64,000 nt of DNA, from positions 124,001 through 188,000 of the forward strand of contig NZ_JABGBW010000001.1 in NCBI RefSeq assembly GCF_014229965.1, in the 5' to 3' direction. The translations under genes were made by a program, and so were the position numbers. Each line of letters opens with the position of its first letter. Position 1 is the stretch's first letter. Below the pieces are notes generated by a model. The model searched no databases. It was not told the origin of the DNA and worked only from the letters and a program-made list of their open reading frames with translations. Source of the stretch: Peptostreptococcus canis (GTDB lineage Bacteria > Bacillota > Clostridia > Peptostreptococcales > Peptostreptococcaceae). Positions 1 through 64,000 of this stretch are shown here, one piece after another.

Positions 1-49
1 ATAAAGCCAATATTTTACCGGCATTTCTCTTTATTAATTTTATTATCAT
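1..49 (-). CDS. Partial CDS, unknown protein (N-terminus only)
   Basis: A minus-strand ATG at 47-49 lies behind a strong AGGAGG site (54-59). A TATAAT-like -10 box reads leftward at 82-87. Only the first 16 residues are visible; they are basic then hydrophobic, as at the start of a membrane or secreted protein. The gene is divergent from the amaP operon. The product cannot be identified. Confidence 0.5.
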   Translation of the reverse strand, partial: MIIKLIKRNAGKILAL

Positions 50-251
50 AAAAACCTCCTAAAATATCATTGATACACATTATTATACAATATATATATA
101 AATAGTTGAATATAAATATCAAATCTGTAATAAGTTAATAAAATATTATAAATTAACTTAAAGTATAGGTATTATATTATTTTCTATTCCATTTATAAAC
201 TTGATATGATAAACTATAAATGAAATATTGTTTTTTGTAGGAGGTGAATCT

Positions 252-986
252 GTGTCTAAATTGAAAAAAACTCTAAGTGTTATATACTATTTAGTTATTT
301 TATTGATGGTATTGATACTTTATTCGGCAAATTTCGATATTGGATTCGCTTCTATATTAAGTCAAAAAATATTAAGTTTAGAGTACGGAGAGATAACAAT
401 AACTTTATTTTCATCTCTTGTAGTAATTATCAGTTTTATAAAAATAATAACAACAGTTCTACAAAGAACTTCGGAAAGATATTTTACTCTATTTGAAGAC
501 TCAGGAAATGTTTCAATTTCTGATACTGCTATAAATAAGGTAGTTGAAAATTCTCTGAATAGCTTTGATGAAGTATTAGAGCACACAATATCGACAAAAA
601 TAAGAGATGATAAAAATGGTGAATCTCGTATAATTGTTAATATAAAATGCGGTCTAAATGAGGAACTTTGCAGAAGAAAAGGATATTATGAAGAAAAAGA
701 AATAAATTTAGAAGAGAGGGTAGAGAATCAGAAAGAAGATTCAACAGAAAATAATAAGAATTATATGAGTATCAATGATTTCTGTAATAAAATACAGAGA
801 TATGTCCATTCTTCATTGGAAAAATTTCTGTCGTTGAAAGTAGAGCAAGTAAATATAAAGTTTTATGATATAAAACAAAGAGAAGACACTAAAACAAACG
901 TAAAAAAAGACAACGGAAACAATAGTAGCAAATCTGTAGTCAATAATCAAAAGAATTATCAAGAAAAAAAGAAAAGAGTTAATTAG
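252..986 (+). CDS. amaP: Alkaline-shock membrane-anchor protein (AmaP-like)
   Basis: About 244 residues. Two N-terminal hydrophobic helices (within residues 1-60) are followed by a soluble domain and a long charged, low-complexity tail rich in N, K and E. It is the first gene of a three-gene operon with DUF2273 and Asp23 proteins, the arrangement in which AmaP anchors Asp23 at the membrane in Bacillota. The reading frame is open from a TTG at 228, but the GTG at 252 sits 5 bases after the AGGAGGTG site at 239-246 and is the better start. The family call rests on topology and context more than on motifs. Confidence 0.7.
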   Translation: MSKLKKTLSVIYYLVILLMVLILYSANFDIGFASILSQKILSLEYGEITITLFSSLVVIISFIKIITTVLQRTSERYFTLFEDSGNVSISDTAINKVVENSLNSFDEVLEHTISTKIRDDKNGESRIIVNIKCGLNEELCRRKGYYEEKEINLEERVENQKEDSTENNKNYMSINDFCNKIQRYVHSSLEKFLSLKVEQVNIKFYDIKQREDTKTNVKKDNGNNSSKSVVNNQKNYQEKKKRVN

Positions 987-998
987 GAGGTGATACTG

Positions 999-1511
999 TT
1001 GATAGATGAAAATTACCATATAGAAGATTTTGATGAAGGCATCAATCTGGAAAATGAATATATAGGTGAAATAAAAAGAAAAGAAAAACCTGTTTTCAAA
1101 AGCAAAATCATCTATGAAAACAGCAAAACCTCTGAAAATGATACATATGATGATTACCGACAGTTTGATTATGGAGAGCATTACAAAAGTGAATATGAAA
1201 GTGAAGATGATAAATCATATTCTGATTTCAAATTTGATGAAAATAAAAGAAATAAATATTCGTCAAATAGAAATAGTTTCTTTAATAGATTTATGGAAAA
1301 TTATATAATAAAATCCTATAGAAATAATCCCAATACGTTTAAAGGAACTATAATAGGAATTATAATATCTATATTAATACTGTCAATCGGTTTTTTAAAA
1401 ACCCTTTTAATAACGACTATTGTATTAATAGCCAATATAATAGGACAATTTTTTGATCAAAATCCCAGATTAATTTCATTTGTGGATTTAGTGGTAAAGA
1501 AGTTTAGATAA
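999..1511 (+). CDS. DUF2273-family small membrane protein
   Basis: About 170 residues. A long acidic, charged N-terminal region is followed by a C-terminal double hydrophobic segment (about residues 115-150) typical of DUF2273 proteins. It sits 12 bases after amaP and 21 bases before the Asp23 gene, so the three are probably co-transcribed. The TTG at 999 follows AGGAGG (985-990) at good spacing; the GTG at 990 overlaps the ribosome site and is less likely. The extended charged N-terminus is longer than the bare two-helix form of the family. Function is unknown beyond membrane association with the Asp23 complex. Confidence 0.65.
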   Translation: MIDENYHIEDFDEGINLENEYIGEIKRKEKPVFKSKIIYENSKTSENDTYDDYRQFDYGEHYKSEYESEDDKSYSDFKFDENKRNKYSSNRNSFFNRFMENYIIKSYRNNPNTFKGTIIGIIISILILSIGFLKTLLITTIVLIANIIGQFFDQNPRLISFVDLVVKKFR

Positions 1512-1532
1512 TTTTTGGGAGGAAAATAAATT

Positions 1533-1931
1533 ATGGAAAATAATGAATTCAATCAAGATAGTGTGGAATTGGTAGAGATAAATAATAGTAAATTGACATT
1601 TGACGAGCAGGTAATTGCTAAAATAGTAGGAATGGCACTTAAGAATGTCGATGGTGTAGCTCTTGTAAGAAGTGGAGGAGGAGCTTTTTCCGGTATAGTA
1701 GGAAGAAATAGCGGTGCCGGAATTAATGTTGAAGTCGGAGAAACAGAAGTTGCTGTTGATTTAAGATTAATATTGGAATTTGGAAAAAATGCTAGAGAAA
1801 AATATCTGGAATTGAAGACTCTAATTGAAAGTCAGGTATTTAGTATGACAGGTCTTAGAGTGGTAGAAGTAAATGCCAAAATAGAAGATGTATTAGATAC
1901 TGAAGATTTTAGAGCGAGATTAGATCAGTAA
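1533..1931 (+). CDS. asp23: Asp23/Gls24 family envelope stress protein
   Basis: 132 residues forming one compact Asp23/Gls24 (DUF322) domain: an IAKIVGMAL helix, a GVALVR strand, a glycine-rich insert (about residues 48-65) and the VNVEVG and VAVDLRL strands. Family members are abundant cytosolic proteins recruited to the membrane by AmaP during envelope or alkaline stress. GGGAGG lies 11 bases before the ATG. It is the last gene of the operon and is followed directly by a hairpin terminator. Confidence 0.88.
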   Translation: MENNEFNQDSVELVEINNSKLTFDEQVIAKIVGMALKNVDGVALVRSGGGAFSGIVGRNSGAGINVEVGETEVAVDLRLILEFGKNAREKYLELKTLIESQVFSMTGLRVVEVNAKIEDVLDTEDFRARLDQ

Positions 1932-1940
1932 TTACTGAGG

Positions 1941-1973
1941 GGCAACTATGCGATTGTGTAGTTGCCTTTATTT
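1941..1973 (+). terminator. Rho-independent terminator after asp23
   Basis: GGCAACTA (1941-1948) pairs exactly with TAGTTGCC (1959-1966) and is followed by TTTATTT. It closes the amaP-asp23 operon. Confidence 0.85.
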
Positions 1974-2021
1974 AAAAACTGAAAGGTATGTTGTATTACA
2001 GGAAAGGAAAAGAAAAAAATA

Positions 2022-2930
2022 GTGATAATAAGTGAAGTTAAAAATTTAGATGATTATGTAGTAAATGAATATGAAACCGGGGTTATAGTAAAGGATGTAA
2101 AAGACTTTGATCCGGTTCATATATTTGATTGTGGACAGTGTTTTAGATGGATTGGGGAAGAAGATGGCTCATATACAGGTGTCGCTATGGGGAAGGTCAT
2201 AAATGTAAAAAGAGACGGAAAAGATATAGTTATAGATAATACTAATCTAAAGGATTTTAAAAATATATGGTTTGAATATTTTGATTTAGGCAGAGATTAC
2301 TCTCTATTAAAAAAAGAATTTGTCAAGTTTGATGAAAATTTGAAAAATGCAGTCGATTTTGGATGGGGAATAAGGCTTTTACAACAAGATGGCTGGGAGA
2401 TGATTATATCGTTTATAATATCTTCAAATAATAGAATTCCGATGATACAAAGGGCTATAAATAATATATGTCAAAGATACGGGAAATGTATTGGTGAATA
2501 TAGGGGTAAAAAATATTATTCTTTTCCAGATCCTAAGGAATTAAGTGTTGCGACGGTTGAAGAATTAAGAGACTGTAAGACTGGATTTAGAGATAAATAC
2601 ATATACAGCACCACAAAAGATATAGTAGAAAATAATATAAATATCAATGACTTTTTAGAAATGGATTCTGAAACTTGCCATAAGGAACTGATGAAATTTA
2701 AAGGGGTAGGTGCAAAGGTTGCTGATTGTATAGCTTTATTCGGTATGAGAAAATACAATTCTTTTCCAGTTGATGTATGGGTAAAAAGAGTTATGCAGGA
2801 ATTTTACAATGCAAAAGAAATGAGCCTACCTAAAATGAGAAAGTATGGAATGGATTTATTCGGTGATGACGCCGGATTTGCTCAACAGTACTTGTTTTAT
2901 TATGTAAGAGAACTTGAGATAGGTAAATAG
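2022..2930 (+). CDS. 8-oxoguanine DNA glycosylase (OGG/HhH-GPD family)
   Basis: 302 residues. The N-terminal OGG-type domain has the FDCGQCFRW signature at 35-43. The HhH-GPD domain contains GVGAKVADCIALFG at about 228-241 followed by PVDVWVKRV, so K232 is the expected Schiff-base lysine and D251 the activating aspartate, as in bifunctional OGG1 enzymes. It would remove oxidised guanine from DNA and nick the abasic site. The GTG at 2022 has only a distant GGAAAGG upstream, so the start is less certain than the frame. Cardiolipin synthase follows after 9 bases. Confidence 0.85.
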   Translation: MIISEVKNLDDYVVNEYETGVIVKDVKDFDPVHIFDCGQCFRWIGEEDGSYTGVAMGKVINVKRDGKDIVIDNTNLKDFKNIWFEYFDLGRDYSLLKKEFVKFDENLKNAVDFGWGIRLLQQDGWEMIISFIISSNNRIPMIQRAINNICQRYGKCIGEYRGKKYYSFPDPKELSVATVEELRDCKTGFRDKYIYSTTKDIVENNININDFLEMDSETCHKELMKFKGVGAKVADCIALFGMRKYNSFPVDVWVKRVMQEFYNAKEMSLPKMRKYGMDLFGDDAGFAQQYLFYYVRELEIGK

Positions 2931-2939
2931 GAGACAGTT

Positions 2940-4418
2940 ATGTATTTAAATATAATCGTAGTTGTGACAATATTATCGTATATAGTAGGTATAATTATAT
3001 CTATGAGTATATTGCTTGAAAATAGAGACCCTTCTAAAACTCTGTCTTGGATGATGATGTTTGTATTATTGCCGGGTATCGGTATAATGATATATATTTT
3101 TTCAGGAAGAAATATCAGAAAACATAAGCTTTTTAAAGCAAAAACAAAATCTAAAAACCTGAACGAAAGACAGCTATTTGAAAATTTAGAAGTTGTAAAG
3201 CATATAGTAAACCTTCAAAAAAAGATGTTGGACGATGGAGAACTTATTAAAGATGTATCACCCATGAAAGAAAGGGTAATAAGGTTATTATTTAATTTGG
3301 GTCAATTTCCATACACTACTAATAACAAGGTAGAAATATATAAAGATGGTAATGAAAAATTTGCTCGATTATTAGAAGATATAGAAGCTGCTAAAAGCCA
3401 TATACATTTGGAATATTTTATTATAAAAGATGGAGAGATAGCGAAAAAGGTAAAAAAAGCCCTGATAAAAAAGGCAAGACAAGGAGTAGATGTAAGAATT
3501 TTATATGATGACCTGGCCTGTTGGAGATTTAAAATAAAAAGGGATTTTTTACATGATTTAAAGGAAGCAGGAGTGAAATACGCTGCATTCCTGCCTACAA
3601 AATTCCCTCTACTCGGTGGACAATTAAATTATCGTAATCATAGAAAGATAGCTATAATTGATGGTAGAGTGGGATACATGGGGGGATTAAATATAGGCGA
3701 TGAGTATATAGGCAAAAAGAAAAAATTTGGGTATTGGAGGGACACTCACCTTAGGATTGAAGGTGTGGCAACTCATATGCTGCAAATGATATTTTTGATA
3801 GACTGGTATTTGACCACTAATGAGATTTTAACTGATGAAGATTTTACTCCTAGAATAGAAAGTTTGGGTGATAAGGCTATCCAGGTAGTCGGTACCGGTC
3901 CAGATAGCAAATGGGAAGACATTCACTATGCATTTTTTTCTGCTATTAGTCAGGCAAAGGAAAGAGTATATATTGAAACACCATATTTTATACCTGACGA
4001 AAGTCTATTAAAAGCTATAAAGACAGCATCTTTAAGCGGTGTGGATGTGAGAATAATATTCCCTTCTATAATAGATCATTATGCGGTAAATATAGCGTCA
4101 TACTCATATTTTGAAGAAGTATTGGCGGCAGGTGGCAGGGTATTTTTATACCAACCCGGTTTTATTCACTCAAAAATGATAATTGTGGATGATGAAATAG
4201 CATCTGTTGGATCTTCAAATATAGATTTAAGGAGTTTTATGCTCAACTTTGAAGTGAACGCATTTATATATGATAAAGAACTGATAAAAGAAATTACTGA
4301 TTTATTCTACTTGGATCAGGATAATTCAAAAGAGTTGTTAAAAGAAAATTTCAGAACCAGAAATATTGTAGTAAGATTGGCAGAATCTATTGCAAGATTA
4401 TTTTCACCTTTACTATAA
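2940..4418 (+). CDS. cls: Cardiolipin synthase, two PLD motifs
   Basis: 492 residues. Two N-terminal membrane helices (about 3-25 and 36-55) precede two phospholipase-D domains with HRKIAIIDG starting at H234 and HSKMIIVDD starting at H410. The protein condenses two phosphatidylglycerol molecules to cardiolipin and glycerol at the membrane. Length and layout match bacterial ClsA-type enzymes. GGAGAC precedes the ATG by a few bases and the gene is close behind the glycosylase, so the two may share a transcript. Confidence 0.93.
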   Translation: MYLNIIVVVTILSYIVGIIISMSILLENRDPSKTLSWMMMFVLLPGIGIMIYIFSGRNIRKHKLFKAKTKSKNLNERQLFENLEVVKHIVNLQKKMLDDGELIKDVSPMKERVIRLLFNLGQFPYTTNNKVEIYKDGNEKFARLLEDIEAAKSHIHLEYFIIKDGEIAKKVKKALIKKARQGVDVRILYDDLACWRFKIKRDFLHDLKEAGVKYAAFLPTKFPLLGGQLNYRNHRKIAIIDGRVGYMGGLNIGDEYIGKKKKFGYWRDTHLRIEGVATHMLQMIFLIDWYLTTNEILTDEDFTPRIESLGDKAIQVVGTGPDSKWEDIHYAFFSAISQAKERVYIETPYFIPDESLLKAIKTASLSGVDVRIIFPSIIDHYAVNIASYSYFEEVLAAGGRVFLYQPGFIHSKMIIVDDEIASVGSSNIDLRSFMLNFEVNAFIYDKELIKEITDLFYLDQDNSKELLKENFRTRNIVVRLAESIARLFSPLL

Positions 4419-4436
4419 TTATAAAAGAAGTATAAT
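4409..4436 (+). promoter_or_regulatory. Candidate groESL promoter
   Basis: TTTACT (4409-4414) and TATAAT (4431-4436) are separated by 16 bases, about 75 bases before groES. I see no CIRCE inverted repeat (TTAGCACTC-N9-GAGTGCTAA) between cls and groES, so HrcA control is not supported by the sequence. Confidence 0.4.
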
Positions 4437-4511
4437 ATATAGTATAAAGGTTTTTGTAAATATATTTTATGTATACTAAAAAGAATTATATGAAATGGAG
4501 GTAATGATATC

Positions 4512-4796
4512 ATGAAAATCAAGCCATTAGGCGATAGAGTTGTTTTAAAAAAAGTTGAGGCGGAAGAAAAAACTGCCAGTGGAATAATACTTACAGGGGC
4601 AGCTAAGGAAGTACCTCAATTTGCAGAGGTAGTAGCTGTTGGATCCGGAACAGTAGACGGAAAAGAAATAAATATGGAAGTGAATGTAGGGGATCATGTA
4701 ATATACAATAGATACGCAGGTACAGAAGTAAAATTGAAAAATGAAGAATTTATCGTAATAAAAATAGAAGACATAGTAGGAGTATTAGAAGACTAG
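4512..4796 (+). CDS. groES: Co-chaperonin GroES
   Basis: 94 residues, the usual GroES length, starting [14 protein letters not shown]. The central region ([23 protein letters not shown]) and the C-terminal [13 protein letters not shown] strand match the family. It caps the GroEL chamber during ATP-driven protein folding in the cytosol. GGAGG precedes the ATG. groEL follows after 11 bases in the same operon. Confidence 0.97.
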
Positions 4797-4804
4797 GAGG
4801 GTGA

Positions 4805-6418
<1,614 letters not shown>

Positions 6419-6427
6419 ATTTAAAAT

Positions 6428-6463
6428 AGGCCTTGAGATAAGCTCAAGGTCTAAAATTTTCTT
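6428..6463 (+). terminator. Terminator after groEL
   Basis: CCTTGAG (6431-6437) pairs with CTCAAGG (6443-6449), followed by a T-rich stretch. Confidence 0.75.
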
Positions 6464-6503
6464 TATAATGTCATTATAAAAATGCTAACGATTAAAAGAA
6501 ATA

Positions 6504-6512
6504 TGGTATAAT
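6504..6512 (+). promoter_or_regulatory. guaA promoter, extended -10
   Basis: TGGTATAAT (6504-6512) is a perfect extended -10 element 53 bases before guaA. No good -35 is seen, as is common for extended -10 promoters. No purine riboswitch-like fold is apparent in the short leader. Confidence 0.55.
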
Positions 6513-6564
6513 AGAGCATATTAATTAAAACAAAACTTATTATATAAAATGGAAGGAGACATAA

Positions 6565-8100
6565 ATGAATCATAACCATGAAATAGTATTGGTAATTGAC
6601 TTTGGTGGACAGTATAACCAATTAATTGCGAGAAGGGTAAGAGAAAACAATGTATATTGTGAAATTTATCCATATAATATAAGTGTAGAAAAAATAAAGG
6701 AACTGAATCCAAAAGGAATAATATTTACAGGAGGCCCTAATTCTGTTTATGAAGACGGATCTCCAAAAGTAGATGAAGAAATATTCAAACTAGGTATACC
6801 AATTCTTGGAATTTGTTATGGTATGCAGATAATGACTCAGATGCTTGGCGGAGTAGTAAGCACGGCTTCAACAAGGGAATTCGGAAAAACTGAAACAAAA
6901 ATAAAAGATAATTCTTCATTATTTAAAGGAACATCTGAAATACAAAAAACTTGGATGAGTCATGTTGACTATGTAGAAAAAATGCCGGAAAACTTTGAAG
7001 TAATAGCTACTACATCAGCTTGTCCGGTAGCTGCAATGCAGAATGTAAAAGATAAATTTTATGGAATACAATTCCATACGGAAGTTGAACATACAGAATT
7101 TGGACAGAAAATACTAAGTAATTTCCTTGATATATGTAAAGTATCACGTGACTGGTCTATGAAAGGTTATGCTGCGGATTGTATAGAAGAAATAAAACAA
7201 AAGGTAGGAGATAAAAAAGTTCTTCTTGCGCTTTCAGGCGGTGTCGACTCATCAGTAGTAGCTGCAGCTATCTCTAAGGCAATAGGAAATCAGTTGACTT
7301 GTATATTTGTAGATCATGGTCTAATGAGAAAAAATGAAGGTGACGAAGTAGAAGCGGCTTTCAAAAATTCAGGAATGAACTTTATCAGGGTAAACGCTGA
7401 AGACAGATTTTTAGGAAAGCTTGCAGGGGTAGAAAATCCTGAAAAGAAGAGAAAAATAATTGGTGAAGAATTCATTAGAGTATTTGAAGAAGAAGCGAAG
7501 AAAATAGGTTCAGTGGACTTTTTGGCACAGGGAACTATATATGCCGATATAGTGGAATCAGGTATTGGTGAATCTGCGGTAATAAAAAGCCATCACAATG
7601 TGGGTGGATTACCGGAGCACGTCGACTTCAAGGAAATAATTGAACCTTTAAGAACTCTATTTAAAGATGAAGTAAGAAAACTAGGCTTGGAACTAGGATT
7701 GCCTGACTATTTGGTATATAGACAACCATTCCCGGGACCGGGTCTGGCTATAAGAGTGATGGGCGATATTACTAAAGAGAAACTGGATATATTGAGAGAT
7801 GCAGATTTTATTTTTAGAGACGAAATTGCTAAGGCAGGCCTTGACAAGGATATAAATCAGTATTTTGCAGTCCTTACTAACACTAGAACTGTTGGAGTAA
7901 TGGGCGACTTTAGAACGTATGACTATACCCTTGCTTTAAGGGGTGTGAGAACTTCTGACTTTATGACCGCTGACTGGGCTAGAATCCCTTATGAGGTATT
8001 GGATAAGGTGTCTATAAGAATTGTAAATGAAGTAGATCATATAAACAGAATCGTGTATGATATAACAAGCAAACCACCTGCGACTATTGAGTGGGAATAG
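6565..8100 (+). CDS. guaA: GMP synthase, glutamine-hydrolysing
   Basis: 511 residues. The N-terminal class I amidotransferase has GICYGMQ with catalytic Cys84 and a conserved FHTEVEHT histidine motif. The ATP pyrophosphatase domain has LSGGVDSS at 223-230, and the C-terminal dimerisation domain ends in the conserved PATIEWE. It converts XMP to GMP with ATP and glutamine. AAGGAG precedes the ATG. The 3' end GAGTGGGAATAG serves as the attachment site for the neighbouring prophage; the coding sequence remains complete. Confidence 0.98.
8089..8100 (+). other. Attachment core, left copy (guaA 3' end)
   Basis: GAGTGGGAATAG forms the last four codons of guaA, including the stop. The same 12 bases with one A-to-G change recur at 39,961-39,972 and 55,818-55,829, in the same orientation and at the borders of accessory blocks. 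The guaA 3' end is an established integration hotspot for tyrosine-integrase elements such as Tn5801. That this is the core of recombination here is inference. Confidence 0.7.
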
Positions 8101-8106
8101 ATAATG

Positions 8107-8150
8107 AAAACGCTAGAATCTTTATATATCAAGGGTTCTAGCGTTTTGTT
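8107..8150 (+). terminator. Terminator between guaA and the prophage
   Basis: AAAACGCTAGAA (8107-8118) pairs exactly with TTCTAGCGTTTT (8136-8147). The stem is long and symmetrical and could work in both directions, ending guaA and the convergent integrase transcript. Confidence 0.85.
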
Positions 8151-8160
8151 TTATATATAG

Positions 8161-8178
8161 GGAGTTAAAAAGGAGTTA
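8161..8178 (+). repeat. Integrase arm-type repeat, left end
   Basis: GGAGTTAAAAAGGAGTTA contains two GGAGTTA units 11 bases apart. An identical 18-mer in the same orientation lies at 39,841-39,858, inside the other prophage end. Paired short repeats just inside both ends are typical arm sites for tyrosine integrases. The left copy overlaps the integrase stop codon. Confidence 0.65.
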
Positions 8179-9240
8179 TTTATTTTCTGTCTGTTCAAGT
8201 GATTTCAATTTATCCACTACTTCAACTCTTTTATTTGGGTATAGGTGTCCATATGTATTCCATGTTGTATCTACTTTTTCATGTCCTAATCTGTCCGCTA
8301 TAGTCATAATATTTATATCTAAATTTATTAGTAAACTGGCATGTGAATGTCTAAAATCATGCGTTCTTATTCTTTTCAATTCAGTATCTTTAATATACTT
8401 ATTCATCAATTTAGCTGGGTATGATCTTGCAAATGTGAAGATTCTATTATCTTTTTCAAGACAATATATTGTTTTCATATAAGATGAAAGTTGATTCATG
8501 ATTGATTCGGGTAAACCAATGATTCTTTTTCCTTTTTCTGTCTTAGGTTCAGTTATATATGTTATACCGTTAATAACAGATAAAGACTTATTAATAGATA
8601 TAGTTTGTTCTTCAAAATTAATATCTGTTGGTGTGAGTGCTAACATTTCACCTATTCTCATTCCACTATAATATAATATCTCAAATATAATTTTATCCTC
8701 AGGTTTGGTAATATTTGATATGAATATTTTGTATTCATCATATGTCCAAAAGTTCATTTCATCAGATTTTTTCTTACCTATGCTACCTGCTTTTCGAACC
8801 GGATTAGATTGTAATCCATAAAATGAGACTGCATAATTTAGTATGGCACTCATTTGATTATTTATTGTCTTTGTGAATGTGTTAGAGTAACCTTCTTTTA
8901 AAATTGCGTTTTGCCACTTCCTAATAAGTAAAGGAGATATATCTTTTACTTTTATGTCTTTAAAAAAGGGTAGTATATGTTTGTCTATTATATTTTTCTT
9001 TGTAGACATAGTACTAACCTTTAATCTAGGTGATAAATCATCCATATAATTATTTACTAAATGAATAAATATTATATCTGTTGTAACATCTAAGGAGTTA
9101 ATAAAATCTGACTCCCATTGTTTCGCTTCCTTTTTGGTTTTAAACCCTTTTTTCTGTTTTCTTTGACTCTCGCCTTTATAGTCTGTATAGTAAATTTGGA
9201 CTCTCCAAAGTCCAGTAGAATTATCTTTATATACCCCCAT
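8176..9240 (-). CDS. int: Prophage tyrosine integrase
   Basis: 354 residues. An N-terminal arm-binding domain (about 1-50, with GLWRVQIYYTDYKG) precedes a SAM-like core-binding domain (about 55-150) and the catalytic domain with R195 (SGMRIGEM), H294 and R297 (THDFRHSH), H320 (LGHEKVD) and nucleophile Y330. All catalytic residues are present. It would integrate and excise the element at the guaA 3' end, which it adjoins. It is related to the broken integrase at 44.7-45.8 kb, with the same WxxEEYxxF and RxHDxRHSH blocks. Confidence 0.95.
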   Translation of the reverse strand: MGVYKDNSTGLWRVQIYYTDYKGESQRKQKKGFKTKKEAKQWESDFINSLDVTTDIIFIHLVNNYMDDLSPRLKVSTMSTKKNIIDKHILPFFKDIKVKDISPLLIRKWQNAILKEGYSNTFTKTINNQMSAILNYAVSFYGLQSNPVRKAGSIGKKKSDEMNFWTYDEYKIFISNITKPEDKIIFEILYYSGMRIGEMLALTPTDINFEEQTISINKSLSVINGITYITEPKTEKGKRIIGLPESIMNQLSSYMKTIYCLEKDNRIFTFARSYPAKLMNKYIKDTELKRIRTHDFRHSHASLLINLDINIMTIADRLGHEKVDTTWNTYGHLYPNKRVEVVDKLKSLEQTENK

Positions 9241-9265
9241 TTTTATACACCTACTTTCAATTTTA

Positions 9266-9274
9266 TGTTATAAT
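9266..9274 (+). promoter_or_regulatory. Extended -10 promoter for candidate small RNA
   Basis: TGTTATAAT (9266-9274) lies about 7 bases before the first paired base of the RNA-like structure that follows. No clear -35 is seen. No plus-strand gene starts downstream before the terminator. Confidence 0.5.
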
Positions 9275-9278
9275 GTAG

Positions 9279-9366
9279 GTACAGCAAATAGGCTCACTCA
9301 GTGAGTTATTTGTGTACGGTATAAGAAGTAGTGTTCCGCCAAGATTCAGCTACTTCTTATTTTTTG
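9279..9366 (+). ncRNA. Candidate structured small RNA, about 85 nt
   Basis: Two consecutive hairpins follow an extended -10 box. The first (9279-9317) pairs GTACA, CAAATA and CTCAC with GTGAG, TATTTG-like and TGTAC segments, leaving a 3-base loop. The second pairs ATAAGAAGTAG (9321-9331) with CTACTTCTTAT (9350-9360) and ends in TTTTTT, a factor-independent terminator on the plus strand. There is no open frame of note. It lies between the 5' end of int and the 3' end of the nuclease gene, both on the other strand. Role unknown: antisense regulator, toxin-antitoxin RNA or lysogeny control are all possible. Confidence 0.55.
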
Positions 9367-9371
9367 TAAAA

Positions 9372-10517
9372 TTATCTTTTCGCTCTTCTATACCCTGCAG
9401 CCTGAGCTTCTTCCTCTGAATTAAAATAAACAACATTGTTTTTACTAATTTTATTGTATGAAGCACCACCAGGAACATGATATATCATACTCTTGCTATT
9501 ACCTTTAATTTTTCCATATGTTGTGTCAGCACTATAATCCTTTCCAAAGCTATTGCTCGAATCAGTGCTTTCTGAATTTGAATTGACGGATTTTGAGTTA
9601 GTAGAATTTGAATCAGCAGTTTGATTAAATTCTTGTGATTTCGCTTCATTCCACAATCCAATTCCGTTATTTCTAGCTTCCCTTTGCAATTTATTAAAAA
9701 ATTCGCTATATTTACTATCAGGTTGATATGTATAAGCTTGACCGTACCCGTCTTTTATAAGTTTTGCATTAAACATTTTATCGATAATTTCAGCTTCTGT
9801 TGGTTCGTTCGTATTTGGTCGTGCCAACCACACATATCTCAAAAGTCTGCCATATTTATCAGTTTCAGAAACATCTTTTTGGAGATATACAGTTTTAGAG
9901 TTTAGTGAGTTTTTTGTAAAATCACTAGCTTCTTTTCCATAAAATTGAACTGGGTTACTAGGGTGAACAGTCTCAGGAGTATCTACGCCTATCATTCTAA
10001 TTTTGTACTCTTTATTATCTAAATTAACGTATATTGTATCCCCATCAACGACTTTTGTTACTTTTGCCTCAGAGAAAGAGTTAGTGTTTTTATTAATTGA
10101 GTTATCTACAGACTCTTTAGTTTCCGTTTCTTTCTTAGCTTTATCGTTATTTTCAATCTCTTTATCGGCTACAATAACTTTTTTAGAATTATTATTAGAA
10201 TGTTCATTACCAACTTTTTCCTGTTTTTTAGTTTGCTGAGTTACTGTTTGTTGAGATGAGTTTAAATATATAGCATCTCCGACTTTGCCAGCAACAAAAA
10301 AAGATAAAACAAAAGCCATTAGTGAATATAAAACCGGATTTGAGTACCATTTGTTTTTGGGTAGGTTGAATTTTTCTTGTATTTTAAATTTATTTTTCTT
10401 CGCATAATATATACCGTATATTCCAGCCAATACTATTGCCAAAGGCGCAAGAAATATTGCAAAGAAAAATAATAATCCATATTTGATGATTTTAAAAATT
10501 CCAATTTTCTTCTTCAT
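9372..10517 (-). CDS. Membrane-anchored thermonuclease (SNase family)
   Basis: 381 residues from the ATG at 10,517, which sits behind GGAGG. Two N-terminal hydrophobic segments (about 10-38 and 60-80) and a low-complexity linker lead to an SNase domain (about 150-290) with VVDGDT (D160), RMIGVDTPE (R174, E182) and DKYGRLL (R224), matching the catalytic Asp, Arg, Glu, Arg of staphylococcal nuclease. The C-terminus has a YHVPGGxxY...AGYRRAK module often attached to secreted nucleases. It probably degrades nucleic acid outside the membrane and may be a lysogenic conversion gene. An alternative ATG 15 bases upstream overlaps the ribosome site. Confidence 0.85.
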   Translation of the reverse strand: MKKKIGIFKIIKYGLLFFFAIFLAPLAIVLAGIYGIYYAKKNKFKIQEKFNLPKNKWYSNPVLYSLMAFVLSFFVAGKVGDAIYLNSSQQTVTQQTKKQEKVGNEHSNNNSKKVIVADKEIENNDKAKKETETKESVDNSINKNTNSFSEAKVTKVVDGDTIYVNLDNKEYKIRMIGVDTPETVHPSNPVQFYGKEASDFTKNSLNSKTVYLQKDVSETDKYGRLLRYVWLARPNTNEPTEAEIIDKMFNAKLIKDGYGQAYTYQPDSKYSEFFNKLQREARNNGIGLWNEAKSQEFNQTADSNSTNSKSVNSNSESTDSSNSFGKDYSADTTYGKIKGNSKSMIYHVPGGASYNKISKNNVVYFNSEEEAQAAGYRRAKR

Positions 10518-10621
10518 AAAAAATACCTCCATAAAAAATTTATACCAAAATTTTAAAGATTATGATAAATGTTTTCTATTCAATACGCACAAAAAGAACT
10601 AAATACTATAAGGTATTCGCT

Positions 10622-10727
10622 AGTTTAAGTAAATACTTGTGGACTACTTCAATTAGCTTAGCAGCAGTATATACCTCTGAATCTTCTTTTACGATAATTG
10701 GCTCATAGTTTGCATTGCAAGGGTTTA
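10622..10727 (-). pseudogene. Duplicated fragment of a CI/LexA-type repressor C-terminus
   Basis: Bases 10,668-10,727 are identical to 11,495-11,554 inside the repressor gene, and the flanking translation still resembles the repressor C-terminus (LNPCNANYEPIIVKEDSEVY, then a VHKY ending). No start, promoter or upstream domain accompanies it. It looks like the tail of a second, mostly deleted repressor or a recent partial duplication. The remaining sequence between 10,533 and 10,802 shows nothing else I can support. Confidence 0.7.
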
Positions 10728-10802
10728 GTATTGATTAATAATCTGTTTTGTGAATTTTTTAAAGTAAATTCACTATTAATAACAACTGTTACAATCTATA
10801 CA

Positions 10803-11417
10803 TTATTTTCTTAATTTATTTTTTAGTGATTTAATACTTAATAGAGCCTTATCAGCAACTTCTTTATCTTTTGCAAATTGAATTCCTTTATTTGCTGTAT
10901 TTTTAATTGAATTTTTTATTGCTCCAGTTTTATATCTAATGCAAATAAAAAAGCTAAAATCTGTATTTATAGTTACTACTTTTTGAATTCCAAACTCATC
11001 AATTACAACTTGCTTGTACGGCCCACCTTGTGGAATTAGTTGCACAGAGCTTATTGTGTTGAAATGCTTATGAACAGTTGGTAATAATGAAGTCGGAACA
11101 TATCCAACTTGTTTCTTATTGGCCATTATTTTTATGGCATTTTTATCATGTATATTTTTGGGCTCCTTTACAAGCTTTACAGAACATGAAAAAGTAGCAT
11201 TAATAGGTATTTTATACTTTATGTATCCAACAGGGTTATCCAAAAAATCTTTTTTAGTCAATCCACCATACTCGTCGTATGGTTCTAAATATTCTTCATA
11301 GATTTTATTTACATTTTCCTGAAAGTAATATGAACTAGTGACTTTTTCTCTTAATTCAAAAATGTCAGCGGAATCAGATGTTTTATTAATAATGCTAAGT
11401 AGACCCAAGGTAAACAC
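10803..11417 (-). CDS. HIRAN-domain protein, function unknown
   Basis: About 204 residues. The middle contains a HIRAN-like segment (FSCSVKLVKEPKNIHDKNAI followed by KQVGYVP, about residues 75-115), a fold that in other proteins recognises DNA ends or damage. The C-terminus is basic. The gene lies between the repressor and the repressor-tail fragment on the same strand, in the lysogeny module, so it may be expressed from the prophage. The GTG at 11,417 is almost fused to AAAGGAGA; a TTG 9 bases further in has better spacing. Confidence 0.6.
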   Translation of the reverse strand: MFTLGLLSIINKTSDSADIFELREKVTSSYYFQENVNKIYEEYLEPYDEYGGLTKKDFLDNPVGYIKYKIPINATFSCSVKLVKEPKNIHDKNAIKIMANKKQVGYVPTSLLPTVHKHFNTISSVQLIPQGGPYKQVVIDEFGIQKVVTINTDFSFFICIRYKTGAIKNSIKNTANKGIQFAKDKEVADKALLSIKSLKNKLRK

Positions 11418-11456
11418 TCTCCTTTATCATATATATATTTAATTCTTAAATAGTAT

Positions 11457-12074
11457 TTAAAATTTATGGATGACTCCCACCAATTTTCCAGCAATATATA
11501 CCTCTGAATCTTCTTTTACGATAATTGGCTCATAGTTTGCATTGCAAGGGTTTAAAATTAGTGAATCGTCGGTTTTATAGATTTTTTTTAGTGTTGCTTC
11601 ATTATCAATAATAATTGCACCTATTTCGCCATTTTCAACAGTTGATTGTTTTTTCAGTAAAGCTATATCTCCATCATATATTTTGGCATCAATCATACTA
11701 TCACCTTTGACCCTAAGACAAAAATCTATCTTCAAACTTCTATCCATATATAGATAATCCTCTATGTTTTCATCAGCAAATATTGGCGTATCTGCAGCTA
11801 TGGTGCCGACTATTGGAACTGGTATTGCTTGAGGAAGTATTATATTTTTTACATTTGATAAGTCTGGTTCATCTTCAACCACACACGAAAGCCAAGATGG
11901 ACTTACATCTAGTGCATTTGCTAATAATGTTATTTTATCTTGTTTTGGCATATATCTGCCATTATAATAGTCAGAAATAGAAGAAGCTCTAATTCCAGTC
12001 AATTTTGATAATTCAGCTTGTGAAATACCTTTATCTTCAAGTATTTTTTTAAATCTAACCAAAAATGTTTCCAA
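11457..12074 (-). CDS. CI/LexA-like prophage repressor
   Basis: 205 residues. The N-terminal XRE helix-turn-helix (about 5-62) includes ISQAELSKLTGI and SSISDYYNGR. The C-terminal S24 peptidase domain has catalytic S126 (KGDSM) and K163 (ATLKK). The expected Ala-Gly self-cleavage site appears as Ala94-Asp95 (GTIAAD). It should hold the prophage silent until RecA-stimulated self-cleavage. The TTG start follows AAGGAGGTG. Four 12-bp palindromes nearby are likely operators, one covering its own -10 box, implying autoregulation. Confidence 0.9.
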   Translation of the reverse strand: METFLVRFKKILEDKGISQAELSKLTGIRASSISDYYNGRYMPKQDKITLLANALDVSPSWLSCVVEDEPDLSNVKNIILPQAIPVPIVGTIAADTPIFADENIEDYLYMDRSLKIDFCLRVKGDSMIDAKIYDGDIALLKKQSTVENGEIGAIIIDNEATLKKIYKTDDSLILNPCNANYEPIIVKEDSEVYIAGKLVGVIHKF

Positions 12075-12098
12075 TTGTTGTTCACCTCCTTAGCTCGA

Positions 12099-12132
12099 AT
12101 TATACAGTATTCCGTACAAAAAGTAAATAGAA
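12099..12132 (-). promoter_or_regulatory. Repressor promoter (leftward)
   Basis: On the minus strand TTTACT, a 17-base spacer and TATAAT (12,104-12,099) precede the repressor. Operator 1 (12,104-12,115) lies in the spacer and touches the -10 box, so bound repressor would block its own promoter. Confidence 0.65.
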
Positions 12133-12207
12133 AAGAAAAAATAATACAGAAAACTGTTGACTTTTTGTATGAAGTAAACTATACTTGAAATATAAACGGA
12201 AAACCGT
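12104..12207. promoter_or_regulatory. Three repressor operators in the divergent switch region
   Basis: ACAGTATTCCGT (12,104-12,115), ACAGAAAACTGT (12,146-12,157) and ACGGAAAACCGT (12,196-12,207) fit ACRG-N4-CYGT. Centres are 42 and 50 bases apart. The second touches the rightward -35 and the third lies just past the rightward start point, so both sites could repress the early operon. A fourth copy lies at 12,452-12,463. Confidence 0.75.
12157..12185 (+). promoter_or_regulatory. Early rightward promoter
   Basis: TTGACT (12,157-12,162), 17 bases and TATACT (12,180-12,185) form the best sigma-A-type promoter of the prophage, upstream of the Cro-like gene and flanked by two operators. Confidence 0.75.
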
Positions 12208-12233
12208 ATAAATAAGAAAGTGAGGATATGAAT

Positions 12234-12452
12234 ATGACAGTAAAGTATGATTATAGTAAACTCAGAGGTTTAATTAGAGAAAAATGTGGAACTCAAAGTA
12301 ACTTTGCAAAGGCAATTGGTATTTCAGGTACAAGTTTATCTCAAAGACTGAATAATAGTGTGCCATTTACCCAAACAGAGATAATGACAGCTTGCAAATT
12401 ATTTGGATGTACTATATCGGAAGCAGATGAAATTTTTTTTAAACATCAATAA
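12234..12452 (+). CDS. Cro-like regulator (DUF739-type)
   Basis: About 72 residues with a single helix-turn-helix (NFAKAIGISGTSLSQRLNN). It is the first gene of the rightward early operon, divergent from the CI-like repressor, the standard place for Cro. The ATG at 12,234 is 8 bases after GTGAGG; the ATG at 12,228 is too close. Its 3' end overlaps a convergent small gene by 7 bases. Confidence 0.8.
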   Translation: MTVKYDYSKLRGLIREKCGTQSNFAKAIGISGTSLSQRLNNSVPFTQTEIMTACKLFGCTISEADEIFFKHQ

Positions 12453-12667
12453 CGGAAAACCGTATAAAAAAGAGGTGAGGTGATAAGAGATAAAGCTGAC
12501 ACTATTAAAGTAGCGATTGCTATTTTGGTTGAAAGAATAGAATCTTTTTTTAGTTCTTTATAATGTTGTTCGTTCAACTTTATAAGTTCATTAAGTCTAG
12601 TTATTTCTTCAACTTTCAAGTTGTCGCTATGGAGAACAGATTGTCTCATTTGCTTGTAATCAATCAT
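12446..12667 (-). CDS. Small membrane protein with coiled coil
   Basis: 73 residues from the ATG at 12,667, behind ACGGAGG. A charged, probably coiled-coil N-terminal half (about 10-45) is followed by one C-terminal hydrophobic helix (about 47-70). It is transcribed against the early operon and has its own extended -10, TGATATAAT (12,707-12,699 on the minus strand). The fourth repressor operator lies within its last codons. No family recognised. Superinfection exclusion is a guess from size, topology and place. Confidence 0.55.
   Translation of the reverse strand: MIDYKQMRQSVLHSDNLKVEEITRLNELIKLNEQHYKELKKDSILSTKIAIATLIVSALSLITSPLFYTVFRY
12452..12463. promoter_or_regulatory. Fourth repressor operator
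   Basis: ACGGAAAACCGT is an exact copy of the operator at 12,196-12,207, located 3' of the Cro-like gene and inside the end of the convergent small gene. No promoter overlaps it, so it may serve looping or a roadblock. Confidence 0.6.
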
Positions 12668-12734
12668 AGAATACCTCCGTATTAATATAGTTATTTTGAT
12701 TATATCACACAAAAAGAAAGTGAGGTGAGATGTG

Positions 12735-13073
12735 ATGGGAAAAATCTTAAGTGTAGAAGATATTAAATATTTTCTATCAACGCAAAATATTTCAAAACGA
12801 AAATTTGCTAAAGATTTGGGAATAAGTAGAACGCATCTAGACAAATTACTATCGGAAAAATGTACGGTAGGAGTGCGTACTTATCAAAAATTAGATAGAT
12901 ATTTTAAGAAATTTGAATTAGATATTGAAATGTTTCTTTTGCCAACTGAAATAGTACTGGGTGATAAAATTGTTAGATGTATCAATATAACAAATGAGTC
13001 AAATGAATTGATAGCAAGTATTACAAGTTCTAATATAATTGAACGAGATGGATACAAAGTTGAGTGCAAGTAA
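12735..13073 (+). CDS. Early phage helix-turn-helix protein
   Basis: About 112 residues. The N-terminal half holds a helix-turn-helix (RKFAKDLGISRTHLDKLL, about 21-38). The C-terminal half (about 60-112) is a small domain I do not recognise. The ATG at 12,735 follows GAGGTGAG; a GTG directly upstream is also possible. Position after Cro in the early region suggests a second regulator or antirepressor-like role, not shown by motif. Confidence 0.65.
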   Translation: MGKILSVEDIKYFLSTQNISKRKFAKDLGISRTHLDKLLSEKCTVGVRTYQKLDRYFKKFELDIEMFLLPTEIVLGDKIVRCINITNESNELIASITSSNIIERDGYKVECK

Positions 13074-13081
13074 AAAATAAT

Positions 13082-13291
13082 TTAACCTAGATTATTGTTT
13101 TTTGATTTGTCAGGGTTAGACACTGGAGTATCAACTCCGTTAATATTTCTAACATGGAAATTTTCGTAGTTACCTTTGTTTATTTCCTTTACAAATTGAT
13201 TTCTTGTCATTGTTTTTCCGGTATTGTTATCAACAAAATGTGTGTTTCTACCGGTTGAAGATTCTTTTGTTACTGAAATTCTTTTTGGCAT
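13082..13291 (-). CDS. Conserved small mobile-element protein (DUF3892-like)
   Basis: 69 residues starting MPKRISVTKESSTGRN and ending with the TPVSNPDKSKNNNLG pattern I associate with a small conserved family in phages and mobile elements. AAAGGAG precedes the ATG, and a minus-strand TGCTATAAT extended -10 lies about 70 bases upstream. Function unknown. It is transcribed against the early operon, like the small membrane gene to its left. Confidence 0.6.
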   Translation of the reverse strand: MPKRISVTKESSTGRNTHFVDNNTGKTMTRNQFVKEINKGNYENFHVRNINGVDTPVSNPDKSKNNNLG

Positions 13292-13372
13292 TTAATCACT
13301 CCTTTAAGAAAAAATACAATTGAGTTTTGGAAATTTTACAAGAAAACTTGCACTCATGTATATTATAGCATG

Positions 13373-13400
13373 GCACTAAAAAATAATCAATATATAGTGC
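13373..13400. repeat. Inverted repeat in a divergent promoter region
   Basis: GCACTA (13,373-13,378) and TAGTGC (13,395-13,400) flank 16 AT-rich bases between the leftward promoter of the gene at 13,082 and the rightward genes from 13,465. A further TTGCACT lies at 13,349. A possible operator for one of the small regulators. Confidence 0.35.
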
Positions 13401-13464
13401 AAAATAAAAAATATAGACAATATTATACTATATATAGATATTTTAGAAAGCGAGGTGATGAGAA

Positions 13465-13644
13465 GTGAATAATTATTTTATTGAGGTAAAGGAGATATCG
13501 AAAATATTATGTATGTCAGAAGCATATGCATACAAAGTAATCAGAGAACTTAATGAAGAGTTAAAAGAAAAAGGGTTTAGAGTTGTTAGAGGAAAGGTTC
13601 CAAGGGTTTATTTCAAAGAAAGGTATGGTATTGATGAGAATTGA
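13465..13644 (+). CDS. Excisionase-like small HTH protein
   Basis: 59 residues from a GTG behind GCGAGGTGATGAG. It aligns by eye with the broken excisionase at 44.5 kb: VKEISKILCMSEAYAYKVIR corresponds to AKEVQDFLEVSRTTAYQLIN, and RVVRGKVPRVYF to RVQRGKVNR-YF. This is a winged-helix MerR/Xis-type fold that aids integrase-driven excision. It lies far from int here, in the early operon. Confidence 0.65.
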   Translation: MNNYFIEVKEISKILCMSEAYAYKVIRELNEELKEKGFRVVRGKVPRVYFKERYGIDEN

Positions 13645-13723
13645 TTTAGTTGGTGCATTTAAGTACATACTTTTGATTGTAGTAGAATATATCTCAATGT
13701 ATTTGAGATGGGCAAATGATTAA
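13634..13723 (+). CDS. 29-residue membrane peptide
   Basis: The ATG overlaps the end of the excisionase-like gene by 11 bases, suggesting translational coupling. The product (MRIDLVGAFKYILLIVVEYI...) is a single hydrophobic helix with a short charged tail. No family recognised; similar tiny frames occur in early regions of Bacillota prophages. Confidence 0.4.
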   Translation: MRIDLVGAFKYILLIVVEYISMYLRWAND

Positions 13724-13740
13724 ATAAATAGGAGTGTAGC

Positions 13741-13845
13741 ATGGATAATAAAACGAAAGATGCATATGAAAGATTAATAGAGTTGATGGATAAATATGGA
13801 TTAACTTTTGATGATGTAATAAGTATTATTCAAGATAATATATAA
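13741..13845 (+). CDS. 34-residue acidic peptide
   Basis: The ATG follows TAGGAGTG at good spacing and encodes a soluble amphipathic peptide (MDNKTKDAYERLIELMDKYG...). It sits between the excisionase-like gene and the replication initiator. Downstream, AGCGACGACT and AGTCAATCGCT (13,849-13,875) can fold into a hairpin without a T-tract. Function unknown. Confidence 0.4.
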   Translation: MDNKTKDAYERLIELMDKYGLTFDDVISIIQDNI

Positions 13846-13940
13846 AAAAGCGACGACTAATTAAAGTCAATCGCTAACAACTTACACTTAATATTATATC
13901 AGAAAAAAGGTGATATGAATATATTTTTAGGAGATTTGTT

Positions 13941-14804
13941 ATGGCTAATGTAATTAATTATTTTTCACATGACAGCAATGCGAGGAATTCTGACAAAATA
14001 ATAAAACTAAGAATGAAGCTTGGCATGGAAGGTTATGGAATATATTTTGCTCTTTTGGAAAGACTAAGAGATGAAAAAGAATATAAATCACTAAGAGATT
14101 ATGAGATACTGGCGTTTGATTTTAGAGTTGATGTTGAAAAAATAAGATCAGTGGTTGAAGATTTCGATTTATTTGAGATTTCTGAGGATGGTAATTCATT
14201 CTATTCAAAAGGATTTCTTGAAAGAATGGAAATTAAAGATAGTATTAAAAAGAAACGTTCTGACGCTGGCAAAAAAGGTGCTGAAAAGAAATGGAATAAG
14301 ATTGATGGCGATATTGCTGGTGTTGAGACTGACGAAATAGAAGCTTGCAATAGTTATGTTATAAAAGATAATAGCAATGTCAATACAAAAGATAGCAACA
14401 CTATAGCAAAAGATAGCAAAAGTATGGCAAAAAATGGCAAAGAAAAGGAAAGTAAAGAAAAGAAAAGTAAAGAAATATATAGTCAAAACTCGAACGAGTT
14501 TCGACTTGCATATCTTCTTTTCAAGTTGCTGAAAATGAATAATGACAAATTTAAAATGCCTAATTTACAAGAGTGGGCGAAACACATTGATTTAATGTTG
14601 CGAATTGATAAAAGGAGTGTTGATGATGTTGAAAAAGTCATTAGGTTTTGTCAACAAGATGAATTTTGGTGGAACAATATACGGAGTACGTCAAAACTTA
14701 GACAGCAGTTTGACGCTCTTTATCCGAAAGCGGCAAAATTGAAACCTAAAGGAATTTGTCAAAGTGATAATGTAGGAGGGGAGTATGGTTGGGATAGATA
14801 TTAG
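13941..14804 (+). CDS. Phage replication initiator (Lin1244/DnaD-like)
   Basis: 287 residues. The N-terminus (MANVINYFSHDSNARNSDKI, about 1-110) matches the Lin1244/Lin1753 (DUF4373) domain of phage replication proteins. A low-complexity linker rich in KDSN and KESKE (about 125-180) is followed by a C-terminal helical region. The gene overlaps the helicase gene by 20 bases, which supports an initiator/loader role. The linker-coding DNA contains evenly spaced iterons, a common place for a phage origin. Confidence 0.75.
   Translation: MANVINYFSHDSNARNSDKIIKLRMKLGMEGYGIYFALLERLRDEKEYKSLRDYEILAFDFRVDVEKIRSVVEDFDLFEISEDGNSFYSKGFLERMEIKDSIKKKRSDAGKKGAEKKWNKIDGDIAGVETDEIEACNSYVIKDNSNVNTKDSNTIAKDSKSMAKNGKEKESKEKKSKEIYSQNSNEFRLAYLLFKLLKMNNDKFKMPNLQEWAKHIDLMLRIDKRSVDDVEKVIRFCQQDEFWWNNIRSTSKLRQQFDALYPKAAKLKPKGICQSDNVGGEYGWDRY
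14363..14440 (+). repeat. Iterons, candidate phage replication origin
   Basis: AAAAGATAGCAA occurs at 14,387-14,398 and 14,408-14,419, with variants at 14,363-14,377 (AAAAGATAATAGCAA) and 14,429-14,440. The last three begin exactly 21 bases apart, two helical turns. They lie in the initiator gene. The spacing could also follow from the KDS-type amino acid repeat they encode. Confidence 0.45.
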
Positions 14805-16116
14805 TTTTGCAAATATTGAAGCTGAGACAGCGCTGTTGGGTTGTATTATTTCTGACAACTCATGTATGGTCAAATGTATGGATTCAGGTGTTGTTCCGGA
14901 TGATTTTATGGAACAAGGATTCGGATTTGTGTATTATTGCATGAGTGAGCTATTTAAATCAAATAAGCCTATTGAGGCGGTTAGTTTAATTTCATACGTA
15001 AGGTCAGCTGGTGGAAGTATAGAGGCATCAGATGTAACTGCGATGGCTCTGGCTGGGATAGTAACAAGTCTTGATTATTACATATCTGAGATTAAGACAA
15101 TGAGCTTTAAAAGACGTATTGTGGCTGAGATTAACGATATTGTTGGCGAGATGAAGAACAACTCTATGTCTCAAATTAAAAGCAGTATTGCAGATTTATT
15201 AAACAATGCTAGTACTGATAGTGAAGTTAAAGAACTGTATTGTGATATTTCAGAAATTAAGCGAGTTGAAATGAATTCTGGCTTACAGTTAGGGTTTTCT
15301 GAGTTGGATTATTTGACTAATGGGTTGGTATTTGGAAGTCTCACAGTACTGACTGGTGAGCCTAGCAGTGGAAAATCAACTCTGTTAAATCAAATCATTG
15401 CACATAATATTGCTAGTGGATATAAGGCACTGATATACTCTGGAGAATTGACAGCATTTAACACATTGCAGTGGTTCATGAGAACTGTTGCCAATGTTGA
15501 GGATTTGAAAGAGTATAGGGGTGCTAACGGAACATATTATGATGTGAATTCTAGGGGAGAGAATGCGATTAGGAGCTGGATTAAAAATAGGCTGTTTCTA
15601 TTTAACGAAGAGAGTGTTGCAAATATTGAAAATATAACAGTTACAATTGATTATCTGGCTAGGGAAAAAGGTTTGAAATTGGTTGTTATAGATAATATGA
15701 TGACGGTTGAAAACTCAGGAGATGAAGAGCTTGAAAAGCAAAAAAATTTGTCCAAAAGTTTAAAGTCGCTAGCAAGAAAACATGGCTTGTGTGTGATTTT
15801 AGTGGCTCATCCAAAGAAAAAAGATCGGCGTGAAAAATACCATATGCATGATGTTAGTGGGGCATCTGAAGTGGTTAATTTGGCTGATTATGAGTTTTTG
15901 TTGACAAGAACCATTGACGATAAAGATGATATTACTAGAATCGTGATATTGAAAAATCGTGTAACTGGAAAACAAGGGATTAAGAGGGTTTTGCATTTCG
16001 ATGAAATCAGAAAAAGATTTTATATTAATTCTGACGAGAGAAACAGAGATTATAAATACATTCAGTTGGATCAAATTTGTTTTACCGAAAGTGATGCATA
16101 TGACGCTCCATTTTAG
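14785..16116 (+). CDS. DnaB-like replicative helicase
   Basis: 443 residues. The N-terminal DnaB-type helical domain (about 5-110, ETALLGCIISD) and the RecA-fold domain with Walker A GEPSSGKST (about 191-199), Walker B LVVIDN and a Q/H motif VILVAHPKKKDR are visible. A phage helicase that unwinds DNA ahead of the fork; it would be loaded by the upstream initiator. A GGAGGGG site precedes the ATG inside the initiator gene. Confidence 0.9.
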   Translation: MVGIDISFANIEAETALLGCIISDNSCMVKCMDSGVVPDDFMEQGFGFVYYCMSELFKSNKPIEAVSLISYVRSAGGSIEASDVTAMALAGIVTSLDYYISEIKTMSFKRRIVAEINDIVGEMKNNSMSQIKSSIADLLNNASTDSEVKELYCDISEIKRVEMNSGLQLGFSELDYLTNGLVFGSLTVLTGEPSSGKSTLLNQIIAHNIASGYKALIYSGELTAFNTLQWFMRTVANVEDLKEYRGANGTYYDVNSRGENAIRSWIKNRLFLFNEESVANIENITVTIDYLAREKGLKLVVIDNMMTVENSGDEELEKQKNLSKSLKSLARKHGLCVILVAHPKKKDRREKYHMHDVSGASEVVNLADYEFLLTRTIDDKDDITRIVILKNRVTGKQGIKRVLHFDEIRKRFYINSDERNRDYKYIQLDQICFTESDAYDAPF

Positions 16117-16131
16117 AAAGGGGGATTTGAA

Positions 16132-16392
16132 ATGACAGAGATTGAGGCAGTTGAGTTATATCTGGATAATCTAAAACGACTTGAAAATGCTGAAATATAT
16201 TTTTACAACTTGGATTTGAGCGATAAGGAATATTTTGATAACCCGCACTGGGGATCATATTTTGAAATATTACAAAATTGCAAAAAAATATATCCTTTAG
16301 TAAAAAATTTTGAAGGGCTATCTAAATTAGCAAAGGAAAGAGGACTATCAAGATATAAGTGGTTCGAAAGGAATAAACACATAAGAAATTAA
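16132..16392 (+). CDS. Small early phage protein, unknown
   Basis: 86 residues, acidic N-terminus and basic C-terminus (MTEIEAVELYLDNLKRL ... YKWFERNKHIRN), mostly helical by composition. GAAAGGGGG lies before the ATG. It sits between the helicase and SSB genes in the same direction, so a replication accessory role is plausible but not shown. Confidence 0.6.
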   Translation: MTEIEAVELYLDNLKRLENAEIYFYNLDLSDKEYFDNPHWGSYFEILQNCKKIYPLVKNFEGLSKLAKERGLSRYKWFERNKHIRN

Positions 16393-16477
16393 AGGTGAAT
16401 AACATGATTTAGTTCAGTTATTGGCTGCTAGAATTAAATCACACTTTTAAAATAATTTTTTCAAACAGGAGGTTATT

Positions 16478-16876
16478 ATGGCAAATATAAATAGTGTGGT
16501 ATTAATTGGCAGGCTCACAAAAGATCCTGAAATTAGATATATACCAACTACAGGAACACCAGTAGCTGCATTCACATTAGCTATTGATAGAGATTATAAA
16601 AATAAAGATGGCTCCACTACTACTGATTTTATACCAGTGGAATTAATGGGAAAGCCTGCAGAGTTTTGTGCAAATTACATTACAAAAGGTAGGCCAGTAG
16701 CAATACAAGGCTCAATACGAATAGAAAAGTACGAAAAAGATGATGAGAAAAGAACTTTCACAAAAGTTGTAGGTAAGAATATTCAAGCATTGGATAGTAA
16801 GAAAGGTGAAAAATCTGAACAGGGTGAAAGTCCAGCATCCTTTGAAGCTGTTGATAATGATGATGTTCCATTTTAA
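16478..16876 (+). CDS. ssb: Single-stranded DNA-binding protein
   Basis: 132 residues: an OB-fold (about 1-105, VVLIGRLTKDPEIRY and FIPVELMGKPAEF) and a disordered tail ending DDVPF, the acidic tip that recruits partner proteins. It coats single-stranded DNA during phage replication. AGGAGG precedes the ATG. It is shorter than chromosomal SSB, as usual for phage copies. Confidence 0.95.
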   Translation: MANINSVVLIGRLTKDPEIRYIPTTGTPVAAFTLAIDRDYKNKDGSTTTDFIPVELMGKPAEFCANYITKGRPVAIQGSIRIEKYEKDDEKRTFTKVVGKNIQALDSKKGEKSEQGESPASFEAVDNDDVPF

Positions 16877-16920
16877 AAGCATGAATTTCTTTAAAAGTAT
16901 GTTGGCAAGGAGGTATATGT

Positions 16921-17430
16921 ATGGCTAAAACAAAGCGTTCAAGTGACTTTAGACGTATTGATAAATGGCTTCACGAGTATGAATTTCTTAAGCTAACAAT
17001 AGAGATTTTGGAAAGAGAAATTGAAGATATTAAAAAGGTTGAGATTGACGGTGGATGCAATGGAATCTCATACGATAATATTAAAGTAAGCCCTACTAAC
17101 TCGGTTAATAATATGTTGGAAAATAATGTTATTAGAAAGCATGAAATACTCTCAAGAAAAGAACTTGAAATGAAGGCTTTGCTGGATCATAAAGTTAAAA
17201 TGGATAGAGCGTATAATAATTTTAATTCCGATCAGAAAATTTTTTATGATTTATTCTATGTAAAAAAATATTCCAGAATAAAAATAATGGATATGATGAA
17301 TATAAATAAAAATATCTACAATAGTTTAAGGAGCAGCACTGTTTATAGCGCACTAAACTCAATTGAGCCACAAAGGGTTTTTAGTGAAATAATAGAAAGA
17401 TTTGCTGGCAACCAAAAAAGGAATAAATAG
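16921..17430 (+). CDS. ArpU/RinA-like late transcription regulator
   Basis: 169 residues. A helical N-terminal region is followed by a C-terminal segment FYDLFYVKKYSRIKIMDMMNINKNIYNSL that looks like a sigma region-4-type helix-turn-helix, as in ArpU/RinA phage activators of late genes. It is the last gene before the late block, the usual place for this regulator. AAGGAGG precedes the ATG. A strong inverted repeat lies about 60 bases downstream. Confidence 0.6.
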   Translation: MAKTKRSSDFRRIDKWLHEYEFLKLTIEILEREIEDIKKVEIDGGCNGISYDNIKVSPTNSVNNMLENNVIRKHEILSRKELEMKALLDHKVKMDRAYNNFNSDQKIFYDLFYVKKYSRIKIMDMMNINKNIYNSLRSSTVYSALNSIEPQRVFSEIIERFAGNQKRNK

Positions 17431-17487
17431 GGGAAAAGTAGGGAATAAAAAAGCGTTGAAAGATGATATCATGGTATTGTGGAAGAT

Positions 17488-17526
17488 GAAGGTGGTAGTC
17501 ATTGTGAATCACTAATTACCACCTTC
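17488..17526 (+). other. Strong inverted repeat after the late regulator
   Basis: GAAGGTGGTA (17,488-17,497) pairs exactly with TACCACCTTC (17,517-17,526). The T-tract is poor (TTTGACTT), so it may be a weak terminator or a protein site. No gene lies between 17,431 and 17,708; the rest of this stretch holds the terminator at 17,581 and promoter-like sequence. Confidence 0.5.
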
Positions 17527-17580
17527 TTTGACTTAAGTAGACAGGCTTCATGACCTCCCTAAAAATATATTTATTAAAAA

Positions 17581-17610
17581 AAATAGCACCTTTGCTGGGT
17601 GTTATTTTTT
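17581..17610 (+). terminator. Terminator before the two-gene cassette
   Basis: AATAGCACC (17,582-17,590) pairs with GGGTGTTATT (17,597-17,606), followed by TTTT. It separates the early operon from the cassette that starts at 17,709. Confidence 0.8.
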
Positions 17611-17708
17611 CGTTTAATTTTTGTAAATTTGACTATAATATATTGTGGAAAATATTTTCCTTTGGTATAGTTAGGGTAAGAATGATTATATTAGGGGGAA
17701 AATAGTTA

Positions 17709-18659
17709 ATGGCGGTTAAGACGGTGTATTTTTATGATGTTAAAATTAGAGAAAATGAAAAAGAAAGTCTTTATTTAAAACATAAAAACATTATAGAGAA
17801 ATATGGAAAGAAACATGGTAAATCAAAGAGTGAGTATATCAGCATAAACTTGTACGATAAGAACGAAGAAGATGATGAAAAAAGAATTGTTCTTGATGTT
17901 TTGGAACACAATAAAACTTTTTTCTTTGGAAGGTTAGGCAGACCGAGCAAAGCTGGAACAATAGGTAAAAGAGATTATGAAAGTGGTTCACTTGAGGATG
18001 TTTTGACGGCAGAAGAGGAGATAAAGAGAGGAATTCAGTTAGTTAATTATTTTTATTTTGTGTATTCAAGTAACATTTTATGCATTACGAATACTAAAGG
18101 AGGGGCGAAACATTTTAGTTTTAATGATATAGTGAATATTTTTGAGGGTGAAGGAGTAGTATCTTCATTTCCAATACCTAATGAATATGGGTTAAATGCG
18201 TTTTATAAAAATGACTATTCAAAAATAAAATCTATAGAGTTTGAATCTGCTGATATAGATAGCTCTTTCTTGAAGCATATATTAAATTTAGATGATAAGA
18301 CGCTACTTCAAATGCAAGAGAATAAAAATAAGGTGGGTATATATTTAAAAGCTGATAGAGATAAATTTATATTAGATAATAAAGATGTTGTAAGGAATGC
18401 AATAGATTCTCTTAAGGAAGGTGTAAAAGCCAAAAAACTAAACAAAGCTAAAATAAAAGGTAGCACTAAAAATGAAAAGAAACAAGAATATGATTTAATG
18501 TCCTTGTATTATAAATACACGATTGATGTAAAACTATACAGATATGAGAATGGAAGGAAACATTCTCATGATTTGGAAGAATTAAAAACAGAATATCTAT
18601 CAGCTTTGAAAACAGCATACAATGAAAAGAAGGAAATATTTAGTAAAATGAAAAAATAG
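17709..18659 (+). CDS. Soluble protein of a prophage accessory cassette, unknown
   Basis: 316 residues. I do not recognise it with confidence; the start (KTVYFYDVKI) and the FFFGRLGRP segment near residue 77 recall DUF6731-type phage proteins. It is mixed alpha/beta with a lysine-rich C-terminal region (about 235-316). It has no signal peptide. A terminator lies upstream, AT-rich promoter-like sequence with TATAAT near 17,635 follows it, and a membrane-protein gene follows after 29 bases. The pair ends in a strong terminator, so it forms an independent unit inside the prophage. Confidence 0.55.
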   Translation: MAVKTVYFYDVKIRENEKESLYLKHKNIIEKYGKKHGKSKSEYISINLYDKNEEDDEKRIVLDVLEHNKTFFFGRLGRPSKAGTIGKRDYESGSLEDVLTAEEEIKRGIQLVNYFYFVYSSNILCITNTKGGAKHFSFNDIVNIFEGEGVVSSFPIPNEYGLNAFYKNDYSKIKSIEFESADIDSSFLKHILNLDDKTLLQMQENKNKVGIYLKADRDKFILDNKDVVRNAIDSLKEGVKAKKLNKAKIKGSTKNEKKQEYDLMSLYYKYTIDVKLYRYENGRKHSHDLEELKTEYLSALKTAYNEKKEIFSKMKK

Positions 18660-18688
18660 TATTCTCTTTGATGGGGGGAGGGCTGAAA

Positions 18689-19198
18689 ATGAAAAAAATA
18701 TTTAAGTATCTAATTGTGCTAATTGTGTTGGTATGTATGTGCTTTCTTTTCATTAAAAATACAATAGTGAGGATTAATGATTTTGGTAATATATTTCTTT
18801 TTTTTATAACTATCAATTCAATATTATGTGGGTTTAGTACGAATAATGAAAGTAAAATACTGAGTGTTACATCTGAAAGTATAATTCAAGAATTAAGAGG
18901 GAGCGGAATAATTGCCGAAAGAGAAAGGTTAGTATCTATTAACTTTAAATTTTCAGTAGTATCAATCTCTCTTTCCTCGGCGCTATATTTGATATTGATT
19001 TTAGGTATTCTAAAAAATATTGTGATTTTTAAAATTGCGACCTATGTACTTATAGTATTAACCATAGTAGGAGTCAGCCTATTTATTAAGTCATCAAGTA
19101 AAATAAAGAGTATAATAAAGATTGTGTATGATGATAGGTGTCCGTTCACTAAAGACGAGTTGGAAAATATGAAGGATGATATAGAAAAATTACATTAG
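18689..19198 (+). CDS. Membrane protein of the accessory cassette, unknown
   Basis: About 169 residues with four hydrophobic segments (about 3-25, 30-48, 83-107, 110-130), then a short cytosolic tail. The ATG at 18,689 follows GGGGGGAGGG. It is paired with the soluble protein upstream and transcribed with it. No enzyme motif seen. A soluble sensor with a small multi-span membrane partner is a layout used by several abortive-infection systems, but that is analogy only. Confidence 0.55.
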   Translation: MKKIFKYLIVLIVLVCMCFLFIKNTIVRINDFGNIFLFFITINSILCGFSTNNESKILSVTSESIIQELRGSGIIAERERLVSINFKFSVVSISLSSALYLILILGILKNIVIFKIATYVLIVLTIVGVSLFIKSSSKIKSIIKIVYDDRCPFTKDELENMKDDIEKLH

Positions 19199-19228
19199 AT
19201 ATAGTAATGATGACTAATAACTTATAAG

Positions 19229-19258
19229 AAAAAAAGGACCCAGAGAGGTCCTTTTTTC
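19229..19258 (+). terminator. Terminator after the accessory cassette
   Basis: AAAAAGGACC (19,231-19,240) pairs with GGTCCTTTTTT (19,247-19,257). Strong on both strands. Confidence 0.85.
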
Positions 19259-19293
19259 GTGCAAATAAAAGTTGAGAAAGTGAGGTGATATAT

Positions 19294-19842
19294 ATGAACA
19301 TAGTGGAGCCAATACGTGATAACAACAAATTAGAAGACATTCTGAACTACTTAAAAATGACAAATACAAGAAATTATTTATTATTCTTACTTGGGTTATA
19401 TACGGGATTAAGAGTGTCTGACATTCTTCAGTTGCAGGTTAAACATGTTATTAATAAGGATCACCTAAGGATTAAGGAGAAAAAGACGAATAAATATAAG
19501 ACTATCAAGTTAAATAGAATATTAAAAAAAGAATTGGATAACTATGTAGTAGACAAAAATGATTATGAATACTTAATTGCAAATTCAAAGACAGGATTGA
19601 ATCCAATAACCAGGCAGCAGGCATATAGGATTATCAGAGAAACCTGTGAAAGATTTGGGGTTGAAAATACAGGCACTCATAGCTTGCGTAAAACTTTTGG
19701 ATATAACTATTACAATAAAACCAAAAATATTGCAGTATTACAGAATATATTTAATCATAGTGATCCAAGTATAACATTAAAGTATATTGGCATAAATCAA
19801 GACACAATCTCAAGTGCTTATGATTCTATGAGATATTTTTAA
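19294..19842 (+). CDS. Short tyrosine recombinase (catalytic domain only)
   Basis: About 182 residues, half the usual integrase length. The catalytic domain is complete: R (TGLRVSD), K-rich beta hairpin (KEKKTNKYKTIKL), HxxR (THSLRK), H (FNHSDP) and Y (TLKYIG). No arm- or core-binding domain is present. The ATG at 19,294 follows GAGGTGATA. It is the first gene of the late block, before HNH and portal. Similar short recombinases occur upstream of packaging genes in Bacillota phages; its target here is unknown. Confidence 0.8.
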   Translation: MNIVEPIRDNNKLEDILNYLKMTNTRNYLLFLLGLYTGLRVSDILQLQVKHVINKDHLRIKEKKTNKYKTIKLNRILKKELDNYVVDKNDYEYLIANSKTGLNPITRQQAYRIIRETCERFGVENTGTHSLRKTFGYNYYNKTKNIAVLQNIFNHSDPSITLKYIGINQDTISSAYDSMRYF

Positions 19843-19847
19843 TCTAC

Positions 19848-19986
19848 AAAATGTTACATATTGAGTAAACGTAACATTTTAAATTGAATACCAAGATTGA
19901 AACAGATAGAGATATTGAAATATTAATAGCTCTATAGATATAAATAAATAATAATGAAATGTAACACAATATAAGATATGTAACAT
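19848..19986. repeat. Four TGTTAC/GTAACA motifs between recombinase and HNH genes
   Basis: AAAATGTTAC (19,848-19,857) and GTAACATTTT (19,871-19,880) form a perfect inverted repeat. Two further TGTAACA motifs in direct orientation lie at 19,960 and 19,979, 19 bases apart. They may be sites for the late regulator or the short recombinase, or the first pair may be a weak terminator. Confidence 0.45.
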
Positions 19987-19987
19987 T

Positions 19988-20371
19988 TTGAAAGGAGGAA
20001 TATATATAAAAAAATCAGAATTTAGACCAGATAGAGGTGCGCATAGAACAGCATATGAAAAAAATAGAAAAAGAATTTTAAAGACAGATAGTATATGTGG
20101 AATATGTGGTAAGCCTGTTGATAAAACACTAAAACCTCCACATCCTTTATCACCGTGTATTGACCATATAATTCCTTTAAGCAAAGGTGGTCACCCAAGT
20201 GATATAAACAATCTCCAATTAGCTCATTCTACATGTAACAGGCAAAAGAGTGATAAGATGCTGGCGATAAATAGAGTTGGTGATAAAGATATAAATATTG
20301 TTCTTTCAAATAGGAATCTACCTAAATCAATAGATTGGGTGGCTTATGGAAGAAAAAACAATAACAAATAA
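19988..20371 (+). CDS. HNH endonuclease
   Basis: About 120-127 residues. A CGICG pair, then CIDHIIPLSKGG, NNLQL and H-STCN form the zinc-supported HNH (beta-beta-alpha-metal) nuclease. In cos-type phages such a nuclease lies beside the packaging genes and takes part in cos cleavage. The start is odd: AAAGGAGG (19,991-19,998) is followed at normal spacing by ATA, with no ATG; the only upstream standard start is a TTG at 19,988 that overlaps the ribosome site. Confidence 0.82.
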   Translation: MKGGIYIKKSEFRPDRGAHRTAYEKNRKRILKTDSICGICGKPVDKTLKPPHPLSPCIDHIIPLSKGGHPSDINNLQLAHSTCNRQKSDKMLAINRVGDKDINIVLSNRNLPKSIDWVAYGRKNNNK

Positions 20372-20475
20372 GTAAAATAATTAAAAATTTTTGAATGAAT
20401 TTATTTTCAGTAATTTAAAAAAAGAAATTATAAAGTTTTATGAAAAATAAAATTTTTAATAGTGATGATTCAGTT

Positions 20476-20540
20476 TACTGGGGGCATATTACCCCCTAGA
20501 GGGCAACGTAAGAGGTTCCCGCCGTTACTGTACATATTCG
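20476..20540. other. GC-rich structured segment before portal; candidate cos/pac site
   Basis: In otherwise very AT-rich DNA, GGGGG (20,480-20,484) and CCCCC (20,492-20,496) form a hairpin, followed by GGGCAAC...GTTCCC (20,501-20,520) and CGCGG. It lies between HNH and portal. I see no small terminase gene nearby. The rest of 20,372-20,565 is AT-rich and featureless to me. Confidence 0.35.
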
Positions 20541-20565
20541 CGGAGATACGAAAGGAGTTGTGAAA

Positions 20566-22020
20566 ATGGCAATAGAATACGGAATTGAATATCTTAGAAA
20601 GAAACTGAATTCGCACAAAGTAAGTGTTGACATAAGATATTCGAATTATGATATGCATAGAGTAGAAAAAGATATTGGAGTAACTATTCCATCTCATTTG
20701 AAAGCACTATATAGATCTACTCTTGGCTGGTGTGCAAAAGCTGTTGATTCAATTGCTGATAGATTGATATTTAGAGAGTTTGAGGATAATAAGGATATAT
20801 TTAATTTAAATGATATATTTAAGTTGAATAATCCAGATATTTTGTTTGATTCTGCAATATTAAGTGCATTAATAGCATCATGCTGTTTTATTTATATAAC
20901 AAAAGATGAGAGAGGAAATCCAAGATTACAAGTGATTGAGGCTAGTAATGCTACAGGAATAATAGATCCAATAACTGGGTTACTTAAAGAAGGATATGCA
21001 GTTCTTGAACGAGATAGAGGCAAACCTAAAATGGAAGCACATTTTTTGCCATTCAAAACAATTATATATCGTGATAATCAAATTGATGATACATATAAAC
21101 ATAGTTCAGCACATCCGCTTTTGGTTCCAATTATATACAGACCGGATGCAGTAAGACCTTTTGGTAGAAGTAGGATATCGCGTGCTGCAATGTATTTACA
21201 AAAAAGTGCAAAACGAACACTTGAAAGAGCTGATATAACTGCTGAATTTTATTCATTCCCTCAAAAATACATAGTAGGTATGGAGTCAGACGCAGAATCC
21301 TTTGATACATGGAAAGCGACAATAACATCTATGCTTAGAATAGACCAAGATTCAGATGGAAATAAGCCTACATTAGGTCAATTTTCTGCGCACAGTATGT
21401 CGCCATTTATAGAACAATTAAGAATGACAGCAAATTTATTTGCTGGAGAAACTGGTCTAACGATAGATGATTTGGGCTTTGTTTCTGATAATCCAAGTTC
21501 AAGTGAGGCAATCAAAGCAAGTCACGAAAATTTGAGGTTGATGGTAAGGAGTGCTCAAAGATGTTTTAGCATTGGTTTTTTAAATGTGGCATATCTCAGT
21601 TGTTGCGTAAGAGATAATAAAGATTATGCAAGGGATGTATTTTGTGATGTGAAAGTGAAATGGGAGCCAATATTCGAGCCAGATGCATCTACATTATCCG
21701 TTGTTGGAGATGGCGTTATTAAGCTCAACCAAGCGGTACCAGGATATATTACTTCAGAGACATTGCATGATCTTACAGGAATAAAAGGTGGTTCAGAAAT
21801 AAATTTGTTGAATGTGGAAAACAATAGTTTTAAATTACAGGAAAGAGATAAACAGAAAAGTAGAATTATATCGACTTACGAAATTACATCATTACTATCA
21901 AATTACCAAAAAGGTGTCCTATCAAGAGAGAATGGAATAAAACTTTTAGTGTCAATGGGGTATGAAGAGCAGGAAGCAACTGAAATGTTAGAGAATACAA
22001 GTATAATTCGAGAGGTGTAG
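20566..22020 (+). CDS. Phage portal protein (SPP1 gp6-like)
   Basis: 484 residues, matching the SPP1-type portal family in length and in its RDNQIDDTYKHSSAHPLLVPI, DLGFVSDNPSSSEAIKA and KVKWEPIFEPDASTL segments. Twelve copies form the ring through which DNA enters the capsid. The ATG at 20,566 follows AAAGGAG. It is the first virion gene and is followed by the MuF protein after 4 bases. Confidence 0.88.
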   Translation: MAIEYGIEYLRKKLNSHKVSVDIRYSNYDMHRVEKDIGVTIPSHLKALYRSTLGWCAKAVDSIADRLIFREFEDNKDIFNLNDIFKLNNPDILFDSAILSALIASCCFIYITKDERGNPRLQVIEASNATGIIDPITGLLKEGYAVLERDRGKPKMEAHFLPFKTIIYRDNQIDDTYKHSSAHPLLVPIIYRPDAVRPFGRSRISRAAMYLQKSAKRTLERADITAEFYSFPQKYIVGMESDAESFDTWKATITSMLRIDQDSDGNKPTLGQFSAHSMSPFIEQLRMTANLFAGETGLTIDDLGFVSDNPSSSEAIKASHENLRLMVRSAQRCFSIGFLNVAYLSCCVRDNKDYARDVFCDVKVKWEPIFEPDASTLSVVGDGVIKLNQAVPGYITSETLHDLTGIKGGSEINLLNVENNSFKLQERDKQKSRIISTYEITSLLSNYQKGVLSRENGIKLLVSMGYEEQEATEMLENTSIIREV

Positions 22021-22024
22021 CACG

Positions 22025-23149
22025 TTGGATATATCGCCAGAATTACTTAAAAATATCTTGGAAGATTTTAATAGAAAGTATAGAAATAATAAAAAGTTGA
22101 TAGATCTTGTAGCAACTATTGATAATAAAACAGCCACTTATGAAGATGCATATAACTTTTCTGTTGAAATAGGTAATATGCTTGCTAGTAGTTTTGATTT
22201 GTTCATAAATGCTGATGATTTGCCAAATAGAAAGATGTATTACAATATTGCTGAAAAAGTGATAGGTGAAACTTTAGGTTATAATCATAAATTAGTGTCT
22301 GAATTTGCAAAAGATGTGCAAACTGTGCTTAATAAACAATCAGGAATGAACATAAATGGCGTTGCTGCCGAAATTTCACGAGAACGAATTGAAGGATTGA
22401 TTAATAAGGTTTCTAGTGATGATTTCGATAAAGTGAAGTGGGTGTTGGATGAACCTGTTAAAACATTTGCAAAAAAAATTGTAGATGATACTGTAAAAGC
22501 AAATGCAAAGATACATAAGGATTTGGGATTAAAGCCTCAAATCACTAGAGTGGTTCATTCTAATGCGTGTAGTTGGTGTAAAAATTTAGCAGGTCAATAT
22601 AATTATGGTGATGAATCTCCAGATGTGTATAAAAGACATGCATATTGTAATTGTGTTGTTACATATACGCCAAAAGGATATAAAAAACCAGTCAATGTGT
22701 GGTCCAAAAAAGAACATAAAGTAGGAAACGATCAGAAAAAAAATGCTAAAACAAACAACCACAATATTGAAACATTTTCAAAAAGAGGGTATAATGATGT
22801 TAATAAATTAAGTAACAATGAGGTCAGAATTTGGTATCATGATAAACTTGATGAAATAGACAATTTGGTGGATAAAACTAAATCAATTGAGGAACAGGCT
22901 ATACAGGCTTTTGAATTGAGAAATAAAATAAGATCTCAAGCAAGGGAATTAATGGATGATGCAGAAGCAAGAGAATATTTAGAAAAAAATAAACCAATCA
23001 ATACAGATTTTGAGAAATTTGTCGAAGAGAAAATGAAAAGGAAGAATATGACTAGAGAACAGGCTTATATTGACATAGTTAAAACGTCAAAAAAGTCAAA
23101 TAAAAATATTGATGTTTCTCTAGGCATAGAAAGGAGTGGCTATGAGTAA
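22025..23149 (+). CDS. MuF-type minor head protein
   Basis: 374 residues starting from a TTG behind GAGAGGTG. A helical N-terminal half precedes the MuF core with ACSWCKNLAGQY and YKRHAYCNCVVTY (about 180-215), whose cysteines and histidine form a probable metal site. The C-terminal third is charged and helical and may be a scaffold or a fused extra domain. It attaches next to the portal inside the capsid. Confidence 0.82.
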   Translation: MDISPELLKNILEDFNRKYRNNKKLIDLVATIDNKTATYEDAYNFSVEIGNMLASSFDLFINADDLPNRKMYYNIAEKVIGETLGYNHKLVSEFAKDVQTVLNKQSGMNINGVAAEISRERIEGLINKVSSDDFDKVKWVLDEPVKTFAKKIVDDTVKANAKIHKDLGLKPQITRVVHSNACSWCKNLAGQYNYGDESPDVYKRHAYCNCVVTYTPKGYKKPVNVWSKKEHKVGNDQKKNAKTNNHNIETFSKRGYNDVNKLSNNEVRIWYHDKLDEIDNLVDKTKSIEEQAIQAFELRNKIRSQARELMDDAEAREYLEKNKPINTDFEKFVEEKMKRKNMTREQAYIDIVKTSKKSNKNIDVSLGIERSGYE

Positions 23150-23387
23150 AAAATATGAGTATGACTATACTATATGTACTGAATATGATGAAGATATTTT
23201 TAATAGACAGTGCAAAGCACTGGAACAACATATTCATGGGATAAAAAAAGGCTTGTTTTTACATGATGTAGACAATTCTAAGTTACAATATTATGATATT
23301 GGTGGTAAGGAATTAAGGGTTGTCAATGATTTTCAAATTGGAGCTGTATATATCGATTCAGACATAGAATTAAGGCAATTTTTTTAA
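23142..23387 (+). CDS. Small protein between MuF and terminase, unknown
   Basis: 81 residues; the ATG at 23,142 follows AAGGAG and overlaps the MuF gene by 8 bases, suggesting coupling. Acidic N-terminus with YDYTICTEYDED; no family recognised. A partner of the MuF protein is possible from the overlap. Confidence 0.55.
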   Translation: MSKKYEYDYTICTEYDEDIFNRQCKALEQHIHGIKKGLFLHDVDNSKLQYYDIGGKELRVVNDFQIGAVYIDSDIELRQFF

Positions 23388-23413
23388 AGAAGTACTTTGA
23401 CGGTAGATGTTGA

Positions 23414-23467
23414 GGTGCTTTTTTTATGTAAAAAAATACTTGGACACAAGGTAAAAAATGGAGGTAT
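23414..23467 (+). repeat. Direct repeat A before terL
   Basis: These 54 bases are repeated at 24,902-24,956 with only one extra A in the poly-A run. The unit starts inside a terminator 3' arm (GGTGC plus T-tract), continues through ATACTTGGACACAAGG and ends with the TGGAGG ribosome site of the next gene. The two copies flank the large terminase gene. Confidence 0.9.
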
Positions 23468-23472
23468 ATGAG

Positions 23473-24888
23473 ATGGCTAAAAGATTGGGTAGTCATACAC
23501 CTACACAATATAGGTACTTGCCATCTAAAAGTAATGATTGCGAATTTGCAGTACAAACGTATGAAAATACAGGAAGGAAGATTCAAAAATGGCAAGAGAA
23601 CCTACTTAAAGAGATATTAGGAATAAATGAAGATGGTTTGTGGACACATACTAAGTTTGGGTATTCTATTCCTCGTAGAAATGGTAAAAATGAAGTTGTT
23701 GCTATTAGGGAATTGCGAGGCTTATTAAAAGGCGAAAAGGGACTACATACTGCACACAGAACCACAACATCTCACAGTGCCTTTGAGAGGCTCATTAAAT
23801 TGCTTAATGATTATGGCTTTGTAGAAAAAGAGGATTTTAGAGCATTGAGACAAATGGGTCTTGAAAAAATTGAGATGATTGGTGAATATGATGGTTCATT
23901 ATCATTTAGGACTAGATCAGCAAAAGGCGGTTTAGGAGAAGGATTTGATTATTTGATAATAGATGAGGCACAGGAATACACTCAAGATCAAGAATCAGCA
24001 TTGAAGTATGTTGTAACTGATTCGAAGAATCCACAAACTATATTTTGTGGAACTCCACCGACAATGGTAAGCTCTGGGACAGTATTTGTTGATATGAGGG
24101 ATAATGTATTAGATGGCAGATCTAAAAATACTGGATGGGCTGAGTGGTCAGTGGATGAAATGTCCGATATACGCGATAAGGAATTGTGGTATAAGACAAA
24201 TCCATCATTAGGTGTTATCTTTACTGAAAGAAGTATTGAAGATGAAATTGGCAAGGATGAAATAGACTTCAATATACAAAGGCTAGGGCTATGGCTTAAA
24301 TATAATCAGAAATCTGCTATATCACAAAAGGATTGGGAAAGATTGAAAGTCAACGCAATACCTAAATTTATAGGAGATTTGTTTTGTGGAATAAAGTATG
24401 GGAAAAATGGAACTAATGTGGCTGTTAGCATTGCGGTAAAAACTCTGTCAGGAAAAGTATTTGTGGAATCGATTGACTGTAGAAATATAAGGTCAGGTAA
24501 TAAATGGATAATTGATTTTCTATGTGCAGCTAATATCAAAAATTTAGTTATTGATGGAGCTGGGACACAGTCTATATTGGAGTCTGAACTGAAAGAACAA
24601 AAAATGAAAATAAAACCAATATTTCCAACAGTAAAAGAAATAATCATTGCTAATATGAAATGGGAACAGGCAATATTCCAAGAGTGCATTAGACATAACA
24701 ATCAACCATCCCTTACCGATGTGGTAACAAATTGTGACAAGAGACTCATTGGTTCGCAAGGTGGATTTGGGTACAAAGCACTCTTTGAAGACAAGGAGAT
24801 AGCACTAATGGATAGTGCGATTCTTGCACATTGGATGTGTACAGAAAATAATACAAAAAGAGTTAAAAAACAAAAAGTTAGATACTAA
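23473..24888 (+). CDS. terL: Terminase large subunit
   Basis: 471 residues from the ATG at 23,473, eight bases after GGAGG. Walker A-like PRRNGKNE (about 67-74), Walker B LIIDEAQE (about 161-168) and the coupling segment IFCGTPP mark the ATPase. The C-terminal half carries the RNase H-like nuclease, with ALMDSAILA near the end. It pumps DNA into the prohead and cuts it. Its place after portal and MuF is unusual, and it is bounded by direct repeats. No small subunit was found. Confidence 0.9.
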   Translation: MAKRLGSHTPTQYRYLPSKSNDCEFAVQTYENTGRKIQKWQENLLKEILGINEDGLWTHTKFGYSIPRRNGKNEVVAIRELRGLLKGEKGLHTAHRTTTSHSAFERLIKLLNDYGFVEKEDFRALRQMGLEKIEMIGEYDGSLSFRTRSAKGGLGEGFDYLIIDEAQEYTQDQESALKYVVTDSKNPQTIFCGTPPTMVSSGTVFVDMRDNVLDGRSKNTGWAEWSVDEMSDIRDKELWYKTNPSLGVIFTERSIEDEIGKDEIDFNIQRLGLWLKYNQKSAISQKDWERLKVNAIPKFIGDLFCGIKYGKNGTNVAVSIAVKTLSGKVFVESIDCRNIRSGNKWIIDFLCAANIKNLVIDGAGTQSILESELKEQKMKIKPIFPTVKEIIIANMKWEQAIFQECIRHNNQPSLTDVVTNCDKRLIGSQGGFGYKALFEDKEIALMDSAILAHWMCTENNTKRVKKQKVRY

Positions 24889-24890
24889 TT

Positions 24891-24913
24891 GCATCCTTAT
24901 GGGTGCTTTTTTT
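24891..24913 (+). terminator. Terminator after terL
   Basis: GCATCC (24,891-24,896) pairs with GGGTGC (24,901-24,906), one G-U, followed by seven Ts. The 3' arm and T-tract belong to direct repeat B. Confidence 0.7.
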
Positions 24914-24956
24914 ATGTAAAAAAAATACTTGGACACAAGGTAAAAAATGGAGGTAT
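24902..24956 (+). repeat. Direct repeat B after terL
   Basis: A 55-base copy of 23,414-23,467, supplying the ribosome site of the scaffold gene. Confidence 0.9.
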
Positions 24957-24961
24957 TTAAG

Positions 24962-25432
24962 ATGTCGTTTAAAATAATAGAAACTCAAGATCAGCTAGAT
25001 AAAATAATAGCTGATAGACTTGAGAGACAGAAAACTCAAATCGAAGAGAAATATAAAGGATTCGATGAGGTTAAAAAAGCTAATGAGGATTTGCAAGTTG
25101 AAATAGCTGGATTAAAAGAAAAAATAGATACTCTAAACAGTGAAAAGCAGGAACATATTAATAAGGTAGAGGGTTTAAATGCTAAAATCAAAAATCATGA
25201 ATTGAGTGATTTAAAATTAAAGATAGCATTAGAGAATAACATTCCATATACTATTGCACAGAGACTGCAAGGAGAAACTGAAGAAGAGATAGAAGCTGAT
25301 GCAAGAAATATGTCGGAATATGTATCAAACAATGGAATTTTTAAAGCTCCGCCATTAAAAAATTTGGAACCCGCTGGAGTGAATGAGGATACTAGCTATA
25401 AGAAATTATTATTAGAATTAGAAGGAGAGTAA
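24962..25432 (+). CDS. Capsid scaffold protein (GP20/DUF4355-like)
   Basis: 156 residues from the ATG at 24,962. A long charged coiled coil (about 10-90) precedes a small C-terminal region (LKLKIALENNIPYTIAQRLQ). Length, coiled coil and place directly before the major capsid gene match phage scaffold proteins that guide head assembly and are then removed. Confidence 0.78.
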   Translation: MSFKIIETQDQLDKIIADRLERQKTQIEEKYKGFDEVKKANEDLQVEIAGLKEKIDTLNSEKQEHINKVEGLNAKIKNHELSDLKLKIALENNIPYTIAQRLQGETEEEIEADARNMSEYVSNNGIFKAPPLKNLEPAGVNEDTSYKKLLLELEGE

Positions 25433-25436
25433 AAAT

Positions 25437-26321
25437 ATGTCAAAAACAGAATTATCAAAAGGAACATTATTTGAACCATCATTGGTCACAGATTTAATAA
25501 GTAAAGTTAAGGGAAAATCTTCTTTAGCTATACTATCTCAGCATACACCAATACCATTTAATGGACTAAAGGAGTTTACTTTTAGTCTTGACAATGAGAT
25601 TGATGTTGTTGCTGAAAATGGTAAGAAGGCGCACGGTGGAGTAAGTGTTGAACCAATAAAAATTATTCCAATAAAAGTAGAATATGGTGCCAGAATTTCT
25701 GATGAATTTATGTATGCGTCTGAAGAAGAAAAGATTGATATTTTAAAGGCTTTCAATGATGGATTTGCTAAAGTTGCAAAAGGTTTAGATTTGATGGCAT
25801 TTCATGGCATTAATCCAAGAACTGGTGAAGCATCATCAGTAATTGGAGATAATCATTTTGATAATGTTGTAGTTCAAACAGTGGTGTATGATGCCGGTGA
25901 TCCAGATGCCAATATTGAGGCTGCTGTTGCGGTAATACATGGTTCGGAGGGCGAAGTTACTGGCGCTGCTTTTTCTCCAATATTTTCATCAGCATTAGCG
26001 AAAATGAAAATTAACGGTGTAAAAGCATTTCCAGAATTATCTTGGGGTGCAAATCCTGGTTCAATAAATGGGCTTAAAATTGATATTAATAAAACTGTAG
26101 AAAATAAGACAGTTAAGGATAGAGCTATATTGGGGGATTTTATGAATATGTTTAAATGGGGGTATGCAAAAGAAGTTCCTTTTGAAGTAATCAGGTATGG
26201 CGATCCTGACAATTCTGGAAAGGATTTGAAGGGATACAACCAGGTATATTTAAGAGCGGAATTATACATTGGTTGGGGTATTATGGATGCAAATTCATTT
26301 GCAAGAGTTGTGGAGGCATAA
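25437..26321 (+). CDS. Major capsid protein
   Basis: 294 residues. N-terminal SKVKGKSSLAILSQHTPIPF and the VEPIKIIPIKVEYGARISDEF segment correspond to the N-arm and E-loop/spine of HK97-fold capsid proteins. It follows the scaffold gene after 4 bases with GGAG before the ATG. Many copies form the icosahedral head. Confidence 0.88.
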   Translation: MSKTELSKGTLFEPSLVTDLISKVKGKSSLAILSQHTPIPFNGLKEFTFSLDNEIDVVAENGKKAHGGVSVEPIKIIPIKVEYGARISDEFMYASEEEKIDILKAFNDGFAKVAKGLDLMAFHGINPRTGEASSVIGDNHFDNVVVQTVVYDAGDPDANIEAAVAVIHGSEGEVTGAAFSPIFSSALAKMKINGVKAFPELSWGANPGSINGLKIDINKTVENKTVKDRAILGDFMNMFKWGYAKEVPFEVIRYGDPDNSGKDLKGYNQVYLRAELYIGWGIMDANSFARVVEA

Positions 26322-26322
26322 C

Positions 26323-26649
26323 ATGAACAGATATGAAAATAAAAGAACTGGGGCTATCATTGATAGCCCTTGTGTAATAAGTGGTGGCGATTGGATTGAG
26401 CATGCTGATATGGATCAAGGTAATGCATCTTCAAGCATTGAAACGATCGAGAATAAACAATTAAATAATGGAACTGAAGTAACCAGCATTGAAAGCGAAG
26501 GAGATACTAATATAGATAGTGATAAGACTAGTGATTTAGATTCGATTGCGAAAAAAGATATAATGCAAGAACTTGATGCACTTGGCATTAAATATAATCC
26601 TAAATCTACTAAAAAGGCTTTGTATGATCTGATGATGAAAGGTAAATAG
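26323..26649 (+). CDS. Head protein with C-terminal HeH/LEM-like domain
   Basis: 108 residues; the ATG at 26,323 is one base past the capsid stop, with GGAGG overlapping the capsid end. Residues 1-30 (TGAIIDSPCVISGGDWIE) are followed by an acidic linker and a C-terminal helix-extension-helix (KKDIMQELDALGIKYNPKST). Similar small genes occur just after the capsid gene in other phages; the exact role is unknown. Confidence 0.65.
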   Translation: MNRYENKRTGAIIDSPCVISGGDWIEHADMDQGNASSSIETIENKQLNNGTEVTSIESEGDTNIDSDKTSDLDSIAKKDIMQELDALGIKYNPKSTKKALYDLMMKGK

Positions 26650-26651
26650 CA

Positions 26652-27047
26652 ATGGATAGTTTTGCAACTATAGAAGATTTGAGAGTACTATGGAGAGATT
26701 TGCGAGAAGATGAAGAACAAAGAGCTAGTGAACTCTTAATCTTGGTATCTGATAGTCTAAGGGAAGAAGCTATAAAAGTTGGAAAAGATTTGGATAAGAT
26801 GTTTAATGAAAGAGATTCTTTTAAGTCTATCGTAAAATCAGTAGTAGTTGATGTAGTAGCTAGAACCTTGATGACATCAACTGATTCGGAACCAATGATT
26901 TCATCAAGTGAGAGTGCTTTAGGTTATAGCTTTAGTGGCACGTATCTTATTCCAGGCGGAGGTCTTTTTATTAAAAAGTCTGAACTTGCTAGGTTAGGGC
27001 TAAAAAAACAAAGGTTTGGAGTGATTGATTTCTATGGGAAAGATTAG
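26652..27047 (+). CDS. Head-tail connector (Gp19/Gp15/Gp42-like)
   Basis: 131 residues, mainly helical (LREDEEQRASELLILVSDSLR) with a C-terminal segment ALGYSFSGTYLIPGG typical of this adaptor family. It forms the ring below the portal. It overlaps the next gene by 14 bases, showing tight packing of the head-tail joining block. Confidence 0.75.
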   Translation: MDSFATIEDLRVLWRDLREDEEQRASELLILVSDSLREEAIKVGKDLDKMFNERDSFKSIVKSVVVDVVARTLMTSTDSEPMISSSESALGYSFSGTYLIPGGGLFIKKSELARLGLKKQRFGVIDFYGKD

Positions 27048-27372
27048 AGGAGTTAGGATTACATTGATTGAAAAAGTGGAAGTAGGTAAAGATCCTTTTG
27101 GAAATGCTATATTTGACGTTAAAGAAATAGCGGTTGACAATGTATTGGTATCACCATCTTCTACAGATGACATTGCAAATCAGCTAAATCTGACAGGGAA
27201 AAAAGCCGTATATACCCTTGGCATTCCTAAAGGCGATACAAATGCTTGGGAAGATAGGGAGGTTATAGTATTTGGGGAAAGATATAAAACTTTTGGTGCA
27301 GTTTTAGAAGGGATTGAAGATTTAATTCCTCTAGGTTGGAACAAGAAAGTGATGGTTGAAAGTTATGAGTAA
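27034..27372 (+). CDS. Head closure (stopper) protein
   Basis: 112 residues starting MGKIRGVRITLIEK. Length, beta-rich composition and the GIPKGDTNAWEDREVIVFGERY segment fit stopper proteins that close the connector after packaging. It overlaps both neighbours by a few bases. The internal ATG at 27,034 is preferred over upstream codons inside the connector gene. Confidence 0.68.
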   Translation: MGKIRGVRITLIEKVEVGKDPFGNAIFDVKEIAVDNVLVSPSSTDDIANQLNLTGKKAVYTLGIPKGDTNAWEDREVIVFGERYKTFGAVLEGIEDLIPLGWNKKVMVESYE

Positions 27373-27601
27373 GTATAAATTTATCTTGAACAAAGCTGGT
27401 GTAAAGAGCATACTGAAAGGTCTTCAAATGAAGGAGATTGTTGAGAAAATGGCTGTTGAGATAAAGAATAGATGCGGAAGTGATTATGATCAAAATTCAT
27501 ATGTTGGCAAAAACAGAGTTAATGCAATGGTTTTTGCATCAACTTTTAAAGGAGTAAGGGATAATAAAAAAAATAATACTTTGTTGAAGGCATTAAAATG
27601 A
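27365..27601 (+). CDS. Tail completion protein (HK97 gp10-like, short)
   Basis: 78 residues from the ATG at 27,365. Basic, with ILKGLQMKEIVEKMA and YVGKNRVNAMVFA segments as in gp10-like neck proteins, but shorter than the usual 110-140 residues. Coding ends overlap both flanking genes. Assignment relies on gene order. Confidence 0.55.
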   Translation: MSKYKFILNKAGVKSILKGLQMKEIVEKMAVEIKNRCGSDYDQNSYVGKNRVNAMVFASTFKGVRDNKKNNTLLKALK

Positions 27602-27933
27602 TAGAGTTAGTAATTAAAAAATATTTAGATGAAAATTTAAAAATTCCAGTATTTATGGAGCATCAGAATAAGGAACCTAAAAGGTTTGTTATTTTTGAAA
27701 AGACAGGTAGTAGCAAAAGGAACAGAACTTATGCTGCTACCTTTGTTTTTCAATCATATGCAGAGTCAATGTATGAGGCTGCTAAGTTAAATGAAGAAGT
27801 AAAAAAAATTGTCGAAAATATGGTAATGCTTGATGAAGTAGCGTTTGTAAAGTTAAATACTGATTATAATTTTACAGATACTGAAACAAAAAAATATAGG
27901 TACCAGGCCGTATTTGACATCAAGCATTATTAA
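27598..27933 (+). CDS. Tail terminator-like protein
   Basis: 111 residues (MIELVIKKYLDENLKIPVFMEH ... YRYQAVFDIKHY). Alpha/beta pattern, size and place between the gp10-like protein and the tail tube fit the tail terminator that caps tail polymerisation. No decisive motif. Confidence 0.6.
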   Translation: MIELVIKKYLDENLKIPVFMEHQNKEPKRFVIFEKTGSSKRNRTYAATFVFQSYAESMYEAAKLNEEVKKIVENMVMLDEVAFVKLNTDYNFTDTETKKYRYQAVFDIKHY

Positions 27934-27950
27934 GAAAGTGAGGTATAAAT

Positions 27951-28514
27951 ATGAGCAATAACGCAAATAATGTTAGTTTTGGAAAACCTAAAATTGGTGG
28001 AGCAATATTTACTGCACCGCTTGGAACAGAATTGCCAGTAAATGCAATATCGGAATTAAATGAGGCATTTTTGCCATTGGGCTATGTGTCAGAGGATGGA
28101 CTTGTAAACGAGAATTCTCCAGAAAGCGAAAAGATAAAAGCTTGGGGTGGAGATGTTGTGTTAGTTACTCAAACCGAAAAAGAAGATACATTTACGTATA
28201 CACTAATCGAGAGCACCAATATTAATGTATTAAAAGAAGTATATGGAAGCGAAAATGTAAGAGGGGATATAAGTACTGGAATTACAATAACTGCAAACTC
28301 CAAGCCATTAGAGGCACATTGCATCGTTATAGAGATGATTCTTAAAGGAGACATATTAAAGAGAATAGTAATTCCAAACGGAACTGTATCAGAAATAGGA
28401 GAAATTCAATATAATGATGAAGATCCAGTTGGATATGAAACAACAATAACATGTGTGCCTGATGATAAAGGTAATACTCATTATGAATATTTACAAAAGA
28501 AGAATAGTTTATAG
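27951..28514 (+). CDS. Major tail tube protein
   Basis: 187 residues, beta-rich, starting [24 protein letters not shown], typical of phi13-type major tail proteins. It precedes the frameshifted chaperone genes, as in most siphoviruses. AAGTGAGG precedes the ATG. Confidence 0.82.
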
Positions 28515-28526
28515 GAGGAATAGTAG

Positions 28527-28790
28527 ATGAAGTTAAATGGTAAAACAAGTACAGGTTTTGAATATGAGATAGATGTTGATAAGCTTGATGATATGAATTT
28601 CATAGAGCTGTTGTCCGAGGTTGATTCAAATCCAATATTACTTCCAAAGATAATCGAATTTATGCTAGGTAAGGATGGAAAGAAAAAGTTATACGAACAT
28701 GTATCTGAAGAAAATGGAAGAGTTTCGATTAAAAAAATCGAACAAGAAATGGCGGACATAATAAAATCTCAAGCAAAGATAAAAAACTAA
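28527..28790 (+). CDS. Tail assembly chaperone, G-type (0 frame)
   Basis: 87 residues, acidic and helical. It ends with codons ATA AAA AAC TAA, so A_AAA_AAC (28,781-28,787) sits directly before the stop. This is the classic slippery site by which part of the ribosomes shift to -1 and make a longer G-T fusion. Chaperones of this type bind the tape measure during tail assembly. GGAGG precedes the ATG. Confidence 0.85.
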   Translation: MKLNGKTSTGFEYEIDVDKLDDMNFIELLSEVDSNPILLPKIIEFMLGKDGKKKLYEHVSEENGRVSIKKIEQEMADIIKSQAKIKN

Positions 28791-28824
28791 TTATCCTCGC
28801 AAGAATGATAAGCGTAGACGAGGA
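28781..28824 (+). promoter_or_regulatory. Programmed -1 frameshift signal
   Basis: The heptamer A_AAA_AAC is in the correct phase. After a 6-base spacer, TCCTCG (28,794-28,799) can pair exactly with CGAGGA (28,819-28,824). The -1 frame is open from the heptamer into the downstream frame beginning at 28,805. Confidence 0.85.
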
Positions 28825-29182
28825 CGCACTGATTTGCGACCTCGCTGAAACTTATCGCATAATTGATTATCGCTCGTTTAGTTTAATTTTTATTTCAACG
28901 TTGGCAGCTGGGTTAAGGGATAATTCAAGAATAAAAATGAAAATTGCGAATCAAAAAATTGAGCTTAACACAATGCTTTTGGCTGGTGCACTTGATATGT
29001 TGAGATTGCTATTCTGGAGCAAAACAAAAGATGGCACAAAAAATAGAAATAGACCAAAATCAATAGTTGAAATACTAGAACAAAAAGAAAAAGCTGTGCA
29101 TGATTATGCAACTTTTGCTTCTTGCGAGGATTTTGAAAAAGAAAGAAAAAGATTATTACAAGGTATTAAGGAGGGCGAATAA
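28787..29182 (+). CDS. Tail assembly chaperone, T-type (-1 frame extension)
   Basis: Read by -1 frameshift from the upstream gene, so the product is a G-T fusion of about 215 residues. A separate ATG exists at 28,805 (125 residues) but I see no ribosome site before it. The sequence (LAAGLRDNSRIKMKIANQKIEL, then KTKDGTKNRNRPKSIVEIL) is helical and basic, as expected for the domain that contacts the tape measure protein encoded next. Confidence 0.8.
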   Translation, partial: LIILARMISVDEDALICDLAETYRIIDYRSFSLIFISTLAAGLRDNSRIKMKIANQKIELNTMLLAGALDMLRLLFWSKTKDGTKNRNRPKSIVEILEQKEKAVHDYATFASCEDFEKERKRLLQGIKEGE

Positions 29183-29183
29183 T

Positions 29184-31463
29184 ATGGCAACTGAACTTGG
29201 CAAAGCGTATATTCAAATAATGCCTTCCGCAAGAGGTATTGGAAGTTCAATATCAAAAGAGTTAAATGGTGAAATGGGTGGTGCTGGTCGTTCTGCTGGA
29301 GACATGTTGGTGGGTGCAATCAAAGGTGTAATCGTTGCAGCTGGGATTGGAAAACTGATAGGAGCATCTCTGAAGCAAGGTGGAGAACTTCAACAATCTC
29401 TTGGTGGTATAGAAACATTATTTAAAGATAGTGCTGATAGAGTTAAAAAATATGCAGCAGAGTCTTACAAAACAACGGGATTATCAGCAAATGAGTATAT
29501 GAAAAATGTGACTGGGTTTAGTGCTAGTTTATTGCAATCTCTTGGTGGAGATACTAAAAAAGCTGCTGATATCTCAAATATGGCAATGACCGATATGGCT
29601 GATAATTCAAATAAGATGGGAACATCTATGGATTTGATACAAAATGCCTATCAGGGGTTTGCGAAACAAAATTATACTATGCTTGATAACTTAAAGTTGG
29701 GCTACGGTGGTACCAAGCAGGAAATGGAGCGCTTGTTAGCAGATGCTGAAAAAATTACTGGAGTTAAATACGATATTAGTAATTTATCTGACGTGTATCA
29801 GGCAATTCACGCAATTCAAGGTAAATTAGAAATAACTGGAACAACAGCAAAAGAGGCGTCTTCTACTTTGGAAGGCTCATTTAATTCAATGAAAGCATCG
29901 TGGCAAGATGTATTAGGGAATATGGCGATAGGTGCTGATATGACTCCGTCACTTAATGCCTTAGCTCAGACCGTATCAACATTTTTATTTCAAAATTTTA
30001 TTCCGATGGTTGGAAATGTCTTAAAAGCTTTGCCTGGAGCTATCGCAACATTTATTCAGGCATCAATTCCAATCGTTGTGACTGAAGTTCCAAAATTAAT
30101 CAATTCAATGATTGATAGCATGAAATCAACTTTTGATTTTGGTATGGATGGTTTTTCGGCTAATTTTCAGGAAGGCATTAATATTTTTTTAAGCTCAATA
30201 TTGCCAAAATGGTTGCAAGTTGGCTCTGATATGGTAAGCAAAATAGTCGAAGGAGCAAAGCTTTATATACCTCAATTATTATCAACTGGTGTGGAATTAA
30301 TAACAAGCATATTGAGTGGCATATTAGGTGCTATTCCACAAATATTTGCGACAGCTGGTGAAATTGCAACAACATTGATAAAAGCTATTTTCAGTATAAT
30401 GCCTGAATTTTTGAAAAAAGGTGCAGAACTGGTATTAAATCTAATTGATGGAATAGTATCGGAGGGTCCAAATATCGTAAAAAGTATATTGGACACCTTG
30501 GTAAAGTTGATACTTACAATTACTGAAAATCTACCAAAGTTCTTGAAGCAGGGGACAGAAATCATTATTAATCTAGCAAAAGGTATTGTTGAAAGATTAC
30601 CTGATATTATGATGGCAATTGGAAAGATATTATTGTATATTCTGGATGCGTTAGTAAAAGTACTACCCAAAATATTGTCTGCTGGGATGGGAATTATTAA
30701 AACTTTAGCTTCTGGAATACTTCAAATGCTTGGGTTGGCACTAAGTGCAATAGGTAAAATTCTTCAAGGAATAATAATGGCAATTGCGAAGATAATGGGA
30801 TCAATATTATCAAAAGGTGCAGAATTGATAAGAAATTTTGCACAGGGAATAATAAACTCAGCAGGGAATGTTGGTAATGCGATTGGTAATGCACTGAGAA
30901 GTGGGATGGAAATTATTTCCAGTTGGTTTAGAGCATTTGGGAATGCAGGTGGTAATATTGTAAAGTCAATAGCTGATGGAATTTGGGATGCAGTAGGATA
31001 TGTAACGGACGCAATTGGAAATATTGCACAATCTATAAGAGATTTTCTTCCATTTTCACCAGCAAAAGAAGGTCCACTTCGTGATTTGAATAGATTGAAT
31101 TTTGGTGGAACTATTGCCGATTCAATATATGGTGGAAAGAAAATTGTAAATAAGGCTATTTCCTCATTGGCTGATGATGTAAATGAAGGATTGAGTTTTA
31201 ATTCAGAATTAGTACTTGATGCAGATAAATATTCAAATCTAAGCAATGTATTGAATTTTGATTTATCAAAAGTAAGCGGGCTTGATATTGACAGCAAAGA
31301 GGATAAAACTCTTATTGACAAATTAGATGAGTTAATTAATCTTTTATCAACAAGAGACAATCTTCAGTTAATTCTTGATTCTGGTACGCTTGTTGGAGAG
31401 ATAATTGATGGGATTGACAATGGTTTGGGATTATTGAAGAAAAGGAAAGAAAGAGGTGAATAA
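29184..31463 (+). CDS. Tail tape measure protein
   Basis: 759 residues from the ATG at 29,184, behind AAGGAGGG. The N-terminal tape measure domain (about 20-200, LGGIETLFKDSADRVKKYA and ENVTGFSASLL-like segment) is followed by repeated amphipathic or hydrophobic stretches (about 280-640) and a LPFSPAKEGPL motif near 620. It sets tail length and helps DNA entry. It is short for a tape measure, implying a tail on the short side among siphoviruses. Confidence 0.92.
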   Translation: MATELGKAYIQIMPSARGIGSSISKELNGEMGGAGRSAGDMLVGAIKGVIVAAGIGKLIGASLKQGGELQQSLGGIETLFKDSADRVKKYAAESYKTTGLSANEYMKNVTGFSASLLQSLGGDTKKAADISNMAMTDMADNSNKMGTSMDLIQNAYQGFAKQNYTMLDNLKLGYGGTKQEMERLLADAEKITGVKYDISNLSDVYQAIHAIQGKLEITGTTAKEASSTLEGSFNSMKASWQDVLGNMAIGADMTPSLNALAQTVSTFLFQNFIPMVGNVLKALPGAIATFIQASIPIVVTEVPKLINSMIDSMKSTFDFGMDGFSANFQEGINIFLSSILPKWLQVGSDMVSKIVEGAKLYIPQLLSTGVELITSILSGILGAIPQIFATAGEIATTLIKAIFSIMPEFLKKGAELVLNLIDGIVSEGPNIVKSILDTLVKLILTITENLPKFLKQGTEIIINLAKGIVERLPDIMMAIGKILLYILDALVKVLPKILSAGMGIIKTLASGILQMLGLALSAIGKILQGIIMAIAKIMGSILSKGAELIRNFAQGIINSAGNVGNAIGNALRSGMEIISSWFRAFGNAGGNIVKSIADGIWDAVGYVTDAIGNIAQSIRDFLPFSPAKEGPLRDLNRLNFGGTIADSIYGGKKIVNKAISSLADDVNEGLSFNSELVLDADKYSNLSNVLNFDLSKVSGLDIDSKEDKTLIDKLDELINLLSTRDNLQLILDSGTLVGEIIDGIDNGLGLLKKRKERGE

Positions 31464-31465
31464 CG

Positions 31466-32110
31466 ATGAATCATCATGGTGTATTTATCGATAATAAACA
31501 TTCATATTATGATTTTGGATTGATTATGCAGTCGGTGTCAATTGGATTTCCTAAGCCGAATATTGAAAAAATATCAATTCCTGGGCGTGATGGAGAACTT
31601 GATCTGTCAACAGTATTGACAGGAGAAATGACATATAAAAATAGAGAGATATCAATTTCATTCATATTTCCTGATAAAGATGAAAAGTCTTGGTTTAGAA
31701 AAATATCTGAGATATCGAATCATGTTCATGGCAGAAAAACTAGAATTATATTTGATTCAGATAAGGACTATTATTATGAAGGTATGTGTGAAGTAAATAC
31801 AATCGACACAGAGTTTGAAAATTTGCAAATAACTATACATTGTAATGCGTTTCCGTACAAACTCAGAGATATGATGGTAACTGCACAAATATCAGGAAAT
31901 GAAACAATTAGTCTATATAATTTAAAAATGAGAACTATACCTAAAATTTATTCATCATCAACAATGGATTTAGAATATAAATCTAAAACATACCATTTGC
32001 AACCTGGAGAGAATATATTTCATGATTTGAGGCTTGATAGTGGAAACAACCTAATAAGTATAAATGGTACTGGAAAAGTTGAAATATCATATAGGGCTGG
32101 TGATTTTTAA
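31466..32110 (+). CDS. Distal tail protein (Dit)
   Basis: 214 residues. SIPGRDGELDLSTVLTGE near residue 40 and the later GMCEVNTIDTEFENLQITI match the Dit family that forms the hub between tail tube and baseplate. It follows the tape measure by two bases and ends exactly where the next gene begins (shared base). Confidence 0.88.
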   Translation: MNHHGVFIDNKHSYYDFGLIMQSVSIGFPKPNIEKISIPGRDGELDLSTVLTGEMTYKNREISISFIFPDKDEKSWFRKISEISNHVHGRKTRIIFDSDKDYYYEGMCEVNTIDTEFENLQITIHCNAFPYKLRDMMVTAQISGNETISLYNLKMRTIPKIYSSSTMDLEYKSKTYHLQPGENIFHDLRLDSGNNLISINGTGKVEISYRAGDF

Positions 32111-34743
32111 TGTATAAAGTATACTGTGACAATGAATTAATATATTCACCATCTGAAGATTTAAATTTAATAAATCCCAAGGTAGAGTTGGAGGTAAATA
32201 AGGCAGGGTCATTTGATTTTACAATCTTACAAAATCATTTTTGTTACGACAAAATATATAAACTTAAATCTGAAATATGTGTATTACAGAATGATATTGA
32301 AATATTTGCAGGAAGGCCTACAGATATTGATATTGATTTTATGAATAGAAAAAAAATACATTGTGAAGGCGAATTAGCATATTTGAATGATTCTGTACAA
32401 AGACCTCATGAGTATAAGGGTGTGAATGTAAGGGAGTATTTAAAGTTTATAATTGATAGTCATAATGCACAAGTCGATTCTAAGAAGAAATTCGAAGTTG
32501 GTGCTGTCAGCGTAAAGGATAGCAATGATTATCTGTTGAGATATACGAATTGGGAATCAACATTAAGTGTACTATATGATGATCTAATAAAAAATCTCGG
32601 TGGATATTTTTTTATTAGAAAAGTTGATGGTACAAGATATTTAGATTATCTGGAGGACTACAATCATACAAATACTCAAAAAATAGAGTTTGGCGAAAAT
32701 ATGCTAGATTTTAGTAAGAATTTTGATACAACAGATATTGCTACATGTGTAATTCCACTTGGTGCTAGATTAGAAAATCCAAAGATAGAAGCATTGGGGG
32801 AGAGAGTAACTATTGAAAGCGTAAATAACGGTGTTGATTCAATAATAAGCCCGGAGGCAGTCAATATATATGGAAAAATAACAAAAACAATAACATATGA
32901 TAATGTAACTCTTCCATCTAATCTAAAAAGAAAGGGAGAAGAGTATTTAAAATTTGTACAGTGGGAAAAATTAACGCTGCAAGTCAAAGCTATTGATTTA
33001 AGTTTTATTGATGGATCTTTTGAGCAATTTAAAATTGGCGAATATGTGAGAGTTGTATCGAAACCACACGGAATGGATGCAAATTTTCCTCTTAGAAAAA
33101 TGAGTATTAAACTTGATAAGATATCAGATAATACTGTAACATTAGGAAATTCAAAGAGCGTATCATTAAGTTCATCAAGTATTGAAGCGAGTTCTGAAAT
33201 AAAAAAAGAATTGGATATGTTGCCTAAAAAATATGAAGTTATGAAAATAGCACAAGATAATGCTACTGCATTATTAACAAAAGCTTTAGGTGGATTTATT
33301 CTTAAAACAGAAAACGAGCTATTAATTATGGATACCAACTCTATTGATACTGCAAAAAATGTGTGGAGATGGAATATTAATGGATTAGGTTATTCTAAGA
33401 ATGGATATGAAGGACCTTTTGAAACTGCAATTACTATGGATGGTGCAATAGTAGCTGATTTTCTGACAGTAGGTGAAATACGTGGTGAGAACTTCAATCT
33501 TGATTTAAATAAAGGAGTGATGAAGTTTGGCTCTGGCGCAATAGATTCTGATGCTTTAAGCAGTGAATTAAAGAGAGAATTAAAAGGCTCTGATGGTAAG
33601 GCGCCTAAAATATTTTTTGCATATGCAAATGATGTTAATGGTGGAGATTTCTCAATTCAAAATTCAGATAATAGGTCTTATATGGGCATGTATACATCAT
33701 TTGATGAATTGCAAAGTACTGACTATAGACAATATCGTTGGGTGAAAGTAAAGGGTGAAGATGGAACTGACGCAACAATTTATGACTGGATAAAAGATTG
33801 GAATGGAACGCTAACTATGATTGATGGTAAGAGAGTAGTTTCACCTCGCATATATGCGGGATCATCATATAGTGGAGTGTATATTAATGAGAATGGCATT
33901 ATGGCTAAAAATGGGAGCGACACTACTGTTCAAATAAAATCAGATGGCTCTGTAGTTTTTGGAAATAAGATTGATAGGCAGATTATCATAGATACGTCAG
34001 GGAATGTTACAATACCAAAGGTGCGCACAAGCGAAATAAAAGGCGACGGTAGATTAAATTTAGATGCGAATGGATACGCTAGTATTAGTATGTCTGGAAA
34101 TGATTTAGAAATCAGAAATAATAGCGCAACAATAAGATTTAATTCTGATGGAATAGAGATAGCACAGGGATCAAGAGTGTTGAAAGGCGGCTCTGGATAT
34201 GCAGGATTGCAAGTCGCTTATGGGACTGTCATGGAAATGGGAAATAGCGAATCTAACATGAATATCAGAGGAGAATATGGGTTCTGGGCATCTCAAAACG
34301 GGACTCAAGTAATAAGAGCTGATACAAATGGGACTTACGGATTTGGATATCATAATACATCTGATGCAAAAACAAAAGAAAATATCAAGAGATTCGAAAG
34401 TGGAACAGAATTTTTGAGAGTTAATAAAAATAAAAAAATTACTGATATTACAAAGGAAGAAGTAATTAAGTTTATTGAGGATGCAAAATTTTATTTATAT
34501 AATTTTAAGCATAATGATAAAACGAACTTATCAATAATGACTCAAGATGTAATGGGTAACGTGAGAGATGTGTTAGTGAACAAGGACAAAAAAACCGGAT
34601 TTTTTGGAATTGATTTGTACAACTATTCATCAATGCTACATGTTACACTCCAGGAAGAGCTGAAGAAAACTGAAGAATTAAAAAAAGAAGTTGAAAATTT
34701 GACTCAGGAAATTTCAAAAATTAAAGAGTTATTAAACTCCTAA
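32110..34743 (+). CDS. Tail-associated protein with C-terminal S74-type chaperone domain
   Basis: 877 residues. The N-terminal third (about 1-370) is a Tal/gp44-like baseplate hub (prophage endopeptidase tail family). The middle is beta-rich with IKSDGSVVFGN-type repeats. The C-terminus has SDAKTKENIK (about 755) and a final coiled coil, typical of the intramolecular chaperone/self-cleaving peptidase S74 domain that helps fibres trimerise. It probably contacts the cell surface. A Tal protein ending in an S74 domain combines hub and fibre features. Confidence 0.8.
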   Translation: MYKVYCDNELIYSPSEDLNLINPKVELEVNKAGSFDFTILQNHFCYDKIYKLKSEICVLQNDIEIFAGRPTDIDIDFMNRKKIHCEGELAYLNDSVQRPHEYKGVNVREYLKFIIDSHNAQVDSKKKFEVGAVSVKDSNDYLLRYTNWESTLSVLYDDLIKNLGGYFFIRKVDGTRYLDYLEDYNHTNTQKIEFGENMLDFSKNFDTTDIATCVIPLGARLENPKIEALGERVTIESVNNGVDSIISPEAVNIYGKITKTITYDNVTLPSNLKRKGEEYLKFVQWEKLTLQVKAIDLSFIDGSFEQFKIGEYVRVVSKPHGMDANFPLRKMSIKLDKISDNTVTLGNSKSVSLSSSSIEASSEIKKELDMLPKKYEVMKIAQDNATALLTKALGGFILKTENELLIMDTNSIDTAKNVWRWNINGLGYSKNGYEGPFETAITMDGAIVADFLTVGEIRGENFNLDLNKGVMKFGSGAIDSDALSSELKRELKGSDGKAPKIFFAYANDVNGGDFSIQNSDNRSYMGMYTSFDELQSTDYRQYRWVKVKGEDGTDATIYDWIKDWNGTLTMIDGKRVVSPRIYAGSSYSGVYINENGIMAKNGSDTTVQIKSDGSVVFGNKIDRQIIIDTSGNVTIPKVRTSEIKGDGRLNLDANGYASISMSGNDLEIRNNSATIRFNSDGIEIAQGSRVLKGGSGYAGLQVAYGTVMEMGNSESNMNIRGEYGFWASQNGTQVIRADTNGTYGFGYHNTSDAKTKENIKRFESGTEFLRVNKNKKITDITKEEVIKFIEDAKFYLYNFKHNDKTNLSIMTQDVMGNVRDVLVNKDKKTGFFGIDLYNYSSMLHVTLQEELKKTEELKKEVENLTQEISKIKELLNS

Positions 34744-34866
34744 AATATCAACATTGCTGAAATTTAAAGACTCTCTATTTTCAATTTTAGAGGATTAAAG
34801 GTAGTAAGATACCTCTATTTTCTTAAAATCGTTTTTAGAGGGTCGTTTAAAAGAAAGGGGATAACC
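34744..34866 (+). other. Intergenic hairpins before the baseplate gene
   Basis: Two similar hairpins, CTCTA...TAGAG and CCTCTA...TAGAGG with AT-rich loops, occupy 34,771-34,845. They interrupt an otherwise gap-free tail operon and may attenuate transcription or mark a join between tail module and receptor-binding module. Confidence 0.4.
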
Positions 34867-35973
34867 GTGGGAATAAAAGATATTGGAAAAGCCAGATATA
34901 AAATCACAATGAAAGATGGATATATTGAAGATTGCTATGCAACGCAATATGATACAGCTAGAGTATTTGAGTTTCAAGTATTTAATGAAAATCAAATACA
35001 GAGTATAGAAGACATAGATATTAAATTAATAGTTGAACAAAAAAATAAGGTAGTGTTTGCCAATGCTGAGATAATTAATGCTAGCGAAGGTGTCTTTTCA
35101 GTTACACTAAACTCTGAAATGCTTGAAGATGATTCAATACATTATGCACAAATAGAAATGTCAAATAGTCAAGGAATATTACAATCTCCGCTTTTTAAAA
35201 TTAAAATAGGAAAATCAATAAAATCTGGAGCTGTAGCAGGCGTTAATATTGTTATCGATTATGAAACTGTGAAAAAATATATTGATGAAATAAAGTATTT
35301 AAGGGACCATACTGAAGAATTGAAGGGAGATACTCCGAAGTTAGAAATAAACTCATTGGGAAATTGGGTTATAGATGGAAAAGACAGTGGACATAAAGCA
35401 AAAGGCGAAGATGGCAAAATGTCATTTGAAGAGCTGACTGAAGAACAAAAGAAGAGTCTTAAGGGAGAAAAAGGTGATAGTCCATATATTAAAGATGGAT
35501 ACTGGTATGTTGGTAATAAAAATACCAATATAAAAGCACAAGGAGAAAAAGGCGATAAAACAACTGTGGACATCAAAAATGGATATTGGCATATTGATGG
35601 AGTTAGTACAAATCAAAAAGCACAAGGAGAAAAAGGCGATAAGCCAGCCATTACCATTGAAAATGGCTACTGGTATATTGATGGAGTTAGTACAAACCAA
35701 AAAGCAAAGGGTGAAGACGGAACTGTCGCATTTGAAAGTTTAACCCAAGATCAAATAAGTATGCTGAAAGGAGAGAGGGGAGATAAGCCGATAATCTCTA
35801 TACAGGATGGATACTGGTTTGTTGATGGGGCTAATACAAATCAAAAAGCACAAGGGGAAAAAGGCGTACAGGGCGAGCCTGGAGAAATAAGAGTAGTAAC
35901 TCAAGCACAATACAATCAATTACAAATATCTGAAGATGACAAAACACTTTACATTATTAAAAAGGAGGTGTAA
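34867..35973 (+). CDS. BppU-like upper baseplate protein with internal repeats
   Basis: 368 residues from a GTG behind GAAAGGGG. The N-terminal about 130 residues fit the BppU upper baseplate domain (DTARVFEFQVFNENQ, VFANAEIINASEGVF). Residues 150-350 are five tandem repeats of about 26-28 residues built on GYWYIDGVSTNQKAQGEKGD, with collagen-like GEKGD links. Two repeats are nearly identical at DNA level (35,590 and 35,680), so recombination could vary the copy number. Probably carries or spaces the receptor-binding protein. Confidence 0.75.
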   Translation: MGIKDIGKARYKITMKDGYIEDCYATQYDTARVFEFQVFNENQIQSIEDIDIKLIVEQKNKVVFANAEIINASEGVFSVTLNSEMLEDDSIHYAQIEMSNSQGILQSPLFKIKIGKSIKSGAVAGVNIVIDYETVKKYIDEIKYLRDHTEELKGDTPKLEINSLGNWVIDGKDSGHKAKGEDGKMSFEELTEEQKKSLKGEKGDSPYIKDGYWYVGNKNTNIKAQGEKGDKTTVDIKNGYWHIDGVSTNQKAQGEKGDKPAITIENGYWYIDGVSTNQKAKGEDGTVAFESLTQDQISMLKGERGDKPIISIQDGYWFVDGANTNQKAQGEKGVQGEPGEIRVVTQAQYNQLQISEDDKTLYIIKKEV

Positions 35974-35976
35974 AAA

Positions 35977-37014
35977 ATGTCAACAATAGACTTAAATAGC
36001 GATACATTTGTTAAATTATATTGTGGCAAAAACCTGATCATTGATGGATATAGTAGTGGAGACTTTTTAGATATTGATAAATTGGAAGAAAAGTTGGAAC
36101 AAAAGATAGTCTTAGAGAAAAAGAGTGAAATTGATTTTGCTAAAACCGATAATGGAGGTAATACATTAGTCGGGGAGTACAATAATAGCTATGTATTTAT
36201 TGACTCATCTTCTATTAATATAATTGATAAAGAAACTTTAACCATGTCACATAAATTTAATATATATACGTCACCATGGAGAGCTTTTCTATTTGATAAC
36301 AAATTGATATCAGCACAGAGTTATTCATTTGATTGTTTTAATTTAGATACACAAAAACAGGAACGCTATGATGCACATATTAAAATTGCATTAAAAAATG
36401 ATGATAATTCATTCTATGTAATTGGATCACATCTAGATTCTTTTTGCAACGATTGGAATAGTAATGTTAATGTTGTATTGGTAAAAGACTTGAATGATAA
36501 ATCTAAAAATATTAAATTTTCAGCTGATGATTATCCTTTTATGGGAGATGATGCAAATATTATTTTAGCAAAAAATAATAAAATTTATTACACATACAGT
36601 GATTTGAGCGTACGTGTGTTTTCAATTGAAAGTGAACAAGAACGTGTTTTATTCAGAAATCTAAGCAGTAGATATGTTAATGTTTATAAAGCTAATAATA
36701 AAGTCTTTATTATAGATAACGAAAAATTGCTAGAATTAAAAGATGCGGAAGTTATAGAAACAGGAGTAGTAGATGTTTCTGAAATATTTTTTTCATCAAA
36801 TCACTACATATGTATTAGTAGAAAAAATAAACTTAAAGTTTATGATTTGGATTTTAAGTTGAAATACGAGCATAGCTGCGATTTTCTGTCAGCAAGAGTT
36901 ATATCGTTTCATAAAAATAAATTTTTTGTAAGTCCACATTATCATGATGAAGGTGGAGTTAAAGTATATGACTTTGACTATAGCGAAGTAATTAAAGGTT
37001 ATTTTATTAAGTAA
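35977..37014 (+). CDS. Putative receptor-binding protein, propeller-like
   Basis: 345 residues, not assigned to a family. After an N-terminal linker (about 1-55) the protein shows recurrent blade-like strands, each ending in VxxxD or VYDFD patterns (YVFIDSSSINIID, KVFIIDNEKLLEL, KLKVYDLDFKLKY, VKVYDFDYSEV), as in beta-propellers. It is encoded just after the baseplate protein and before the holin, where receptor-binding proteins usually lie. Enzymatic function is not indicated by any catalytic motif I can see. Confidence 0.5.
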   Translation: MSTIDLNSDTFVKLYCGKNLIIDGYSSGDFLDIDKLEEKLEQKIVLEKKSEIDFAKTDNGGNTLVGEYNNSYVFIDSSSINIIDKETLTMSHKFNIYTSPWRAFLFDNKLISAQSYSFDCFNLDTQKQERYDAHIKIALKNDDNSFYVIGSHLDSFCNDWNSNVNVVLVKDLNDKSKNIKFSADDYPFMGDDANIILAKNNKIYYTYSDLSVRVFSIESEQERVLFRNLSSRYVNVYKANNKVFIIDNEKLLELKDAEVIETGVVDVSEIFFSSNHYICISRKNKLKVYDLDFKLKYEHSCDFLSARVISFHKNKFFVSPHYHDEGGVKVYDFDYSEVIKGYFIK

Positions 37015-37025
37015 GGAGAAAAAAC

Positions 37026-37418
37026 ATGAGTTTAAATTTATTTGATTTTTTTAGAGATTGTGTTCAAACACAGGAAAGCAAAATATTATTTATATTAATG
37101 ATAATCGCAATTGCCATGATTGTTGATTTTATAACTGGAACTATCGCAGCATATGTGAATCCAAAAATTAAATTCCAATCAAAAGCAGGAATTAACGGAA
37201 TTTTAAGGAAGATAGCGAGTATGTTGTTACTTATCGTATTTTTACCTGTGAGCGTATTAATTCCAGGTAATGCTGGAATTGCTTTGACATATACATTGTA
37301 TTTTGGATATTTGTTAATGGAAGTTAAGTCAATAATTGAAAATGTCGGAAAGAATGGTACTAACACAAGCTTATTCAGTGATGTAGTTAGTAAATTATCT
37401 AAGCTGGATAATAAGTAA
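37026..37418 (+). CDS. Holin
   Basis: 130 residues with three hydrophobic segments (about 18-40, 58-80, 85-105) and the IVDFITGTIAA motif of the Cp-1/toxin-secretion holin family. It would form the membrane lesions that let the amidase reach the wall. AAGGAGA precedes the ATG; the amidase gene follows after a small frame. Confidence 0.88.
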   Translation: MSLNLFDFFRDCVQTQESKILFILMIIAIAMIVDFITGTIAAYVNPKIKFQSKAGINGILRKIASMLLLIVFLPVSVLIPGNAGIALTYTLYFGYLLMEVKSIIENVGKNGTNTSLFSDVVSKLSKLDNK

Positions 37419-37438
37419 CATGAAGGAGGGAATAAAGA

Positions 37439-37579
37439 ATGGAAGTAAATTGTGTAATAGAATTTGATGAAGAACTGTATAAGGAAAATTTAGAAAAGAA
37501 TCATTTCCATGACACTGATGAATTTGGTGGTTTATCTGATGAAGATTTAGAACAGTTAAAGAAAGAAGGGATAGTATAA
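37439..37579 (+). CDS. 46-residue acidic protein between holin and amidase
   Basis: The ATG at 37,439 follows GAAGGAGGG, and the stop shares a base with the amidase ATG. Strongly acidic (MEVNCVIEFDEELYKENLEK ... EDLEQLKKEGIV). No family recognised. XkdX-like or lysis-timing roles are possible from position. Confidence 0.55.
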   Translation: MEVNCVIEFDEELYKENLEKNHFHDTDEFGGLSDEDLEQLKKEGIV

Positions 37580-38307
37580 TGAATGGTATTAAATGTGGAG
37601 TGGCAATTTATGATTTTCCTGTACCAAATTGGAATAAAGGTAAAAAACAAACCTATGCTATGAATGCCGAAAAAATTGTAATTCATAATACTTATAACTC
37701 TGCCAAGGCAAAAGCTGAGGCATCATATATGGTGGGTAATTCCAACTGGACTAGTTTCCATACAGTGATTGATGAATCGGCTATATATGAGTGTATACCA
37801 TTTAATCGCAATGCTTGGCACTGCGGAGCAACGTATGGTAATAGACATTATATCGGAATTGAAATAGCAAGATCAACTGGTAACGCTAATGATTTTGCAA
37901 AAGCAGAAGAGAACTGCGCTAAATATGTGGCGGCCATTTTAAAAGCTAAAGGCTGGGGAATTGATAGAGTGGTTACTCATCAGTATTGTAGTGGAAAATA
38001 TTGCCCACATAAAACTTTAGATCTTGGTTGGCAAAGGTTCATAAATATGGTTAAGAAGTATATGGTACAAACACTAGTGCAGGTTAATGCTAGTGTGTCA
38101 AGAGGTGGATATTCGGTTATGACTAAAACACCAGGAGATGTATTAAACGTTCGTATGGGTCCAGGTGTAGGATATAGAAAAGTATCGTCCTATAGAGATG
38201 GGTCAAAAATTTATGTTGAAGAAGTGGTTAAAAATATAGAGGGAGCTTGGTATAAAATTCCACGAGTAGGATATGTATCAGCGAGATACTGTGAAAAAGT
38301 AGCATAG
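37579..38307 (+). CDS. Endolysin: N-acetylmuramoyl-L-alanine amidase plus SH3
   Basis: 242 residues. The N-terminal amidase_2/PGRP domain (about 25-160) has H36 (VIHNT), the SFHTVID strand, H82-region WHCG and the late THQYCSGKYCPHK motif that completes the zinc site. The C-terminal SH3_3 wall-binding domain (about 180-240) includes VLNVRMGPGVGYRKV. It cuts the bond between MurNAc and the peptide stem at lysis. Confidence 0.93.
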   Translation: MNGIKCGVAIYDFPVPNWNKGKKQTYAMNAEKIVIHNTYNSAKAKAEASYMVGNSNWTSFHTVIDESAIYECIPFNRNAWHCGATYGNRHYIGIEIARSTGNANDFAKAEENCAKYVAAILKAKGWGIDRVVTHQYCSGKYCPHKTLDLGWQRFINMVKKYMVQTLVQVNASVSRGGYSVMTKTPGDVLNVRMGPGVGYRKVSSYRDGSKIYVEEVVKNIEGAWYKIPRVGYVSARYCEKVA

Positions 38308-38313
38308 TATATT

Positions 38314-38348
38314 TAAGGGAGTGGCATAATAACCACTCCTTATTTTTT
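38314..38348 (+). terminator. Terminator of the late operon
   Basis: AAGGGAGTGG pairs with CCACTCCTT around CATAATAA, followed by a TATTTTTTT tract. Bases 38,349-38,638 contain no gene; a CGTTTTAA...TTAAAACG inverted repeat lies at 38,422-38,443. Confidence 0.85.
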
Positions 38349-38638
38349 TATCATTGTCCACGATTTATCCACCATGAGTAAGTCATATTATGTTACAATG
38401 AATATGTAATGCGTTTAATTGCGTTTTAAATTTACTTAAAACGATGATATATCAAGGTGTCATAGTTGAATTCAGATAAAAGTGCGTTGAAATAAATTTG
38501 CAGATATCGATAAAGTTCAGATGTTTATACAGAAGAATAGATAATAAAAAGTAAAAAATTTTTAAAAATCATACTGAATTATTGATTTTATGATTCTACT
38601 ATGATAATCTTATCTTACAGAGATAAGGAGTGGTCAAC

Positions 38639-39208
38639 ATGAAGAAATTAGATAATCCTAAATTAATATCTGCGATTGATGAATATGCACTATTTGCGAG
38701 AGAAATGATACTAGGTGATTATAATAATAAAGTACTATTTGATATGGTGCAAGAAAAAGGAATAGAGTTGTTTGGCATATGGGATGCCAAATATGATGGT
38801 ATTTGTATTTGGAATTCAGAGACCAATAAACCGCAGATATATCTAAACATGGAGCAATCTGAGGAGAGAAGATTGTTTACTCTGGCTCATGAATTGGGGC
38901 ATTTATTTATAGATTATGAGTGGAGTCCAAACAAAAAAATAGAAAGTGATCAAGACAAGCGTGTTTTATCAATAAACTTTAGAGATAAAGATAAAGCATC
39001 AGATACTACGGAGATTAAAGAGAGAATAGTAAATCAATTTGCAGGCGCATTTTTAATGCCAAAAGATAAGGTTGAAAAAGTGATTGCAGACTGTGATAAC
39101 AAAGAAGATCCAGAGTGTATGATACTGGCTGTGAAAAAACATTTTGGTGTTACATATAAGGCGGCAACAAACAGACTCATAATGTTGGAGAAGATTTATG
39201 TCAAGTAA
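38639..39208 (+). CDS. ImmA/IrrE-family metallopeptidase
   Basis: 189 residues. HELGH at 84-88 and the later EERIVNQFAGAFLMP-like segment identify an ImmA/IrrE (COG2856) zinc peptidase. ImmA of ICEBs1 cleaves a repressor on induction; here no XRE domain is fused and no repressor gene is adjacent. ATAAGGAG lies 8 bases before the ATG. It overlaps the following membrane-protein gene by 11 bases and lies between the lysis genes and the prophage border, a frequent site for accessory genes. Confidence 0.85.
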   Translation: MKKLDNPKLISAIDEYALFAREMILGDYNNKVLFDMVQEKGIELFGIWDAKYDGICIWNSETNKPQIYLNMEQSEERRLFTLAHELGHLFIDYEWSPNKKIESDQDKRVLSINFRDKDKASDTTEIKERIVNQFAGAFLMPKDKVEKVIADCDNKEDPECMILAVKKHFGVTYKAATNRLIMLEKIYVK

Positions 39209-39707
39209 TATAGAAAAACAACATGAATACGTAATGAAAATTAATAGTGAATTGCAAGAATGTACGGATAAGTATAAAACATTTACAATAACTGATAAAA
39301 TATCAGAGAAGGCTTTAAAAGTCGCAGAAAATTCTGAATCTTATGGTGAGATAATAAAAAAAGAGTTAGCTGTAAGGCACAGAATTATTAATGATTTGTT
39401 AAAAGAGTTAAAAGCCCCTCTAACAAATGAACAAAAAAGTAAACTTAGATATAGGAGCAGAGTTTTAATATCTTTTTCCATATACTTTATTATTGTAACA
39501 GGTTTGTTTTTTTTATTACTATTTTGCCTCGCAAAAGATGGATATACTTCTGAAGAAACAAAAGTTGGAATGGCATTGGTTACAGGGTTCTTTGTAAATA
39601 TAATAGGTTTAGTAGTTATAATATTCAAATACTTATTTGATGACAAGAATTCGCTAATGAAAGATATGATAAACTTAATAACTGAAACATTGAAAAATGA
39701 AGAATAA
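39198..39707 (+). CDS. Two-helix membrane protein coupled to ImmA-like protease
   Basis: 169 residues. A charged helical N-terminal domain (about 1-85) precedes two transmembrane helices (about 88-112 and 125-147) and a short tail. Translation is probably coupled to the protease gene. No family recognised. The pairing suggests that it is the protease substrate, its anchor or its effector. Confidence 0.6.
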   Translation: MSSNIEKQHEYVMKINSELQECTDKYKTFTITDKISEKALKVAENSESYGEIIKKELAVRHRIINDLLKELKAPLTNEQKSKLRYRSRVLISFSIYFIIVTGLFFLLLFCLAKDGYTSEETKVGMALVTGFFVNIIGLVVIIFKYLFDDKNSLMKDMINLITETLKNEE

Positions 39708-39733
39708 GGGGGATAATTTCCCCCTTATTCTTA
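39704..39733 (+). terminator. Terminator after the protease cassette
   Basis: AATAAGGGGG pairs with CCCCCTTATT around a 7-base loop, closing the last prophage gene pair. Confidence 0.8.
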
Positions 39734-39840
39734 TGCCTTGTGCATGAAGCCTGCTTTTTATTGTAGTGGCTGGTGACTGTAAAAGAAGCTTATAAGAAAC
39801 TTTTGGGCGGTTTAATTCCACCCTTAATTTTCTCTATATA

Positions 39841-39858
39841 GGAGTTAAAAAGGAGTTA
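39841..39858 (+). repeat. Integrase arm-type repeat, right end
   Basis: GGAGTTAAAAAGGAGTTA, identical to 8,161-8,178 and preceded by TATATA in both places. The following GGAGTTAAAAACTCC (39,852-39,866) can fold as a terminator hairpin with TTTTT after it. The 39,708-40,293 stretch has no gene; it holds these sites, the attachment copy and a terminator. Confidence 0.65.
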
Positions 39859-39960
39859 AAAACTCCAATTTTTATGTAAAATATAATCAAAATTAGAAAA
39901 TATAAAAAATAAAATTAAGTTATTTCAACTATTTCAAATCATATAAAAAATAAATATGTA

Positions 39961-39974
39961 GAGTGGGAGTAGAG
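39961..39974 (+). other. Attachment core, second copy (prophage right end)
   Basis: GAGTGGGAGTAGAG matches the guaA 3' end in 11 of the first 12 bases and is identical over 14 bases to 55,818-55,831. It lies 103 bases outside the right arm repeat and marks the likely junction between prophage and the next element. The substitution is synonymous in the guaA frame. Confidence 0.68.
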
Positions 39975-40115
39975 CGAAAAAACAAGGAAATGGCTTAAAA
40001 TAAGGCTTTTGAGCCTGTTAAAACGAGCAACTGGGACAAAATTGGGTAAAGATTGCAAAAAGAATAATCTTAATAATTGTTCAAAGTGGCTTTACAAGAA
40101 AATACAAAAAAATGA

Positions 40116-40144
40116 GACCGTAGCTTAGTTGTTACGGTCTTTTT
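40116..40144 (+). terminator. Terminator near the start of the second element
   Basis: GACCGTA (40,116-40,122) pairs with TACGGTC (40,133-40,139), followed by TTTTT. No plus-strand gene precedes it closely, so it may belong to a lost gene. Confidence 0.7.
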
Positions 40145-40293
40145 GACTCTAGTGCTATTTCTGCTTGTATGTGAAGCATATGATATCGCAAAGGAGACAT
40201 ATTCATTAGCTACCCGATAAACAGGGGTTTGTTAGGCTGTAAATGGTTTGAATCCATATAACAAACATATTGGGAAGTCCATATATAACAACA

Positions 40294-41982
40294 TTATAGA
40301 TTCAGATTCCCAATAAATTCTCTAATTTGATCATATACCGGGTTATCAATGTGGGGATATGCTTCAAGCACTTTATTTGTCCATTCTGGTCCGTGCCCTC
40401 CAATATCTTTAATGAAGCATTCCAACTCCCCAACTGGAACAATATGAATGCCGTTTAGCTGTAACGTTTGGTTCAATCGCCTAAAAGCCTGAGCTGCATC
40501 TCCAGATGGAATAGCAGTTATCCCTGCCGATTTGATTGTCTCCCATTTTGAAATAGTACTAATAACTGTGCGTATTTCTTTTATTTCTCGATTTGATAAA
40601 TACTGATTTTGAGAGCCATCAATGATTCTGTTAATACTTGTTTTGGCATCGTTTCTATTGACTTTTTCTTTTTGACTGTGCAAATTTCCTACAATAGTGT
40701 TGTAATCACTTTGAACGGTTGTCCATTCAATTCCAAAAGCTTCTACAATCCCCTTAAATACCACTTCATCATTCAGTACATCTATGTCTGCTATCAATTT
40801 TACGTCAATTTTCAATACCCGGAGTGCCAAAGCAATCTTTGACATACGTTGCTTACCGCCACAATGGATAAAAAGAGTCTCAGAATACCTTCCAGACAAT
40901 TGTTTAAGGTAGCTTTCGACAATTGAATATATTTTACAGTCAGAATCGCTCTCACACAAAACAACAGAGTTATGAAATAAGCTAGACATTATGTTGGAAT
41001 ATTTTAGCAAAGGGTCATTCCATACAACTTCGAAACTATCATTATCAAGAACCGAAAAGTAATTTGTGTCATCTTTTCGAGTAATTCTAATGATTTTGAT
41101 TCGTTTTGGACAAACCTCTAATAGACCCTTAATGATTTCTTCACTATGAGTTGAAATGAAGCATTGCTGTTTGTCTGATAGTGTTTGACCGATTATTTGC
41201 CCCATAATGTGGGCCTGAGGCGGATGAAGAAAAGATTCAGGTTCATCAATTAGAAAGGTACAAAAGTAGTCAAGCATCAAATAGAGCAAAATCCCAGTAA
41301 AACTTTTTATACCGTCTCCTTGATTTTGGACCTGTTTATAATTCTTGAGTATATCCGCATAAGCTTCCTGTCGTGCTTGCTCATCTTCATACTCTTTATC
41401 AAATTTTACTGGTTCGCCCACACAAAGTGGAATTGTAGATCCATTTAGGATATTTGGAGTAACCTCAATCCCAAAAGCTTTCTTAAAATTATCTGATATC
41501 CACTTTCGATACGTCCTATCAAATGCAGCATAGTGAATAGGGTGTTGCTTGGGTGAATTTCTTGTTATACTGCTGGGTGCATTACAAATTGTTAATCGTG
41601 CAGTTGTATCCAAATTAGCCACAAATAAATCTCGAAAATCGTCAAAGTAAGGGGTTGTTAGAAACTGCTCATTTGTTTGCTCAACATAAGTGAAATATTG
41701 CCCGAGAACTTCATATGAAGTATATGAACCTTTAGGTTGTTTTGGAGAAATGCTATCAAGCAAATCTTTGATTTGAGTAGGATATTTTGTTATAGCAATA
41801 TCTGACACAACTGTAGTTGGGAATTTATTTGAAGACAGTGCATAAATATCTTTTAAGGATTGACTTTTTCCAGCGTTATTTGGTCCTACAAAAATAATAA
41901 TGTCATTTTGTTGGATATCTACATAAGTTTCATCATTGAAATGAATTTTTGAAATATATCCTCCTGGTTTTACTGCTTCCAT
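40294..41982 (-). CDS. OLD-family ATP-dependent endonuclease
   Basis: 562 residues. ABC-type ATPase with Walker A GPNNAGKS (33-40), signature-like QGDGIKSF (221-228), Walker B FLIDEPES (243-250) and THSEE (278-282). A C-terminal TOPRIM nuclease domain follows with E344 (CESDSD) and the D399-I-D401 pair. OLD proteins are DNA nucleases in phage defence (P2 Old, GajA of Gabija, retron effectors). No GajB helicase or reverse transcriptase is adjacent, so it looks like a single-gene system. Its ribosome site, AAGGAG, lies in the terminus of the IS110 element beside it. Confidence 0.88.
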   Translation of the reverse strand: MEAVKPGGYISKIHFNDETYVDIQQNDIIIFVGPNNAGKSQSLKDIYALSSNKFPTTVVSDIAITKYPTQIKDLLDSISPKQPKGSYTSYEVLGQYFTYVEQTNEQFLTTPYFDDFRDLFVANLDTTARLTICNAPSSITRNSPKQHPIHYAAFDRTYRKWISDNFKKAFGIEVTPNILNGSTIPLCVGEPVKFDKEYEDEQARQEAYADILKNYKQVQNQGDGIKSFTGILLYLMLDYFCTFLIDEPESFLHPPQAHIMGQIIGQTLSDKQQCFISTHSEEIIKGLLEVCPKRIKIIRITRKDDTNYFSVLDNDSFEVVWNDPLLKYSNIMSSLFHNSVVLCESDSDCKIYSIVESYLKQLSGRYSETLFIHCGGKQRMSKIALALRVLKIDVKLIADIDVLNDEVVFKGIVEAFGIEWTTVQSDYNTIVGNLHSQKEKVNRNDAKTSINRIIDGSQNQYLSNREIKEIRTVISTISKWETIKSAGITAIPSGDAAQAFRRLNQTLQLNGIHIVPVGELECFIKDIGGHGPEWTNKVLEAYPHIDNPVYDQIREFIGNLNL

Positions 41983-42050
41983 TTATATTATCTCCTTATA
42001 TAATGTATTTAGGTTGTTAAAGGTAACCTATAACCCTTTATCGACTAAAT

Positions 42051-42259
42051 ATTATTCAGTTTTACTGTATAATATTGTTATTAGATAGAGTGTACTCGTT
42101 CGCTCCTTGAGATTTAATCTCGTACTTGAAAGAGTGAGACCTCTAATCTTTTAACTGTTTACGAATAAGTTAGATGTTGACCCTTTCAGGGTACTTCGGA
42201 TTTGCCATAAGGCAGTAACGTTATTAGATTTTGAGGTGTCTATCTAAAATATATTTTTT
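42051..42259 (+). ncRNA. Candidate IS110 bridge RNA leader, copy 1
   Basis: A TATAAT box (42,068-42,073) inside the palindrome ATTATTCAGT...ACTGTATAAT is followed by about 180 non-coding bases with several hairpins: GAGATT/AATCTC, ACCCT/AGGGT and GCC/GGC. IS110-group elements are known to encode a bridge RNA in the non-coding end upstream of the recombinase. Between the two copies, differences cluster in short windows near 42,099-42,102 and 42,199-42,204, as expected for guide loops. The RNA itself is inferred. Confidence 0.5.
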
Positions 42260-43441
42260 GTGAGGTATCAAATGTTTTATTTAGGTATTGATATTGGTAA
42301 AAATACTCATGTTGCTTATTTACTTGATTCTAAGAAAAAAGTTGTTTTTAAGGCTTTTTCTTTTTCAAATTCTATTGATGGTGCTGAAAGTTTAATCTGC
42401 AAATTAGAACCTTTCAAAAATGAACTTGAAATTGGTATGGAAGCCACTGGTCATTATTGGTTAAGTCTATACTCATACCTTAGTGAAAAAAATTTTACTG
42501 TTCGTGTTATCAACCCCATCCAAACTGATGGTTGGAGACAAGGTATTGAGATTAGAAAGAGAAAAACTGATATTATCGATTCTCTTTTAATAGCTGATCT
42601 TCTTAGATACGGAGACTTCGTTGAAACATCACTTTCCGATGAATACTATTTATCTTTAAGAAATCTTTCTAGATTTAGGTCTTATCTAGTATCTTCAATT
42701 GGTGACCTTAAAAGAAAAACAATTGCTCTTTTAGATCAAATTTTCCCTGAATATGCCTCTTCTTTTAGTAATATTTTTGGTAAAACTTCAAAAGAAATTC
42801 TAGCGAATTTTTCATCTCCATCTGATTTTGAAGATATTAGTTCTGAAAAGTTAACATCTTTTTTAGAGAATGTTACTATGAAAAAATTTGCTACTAGAAA
42901 ACTTGAAGAGCTTTCAAAAAAAGCATCAACCTCTTTTGGTGTAAATTTCTGCTTGGATTCATTTGGTTTACAAATCAAGATGCTTATCGAACAAATTTCT
43001 TTCATTCAAAATCAAGTGTTGGATGTCGAAAATGAACTTGCTACTATATTAGAAAAACTTAATTCTCCAATTACTACCATTCCCGGTATTGGTTCTGTTA
43101 ATGCAGCTACAATATTAGGTGAGATAGGAGATATTAAAAGATTTTCTAATCCTTCTAAACTTGTCGCTTATGCCGGTTTGGATGCAAGTATTTCTCAATC
43201 TGGAGAGTTTGAATCCACTTTTAATCATATGACTAAAAGAGGTTCTCCTTATTTAAGACGTGCTTTGTTTCAATCTGCTCTTAGAGCTGAATTTTGTGAC
43301 CCTGTTTTTTCTAATTATTATCAAAAGAAAATTACAGAAGGAAAGCACCATCTCGTTGCTACTAATGCTGTTGATAGAAAGCTTTGTCACACTATTTTTG
43401 CTGTTTTAACTAAAAATGAACCTTATCAAGAACAAAGTTAG
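42260..43441 (+). CDS. IS110-family DEDD transposase, copy 1
   Basis: 393 residues. The RuvC-like DEDD domain has D11 (GIDIGKNTH), E61 (MEATGHYW), D104 and D107 (KTDIIDSLL). The C-terminal transposase_20 domain has PGIGSVNAATIL and QSG, with the serine expected to act in strand exchange. A GTG opens the frame at 42,260, but the ATG at 42,272 lies behind GTGAGG and may be the true start. About 90 percent identical by eye to the copy at 47.6 kb. Confidence 0.93.
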   Translation: MRYQMFYLGIDIGKNTHVAYLLDSKKKVVFKAFSFSNSIDGAESLICKLEPFKNELEIGMEATGHYWLSLYSYLSEKNFTVRVINPIQTDGWRQGIEIRKRKTDIIDSLLIADLLRYGDFVETSLSDEYYLSLRNLSRFRSYLVSSIGDLKRKTIALLDQIFPEYASSFSNIFGKTSKEILANFSSPSDFEDISSEKLTSFLENVTMKKFATRKLEELSKKASTSFGVNFCLDSFGLQIKMLIEQISFIQNQVLDVENELATILEKLNSPITTIPGIGSVNAATILGEIGDIKRFSNPSKLVAYAGLDASISQSGEFESTFNHMTKRGSPYLRRALFQSALRAEFCDPVFSNYYQKKITEGKHHLVATNAVDRKLCHTIFAVLTKNEPYQEQS

Positions 43442-43772
43442 TTTTGTTTAATTGTAAATTACAATCTAAAAATCAAAAACTTTGCTAACCCTATTTTTTT
43501 TAGTCTTAAACTCTAGGGGGGGTTCATGCTTATTTTTATTCAGTTTTTATCAATATCAATCCTTATATTTTTTTTCGTTTAACCTCTTGACTTTTAATAG
43601 TTAGTCTTTCTTAAATTGATTATTGTAACAGTAAAATGATTAGGGCTTATCAGTTTCCTATAGTTGCTAAAACTTGTAACTGCCTAAATTCAAATTTAAC
43701 TATTATCATTTATTACATAGAAATTTTCCAAATCATAACTCCAAAATCATTTCTGGTTATGTGTTATGTGTA
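43442..43772. other. IS110 3' non-coding end and AT-rich spacer
   Basis: Bases 43,442-43,611 are the downstream end of IS110 copy 1. The remainder to 43,772 is AT-rich with no gene or clear signal that I can support. Confidence 0.7.
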
Positions 43773-44222
43773 TTACTCTTCCTTTTTATTTCTTTTCAAG
43801 AATCTTGATTTCTTTGGAAAAGACAACTTCCAATCTTCAAACTCCTCGTCTGTAATTTCACCATTATAGTGTTTCTTTCTCATTTCGTCCCATTCAATTA
43901 AAAAATCATCAAAATGAGGATTGTGGGATAGAAGAGCAGTAGGCTCACCATTTCCTGCAAGGGGACGGAACTTCATTTCTTTTTCATAGTCAAAGATGAT
44001 ATGCATGATTTCAAAAATAGAATTCGGCTCATGGTCGATTAAAGCTGAAATATCACAGTTAAGTGCATCTGCTATTTTTCTTAATTGTTCCTTGTTTGGA
44101 GATCTATTTCCCAATTCATAATTACGAATTGCAGCATCAGTTAATCCGGACATGATGGCAAGTTCTTTTTGTGTTAGTTTCCTAAACAAACGAATTTGTT
44201 TTAATTTCTTACCGGAAATCAT
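43773..44222 (-). CDS. XRE-family transcriptional regulator
   Basis: 149 residues. An N-terminal helix-turn-helix (LTQKELAIMSGLTDAAIRNYE, split about 17-37) is followed by a C-terminal region ending in a basic stretch. It is divergent from the excisionase-integrase pair, a layout used to control excision in integrative elements. GAGAGGAG precedes the ATG. Confidence 0.82.
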   Translation of the reverse strand: MISGKKLKQIRLFRKLTQKELAIMSGLTDAAIRNYELGNRSPNKEQLRKIADALNCDISALIDHEPNSIFEIMHIIFDYEKEMKFRPLAGNGEPTALLSHNPHFDDFLIEWDEMRKKHYNGEITDEEFEDWKLSFPKKSRFLKRNKKEE

Positions 44223-44358
44223 TTCAGGACTCCTCTCTTAAAATTTTTTTATATTCTATCATAAATAATCACAAAACACAACACAAGCGTTCTGTTTAAT
44301 ATTTTCGGATAACGCTTTAATATCAGCGATAATAGAAGAAAATATTTTATAATAACTC

Positions 44359-44387
44359 TTGACAGAACGAAAATGAACTACTGTAAT
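44359..44387 (+). promoter_or_regulatory. Promoter of the excisionase-integrase unit
   Basis: TTGACA (44,359-44,364), 17 bases and TGTAAT (44,382-44,387). It lies about 120 bases before the excisionase; the intervening sequence has no convincing gene. Nothing else is visible between 44,223 and 44,507. Confidence 0.6.
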
Positions 44388-44507
44388 GCGAATATACAGT
44401 TCAAATACGAACTGTTAAAACGCAAGATATTTAGATTGACGCTCGTCCTATCTCAAAACATGGATGCAGAACCTTGCAAAAACTATGAATTGAAAGGAGG
44501 GTTAAAA

Positions 44508-44702
44508 ATGCAAAAGATATTCATGACAGCAAAAGAAGTTCAAGATTTTTTGGAAGTCAGCAGAACGACTGCATATCAGCTGATCAACGAAATGAATCAG
44601 GAACTTACAAAGCTCGGCTATCGAGTACAAAGAGGCAAAGTGAATCGATAGTATTTCATGGAAAAGTATTGCTATGGGAATGAAGTTAGAAAAGAGGTGT
44701 AA
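44508..44702 (+). pseudogene. xis: Excisionase, interrupted by TAG
   Basis: Starts well (AAAGGAGG before the ATG) and reads MQKIFMTAKEVQDFLEVSRT, a MerR/Xis winged helix, up to RGKVNR. A TAG at 44,649-44,651 then stops it, but the same frame continues YFMEKYCYGNEVRKEV to TAA at 44,700-44,702. A single CAG-to-TAG change explains the break. The last about 17 residues would be missing, probably harming function. Confidence 0.8.
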
Positions 44703-44704
44703 AG

Positions 44705-45829
44705 GTGGGTGCATATAGAGATGAAAATAAAAACGGCACTTGATATTGCAAGTTCAGCTATGTGAATTGGAAAGGTGAGAAGCTAAACAAGAAAAAAAGA
44801 GGGTTTTCAACAAAGAAGGAAGCATTGAATTGGGAAAAAGAGTTTCTATCACAGCAAGCAGGAACGGTTGAAATGACTTTTCGAGAGTTCTTTGAACTTT
44901 ATAAAAGGGATAAAAAGCCTCGTATCAGAGAAAATACTTGGCGTACGAAAGAAGCTATTGTTACAACAAAAATAATGCCATATTTGGGTGATTTACTTAT
45001 GAATGAAATCAGCAATGTAGCGATTATCCAGTGGCAGAATGAATTGATGAAAATAAAAGATGATAGAGGTCAAACTTATTCGCCGACATACCTTCGCACA
45101 ATCCATGCTCAACTTAGCAGTATTTTGAATCATGCTTGCAGATACTACAACTTGAAAACTAATGTTGCCAGAGATGTTGGAACTATGGGAGAAAAAGAAG
45201 CGGATGAAATGCTATTTTGGACACAGGAAGAGTATGAAGCTTTTATCAAGGCAGTTAAGGATAAACCGCATTCATATTATGCCTTTGAAATTCTATATTG
45301 GTGCGGGCTTCGGATGGGAGAGCTTCTTGCCTTGACTAAAGAGAAATTTGATTTTAAGACAGGAACCATAAAAATTGATGAATCTTTGCAAAGGATTGAT
45401 GGAAAGAATATTATCACTCCACCAAAAACGAAGAAGAGCATTCGGAAAGTAGCTATGCCGGATTTCTTGGCTGAAGAAATCAAAATATACTTGAATGGAT
45501 TTTATAAATTAAAGTCAAAGGATTTGATATTTACATTTTCAAAGAGCTTCCTTCATCACGAAATGAATAGAGGAGCAAATAAAGCTAATGTAAAAAGGAT
45601 AAGGGTGCATGATTTGAGACATTCTCATGTATCTCTTCTAATTGAACTTGGTTTTTCTGCAACAGCTATCGCTGATAGAGTCGGGCATGAGTCAATTGAT
45701 ATTACCTACAGATATGCACATCTTTTTCCTAGTAAGCAGAAAGAAATGGCAGATTCGCTAACACAGGTGAGAGTAAAAACACAAAATGATTGGGAAGATT
45801 TATTGAAAGAGGATGAAGAAAATGTTTAG
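44705..45829 (+). pseudogene. int: Tyrosine integrase, interrupted by TGA near the start
   Basis: From the GTG at 44,705 the frame reads VGAYRDENKNGT, then TGA at 44,741-44,743, then YCKFSYVNWKGEKLNKKK without loss of frame. A TGG-to-TGA change is the simple explanation, since the arm domain of the intact homologue at 8.2-9.2 kb has GLWRVQ here. A restart at GTG 44,762 would give 355 residues lacking the first strand and with no ribosome site. The catalytic residues (GLRMGE, HDLRHSH, GHES and Y) remain. Confidence 0.82.
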
Positions 45830-46184
45830 ACCGGAATCTCTACAAAAAAGGACAAAGCAGATTAAAGAAAAGAAGATAAAGAACGAGAAAAACAGAAAGC
45901 GTAATCGCATCTTGAATTTCAGAGTTTCTCAGGAAGAATATGATTTGATAAATAAGCAAGTCGAAATAAGCGGACTGTCAAAACAGGACTACTTTATACA
46001 ACTTCTTGGTGAACACAAGATAAATATTACAGCTGATTATAGAGTTTTAGATGCCATAGCAAAAGAGATATTTCAGTTGGCAAGAGTAATTAAAAAGTTC
46101 GGGAAATTAGATGAAGAAGAGCAGGACATCTTGCTTTATGTTTTAGAGATTTATGAAGAGATTAAACAAGAAAAAAGCCTTTAG
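45822..46184 (+). CDS. MobC-like/ribbon-helix-helix relaxosome protein
   Basis: About 120 residues. A strongly basic N-terminus is followed by NFRVSQEEYDLINKQVEISG, the ribbon-helix-helix-like start typical of MobC and related plasmid mobilisation proteins, then a helical C-terminus. The ATG at 45,822 is preferred for spacing to GAAAGAGG and overlaps the integrase end. No relaxase follows. Confidence 0.65.
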   Translation: MFRPESLQKRTKQIKEKKIKNEKNRKRNRILNFRVSQEEYDLINKQVEISGLSKQDYFIQLLGEHKINITADYRVLDAIAKEIFQLARVIKKFGKLDEEEQDILLYVLEIYEEIKQEKSL

Positions 46185-46265
46185 CCAACAGACCAAAGGC
46201 AAGATGAAAGTACAACTTGGTATTTCATCCCTGAGAAGACTATTTTATCAGGTTGTACTTTTGTC
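46173..46265 (+). promoter_or_regulatory. Attenuator-like leader before primase
   Basis: GCCTTT/AAAGGC (46,173-46,192) is followed by two mutually exclusive pairings: GATGAAA (46,203-46,209) with TTTCATC (46,223-46,229), or AAAGTACAAC (46,207-46,216) with GTTGTACTTT (46,252-46,261). The last resembles a terminator. This could set primase expression or be the target of an antisense RNA. Confidence 0.45.
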
Positions 46266-46289
46266 ATCAACTATAGATTGGAGGACAAC

Positions 46290-47213
46290 ATGATAAAAAC
46301 GGAACAGTATAAACAAAATATTCCGATGGAATTAAGACAGTATAAACAGTGGTTATGGTTTAAGAAAATCAGAAGAGTAGATTTGAAAGGCAAGGAAAAA
46401 ATACTAAAGCTTCCTGTGAGTCCAATTACTTTAAAGTCAAGTGATTGGAATAATAAGGAAAACTGGGCAGACTTTGAAACAGCAGTTAATAATATAGAGA
46501 GTAGTGGCTCAGATGGATTGTCTTTTGTACTAAGCATAGATGATCCATTTATTTGTATTGACTTGGATAATGTATCTCGTGATATGAGAGAAAGGTTTTT
46601 CAGAGATTTTCATGACACTTATATTGAAATTTCTCAATCCGGTAAAGGACTTCACATTTTTGCAAAAGGGGAAATTGCTGATAATTTCAATAACCAAATT
46701 GAGAAAGTGGAAATGTATCAAAATAACAGATGTATCGCTATGACCGGGAATAGTGTTGCCGGAACCTCAAATAACATCATAGATAAGCAAAGTGAGATTG
46801 ATAGATACTATGAGTGTTTTGCACCTAAAAAGAGCGTTAGAGAGCAAATAAGAGCTTATCAATCAGATAATGATATACTGCCTGATATACCTAAAATCAT
46901 AGAAACGATGTGTAAGCATAATAGAAAAGCTAAAGGTTTATTTGAAGGAACAATAGCAAGCGGAGATGCCAGCAAAGATGATTTTTTGCTGTTGCTATTA
47001 TTAAATAGCTATACACATGGTGATGAAGCTTTGATGAAAGAGATATTTTTAATGTCTGCATTAAATCGGAGTGATGACAGAAGCAAAAGAAAAAATGAAG
47101 CAGCCTATATCAAATATTTGGAAGATAGTATAAAAAAAGCGACTCGGTATGAAAATCAAAAATACTGGGACTATAACTATCACAGAAAAAGTGTAGGTGA
47201 TAACCGTGAATGA
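46290..47213 (+). CDS. Primase-polymerase-like replication protein
   Basis: 307 residues from the ATG at 46,290 behind GGAGG. FICIDLDNV (about 90) and SQSGKGLHIFAKG (about 114) form the catalytic core of AEP/NrS-1-type primases found in integrative elements. The C-terminal helical region (ASGDASKDDFLLLLLL) is the usual PriCT-like linker to a helicase. It overlaps the VapE-type gene by 8 bases, so the two formed a replication module. Confidence 0.78.
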   Translation: MIKTEQYKQNIPMELRQYKQWLWFKKIRRVDLKGKEKILKLPVSPITLKSSDWNNKENWADFETAVNNIESSGSDGLSFVLSIDDPFICIDLDNVSRDMRERFFRDFHDTYIEISQSGKGLHIFAKGEIADNFNNQIEKVEMYQNNRCIAMTGNSVAGTSNNIIDKQSEIDRYYECFAPKKSVREQIRAYQSDNDILPDIPKIIETMCKHNRKAKGLFEGTIASGDASKDDFLLLLLLNSYTHGDEALMKEIFLMSALNRSDDRSKRKNEAAYIKYLEDSIKKATRYENQKYWDYNYHRKSVGDNRE

Positions 47214-47430
47214 CTGGCTAAAATTTAGTGATGATGAATTGTCGGATTATCTGAACAGAGAACTCGAATATACCGATAAGGGACAATTAAAAAGTAATAC
47301 TACTAATCTAATCACTGTGCTGGTAAATCCGTTATTTTGCAAAGAAGAGAAGATAATAGACGGAACAGTTTTCTTTGATACATGCAGCATGACAGTCAGG
47401 TTTTTCGGAACTCTTAAGGGAGAAAAACAG
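47206..47430 (+). pseudogene. VapE-type ATPase, N-terminal fragment
   Basis: A GTG start overlapping the primase end. The fragment (DYLNRELEYTDKGQLKSNTT ... FFGTLKGEKQ) is the N-terminus of a virulence-associated E protein. It is cut by IS110 copy 2; the rest resumes at 49,069 in a compatible frame. Confidence 0.85.
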
Positions 47431-47616
47431 AAAGACTAACTATTAAAAGTCAAGAGGTGAAACGAAAAAAGTATAAGGATTGATATTGATAAAAACTGAA
47501 TAAAAATAAGCATGAAAAAATACCCTGGAGTTTAAGATTTTAAAAACAGGGTTAGCAAAGTTTTTGCTTTTTAGATTGTAATTTTTTTCAAAAATTAATT
47601 TACAATTAAGCAAAAA

Positions 47617-48798
47617 CTAACTTTGTTCTTGATAAGGTTCGTTTTTAGTTAAAACAGCAAAAATAGTATGACAAAGCTTTCTAGCAACAGCATTAGTAGC
47701 TACTAAATGATGTTTTCCTTCTGCAATTTTCTTTTGGTAATAATTAGAAAAAACAGGGTCACAAAATTCAGCCCTAAGAGCAGATTGAAACAAAGCACGT
47801 CTTAAATAAGGAGAACCTCTTTTAGTCATATGATTAGAAGTGGATTCAAACTCTCCAGACTGAGAAATACCGGCATCAAGACCCGCGTAAGCAACAAGTT
47901 TTGAAGGATTGGAAAATCTTTTAATATCCCCAATCTCACCTAATATTGTAGCTGCATTAACAGAACCAATACCGGGAATGGTAGTAATTGGAGAATTAAG
48001 TTTTTCAAGCAAAATCTCAATTTCATTTTCGACATCTGAAACCTGGTTTTGAATAAAAGAAATTTGCCCGATAAGCATTTTGATTTGAAAACTAAATGAA
48101 TCCATGCAGAAATTAACACCAAAAGAGGTAGAAGTTTTCTTAGAGAGTTCTTCAAGTTTTCTAGTAGCAAATTTTTTCATAGTAACATTGTCTAAAAAAG
48201 ATTGTAAATCTTCAGAACTAATATCTTCAAAATCAGATGGAGATGAAAAATTCTCTAGAATTTGTTTTGAAGTCTTTCCAAAAATATTACTGAAGGAAGA
48301 AGCATATTCAGGGAAAACTTGATCTAAAAGAGCAATTGTTTTTCTCTTAAGATCACCAATTGAAGAAATTAGATAAGATCTAAATCTGGAAAGATTTCTT
48401 AAAGATAAATAATCTTCATTAGAAAGTGATGTTTCAACAAAGTCACCATAACGAAGAAGATCGGCTATTAAAAGAGAATCAATAATATCAGTTTTTCTCT
48501 TTCTAATTTCAATATCTTGTCTCCAACCATCAGTTTGGATTGGATTAATAACACGAACAGTAAAGTTCTTTTGGTCAAGATATGAGTATAGACTTAGCCA
48601 ATAATGACCTGTAGCTTCCATACCAATTTCAAGTTCATTTTTGAAAGGATTTAGTTTAGAAACTAAACTATCTGCTCCATCAATAGAGTTAGAAAAAGAA
48701 AAAGCCTTGAAGATAACTTTTTTCTTATCATCAATTAATGAAGCCACATGAGTATTTTTACCAATATCAATACCTAAATAAAACATTTGATACCTCAT
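47617..48798 (-). CDS. IS110-family DEDD transposase, copy 2
   Basis: 393 residues with the same D11, E61, D104, D107 set and C-terminal PGIGSVNAATIL and QSG motifs as copy 1. Here the first codon is ATG (GTG in copy 1); an internal ATG four codons on is also usable. The frame is intact, so either copy may be active. Confidence 0.93.
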   Translation of the reverse strand: MRYQMFYLGIDIGKNTHVASLIDDKKKVIFKAFSFSNSIDGADSLVSKLNPFKNELEIGMEATGHYWLSLYSYLDQKNFTVRVINPIQTDGWRQDIEIRKRKTDIIDSLLIADLLRYGDFVETSLSNEDYLSLRNLSRFRSYLISSIGDLKRKTIALLDQVFPEYASSFSNIFGKTSKQILENFSSPSDFEDISSEDLQSFLDNVTMKKFATRKLEELSKKTSTSFGVNFCMDSFSFQIKMLIGQISFIQNQVSDVENEIEILLEKLNSPITTIPGIGSVNAATILGEIGDIKRFSNPSKLVAYAGLDAGISQSGEFESTSNHMTKRGSPYLRRALFQSALRAEFCDPVFSNYYQKKIAEGKHHLVATNAVARKLCHTIFAVLTKNEPYQEQS

Positions 48799-49007
48799 AA
48801 AAAATATATTTTAGATAGACATCTCAAAATCCAATAACGTTACTGCCTTATGGTATATACGAAGTACCCTGAAAGGGTCAACATCTAACTTATTCGTAAA
48901 CAGTTAAAAGATTAGAGGACTCACTCTTTCAAGTACGAGATTAAATCTCAAGGAGAAAACGAGTACATTCTATCTAATAACAATATTATACAGTAAAACT
49001 GAATAAT
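48799..49007 (-). ncRNA. Candidate IS110 bridge RNA leader, copy 2
   Basis: Minus-strand counterpart of the leader at 42,051-42,259, with the same TATAAT palindrome and hairpins. It differs from copy 1 in the CGTTTTCTCC window (CGTTCGCTCC in copy 1) and the CGTATATACC window (CGGATTTGCC in copy 1), the places expected for target or donor guides. Confidence 0.5.
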
Positions 49008-49068
49008 ATTCAGTCGAAAAAGGATTATAGGTTACCTTTAACAACCTAAATACATTATATAAGGAGAT

Positions 49069-50227
49069 GAGATCAGAAAAATGGAATGACCATTTAACAA
49101 ATTTTTTAGGGGTGGAAATAGAAAGGGAATTTGGAATTAAGTATTCTAAAAACCGAATGGACGATGCCATAACTTTTATTACTCATAAAAGGGCGGTAAA
49201 TCTTCCTGCTATGTACATGAAGTCACTTCCGTATGATGGTGAGAGACATATTCCTAAATTGCTCCCAAAATATCTTGGAGCGGAAGATACAAAATTAAAT
49301 GCTTGGATTATGGAACATATGTTAGTCGGCATGATAAAAAGAGTTTTTGATCCCGGATGCAAATTTGACGAGCTTATGGTTCTTACGGGAATTCAGGGTG
49401 TAGGCAAAACCAGTTTTATAGAGAAGTTGGCATTATTTCCCGAATGGTATTGCTCATTAAATAATATAAAAGGCAAAGATGCAGTCAGTAATCTTGTTGG
49501 AAAAGTTGTGGTAGAACTTGAAGAATTTGTAGCTCTTAGAAATGCGAAAAGTGCTGATGAAGCGAAGCTGTTTATATCTGCAAGAATAAGCACGGTAAGG
49601 CTTCCATACGAACGATTTTCTGCTGATGTAAAGAGAACTTGTATCTTGATTGCTACTACCAATGATGCGACTTTTTTAGGAGATTTTTCCGGAGAAAGAC
49701 GGTATCTACCTGTAAAAGTGAATAGCGAAAATATTGAATTACCAGTTATGTATGATGTAGAAAAATTTCCTGTACTGGAAACTATCACAAGAGAAGAACA
49801 TCGTAATATTATTCAACATGATTTTGAAGGTGCTATTGCAGAAGCCGTGTATCTTTATGAAAACAAACTTCACGATTTCTATTTACCTAAAGAGTTAAGA
49901 ACGGATCTGGATTATGTTATCCAAACCCATAAGAGTGAGAACAGACACGTTCAAAACTTCTTGGACTTCATGGAATGGAAATCCACAAAATCAGACACTC
50001 CAGATTTGTTATGCTCTGCCGAATTTACAAGTAGATACCCTGAAACCAATGAAAAAGTATTTTTCGAATTGATGGCAAACGAAATGGCAGATGAATGGAA
50101 ACTTGAACCATCTGTAAAAAGTAAGAAGGTAAGAATTGACGGAGTGGTTCGGGTGAGCAAGAAGTTTTATAGGAGAAATGAAAATACTGATTTTATTGAG
50201 GTTGATCCTTCGGAGATACCATTCTAA
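49069..50227 (+). pseudogene. VapE-type ATPase, C-terminal fragment
   Basis: Continues the gene broken at 47,430: KYSKNRMDDAITF, then YLGAEDT, GIQGVGKTSF (Walker A), and a helicase superfamily 3-like core (LIATTNDATFLGDFSGERRYLPV). An ATG created at the IS end follows AAGGAG with almost no spacing, so some expression as a 386-residue protein starting at 49,067 is conceivable. With the upstream primase it formed the replication unit of the element. Confidence 0.85.
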
Positions 50228-50240
50228 GAGTTTTAAAAAA

Positions 50241-50302
50241 GTCCGCTACCGCTACTTCGCTACCAGCAAGAGAAGGTAGTGAGGTAGTGGTAGCGACAAT
50301 TT
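50241..50302 (+). terminator. Long GC-rich hairpin after the VapE gene
   Basis: GTCCGCTACCGCTAC-TTCGCTACC and GGTAGTGAGGTAG-TGGTAGCGAC form a stem of more than 20 positions with several mismatches, followed by AATTTTT. It is built from repeats of GCTACC/GGTAG. Likely a terminator; an origin-related role is also possible. Confidence 0.55.
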
Positions 50303-50412
50303 TTAACTTTTATAGAATTTACGGAAATGAAACAGGGAATATTTCTGTGATGGTTAAGAGCATGAAGAAGCTTGATAAATGGAATATGGCATGAACTTTA
50401 ATAGCAAGCACA

Positions 50413-50432
50413 GTAAGTGTGTGTACACTTAC
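50413..50432. other. oriT: oriT-like hairpin upstream of mobC
   Basis: GTAAGTGT (50,413-50,420), loop GTGT, ACACTTAC (50,425-50,432): a perfect 8-bp stem followed by GGAAAAATGACTT, about 100 bases before mobC. Perfect short hairpins just upstream of mobC are typical of relaxase recognition sites in mobilizable elements. The nick site cannot be placed without the relaxase. Confidence 0.45.
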
Positions 50433-50531
50433 GGAAAAATGACTTCAGAAATCAAATCGAAGATTTAATTTCGAGCAACATTTTTAGCTTGTTAGGGAGA
50501 ACCCTAAGACCCCAGAAGGAGGATATTTAAG

Positions 50532-50873
50532 ATGGAAAATAGAAAGAGAAATATAAGGTTGAGATTTGATTTAACAGATAAAGAAAAAGAATTGTTTGAA
50601 AGGAAAAAAGAAGAAAGCAGAGCAAAAAGCATGAGCCGCTTTATACGAAAAACAGTTTTAGAAAAGGAAATTTATGAAGTTGACTTGAAGCCTTTGAGAG
50701 ATTTATACGGAACATTATTCGCTGCCACAAATAAATTAAATCAGATTGCCAAGAGAGTAAATCAAACAGGAGTAATTTATAAAAGCGATATTGATGATAT
50801 GAAAAAATCTATCGAAAAGTTCTCAAAAGAGCAAGGGACTATACATTCGTTGTTGCTGAAAAGGACGAAATGA
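50532..50873 (+). CDS. mobC: MobC relaxosome protein
   Basis: 113 residues. N-terminal ribbon-helix-helix (RNIRLRFDLTDKEKELFERK) and the MobC signature NKLNQIAKRVNQTG (about 79-92), then a short helical end. It helps a relaxase open oriT. AGAAGGAGG lies before the ATG. The stop codon overlaps an ATG (50,870) where a relaxase gene would begin, but that frame ends after five codons; a restriction cassette follows instead. Confidence 0.85.
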   Translation: MENRKRNIRLRFDLTDKEKELFERKKEESRAKSMSRFIRKTVLEKEIYEVDLKPLRDLYGTLFAATNKLNQIAKRVNQTGVIYKSDIDDMKKSIEKFSKEQGTIHSLLLKRTK

Positions 50874-50891
50874 TTTACAACGAATGAAGCG

Positions 50892-50953
50892 CTAACAACT
50901 TCTTGCAGCTGTATATTTTAACAGTTGTAAGAAGTTGTTAGATGTGGTATAAT
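50892..50953 (+). promoter_or_regulatory. Promoter inside a large palindrome, restriction cassette
   Basis: CTAACAACTTCTT (50,892-50,904) pairs exactly with AAGAAGTTGTTAG (50,929-50,941), with CAGCTGT/ACAGTTG inside. TTGTAA (50,925-50,930), 17 bases and TATAAT (50,948-50,953) form a promoter whose -35 lies in the right arm. This is a plausible operator for the XRE protein encoded next. Confidence 0.65.
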
Positions 50954-50976
50954 ATTTTAAAATATAGGAGGTATAA

Positions 50977-51204
50977 GTGGTGAGTAATGAAATTAAATTT
51001 TTAATAAATGATGTGCTTAGTGAAAAGAAATTGAGTAAAAACTGGCTAGAAGAAAATGCTAAGTTACAAAGAAGTCAGTTAAACTCCTATGCAAATAACA
51101 AAGTGAAAAGAATAGATCTTGATGTATTAGCAAGGATATGCATTGCGTTGAATGTTGAGGTTGGAGATATTATGAAAATTCAACATAAAATCGGAGGAAG
51201 ATAA
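50977..51204 (+). CDS. XRE-type controller of the restriction cassette
   Basis: About 75 residues, a single Cro/CI-like helix-turn-helix (LSKNWLEENAKLQRSQLNSY, VKRIDLDVLARICIALNVEVGDI). Two adjacent GTG codons (50,977 and 50,980) follow AGGAGG. It ends directly at the start of the methylase-nuclease gene. Small XRE proteins in this position act as C-proteins that time restriction expression. Confidence 0.8.
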   Translation: MVSNEIKFLINDVLSEKKLSKNWLEENAKLQRSQLNSYANNKVKRIDLDVLARICIALNVEVGDIMKIQHKIGGR

Positions 51205-53229
51205 ATGGAAACGAAAGTGGTAATTATTCCAGATGGTAAAATCTGTGATTATATTGATGGTAAATTTAGAAATGATACGCCAGAAGAATATGTAAGACAA
51301 ACTGTTGAGAAAAGACTTGTCAATGAACATAAATACTCAAGAGACAGAATATGTGTTGAATATACTGTCCAAATAGGTTCTGGGAAGAAAAGAGCAGACA
51401 TTGTAATTTTTCCTGATGAAGAAACAGATAAAAAACAAGAAAATATTAAGATAATAATTGAATGTAAAAGTGAAAAGATAGAAGCTAATAATGCTAAGGA
51501 TGGCGTGGCTCAATTAAAATCATATATGTCCGCTTGCCCCAATGCTGAATGGGGGATGTGGACAAATAGTAAAGAAAAGTTTGTCTTTAAAAAATTTACT
51601 GATGATAAAGGTGTAATTCAGTTTATGGATTACAATGATATACCATCTGCAGATGGCAATATTGATGATATCAATCGTCCGAAGAGAGCTTCACTTAAGA
51701 ATGCATCAGATGACAATCTTTTATTTACATTTAAGACTTGCCACAATCACATTTATGTAAATGAAGGAATGCAGAAACAGCCAGCATTTTTTGAGTTGCT
51801 TAAAGTTATTTTTTGCAAAATTGAAGATGAAAGAAATATCCCCAAGGCTCTTGAGTTTTACGCAACGAGTGAAGAGCGATCTAATTCAGATGGACAATTA
51901 ACGGTTAAAAATAGAATTGAAAAAATATTTGATCGCGTAAAAAAAGAAAAAAAGAATGCAAAAATTTTTGATCCTAATGACACTATAAAACTTAACCCCA
52001 GAACATTATCATATATTGTTAGTGAAATTCAAAAATACAGCTTACTTAATACAAGAATTGACATTAAAGGAAAAGCTTACGAGGAAATTGTTGGTGCAAA
52101 TTTGCGTGGCGATAGGGGAGAGTTTTTTACACCAAGAAATGTTATGGCGATGGTAGTAGAAATGATAAATCCAACTATCGACGAAAAGGTATTGGATTCT
52201 TCTTGTGGGACAGGTGGGTTTTTGGTAACTGCAATGACCTATGCAATGAAGCAACTGAAGATAGAATTTGAAAAAGAAACTGGCAAGTTAAAATCTGAAT
52301 GGAACGATTTTGAAAAGAAAGCCTTTCAAGACAAAATCTCAGATATGGCTATGAACAATTATTTTGGATTTGATATAAATCCTGATTTAGTTAAAGCTAC
52401 AAAAATGAATATGGTAATGAATAATGATGGCAGTGGTAATATTTTGCAGAATAATTCTTTACTTCAACCGCATGAATGGACAGATGATTTTAAAATAAGA
52501 TTGTCAGCAGCGTTGCAGATAGATAAGAAAACACTCATCAATAAAGATAGTATAGGATACTTTGATGTTATTGTTACAAATCCACCATTCGGAAGTAAGA
52601 TTCCAATTAAAGACCATGCCATATTAAGCCAATTTGATTTGGCAAAAATTTGGAAGCAAGATAAGAAAACTGGTAAATGGACTATTACTGATAGATACCA
52701 ATCTTCAGTATCACCAGAAATTTTATTTATAGAACGTTGCTATCAATTTTTAAAACCAGGTGGAAGAATGGGAATTGTACTCCCTGATGCTTTACTTGGT
52801 TCACCGGGAACAGGTTATATAAGAGAATGGTTAATCAAAAATACTAAAATCATTGCAAGTATTGACTTGCATGAAGATACATTCCAACCAAGGAATGGTA
52901 CTCAAACTTCCGTGTTGATTTTACAAAAGAAAACTGAAGAAGAAATTTCAAAAGAAGAAACAACTGGGCAAATGGCAGATTATAATATCTATATGGCTAT
53001 AGTTGATAAAATTGGACATGATAAGAGAGGCAATACACTTTTCAAGAGAGATAATGATGGAAATGAGATTATGGTTCCGGAAAAACAAAATATATATAAA
53101 CTTGATGAAACATCATCAGGATTTAAAACCGCTCAAATGGAAAGTAGAGAAAAAGTTGTTGATGATCAAACAATACTTATTCCAAATATTTTTAGAAAAT
53201 GGAAAATAAATGAGGGAATATCATGGTAA
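51205..53229 (+). CDS. Fused restriction nuclease / N6-adenine methylase
   Basis: 674 residues. The N-terminus (about 20-150) is an HsdR-N-like PD-(D/E)xK nuclease with D65 (RADIVIF) and E86-C-K88 (IIIECKSE). The rest is an HsdM-type methyltransferase with motif I LDSSCGTGGF (about 330) and motif IV NPPFGS (about 459). No SF2 translocase domain and no separate HsdR gene exist. With the HsdS-type subunit encoded next, the layout resembles BcgI-like (type IIB) systems rather than classic type I. Confidence 0.85.
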   Translation: METKVVIIPDGKICDYIDGKFRNDTPEEYVRQTVEKRLVNEHKYSRDRICVEYTVQIGSGKKRADIVIFPDEETDKKQENIKIIIECKSEKIEANNAKDGVAQLKSYMSACPNAEWGMWTNSKEKFVFKKFTDDKGVIQFMDYNDIPSADGNIDDINRPKRASLKNASDDNLLFTFKTCHNHIYVNEGMQKQPAFFELLKVIFCKIEDERNIPKALEFYATSEERSNSDGQLTVKNRIEKIFDRVKKEKKNAKIFDPNDTIKLNPRTLSYIVSEIQKYSLLNTRIDIKGKAYEEIVGANLRGDRGEFFTPRNVMAMVVEMINPTIDEKVLDSSCGTGGFLVTAMTYAMKQLKIEFEKETGKLKSEWNDFEKKAFQDKISDMAMNNYFGFDINPDLVKATKMNMVMNNDGSGNILQNNSLLQPHEWTDDFKIRLSAALQIDKKTLINKDSIGYFDVIVTNPPFGSKIPIKDHAILSQFDLAKIWKQDKKTGKWTITDRYQSSVSPEILFIERCYQFLKPGGRMGIVLPDALLGSPGTGYIREWLIKNTKIIASIDLHEDTFQPRNGTQTSVLILQKKTEEEISKEETTGQMADYNIYMAIVDKIGHDKRGNTLFKRDNDGNEIMVPEKQNIYKLDETSSGFKTAQMESREKVVDDQTILIPNIFRKWKINEGISW

Positions 53230-54689
53230 ATTCAGCGACAAAAAAATTAGAAAAAGAATTTATAGAAATAGTTGATTTCCCTAAAGATGATATAAGTTGG
53301 TCAAGTGTATCTTTAAGTGAAGTATTAGAAAGAGATAATAGGCTTGAAGCTTCAACTTTTAATATAGATAGAGCTCATTCGATACAACTTTTAGAAAATA
53401 GTAAATATGATTTGGTGCTTTTAGGGACAAAGGAAATTGGCTTTAAGGATTGTTTTTATGGACCAAGAGCAAAAAGAAACTATTTGACCAATATAGATAG
53501 CACATCAATAGGATTTCTTGGTAGTTCAGAGATGTTAGATATATATCCAAATCCTGTTAAATTTGTTTCTCATGATAATTCTATGGTAGATTCTCTTTCT
53601 TTAACTGAAGGAACAATATTAATATCTCGCTCAGGGACTATAGGCAATGTAACTTTTGTAGGTCAAACATTGTCAAAATTTTTAGTAAGCGAGCATGCAA
53701 TTAGATTGGTTGTGAACGAATTCCCAGGGTTCGTGTATACTTATTTAAAAACTGATGTCGCACAAAATTTGCTCCACGCTGAAAAATTTGGTTCAGTAAT
53801 TTTAGAAATAGAACCTGATGCCTTAAAAAATATGTTGATTCCCAATGCACCTGCCTTAATTAAGAAGAAGATACATGATTTAATAATGGATTCGTATGCT
53901 AATAGAGATGAATCAAATCGTCTTATAGATGAAGCTACCAAAATAATGATAGAAGAATTAGAACTTCCACCTATTGACGATTTAAAGAAAGAAGCTTTTT
54001 CATACAGTAAGGAAATTAACTCTTTTTCAACTAAACTAAGTGATTTAGACGGAAGGTTAGAGGGAAGTTATCATATTCCTTTAATCGAAGTTATTGAAAA
54101 ATATATAAGTAAAAAAGCAATTGTGAAAAAATTGAATAGTGAAGATCTTACAGAAAAAATAATATTGCCAGGAAGGTTCAAACGGATTTATGTGGAAAAA
54201 GGAAACGGAAAAGTATTTTTAGGAGGGAAAGAAATAAATCAGCTTGATCCGAGTAGTAAAAAATTTTTATCTATAAAACATTATTCAGATAAATTGATTA
54301 GAAATATTGCAATAGAAAAAAATGATGTTTTAGTAACGAGAAGCGGATCTGTTGGTAGAGTTATGCTTGCACCAGAACATTGGCAAAATTGGATTTCTAG
54401 TGATCATGTTATTAGAATTTCGTCCAAAAAATCATATCATGGGCTGATTTTTACATGGTTGGCATCTGAATATGGAAAAGAGTTAATGAAAAGGCAAATA
54501 TACGGTTCTGTTGTAGATGAAATTACAGATAAACAATTAGGGGATGTGGTTATTCCTGTTTTTAAAGAGGATACTATAAATAATTCAATTTTAAGCTTAA
54601 TCAATAAGGCAAATGAATTAAGATATCATGCTTATAAGCAAGAGCAAAAAGCGATTGAAATAATGAACAGAGAAGTTTTAGGCTTGTAA
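53223..54689 (+). CDS. Specificity subunit (HsdS-like)
   Basis: 488 residues with two target-recognition domains, each ending in the typical helix: first half to about 240 (SRSGTIGNVTF, then LLHAEKFGSVILEIEPDALKNM), second half 270-488 (TRSGSVGRVMLA, then YGSVVDEITDKQLGDVVIP). It gives the nuclease-methylase its bipartite DNA target. The ATG overlaps the end of the upstream gene by 7 bases. Confidence 0.9.
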   Translation: MVNSATKKLEKEFIEIVDFPKDDISWSSVSLSEVLERDNRLEASTFNIDRAHSIQLLENSKYDLVLLGTKEIGFKDCFYGPRAKRNYLTNIDSTSIGFLGSSEMLDIYPNPVKFVSHDNSMVDSLSLTEGTILISRSGTIGNVTFVGQTLSKFLVSEHAIRLVVNEFPGFVYTYLKTDVAQNLLHAEKFGSVILEIEPDALKNMLIPNAPALIKKKIHDLIMDSYANRDESNRLIDEATKIMIEELELPPIDDLKKEAFSYSKEINSFSTKLSDLDGRLEGSYHIPLIEVIEKYISKKAIVKKLNSEDLTEKIILPGRFKRIYVEKGNGKVFLGGKEINQLDPSSKKFLSIKHYSDKLIRNIAIEKNDVLVTRSGSVGRVMLAPEHWQNWISSDHVIRISSKKSYHGLIFTWLASEYGKELMKRQIYGSVVDEITDKQLGDVVIPVFKEDTINNSILSLINKANELRYHAYKQEQKAIEIMNREVLGL

Positions 54690-54708
54690 TGAAGTTGGAG
54701 GGTTTAAA

Positions 54709-55659
54709 ATGGGTAGATCAATAACTAATGCGTTGCTTGATAAATCAAAAGAAGCAATGGTATCTGCTGTACAAATTTATAACAACCCTTTAATTAAATT
54801 TAAGTCCGAGATGTTTATAATCACTGCAATTATTTCTTGGACATATCTTATGCATGCTTATTATAGCAAAGAAAGTATAGACTATAGATATTTTCATATG
54901 AGAGGCAAACGGAAAAGATATGACAGGACTAAAAATGGTGCATATAAACACTGGGAGTTAGAAAGGTGTATAAATGAACAAGCTTCTCCATTAGATAAAG
55001 GTACAGCAAATAATCTCAGGTTTTTAATTGGGATAAGACATGAAATCGAACATCAGAAAACGGATAGCATTGATGAATACATTGGAGCTAAATTACAAGC
55101 ATGTGCATTAAACTATAATAGAGAGATAATCAAAATATTTGGGGATAAGCATAGCATAAAAGATAATTTGAGCTTAGCAATTCAATTTGCTCCAATATCA
55201 CCTGAACAGGAACAGGTATTAAGAAAAGAATCAACAAATGAAATACCGACTAATGTAAGGAATTTTATTGCAACATTTGAATCTGAGTTGGATGATGAAG
55301 AATTGAAATCATTATACTATTCTTACAGGATTGTATATATTCCAATACAAGTAAATCGAGCTAATCAAGCAGATAAAGCAATAGAATTTATTTCTCCAGA
55401 TAGTGATAAAGCAAAAGATGTAGAACGTGTGTTAGTTAAGGCTGTTGAAAAAGCAAAATTTTTGCCTGGTGATATCGTGAAAATGATGAAGGATGAAAGT
55501 TATTCTACATTTAGTATGCATTACCATACTCAATTATGGAAGGCCAAAGATGCTAAAAATAAAAAATACAATTATGGAGTAAGAGTTTCTAAACAATGGT
55601 ATTGGTATGAAAATTGGATCGAAGTGGTTAGAGATTTTTGCCAAAAGAATAATTTTTAG
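54709..55659 (+). CDS. DUF3644 protein with HEPN-like motif
   Basis: 316 residues. The N-terminal helical domain contains R110-H-E-I-E-H115 (IGIRHEIEH), the Rx4H pattern of HEPN ribonucleases, within what I recognise as DUF3644. A C-terminal region ends with YNYGVRVSKQWYWYENWIEVV, similar to EC042-like DNA-reading modules. It lies 19 bases after the specificity gene behind GGAGG, so it is part of the restriction operon. A toxic RNase arm that acts if restriction fails is possible but inferred. Confidence 0.7.
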   Translation: MGRSITNALLDKSKEAMVSAVQIYNNPLIKFKSEMFIITAIISWTYLMHAYYSKESIDYRYFHMRGKRKRYDRTKNGAYKHWELERCINEQASPLDKGTANNLRFLIGIRHEIEHQKTDSIDEYIGAKLQACALNYNREIIKIFGDKHSIKDNLSLAIQFAPISPEQEQVLRKESTNEIPTNVRNFIATFESELDDEELKSLYYSYRIVYIPIQVNRANQADKAIEFISPDSDKAKDVERVLVKAVEKAKFLPGDIVKMMKDESYSTFSMHYHTQLWKAKDAKNKKYNYGVRVSKQWYWYENWIEVVRDFCQKNNF

Positions 55660-55817
55660 CTTAATTATGGATATATCTGATTCTGGAGCTGGAACTGGTA
55701 CTGGGACGGGTAAAAAAATCTAAAAACAAGCTAAAACTGAACGAATTTCCCAGCATACAATAAACGAAAAGCCTGTATTTTGAACAGTTTTGAATGTAGT
55801 GAACAGTAGAAAAAGAA
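55660..55817. other. Junction spacer with CTGGNA repeats
   Basis: CTGG repeats (CTGGAG CTGGAA CTGGTA CTGGGA, 55,682-55,705) could encode a Gly-Thr tail (SGAGTGTGTGK) in a frame from an ATG at 55,667 with no ribosome site. It may be the C-terminus of a deleted transfer protein. Nothing else is visible up to the attachment-like site. Confidence 0.4.
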
Positions 55818-55831
55818 GAGTGGGAGTAGAG
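55818..55831 (+). other. Attachment core, third copy
   Basis: GAGTGGGAGTAGAG is identical over 14 bases to 39,961-39,974 and matches the guaA 3' end with one change in 12. It would be the right end of the second element in a tandem array at guaA. Bases 55,832-56,052 contain no gene apart from the terminator at 55,985. Confidence 0.6.
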
Positions 55832-55984
55832 TAACAAATATGTTTCTGTTGTAGAGCTGGTGAAAACGCTGGGTTTTAGCGATTTGAAAGCGTGAAAACT
55901 GCCTTAGTGATACTATTTTGATACTAAAAAGCTGAAAAAGTAGGTTCAAAAGGGAGTTGTTGAATTTAGGTAAATTCTTTAAAA

Positions 55985-56012
55985 CCTCCCATCGTTTAGG
56001 TGGGAGGCTTTT
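55985..56012 (+). terminator. Terminator upstream of the GNAT gene
   Basis: CCTCCC (55,985-55,990) pairs with GGGAGG (56,002-56,007), followed by CTTTT. Confidence 0.75.
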
Positions 56013-56052
56013 GTGAAATTGTGATTGATTAGCTATTGTAGGAGAAATTAAA

Positions 56053-56547
56053 ATGGAAATTAGATATATCATTTCTTCGGATAACAAAAAAATGATAAGT
56101 AGAATATATGAAGAAAGCTGGCGATATGCATACAAAGGAATTATTCCACAGAGTTATCTTGATGCAATTCCTGAAGGTCAATGGGTTAATAATTTTGATA
56201 TTTCAGGATGGTACACAATGGTATGTGTTGAAAATGGAGAATATATAGGGACTTCAAGTTTCTGTAAGTCAAGATTTGAGCAATATTTTGATTTTGGTGA
56301 AATAATTTCAATATATTTTCTACCAAACTATATTAGAAAAGGATATGGAAAGAAATTGCTAGAAGCAGTGATGAGTGAACTCAATAAACAAGGCTTTAAA
56401 GAAATATTCCTTTGGGTGCTTGAAGAAAATTATAATGCAAGAAAGTTTTACGAAAAATTCGGATTTAAATGTACTGGTGATTATCTTGAGGACAACATAG
56501 GTGGAAAAGTGCTGAAAGAAGTCAGATATGTGTATAGTTTTACTTAA
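56053..56547 (+). CDS. GNAT-family N-acetyltransferase
   Basis: 164 residues. The GNAT fold is clear: IISIYFLPNYIRKGYGKKLLEAV (acetyl-CoA-binding motif A, split about 79-101) and NYNARKFYEKFGFKCTGD (motif B). The substrate is unknown. GGAG precedes the ATG. It stands alone between two terminators and outside the second element, so it may be host or passenger. Confidence 0.85.
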   Translation: MEIRYIISSDNKKMISRIYEESWRYAYKGIIPQSYLDAIPEGQWVNNFDISGWYTMVCVENGEYIGTSSFCKSRFEQYFDFGEIISIYFLPNYIRKGYGKKLLEAVMSELNKQGFKEIFLWVLEENYNARKFYEKFGFKCTGDYLEDNIGGKVLKEVRYVYSFT

Positions 56548-56570
56548 GTTATTAGGTTGTATAATATTTA

Positions 56571-56617
56571 GCGTTGATGAGAGAAATTTTTTCTCTCTCA
56601 ACGCATATTTTTTTGCA
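56571..56617 (+). terminator. Terminator after the GNAT gene
   Basis: GCGTTGA-T-GAGAGA pairs with TCTCTC-TCAACGC, followed by ATATTTTTTT. Very strong stem. Confidence 0.85.
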
Positions 56618-56690
56618 AAAAAAAAGAACAGCATGTCAAATCTGTTGTATAATTTAATCGTCACAAAAAAAACAAACAAGGAGATATGAC

Positions 56691-56884
56691 ATGTGTTCAA
56701 ATATTAGTATAACAGAAATTTTGGGAATAAATGATAGAGATTTAGAAATTTTAGGAAATATCAAAAAATGGATTAAAGGAATTGAGTATACAGTTTTAAA
56801 TGGTAGACTTACATATACTCCTGACTATTGTCCTAAATGTGGATGTATAAATGAAAAATACGATATTGTTAAAAACGATAGTCA
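56691..56884 (+). pseudogene. ISL3-family transposase, N-terminal fragment
   Basis: Starts with an ATG behind AAGGAG and encodes ILGINDRDLEI, then CPKCGC at about residues 44-49, the N-terminal zinc finger of ISL3-family transposases. The IS21-family element cuts it after about 65 codons; the remainder is not found on the other side, so a deletion accompanied the event. Confidence 0.72.
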
Positions 56885-56975
56885 TGCAAATGTCAATCGA
56901 AAAACGGTCCATTTAAATATAAATAATAGTAATATTATCAATTCATTCTTTCTCCCCCTAGGGGGAGAAAAATTT

Positions 56976-57722
56976 TTATCCATTTTCTTTTGACCATTTA
57001 ATCGTATCTTCCATCCTATAGCTTATTTCTCTGGACATATCCATAATATGTGCTCTATGGGCTAATCTATCAATTATTGCACCTGTAAGCATAGGATCCT
57101 TAAATACCTCCTCCCATCTTTCGAATGTTAAATTAGTTGTTAATATTATTGAGCCTTTATCATTTCTTGATGCTAGTAAATTAAATAGTATTTCACAACC
57201 GGCTTTATCAAATGAGACATATCCCAGTTCATCTAAAATTACCAAATCATACTTTTCAAATTTTCTTTTGTAATTTGTAAGTTGGTTTTTACTCATCGAT
57301 TCTTGTAACTCAATTATTAAATTTGGAACTGTTGTAAACAATACATTTTTACCTTCAATACAAGCTTTAATTCCTAAAGCAGTTGCATAATGTGTTTTTC
57401 CACATCCCGGTGTACCTATCAGTATGATGTTTTCTTTATTTTCTATGAATTTTAGTTTCTCTAAGTACTCAAACTTTTTATTTAATTCTAAAGAATATTT
57501 ATTTCTATCAAAATCTTCTAAAAATTTCTTGTTTACAAATTTAGTAGTTCTAATTCTTCTTGAAATACCATTGTTTTTTCTTCTTTCAAGCTCTCTTTCA
57601 AGATAGAGTAGTAAAAATTCTTTATTTGATAACCCTAGATTAGATGATTCTTCTAAAAGTTCTTCATGATATTCTCTTAAATATGATAGTTTTAATTCAT
57701 TTGAAAGTTCTTTAATATTCAC
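56976..57722 (-). CDS. istB: IstB-like ATP-binding helper
   Basis: 248 residues. AAA+ ATPase with Walker A GTPGCGKT (103-110), Walker B LVILDELGY and sensor LTTNLTFERW. It directs the IstA transposase to target DNA. The GTG start overlaps the istA stop, the standard istAB coupling. Complete. Confidence 0.95.
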   Translation of the reverse strand: MNIKELSNELKLSYLREYHEELLEESSNLGLSNKEFLLLYLERELERRKNNGISRRIRTTKFVNKKFLEDFDRNKYSLELNKKFEYLEKLKFIENKENIILIGTPGCGKTHYATALGIKACIEGKNVLFTTVPNLIIELQESMSKNQLTNYKRKFEKYDLVILDELGYVSFDKAGCEILFNLLASRNDKGSIILTTNLTFERWEEVFKDPMLTGAIIDRLAHRAHIMDMSREISYRMEDTIKWSKENG

Positions 57723-59178
57723 TTGACACCTCCAACAAGAAGATCATCGTAAGATGAGATTAATATTCGAGTCTTTAATTCTATGTTATTAACTTCTTTT
57801 ACTACATCTTTTGGAATTGTATCTTCTCCGAATTTAATATATTCATTAAAAGCATCAATTAACTCGTCCGTATCTTTTTCTTTATTATTTTTAATTATCT
57901 CTACAAATTTCTTTGGTTCTTTGATAAAATATTTATCGAAGATGGTTTTTAGAAACGGAGTATTTTTCAATGCAAGTGAATTTCTAATTGCTCCCGGTTT
58001 TCTTTCTAATGAAGTTAAGTAGTGTTTAATATCAATAGAAACTTCATTAGAGCCATCTTTCTTTTTATGTGAACAAACAAAATTGTCATTTACATAAATT
58101 TTTATCTCTCTTGCATAGTTTCTAATAACTACCGTTTTTCCAACAAGATAGTCCGGTACAGAATATTTATTTTTTTCTGCCTGCACAAAAGAATATGAAT
58201 CTACTTTTTGTGTAGTTATCTTTGCTAAATCATATTTTGGTTTTAATTTTAAAAGATTTTTCTTTTCTTCTTCAATTAATGATGATTCATTCATTTTTAA
58301 AAGTTCTTTTTCTAAATACTCCTCAGCTTGTTCGAAGCTATCAAATTCGTACTTAGGAGCAAATACGCTTTTTCTAATTATCTTAACACTACCTTCAACA
58401 TGTCCTTTTTCATTCCCACTAAAACAATTAGTAACATTGATATTAAACCCATAGTAATTTGCAAAAGCTAAAAGATTTGGATTTAAGTCTTTTTCATTTT
58501 TTCCAATAAATCTAGTAACTACATTTTTCATATTATCGTAAACAACTTCTTTGTACAAACCTCCAATCATTTCGAAAAATCTTACTTGTGAATCAAAAAA
58601 CACTTCAGAAGTTTGGTTTTTGTAAAGAAATGCCCATCTAAAGTTTGAACAAGGAGATGATAAAACCGCTAAACTAAGGTCTTTAAGCTCTCCATTTATC
58701 ATAAGTTTAACAACTCCAAAATCATATTCTAATCTATCTCCATAATCATATTCTTGTTTTATGAAACATTCTTTTAATTTTTTCTCTTATTTCTTATATA
58801 AACAACAATTGATTGATAGCTTATATCAAATCCTTTATCAACTACCATTTTATGAATTTGAACAATACTTAAAGATTGTTTATGATTTTTAAGTTTCAAA
58901 TCTTTTTCTTTTTCGCTTTCTAATATTTTATCCAAATATTCGTCCAATTCTTTAGTATATTTAATTTTCTTTCTATTGGTGCTGTTATATTTAGGCTTTT
59001 GTGCTATTTTCTCTTGAACAATTCCAGCATCTATATTTTCTTTCTCAAGTTCTTTTTGAAGTTGTTCGTATTCATTCCAGTATTTTGCTACAGTTTTACG
59101 ATTAACCCCCAGTTTCTTAGATATTTCTCTATTTGAGTCGCCTTCCAGTTTAAGTCTTATTATTGCATGCTTATCCAT
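57719..59178 (-). CDS. istA: IstA transposase, two frames joined by -1 shift
   Basis: About 486 residues if frames are joined. The upstream frame starts at ATG 59,178 (MDKHAIIRLKLEGDSNREIS, a helix-turn-helix) and ends RNKRKN-stop at 58,774. The -1 frame continues KKLKECFIKQEYDYGDRLEY into the DDE (rve) core (VVYDNMKNVV, CFSGNEKGHVEG). The join falls on codons AGA AAA AAT TAA, giving A_AAA_AAT, so programmed slippage is possible; a simple lost or gained A in the A6 run is the alternative. Confidence 0.82.
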
Positions 59179-59301
59179 TAAATTAATCACTCCTTTTACC
59201 TCCATACGAATTATGACATATGGAGAATTAATTTTAAATAAGTGGACCATTTTTCGGCTATCATTATTCGATTTATGGACCACTTTTAGATTAGCATTTA
59301 C

Positions 59302-59478
59302 ATGTTGTCGAATGCTACGAATAGCCTAAATCAGATTGCAAAAAGAGTGAATCAAACGGGAATTATCTATCGAGATGACATTGAAGATATGAAGAAATCC
59401 ATAGAAAAATTTTCGAAGGAGTTGTGGGATATTCATTCGCTGCTGCTGAAAAGGACGAAAGAAGTCAGTGAGGATTAA
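59302..59478 (+). pseudogene. mobC: mobC, C-terminal remnant
   Basis: 58 codons (NATNSLNQIAKRVNQTGIIY ... IHSLLLKRTKEVSED) that match the C-terminal half of the mobC gene at 50.5 kb closely. The N-terminus is removed at the IS21 right end. This shows that a second mobilizable element once occupied this site. Confidence 0.88.
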
Positions 59479-59489
59479 AGAGTACCAGG

Positions 59490-59518
59490 AGGTGTTGAAG
59501 AGACATCTCCTTTTTCGT
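59490..59518 (+). terminator. Terminator after the mobC remnant
   Basis: GGAGGTG (59,490-59,496) pairs with CATCTCC with one G-U, followed by TTTTTC. The following 150 bases to 59,667 hold only the promoter below. Confidence 0.65.
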
Positions 59519-59634
59519 ATAACAATGAAATTTGATTTGGGTAAATCAGTTTTTGTGAATCGGGTAGCGGATCATTTTTATGGGTCATTCCTATTTTTTG
59601 AAAGTAATTTCAGATTGTGTTTTCGCTATTTTAT

Positions 59635-59643
59635 GTGGTATAA
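59635..59643 (+). promoter_or_regulatory. Promoter of the type III cassette
   Basis: TGGTATAAT, a perfect extended -10, about 25 bases before the XRE gene. The restriction cassette at 50.9 kb also has GTGGTATAAT at the matching place. Confidence 0.6.
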
Positions 59644-59667
59644 TTAAAATAATTTTGGAGGTGCCTT

Positions 59668-59871
59668 ATGAGTGTTTCTTATAAAAAATTGTGGATCCAT
59701 TTAATAGAAAAGAATATGAAAAGAACCGACCTAATCAAGCTAACAGGAATTACTTCAAACACTTTAGCTAATATGGGCAAAGACGAATATATATCCATGA
59801 AAAACTTAGAAAAAATATGTAGAGCAATGAATCTGACTCCGAGTGATATATTGGAATTTGTGGAGGATTAG
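59668..59871 (+). CDS. XRE/Cro-type regulator of the type III cassette
   Basis: 67 residues with a single helix-turn-helix (MKRTDLIKLTGITSNTLANM, then SMKNLEKICRAMNLTPSDIL). GGAGGTG precedes the ATG and the next gene starts 3 bases after the stop. Likely a controller of the restriction operon that follows. Confidence 0.85.
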   Translation: MSVSYKKLWIHLIEKNMKRTDLIKLTGITSNTLANMGKDEYISMKNLEKICRAMNLTPSDILEFVED

Positions 59872-59874
59872 CCC

Positions 59875-60759
59875 ATGAAAGATGAGAATACTTTGATACC
59901 GATAGATGAAACAAGCATCACAAATCTAATCTACACCATTCGTGGGAAGCAGGTAATGATTGATAGGGACTTAGCTGACTTATATCAAGTTCAAACCAAA
60001 AGGTTGAATGAGCAAGTCAAAAGAAACTCAGCTAGATTTCCTGAAGAGTTTTGCTTTAGACTTAGTGCAGAAGAAAAGAATGAACTGGTCGCAAATTGCG
60101 ACCGGTTCACTACCATGAAACATTCATCATCGAATCCATATGCTTTTACGGAACAAGGCATTGCTATGCTTTCCGCTGTCCTTAAAAGTGATATTGCAGT
60201 AGAAGTAAGCATAAGGATTATGAATAGCTTTGTGGAGATGAGAAAATTCCTGCTTTCAAATCAACAACTTTTTTCGAGGCTGGATAGAGTGGAGTTAAAA
60301 CAGTTAGAAACAGATAAGAAACTTGAAGAAGTATTCAACTACATTGCGAGCAATACAGAGGTAAAACAAAAGATCTTTTTTGACGGACAAATCTATGATG
60401 CCTTCAGTTTTATTGCAGATCTAATTGGAAAAGCACAGAGAAAACTGATCTTGATGGACAATTATGTGGATGTAAATACCCTTAACATACTCTGCAAGAA
60501 GAATTCAGGAGTTGATGTATTGATAGCAACAGCAGGAAAAGGCAGCTTAACGACAAAAGATATCAACAAGTTTAATGCCCAGTACCCAAGTTTGAGCGTG
60601 AAAACGACCATGGATTTTCATGACCGTTTTTTGATCATAGATGATAAAGAAGGATATTTTATAGGAGCATCCATAAAAGATGCAGGCAAGAAGAGTTTTG
60701 CGATAACAAAGATTGAAGATGGGAAAATGGTTCAGGATTTAATAAATAAAGTGAAGTAG
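59875..60759 (+). CDS. ORF6N-domain protein with PLD-like C-terminus
   Basis: 294 residues. N-terminal ORF6N domain (about 10-110: MIDRDLADLYQVQTKRLNEQ, NPYAFTEQGIAMLSAVL). The C-terminal half (about 170-290) contains DFHDRFLIIDDKEGYFIGAS, resembling a phospholipase D-type HxD catalytic or binding motif. Proteins of this kind (RhuM-like) are often found inside restriction operons; role unknown. It lies between the controller and mod in one direction. Confidence 0.8.
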   Translation: MKDENTLIPIDETSITNLIYTIRGKQVMIDRDLADLYQVQTKRLNEQVKRNSARFPEEFCFRLSAEEKNELVANCDRFTTMKHSSSNPYAFTEQGIAMLSAVLKSDIAVEVSIRIMNSFVEMRKFLLSNQQLFSRLDRVELKQLETDKKLEEVFNYIASNTEVKQKIFFDGQIYDAFSFIADLIGKAQRKLILMDNYVDVNTLNILCKKNSGVDVLIATAGKGSLTTKDINKFNAQYPSLSVKTTMDFHDRFLIIDDKEGYFIGASIKDAGKKSFAITKIEDGKMVQDLINKVK

Positions 60760-60769
60760 GAGGAGTTTA

Positions 60770-62644
60770 ATGATTAAGGATAATATCTTATATAATGAGA
60801 GTACGAAACCGAACAGTAGAGAAATAGAAGTTTTAAAAAATACTTTTCCACAGTATTTTGATAAAGATGGAAATTTTTATTGGGATAGATTTAAGGAAAT
60901 TTTGAAGAATGAAGAAATCTCTTTAAACAAGGAAGGGTACGAACTGAACTTTCTGGGGAAGTCTTATGCGAGATATTTGAGTTCGACAAGGACAGAAACG
61001 TTTATAGCTCCTCATACTGAGCATAATGAAGCAGAAGAAAACAAAGATAGTGAGAATTTATATATTATTGGAGATAATCTGGATGCTTTGAAACATCTTT
61101 TAGGATCTTATGCGGGAAAAATCAAGTGTATTTACATTGATCCACCCTATAATACAGGATCGGATGGATTTGTTTATCCAGACAATTTTTACTTTGATGC
61201 CAAGAAACTATCGAAAATGATAGGTGTAGAAGAAGAGGAAGCTGATAGGATTATAAATTTGAAAGGGAAAAGTTCTCATTCTGCATGGATGAGTTTTATC
61301 TATCCGAGATTAATATTGGCAAGAGAATTGCTTTCAGAGGATGGGGTAATATTTATCTCTATTGATTACAATGAACAGGCAAATTTAAAGCTAATATGCG
61401 ATGAGATTTATGGTGAAGAAAACTTTGTTGGAGAAATATATTGGGAGTCAAAAACAAAATCTCAAAATACGCAAACTTCATATAATAAACTACAACCAAA
61501 GGCGGAGAAGATTTTTGTTTATAAAAGAAAAAGCAAAGATAGGTTTAATTTGATTGAAAAAGGACAGAAAGAATACCCTTTTACAGATGAACAAGGAGAG
61601 TATAGAGAACATATTTTAGAAGAAATGAATTCCGAGGGGATTAGAGGAAGGGAAACTATGGTTTTTGATATAACAGACGGAGTTTCCACTGTTTCTCCGA
61701 ATTCGGGTAAACAGTGGAAACTTGGTCAAGACCAAGTTTCCATATATAAGGAAAGTAATAATCTTTTTATTCGAGATGGTAAAGTAGTTATTAAAATGCG
61801 ACCATATTTTGAAAGAACTTCCGTTATGGAGCCGTTTTGGGGGTTTATTGACAAAAGTATGGGAACAACAGAGAGTGCTAAAAAAGATTTAAAGAAGTTA
61901 ATGGAATGCGAAGCGTTTGATACAGTAAAACCTATAAATCTAATAAAGAAATTAATATTTCACGCTACAAATAAAGAGGATATCATTTTAGACTTCTTTT
62001 CCGGCTCCGGAACTACAGCCCATGCAGTGATGAATTTAAATGCAGAAGATGGTGGAAACCGAAAATATATCCTTGTGCAAATTCCGGAACTTATAAAAGA
62101 AGACAAACCGGCATATAAGGAAGGACATCGAACAATAGATGAAATTGGGCGTGAAAGAATTAGACGAGCTGCTAAGAAGATTCAAGAGGAAGCAGGGGCT
62201 GACATTGACTATGGCTTTAAGGTTTATTCATTAAAAAGTTTGGAAGAAGAAGTCATTACCAATCTTGACTATTTTGATGATAACCCAAAACTGTTTCTCG
62301 ATGATATGGTTGGTATCTTCGATACGGAAAAGTCAAAAGGAAAAGATGCGATTTTATCTACTTATCTTGCTTTAGATGGATATGGTTTGAGTGTGAATAC
62401 ACAAAAATACAGGCTTTCAAATTTTGAAGCAGATAAGATAAAAAATAGCATTTACATGATTGATAATGGTTTGGATTCGGATGATGTCATGGAATTAATC
62501 AAGAGGATTGAAACTTTAGAACTTGATATTACAAGAGTGGTGGTCTATGCTCCTTCTCTTAGTTTTCATGCGTTACATGAACTCAAAAAAAATCTTTCGA
62601 ACTTGAGAAATAACAAGTCTGTAGAATTGATAGAGAGGTATTGA
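60770..62644 (+). CDS. mod: Type III methyltransferase subunit Mod
   Basis: 624 residues. Beta-class N6-adenine methylase with motif IV DPPYNTG (124-130) before motif I LDFFSGSGTT (about 407-416). The central variable region (about 215-370) is the target-recognition domain. It recognises the site and methylates one strand; with Res it restricts. GGAGGAG precedes the ATG. Frame intact. I see no simple-sequence repeat in the 5' part that would suggest phase variation. Confidence 0.94.
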   Translation: MIKDNILYNESTKPNSREIEVLKNTFPQYFDKDGNFYWDRFKEILKNEEISLNKEGYELNFLGKSYARYLSSTRTETFIAPHTEHNEAEENKDSENLYIIGDNLDALKHLLGSYAGKIKCIYIDPPYNTGSDGFVYPDNFYFDAKKLSKMIGVEEEEADRIINLKGKSSHSAWMSFIYPRLILARELLSEDGVIFISIDYNEQANLKLICDEIYGEENFVGEIYWESKTKSQNTQTSYNKLQPKAEKIFVYKRKSKDRFNLIEKGQKEYPFTDEQGEYREHILEEMNSEGIRGRETMVFDITDGVSTVSPNSGKQWKLGQDQVSIYKESNNLFIRDGKVVIKMRPYFERTSVMEPFWGFIDKSMGTTESAKKDLKKLMECEAFDTVKPINLIKKLIFHATNKEDIILDFFSGSGTTAHAVMNLNAEDGGNRKYILVQIPELIKEDKPAYKEGHRTIDEIGRERIRRAAKKIQEEAGADIDYGFKVYSLKSLEEEVITNLDYFDDNPKLFLDDMVGIFDTEKSKGKDAILSTYLALDGYGLSVNTQKYRLSNFEADKIKNSIYMIDNGLDSDDVMELIKRIETLELDITRVVVYAPSLSFHALHELKKNLSNLRNNKSVELIERY

Positions 62645-62645
62645 T

Positions 62646-64000
62646 ATGGCAATTAAGTTGAGTATTTTACCTCATCAAACACAGTGTTTGGAGAGAATTA
62701 GCAAAGTTTTTGAGGGTGTTTATCTTCATATGACCGATAATATCTTCTCAAATCCTGTTTTTGATGCAAATAACACGAAACTAAAGGATAACATAGCACA
62801 AATTCAAGAAGGTTTTGAAGGAAATATTATTGCAAGAGACTTGCGAACTAGCGTTTCTAATGAATTTGGAATTGATGTTCGTATGGAGACTGGAACCGGG
62901 AAAACTTATTGCTATACAAGACTAATGTATGAGCTGAATAAAAAATATGGTTTTCATAAGTTCATCATCCTAGTTCCTACAACGCCAATCAAGGAAGGGA
63001 CAAAATCTTTTATTGAATCAGATTATGCTAATTCGCATTTTTCAGATTTATATCCAGATAAAAGAATCGCTTTATCTGTGCTGAACGCTCAGAAAAAGAC
63101 TAAGGGGAGAAAGATGTTTCCTCAAGCGATTTCCGACTTTGCAAGGGGAACTGCTCTGGAAAAGGGTAGAATCAATGTTTTGCTTATGTCAAGCGGTATG
63201 CTTTTATCTAAAGCAACAATGGATAACGAATACGATCAGACACTATTCGGGACATTTTCTAATCCCTACGACACATTAAAGGCTACAAGACCTATTGTCA
63301 TCATTGATGAACCGCATAAGTTTAAAAGGGAGAATACTGCTTATAAAAGACTTATCGAGAGAATCAATCCGCTTTGTGTGATTCGCTTCGGTGCGACATT
63401 TCCGAACCTTCCAAAGTTTGAAAAGAAGGATTACAACAACCTTGTGTTCAATTTAGGCTCTCTTGAAGCTTTTAATAACAACTTGGTCAAGGGGGTTGCA
63501 ACTCAAATGATTGCACAGGAGAGTTTAAACGAAACAAAAGTGAAGTTGATGGAAATCGTGAATACTCCAAAATCCTGTGTGTTTAGAAATGAAAAGACGG
63601 GCAGGAGTTATACATTGTCGTTAGGTGATGTTCTGTCAATTGTTGAACCTGAATTTGGAGGAATCAGTATTGAATCTATAGGAAAAACAGATGATGAAGA
63701 AATTAAAAGGGGTGTCACTCTTTCCAACGGACAAATTTTAGAAAAAGGCGACCTGATTTATGCCGGTATTTATGGAACAACCTATCAAGAGTTGATGATG
63801 AAACAGGCGGTGAAAAATCATGTAGAACAGGAAAGGGAAAATTTCTTTAGAGAAAGAAAAATTAAAACCTTATCGCTGTTTTTTATCGACTCAATTTATT
63901 CTTACAGGGGTGAAAATGGCTCGGACGGTGCATTAAGAGCGAGTTTTCATAATATTTTAAAGGAAAACTTGGAAGGTGAAATCGAAAAATATAAGAATTC
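62646..64000 (+). CDS. res: Type III restriction subunit Res (partial)
   Basis: Starts at ATG 62,646, directly after mod, and runs open to the window end (about 451 codons seen; full Res is usually 900-1,000). SF2 helicase motifs are visible: METGTGKTY (80-88) with K86, VPTTPIKEG, and DEPH at 221-224. The C-terminal nuclease lies outside the window. It translocates on DNA using ATP and cuts with Mod. Confidence 0.93.
   Translation, partial: MAIKLSILPHQTQCLERISKVFEGVYLHMTDNIFSNPVFDANNTKLKDNIAQIQEGFEGNIIARDLRTSVSNEFGIDVRMETGTGKTYCYTRLMYELNKKYGFHKFIILVPTTPIKEGTKSFIESDYANSHFSDLYPDKRIALSVLNAQKKTKGRKMFPQAISDFARGTALEKGRINVLLMSSGMLLSKATMDNEYDQTLFGTFSNPYDTLKATRPIVIIDEPHKFKRENTAYKRLIERINPLCVIRFGATFPNLPKFEKKDYNNLVFNLGSLEAFNNNLVKGVATQMIAQESLNETKVKLMEIVNTPKSCVFRNEKTGRSYTLSLGDVLSIVEPEFGGISIESIGKTDDEEIKRGVTLSNGQILEKGDLIYAGIYGTTYQELMMKQAVKNHVEQERENFFRERKIKTLSLFFIDSIYSYRGENGSDGALRASFHNILKENLEGEIEKYKN

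Follow-up and report, generated by a model that had tools for sequence, protein, structure and literature searches.

The question raised by this locus is whether a compact operon with a nuclease and a methylase on one chain can restrict DNA without a translocase, and what the DUF3644 protein encoded at its end contributes. The locus belongs to Peptostreptococcus canis and lies in a 64,000-nucleotide stretch of contig NZ_JABGBW010000001.1; this whole stretch is called the window here. The explanation we favour, and regard as fairly probable, is a type IIB R-M operon carried by a mobile island with a HEPN protein as its second line. The operon is of interest as a compact case for testing a HEPN protein as the backup of a restriction enzyme.

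A four-gene operon on a mobile island

The operon comprises genes for a small HTH protein, a nuclease-methylase fusion (MT), an S subunit and a DUF3644 protein (Table 1). An earlier note on this DNA had named all four, and open reading frames and Pfam found them at the place that it gave, on the plus strand. Since the MT and S genes overlap by 7 bp, the DUF3644 gene starts 20 bp after S and only one terminator-like site was found between 54500 and 56100, the HTH, MT, S and DUF3644 genes are likely to be read as one transcript. The island is shared with Colibacter massiliensis, whose copy (L007) served as the comparison locus, and no near match to the island DNA was found among plasmids. Downstream of the operon there is also a distinct type III system, with a methylase at 60770-62644 and a 984-aa ORF directly behind it.

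Table 1. Positions in the window of the operon, its control region and the island that carries it
Feature	Position	Strand	Basis or remarks
Palindrome	50892..50941		arms of 21 bp with 2 mismatches around an 8-bp spacer; two operator-like 8-mers make up its inner parts
Best promoter match, TTGTAA-17-TATAAT	50925..50953	+	TG before the -10; consensus match only
HTH, 75 aa, small Cro/C1-type	50977..51204	+	ORF and Pfam HTH_26 (7e-14)
MT, nuclease-methylase fusion, 674 aa	51205..53229	+	HSDR_N_2 26-147 (7.4e-27), helical connector, N6_Mtase 285-582 (3.3e-32) with NPPF
S subunit, 488 aa	53223..54689	+	two Methylase_S stretches (Pfam), i.e. two target-recognition domains
DUF3644 protein, 316 aa	54709..55659	+	Pfam DUF3644 (1.7e-56, 191.2 bits against a cut-off of 27.6)
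Terminator-like stem downstream of operon	55985..56007	+	1 found; shuffles mean 0.7
Mobile island with the operon as cargo	43793..55829	+	gene families and, in four pieces, 84-95% DNA identity to L007
Island gene, integrase	44762..45829		
Island gene, NikA-like	45813..46184		
Island gene, NikA/MobC-like	50532..50873		
Island genes, primase/helicase-like			

Comparison with the Colibacter island suggests that the specificity of the enzyme is changing. The two MT proteins are 95% identical and the two S subunits 93-100% identical from residue 271 onward, with just 23-47% identity per 30-residue block over residues 1-210. At the DNA level, identity ends at 53365 and restarts at 53862, so that the replaced first recognition domain of S, relative to L007, corresponds to about 53366-53861. 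The two halves of S have separate histories, and its first recognition domain appears to have been swapped recently. Replacement of half of S beside an MT that is 95% identical is what would be expected if specificity is under selection, and a swapped recognition domain argues for a working enzyme. An IS110 copy within the replication region of the island could point to a decaying cargo without function, but the four open frames, the intact active sites described below and the recent recognition-domain exchange in S make decay very improbable.

The operon is preceded by a palindrome with perfect 13-bp arms at 50892-50904 and 50929-50941, as the earlier note had reported. Six perfect inverted-repeat matches (arms of 13 bp, loop of at most 40) occur in the window, some of them overlapping registers of one repeat, against a mean of 0.17 and a maximum of three in 30 dinucleotide shuffles, and the palindrome is more than a chance feature. 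Operator-like 8-mers are located at 50905-50912 and 50921-50928, 16 bp apart, and no other such pair was found elsewhere in the window. Paired sites with the 16-bp spacing lie upstream of the HTH gene in four of the eight HTH-bearing loci (the window, L007, L063 and L065), a single site in three (L014, L117 and L012) and none in the remaining one (L064); the sites are absent from all 14 loci without an HTH gene. The outer arms of the palindrome vary across loci but remain self-complementary. The promoter had been placed inside the palindrome, which stands for the -35, as this overlaps the right operator-like site and the right palindrome half, but not for the -10, which lies outside it; promoter-like matches in the region (four, against a shuffle mean of 2.5) are not clearly above expectation. 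The overlap of the right site with the -35, together with the paired sites upstream of the HTH gene, suggests that the HTH protein autoregulates the operon via these putative sites. Controller (C) proteins of R-M systems, for comparison, are encoded by small HTH genes whose promoters are covered by a paired operator.

The nuclease-methylase and its type IIB relatives

MT carries HSDR_N_2 followed by N6_Mtase on one chain (Pfam), which bears out the claim of an HsdR-N-type PD-(D/E)xK nuclease at the front of the methylase. Its nuclease residues E52, D65, E86, K88, Q103 and Y107 are intact, and all 19 aligned relatives share the six; we read Q103 and Y107 as a QxxxY motif. The top PDB sequence match of MT is RM.BsaXI (4.2e-36), and BsaXI is also the top fold match of the MT model (mean pLDDT 81.7; Foldseek E 7.5e-25), with a VIA Z of 28.5 over 508 aligned residues at an rmsd of 9.6 (model range 27-674). 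One observation goes against the explanation we favour, namely that just one of the three BsaXI rows in the fold alignment extends to the N-terminal domain.

MT and S resemble the type IIB RM + S enzyme BsaXI in having an N-terminal PD-(D/E)xK domain, a helical connector and an N6 methylase on one chain, together with a separate S subunit and no translocase. With 674 aa against 916 aa in BsaXI, MT has no room for a full C-terminal knob and paddle; the operon further differs from type IIB RM + S systems in encoding HTH and DUF3644 proteins, and cutting by the window enzyme is predicted. BcgI, to which the earlier note had likened the mode of cutting, belongs to the same type IIB RM + S group; the closest solved relative of MT is BsaXI. 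BsaXI is reported to need E73, D90, E105 and K107 of its N-terminal domain for cleavage (PMC11997821). The E-D-E-x-K order of residues is common to BsaXI and MT, an equivalence by order and not residue by residue. A type IIB R-M enzyme build with two subunits, MT and S, is supported by the domains, the active-site residues and the predicted fold.

The absence of a translocase held up, in that Pfam found no helicase domain in the operon. A separate HsdR acting with the operon was looked for in the genome of the source, where the family searches gave zero matches to HSDR_N and zero to SWI2_SNF2, and the only other HSDR_N_2 match was a single 155-aa ORF. Among 71 genomes of the source's family, full-length MT was found in its own genome only, the other listed matches being partial methylases, and MT-like DNA was not found in E. 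coli at blastn sensitivity.

Relation to the MADS systems

The best NCBIfam models for MT and S are MAD2 (653.2 bits, below the cut-off of 720) and MAD5 (308.6 bits, below the cut-off of 400), placing the two proteins near MAD2 and MAD5 and outside the curators' cut-off line. MAD2 and MAD5 form the core of MADS, the methylation-associated defence system, which was described recently. Gene order is shared as well, with HTH, MAD2-like and MAD5-like genes in succession and the window HTH in the same operon position as MAD1, the small HTH protein that heads MADS operons. The window operon differs from MADS in falling below both cut-offs, in having an intact nuclease and in encoding DUF3644 instead of MAD6 (a kinase) and MAD7, neither of which was found in the 18 kb around the operon (MAD7 also had zero matches in its own genome). 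MADS genes proper are present at other loci that we compared: MAD2, MAD5, MAD6 and MAD7 all score above their cut-offs in L143, MAD2 does so in L142 and L144, the plasmid relatives include operons with a kinase behind a MAD2-like gene, and the E. coli EC11 annotations list mads1, mads2 (twice), mads5, mads6, mads7 and mads8. A scan of viral contigs with the Piscinibacter MAD2 as query found no relative.

A 2026 review lists MADS with the systems whose way of restricting phage is unknown, and the cell for its restriction mechanism in the review's table is blank (PMC12904381). This blank, and the closeness of MT to MAD2 and of S to MAD5, would suit an alternative in which MT does not cut with its N-terminal domain and the operon acts mainly by methylation, in a MADS- or BREX-like manner with an unlinked effector. 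We consider this alternative improbable, given the lack of MAD6 and MAD7 near the operon and of MAD7 in the genome, and given the distribution of the six nuclease residues. In a count over all full-length MT and MAD2 proteins compared, the set of six is complete in all 26 rows that lack MADS genes (the window and 25 others) and in 0 of 11 rows on the MAD2 side. The latter comprise eight rows from loci with MAD6 in view and three (L145, L147 and L148) with none in the DNA covered, which in L147 and L148 stops at or just past MAD2; they represent fewer than 11 independent loci, L158 being nearly identical to L157 (the same E. coli locus) and L147 to L146. Residue rows were not obtained from L013 and L079, where MT is cut by a contig end, or from L153, where the match is in two pieces. 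A one-residue shift in L144 would align an E at position 86, with an E then replacing K88 and with Q103 and Y107 still lost.

The N-terminal domain is still detectable on the MAD2 side, six MAD2 proteins scoring 22.6-40.7 bits against HSDR_N_2 (five of the six above the cut-off of 25) and three compact MT proteins 75.6-84.6 bits in the same run. Judged by sequence, MAD2 keeps a recognisable nuclease-like domain but without the catalytic set. In a tree of 33 rows, those with lost residues group together as a single clade (100/99), and the outgroup rows have the residues intact; one loss therefore suffices for the pattern, and the rows are not independent events. On this evidence, the operon appears to be a compact relative of the MADS core that has kept its nuclease residues intact. 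Such a relative allows a comparison between the steps performed by the core alone and those that the MADS additions replace.

A wider reading can be offered tentatively, namely that HTH, MT and S constitute a recognition core with exchangeable killers. The compact form would cut DNA itself and could have a further effector added to it, for instance the DUF3644 RNase candidate; MADS would be the same core after death of the nuclease, with killing by the kinase, MAD7 and MAD8 and with the dead domain kept for sensing or docking. The DUF3644 protein of the window would, on these terms, read the state of the core.

DUF3644 as a companion of R-M systems

The first part of the DUF3644 protein is probably a HEPN domain. 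Its Rx4H motif, ascribed to HEPN in the earlier note, is R110-x4-H115 and was present in 33 of 33 DUF3644 proteins, distant ones included. In the model (mean pLDDT 72.1, below 50 at residues 156-179 and 204-248), residues 1-159 match 2hsb by VIA with a Z of 11.0 and an rmsd of 2.3 A over 119 aligned residues. The top of the VIA list for this range consists of HEPN chains, including 2hsb, MntA-HepT and other HEPN-MNT toxin-antitoxin chains, Csm6 and AbiV (Z 8.2); in some of these PDB entries the HEPN nature is not stated in the title. A Foldseek search with the DUF3644 model gave no match under an E of 0.001. Support from the model for a HEPN fold in residues 1-159 is moderate, as helical bundles reach middling Z scores by chance, and the Pfam match and the Rx4H motif add to it, making DUF3644 a candidate HEPN-type endoRNase. 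Residues 248-315 resemble a winged helix, with a weak match to CarH (Z 6.0, 57 aligned).

DUF3644 was named a new HEPN family by Anantharaman et al. (2013; PMC3710099), and in the literature searched the word DUF3644 was found in this paper only. The same study proposes that R-M-linked HEPN proteins act as a second line or backup, and works the idea out for PrrC (PMC3710099). The operon shares with PrrC/PrrI and with the DUF3644 and EC042_2821 cases of 2013 the placement of a HEPN protein beside an R-M system. It differs from PrrC in that its DUF3644 protein has no fused ABC NTPase (Pfam finds DUF3644 only) and its R-M system is of type IIB, not type Ic, and from the EC042_2821 proteins in lacking a fused REase-like domain. 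The backup idea is thus already in print, and what is added here, within the literature searched, is a type IIB case, the repeated occurrence of DUF3644 behind S and the contrast between intact and lost nuclease residues that separates compact MT from MADS.

R-M genes directly adjoin DUF3644 in 15 of 24 genome loci, the 24 being the window, L007-L015, six loci from a phylum sample and eight from a class sample, with G177 (DUF3644 ORF not recovered) and G659 (coordinates identical to those of L014) left out. The neighbours are an MT-S pair of the present type in the window, L007, L013 and L014, another methylase-S pair in L008 and L010, type I genes in L011 (cut by a contig end), L012, L015, L115, L132, L135, L137 and L139, and other methylase genes in L111. 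For some of these genes (S in L015, L115 and L139, the partial methylases in L010 and L011, the L111 methylases) the assignment comes from position and reading instead of a family search. DUF3644 directly follows S in 11 of the 15 R-M-linked loci, and six type I operons (L015, L115, L132, L135, L137 and L139; one small ORF intervenes in L132) have it between their S and HsdR genes. Nine of the 24 loci have no R-M neighbour, nor do the three plasmid loci inspected out of 26 plasmid records (L016, L018 and L019). Downstream of S in 17 MT-S loci on viral contigs DUF3644 was never found, its place being taken by other genes, for example AbiGi in L069 and Mrr in L076; DUF3644 itself occurs at five viral-contig loci. 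MT-S pairs mostly lack DUF3644, and neither thus needs the other, as DUF3644 stands alone in nine of the 24 loci and is absent from all 17 viral-contig MT-S loci. The idea that DUF3644 is the partner of a single R-M type was rejected, since it is found by the present MT-S pair, another methylase-S pair and type I genes. DUF3644 is a recurrent R-M companion, free of any one R-M type and capable of standing alone.

These observations also bear on whether DUF3644 is an independent abortive-infection cargo of islands, its place behind R-M genes reflecting the clustering of defence genes and a common promoter rather than control by the R-M enzyme, a possibility we take seriously but rather doubt. 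Its occurrence without R-M genes, in genomes and on plasmids, would fit such a history. So would the DUF3644 tree, in which the proteins from type IIB-linked loci fall into more than one group and L013 joins the type I-linked rows, a pattern suggestive of swapping though not decisive, and so would L012, where an island backbone of the same kind (vapE 46%, mobC 47% and HTH 58% identical) bears a type I system ahead of DUF3644. However, the position directly behind S, flanked on its other side by HsdR in the six type I operons, is more specific than clustering calls for, and the firmly supported branches of the tree are compatible with one origin.

Under the favoured explanation of a type IIB operon with a HEPN second line, MT and S would form an enzyme in which S reads a two-part site and the methylase marks adenines on self DNA. 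Unmarked DNA would be cut near the site by the N-terminal PD-(D/E)xK domain of MT with no translocase, and the HTH protein would control its own operon via the pair of sites at the -35. DUF3644 would act as a growth-stopping second line, kept in check as long as the R-M enzyme is intact and freed once the enzyme is overwhelmed or blocked. An RNase backup by DUF3644, as the earlier note had it, is plausible. The interpretation of that note is supported in its translocase-free type IIB build and its HEPN-like protein, the latter by motif and model, and in part in its promoter placement; the relation to MADS, the specificity-domain swap and the occurrence of DUF3644 with several unrelated R-M types or alone did not figure in it.

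An EC042_2821 REase-like domain is fused to DUF3644 in L112, L114, L136, L138 and L077, which form one DUF3644 group without an adjacent same-strand R-M operon. The fusion occurs in none of the eight R-M-linked DUF3644 proteins scanned and is also absent from L009, L016, L058, L110 and L113, which have no R-M neighbours, and from L134. The split between fusion and R-M linkage is therefore imperfect. It can be reconciled with the 2013 idea of a HEPN protein with a DNA-cutting partner but does not prove it. The DUF3644 protein of the window is also matched by PDC-S19 (1.2e-144), an undescribed candidate family in PADLOC that is here found inside an R-M operon.

Palindrome arms upstream of the HTH gene

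Among the window and three compared loci (L007, the Colibacter massiliensis island, L063 and L065), the outer arms of the palindrome upstream of the HTH gene vary in sequence, and within each locus their self-complementarity is kept. If the palindrome served only as a DNA operator, it is not evident that this self-complementarity would have to be kept.

Possible companion proteins and paralogues

The Pfam search found no match for the proteins following S in two MT-S operons (L065 and L066), which are possibly another companion effector. DUF3644 is fused to an EC042_2821 REase-like domain in L112, L114, L136, L138 and L077, with no same-strand R-M operon adjoining it. In the second MAD2 paralogue of E. 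coli (L157), NPPF is replaced by NPWF and motif I is altered, so this protein could be an inactive methylase that partners the first paralogue.

Other defense-type and mobile genes

A 984-aa ORF occupies the Res subunit position after the type III R-M methylase of the window, an order (ORF6N-domain gene, methylase, 984-aa ORF) repeated in L121. AAA ATPases with OLD-like TOPRIM domains are a frequent gene type in defense islands. Comparison with L007 indicates that one of two IS110-family genes interrupts the island replication region. Two further ORFs resemble IS21-type transposases.

Coordinates of features in the window and compared loci
Feature	Position	Strand	Remark
Palindrome	50892-50941		
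ORF6N-domain gene, then type III R-M methylase	59875-62644		EcoP15I C-terminal domain
Same order, L121	2647-5601		EcoP15I C-terminal domain
AAA ATPase, OLD-like TOPRIM domain	40294-41982	-	
Related-looking proteins directly 3' of S	L065:9510-10304; L066:4132-4593		
Second MAD2 paralogue	L157:15449-17467		
IS110-family transposase gene 1	47435-49061; ORF 47617-48798		
IS110-family transposase gene 2	42260-43441		
Possible IS21-type transposase pair	56976-58702	-	Neighboring ORFs; likeness from reading the sequence
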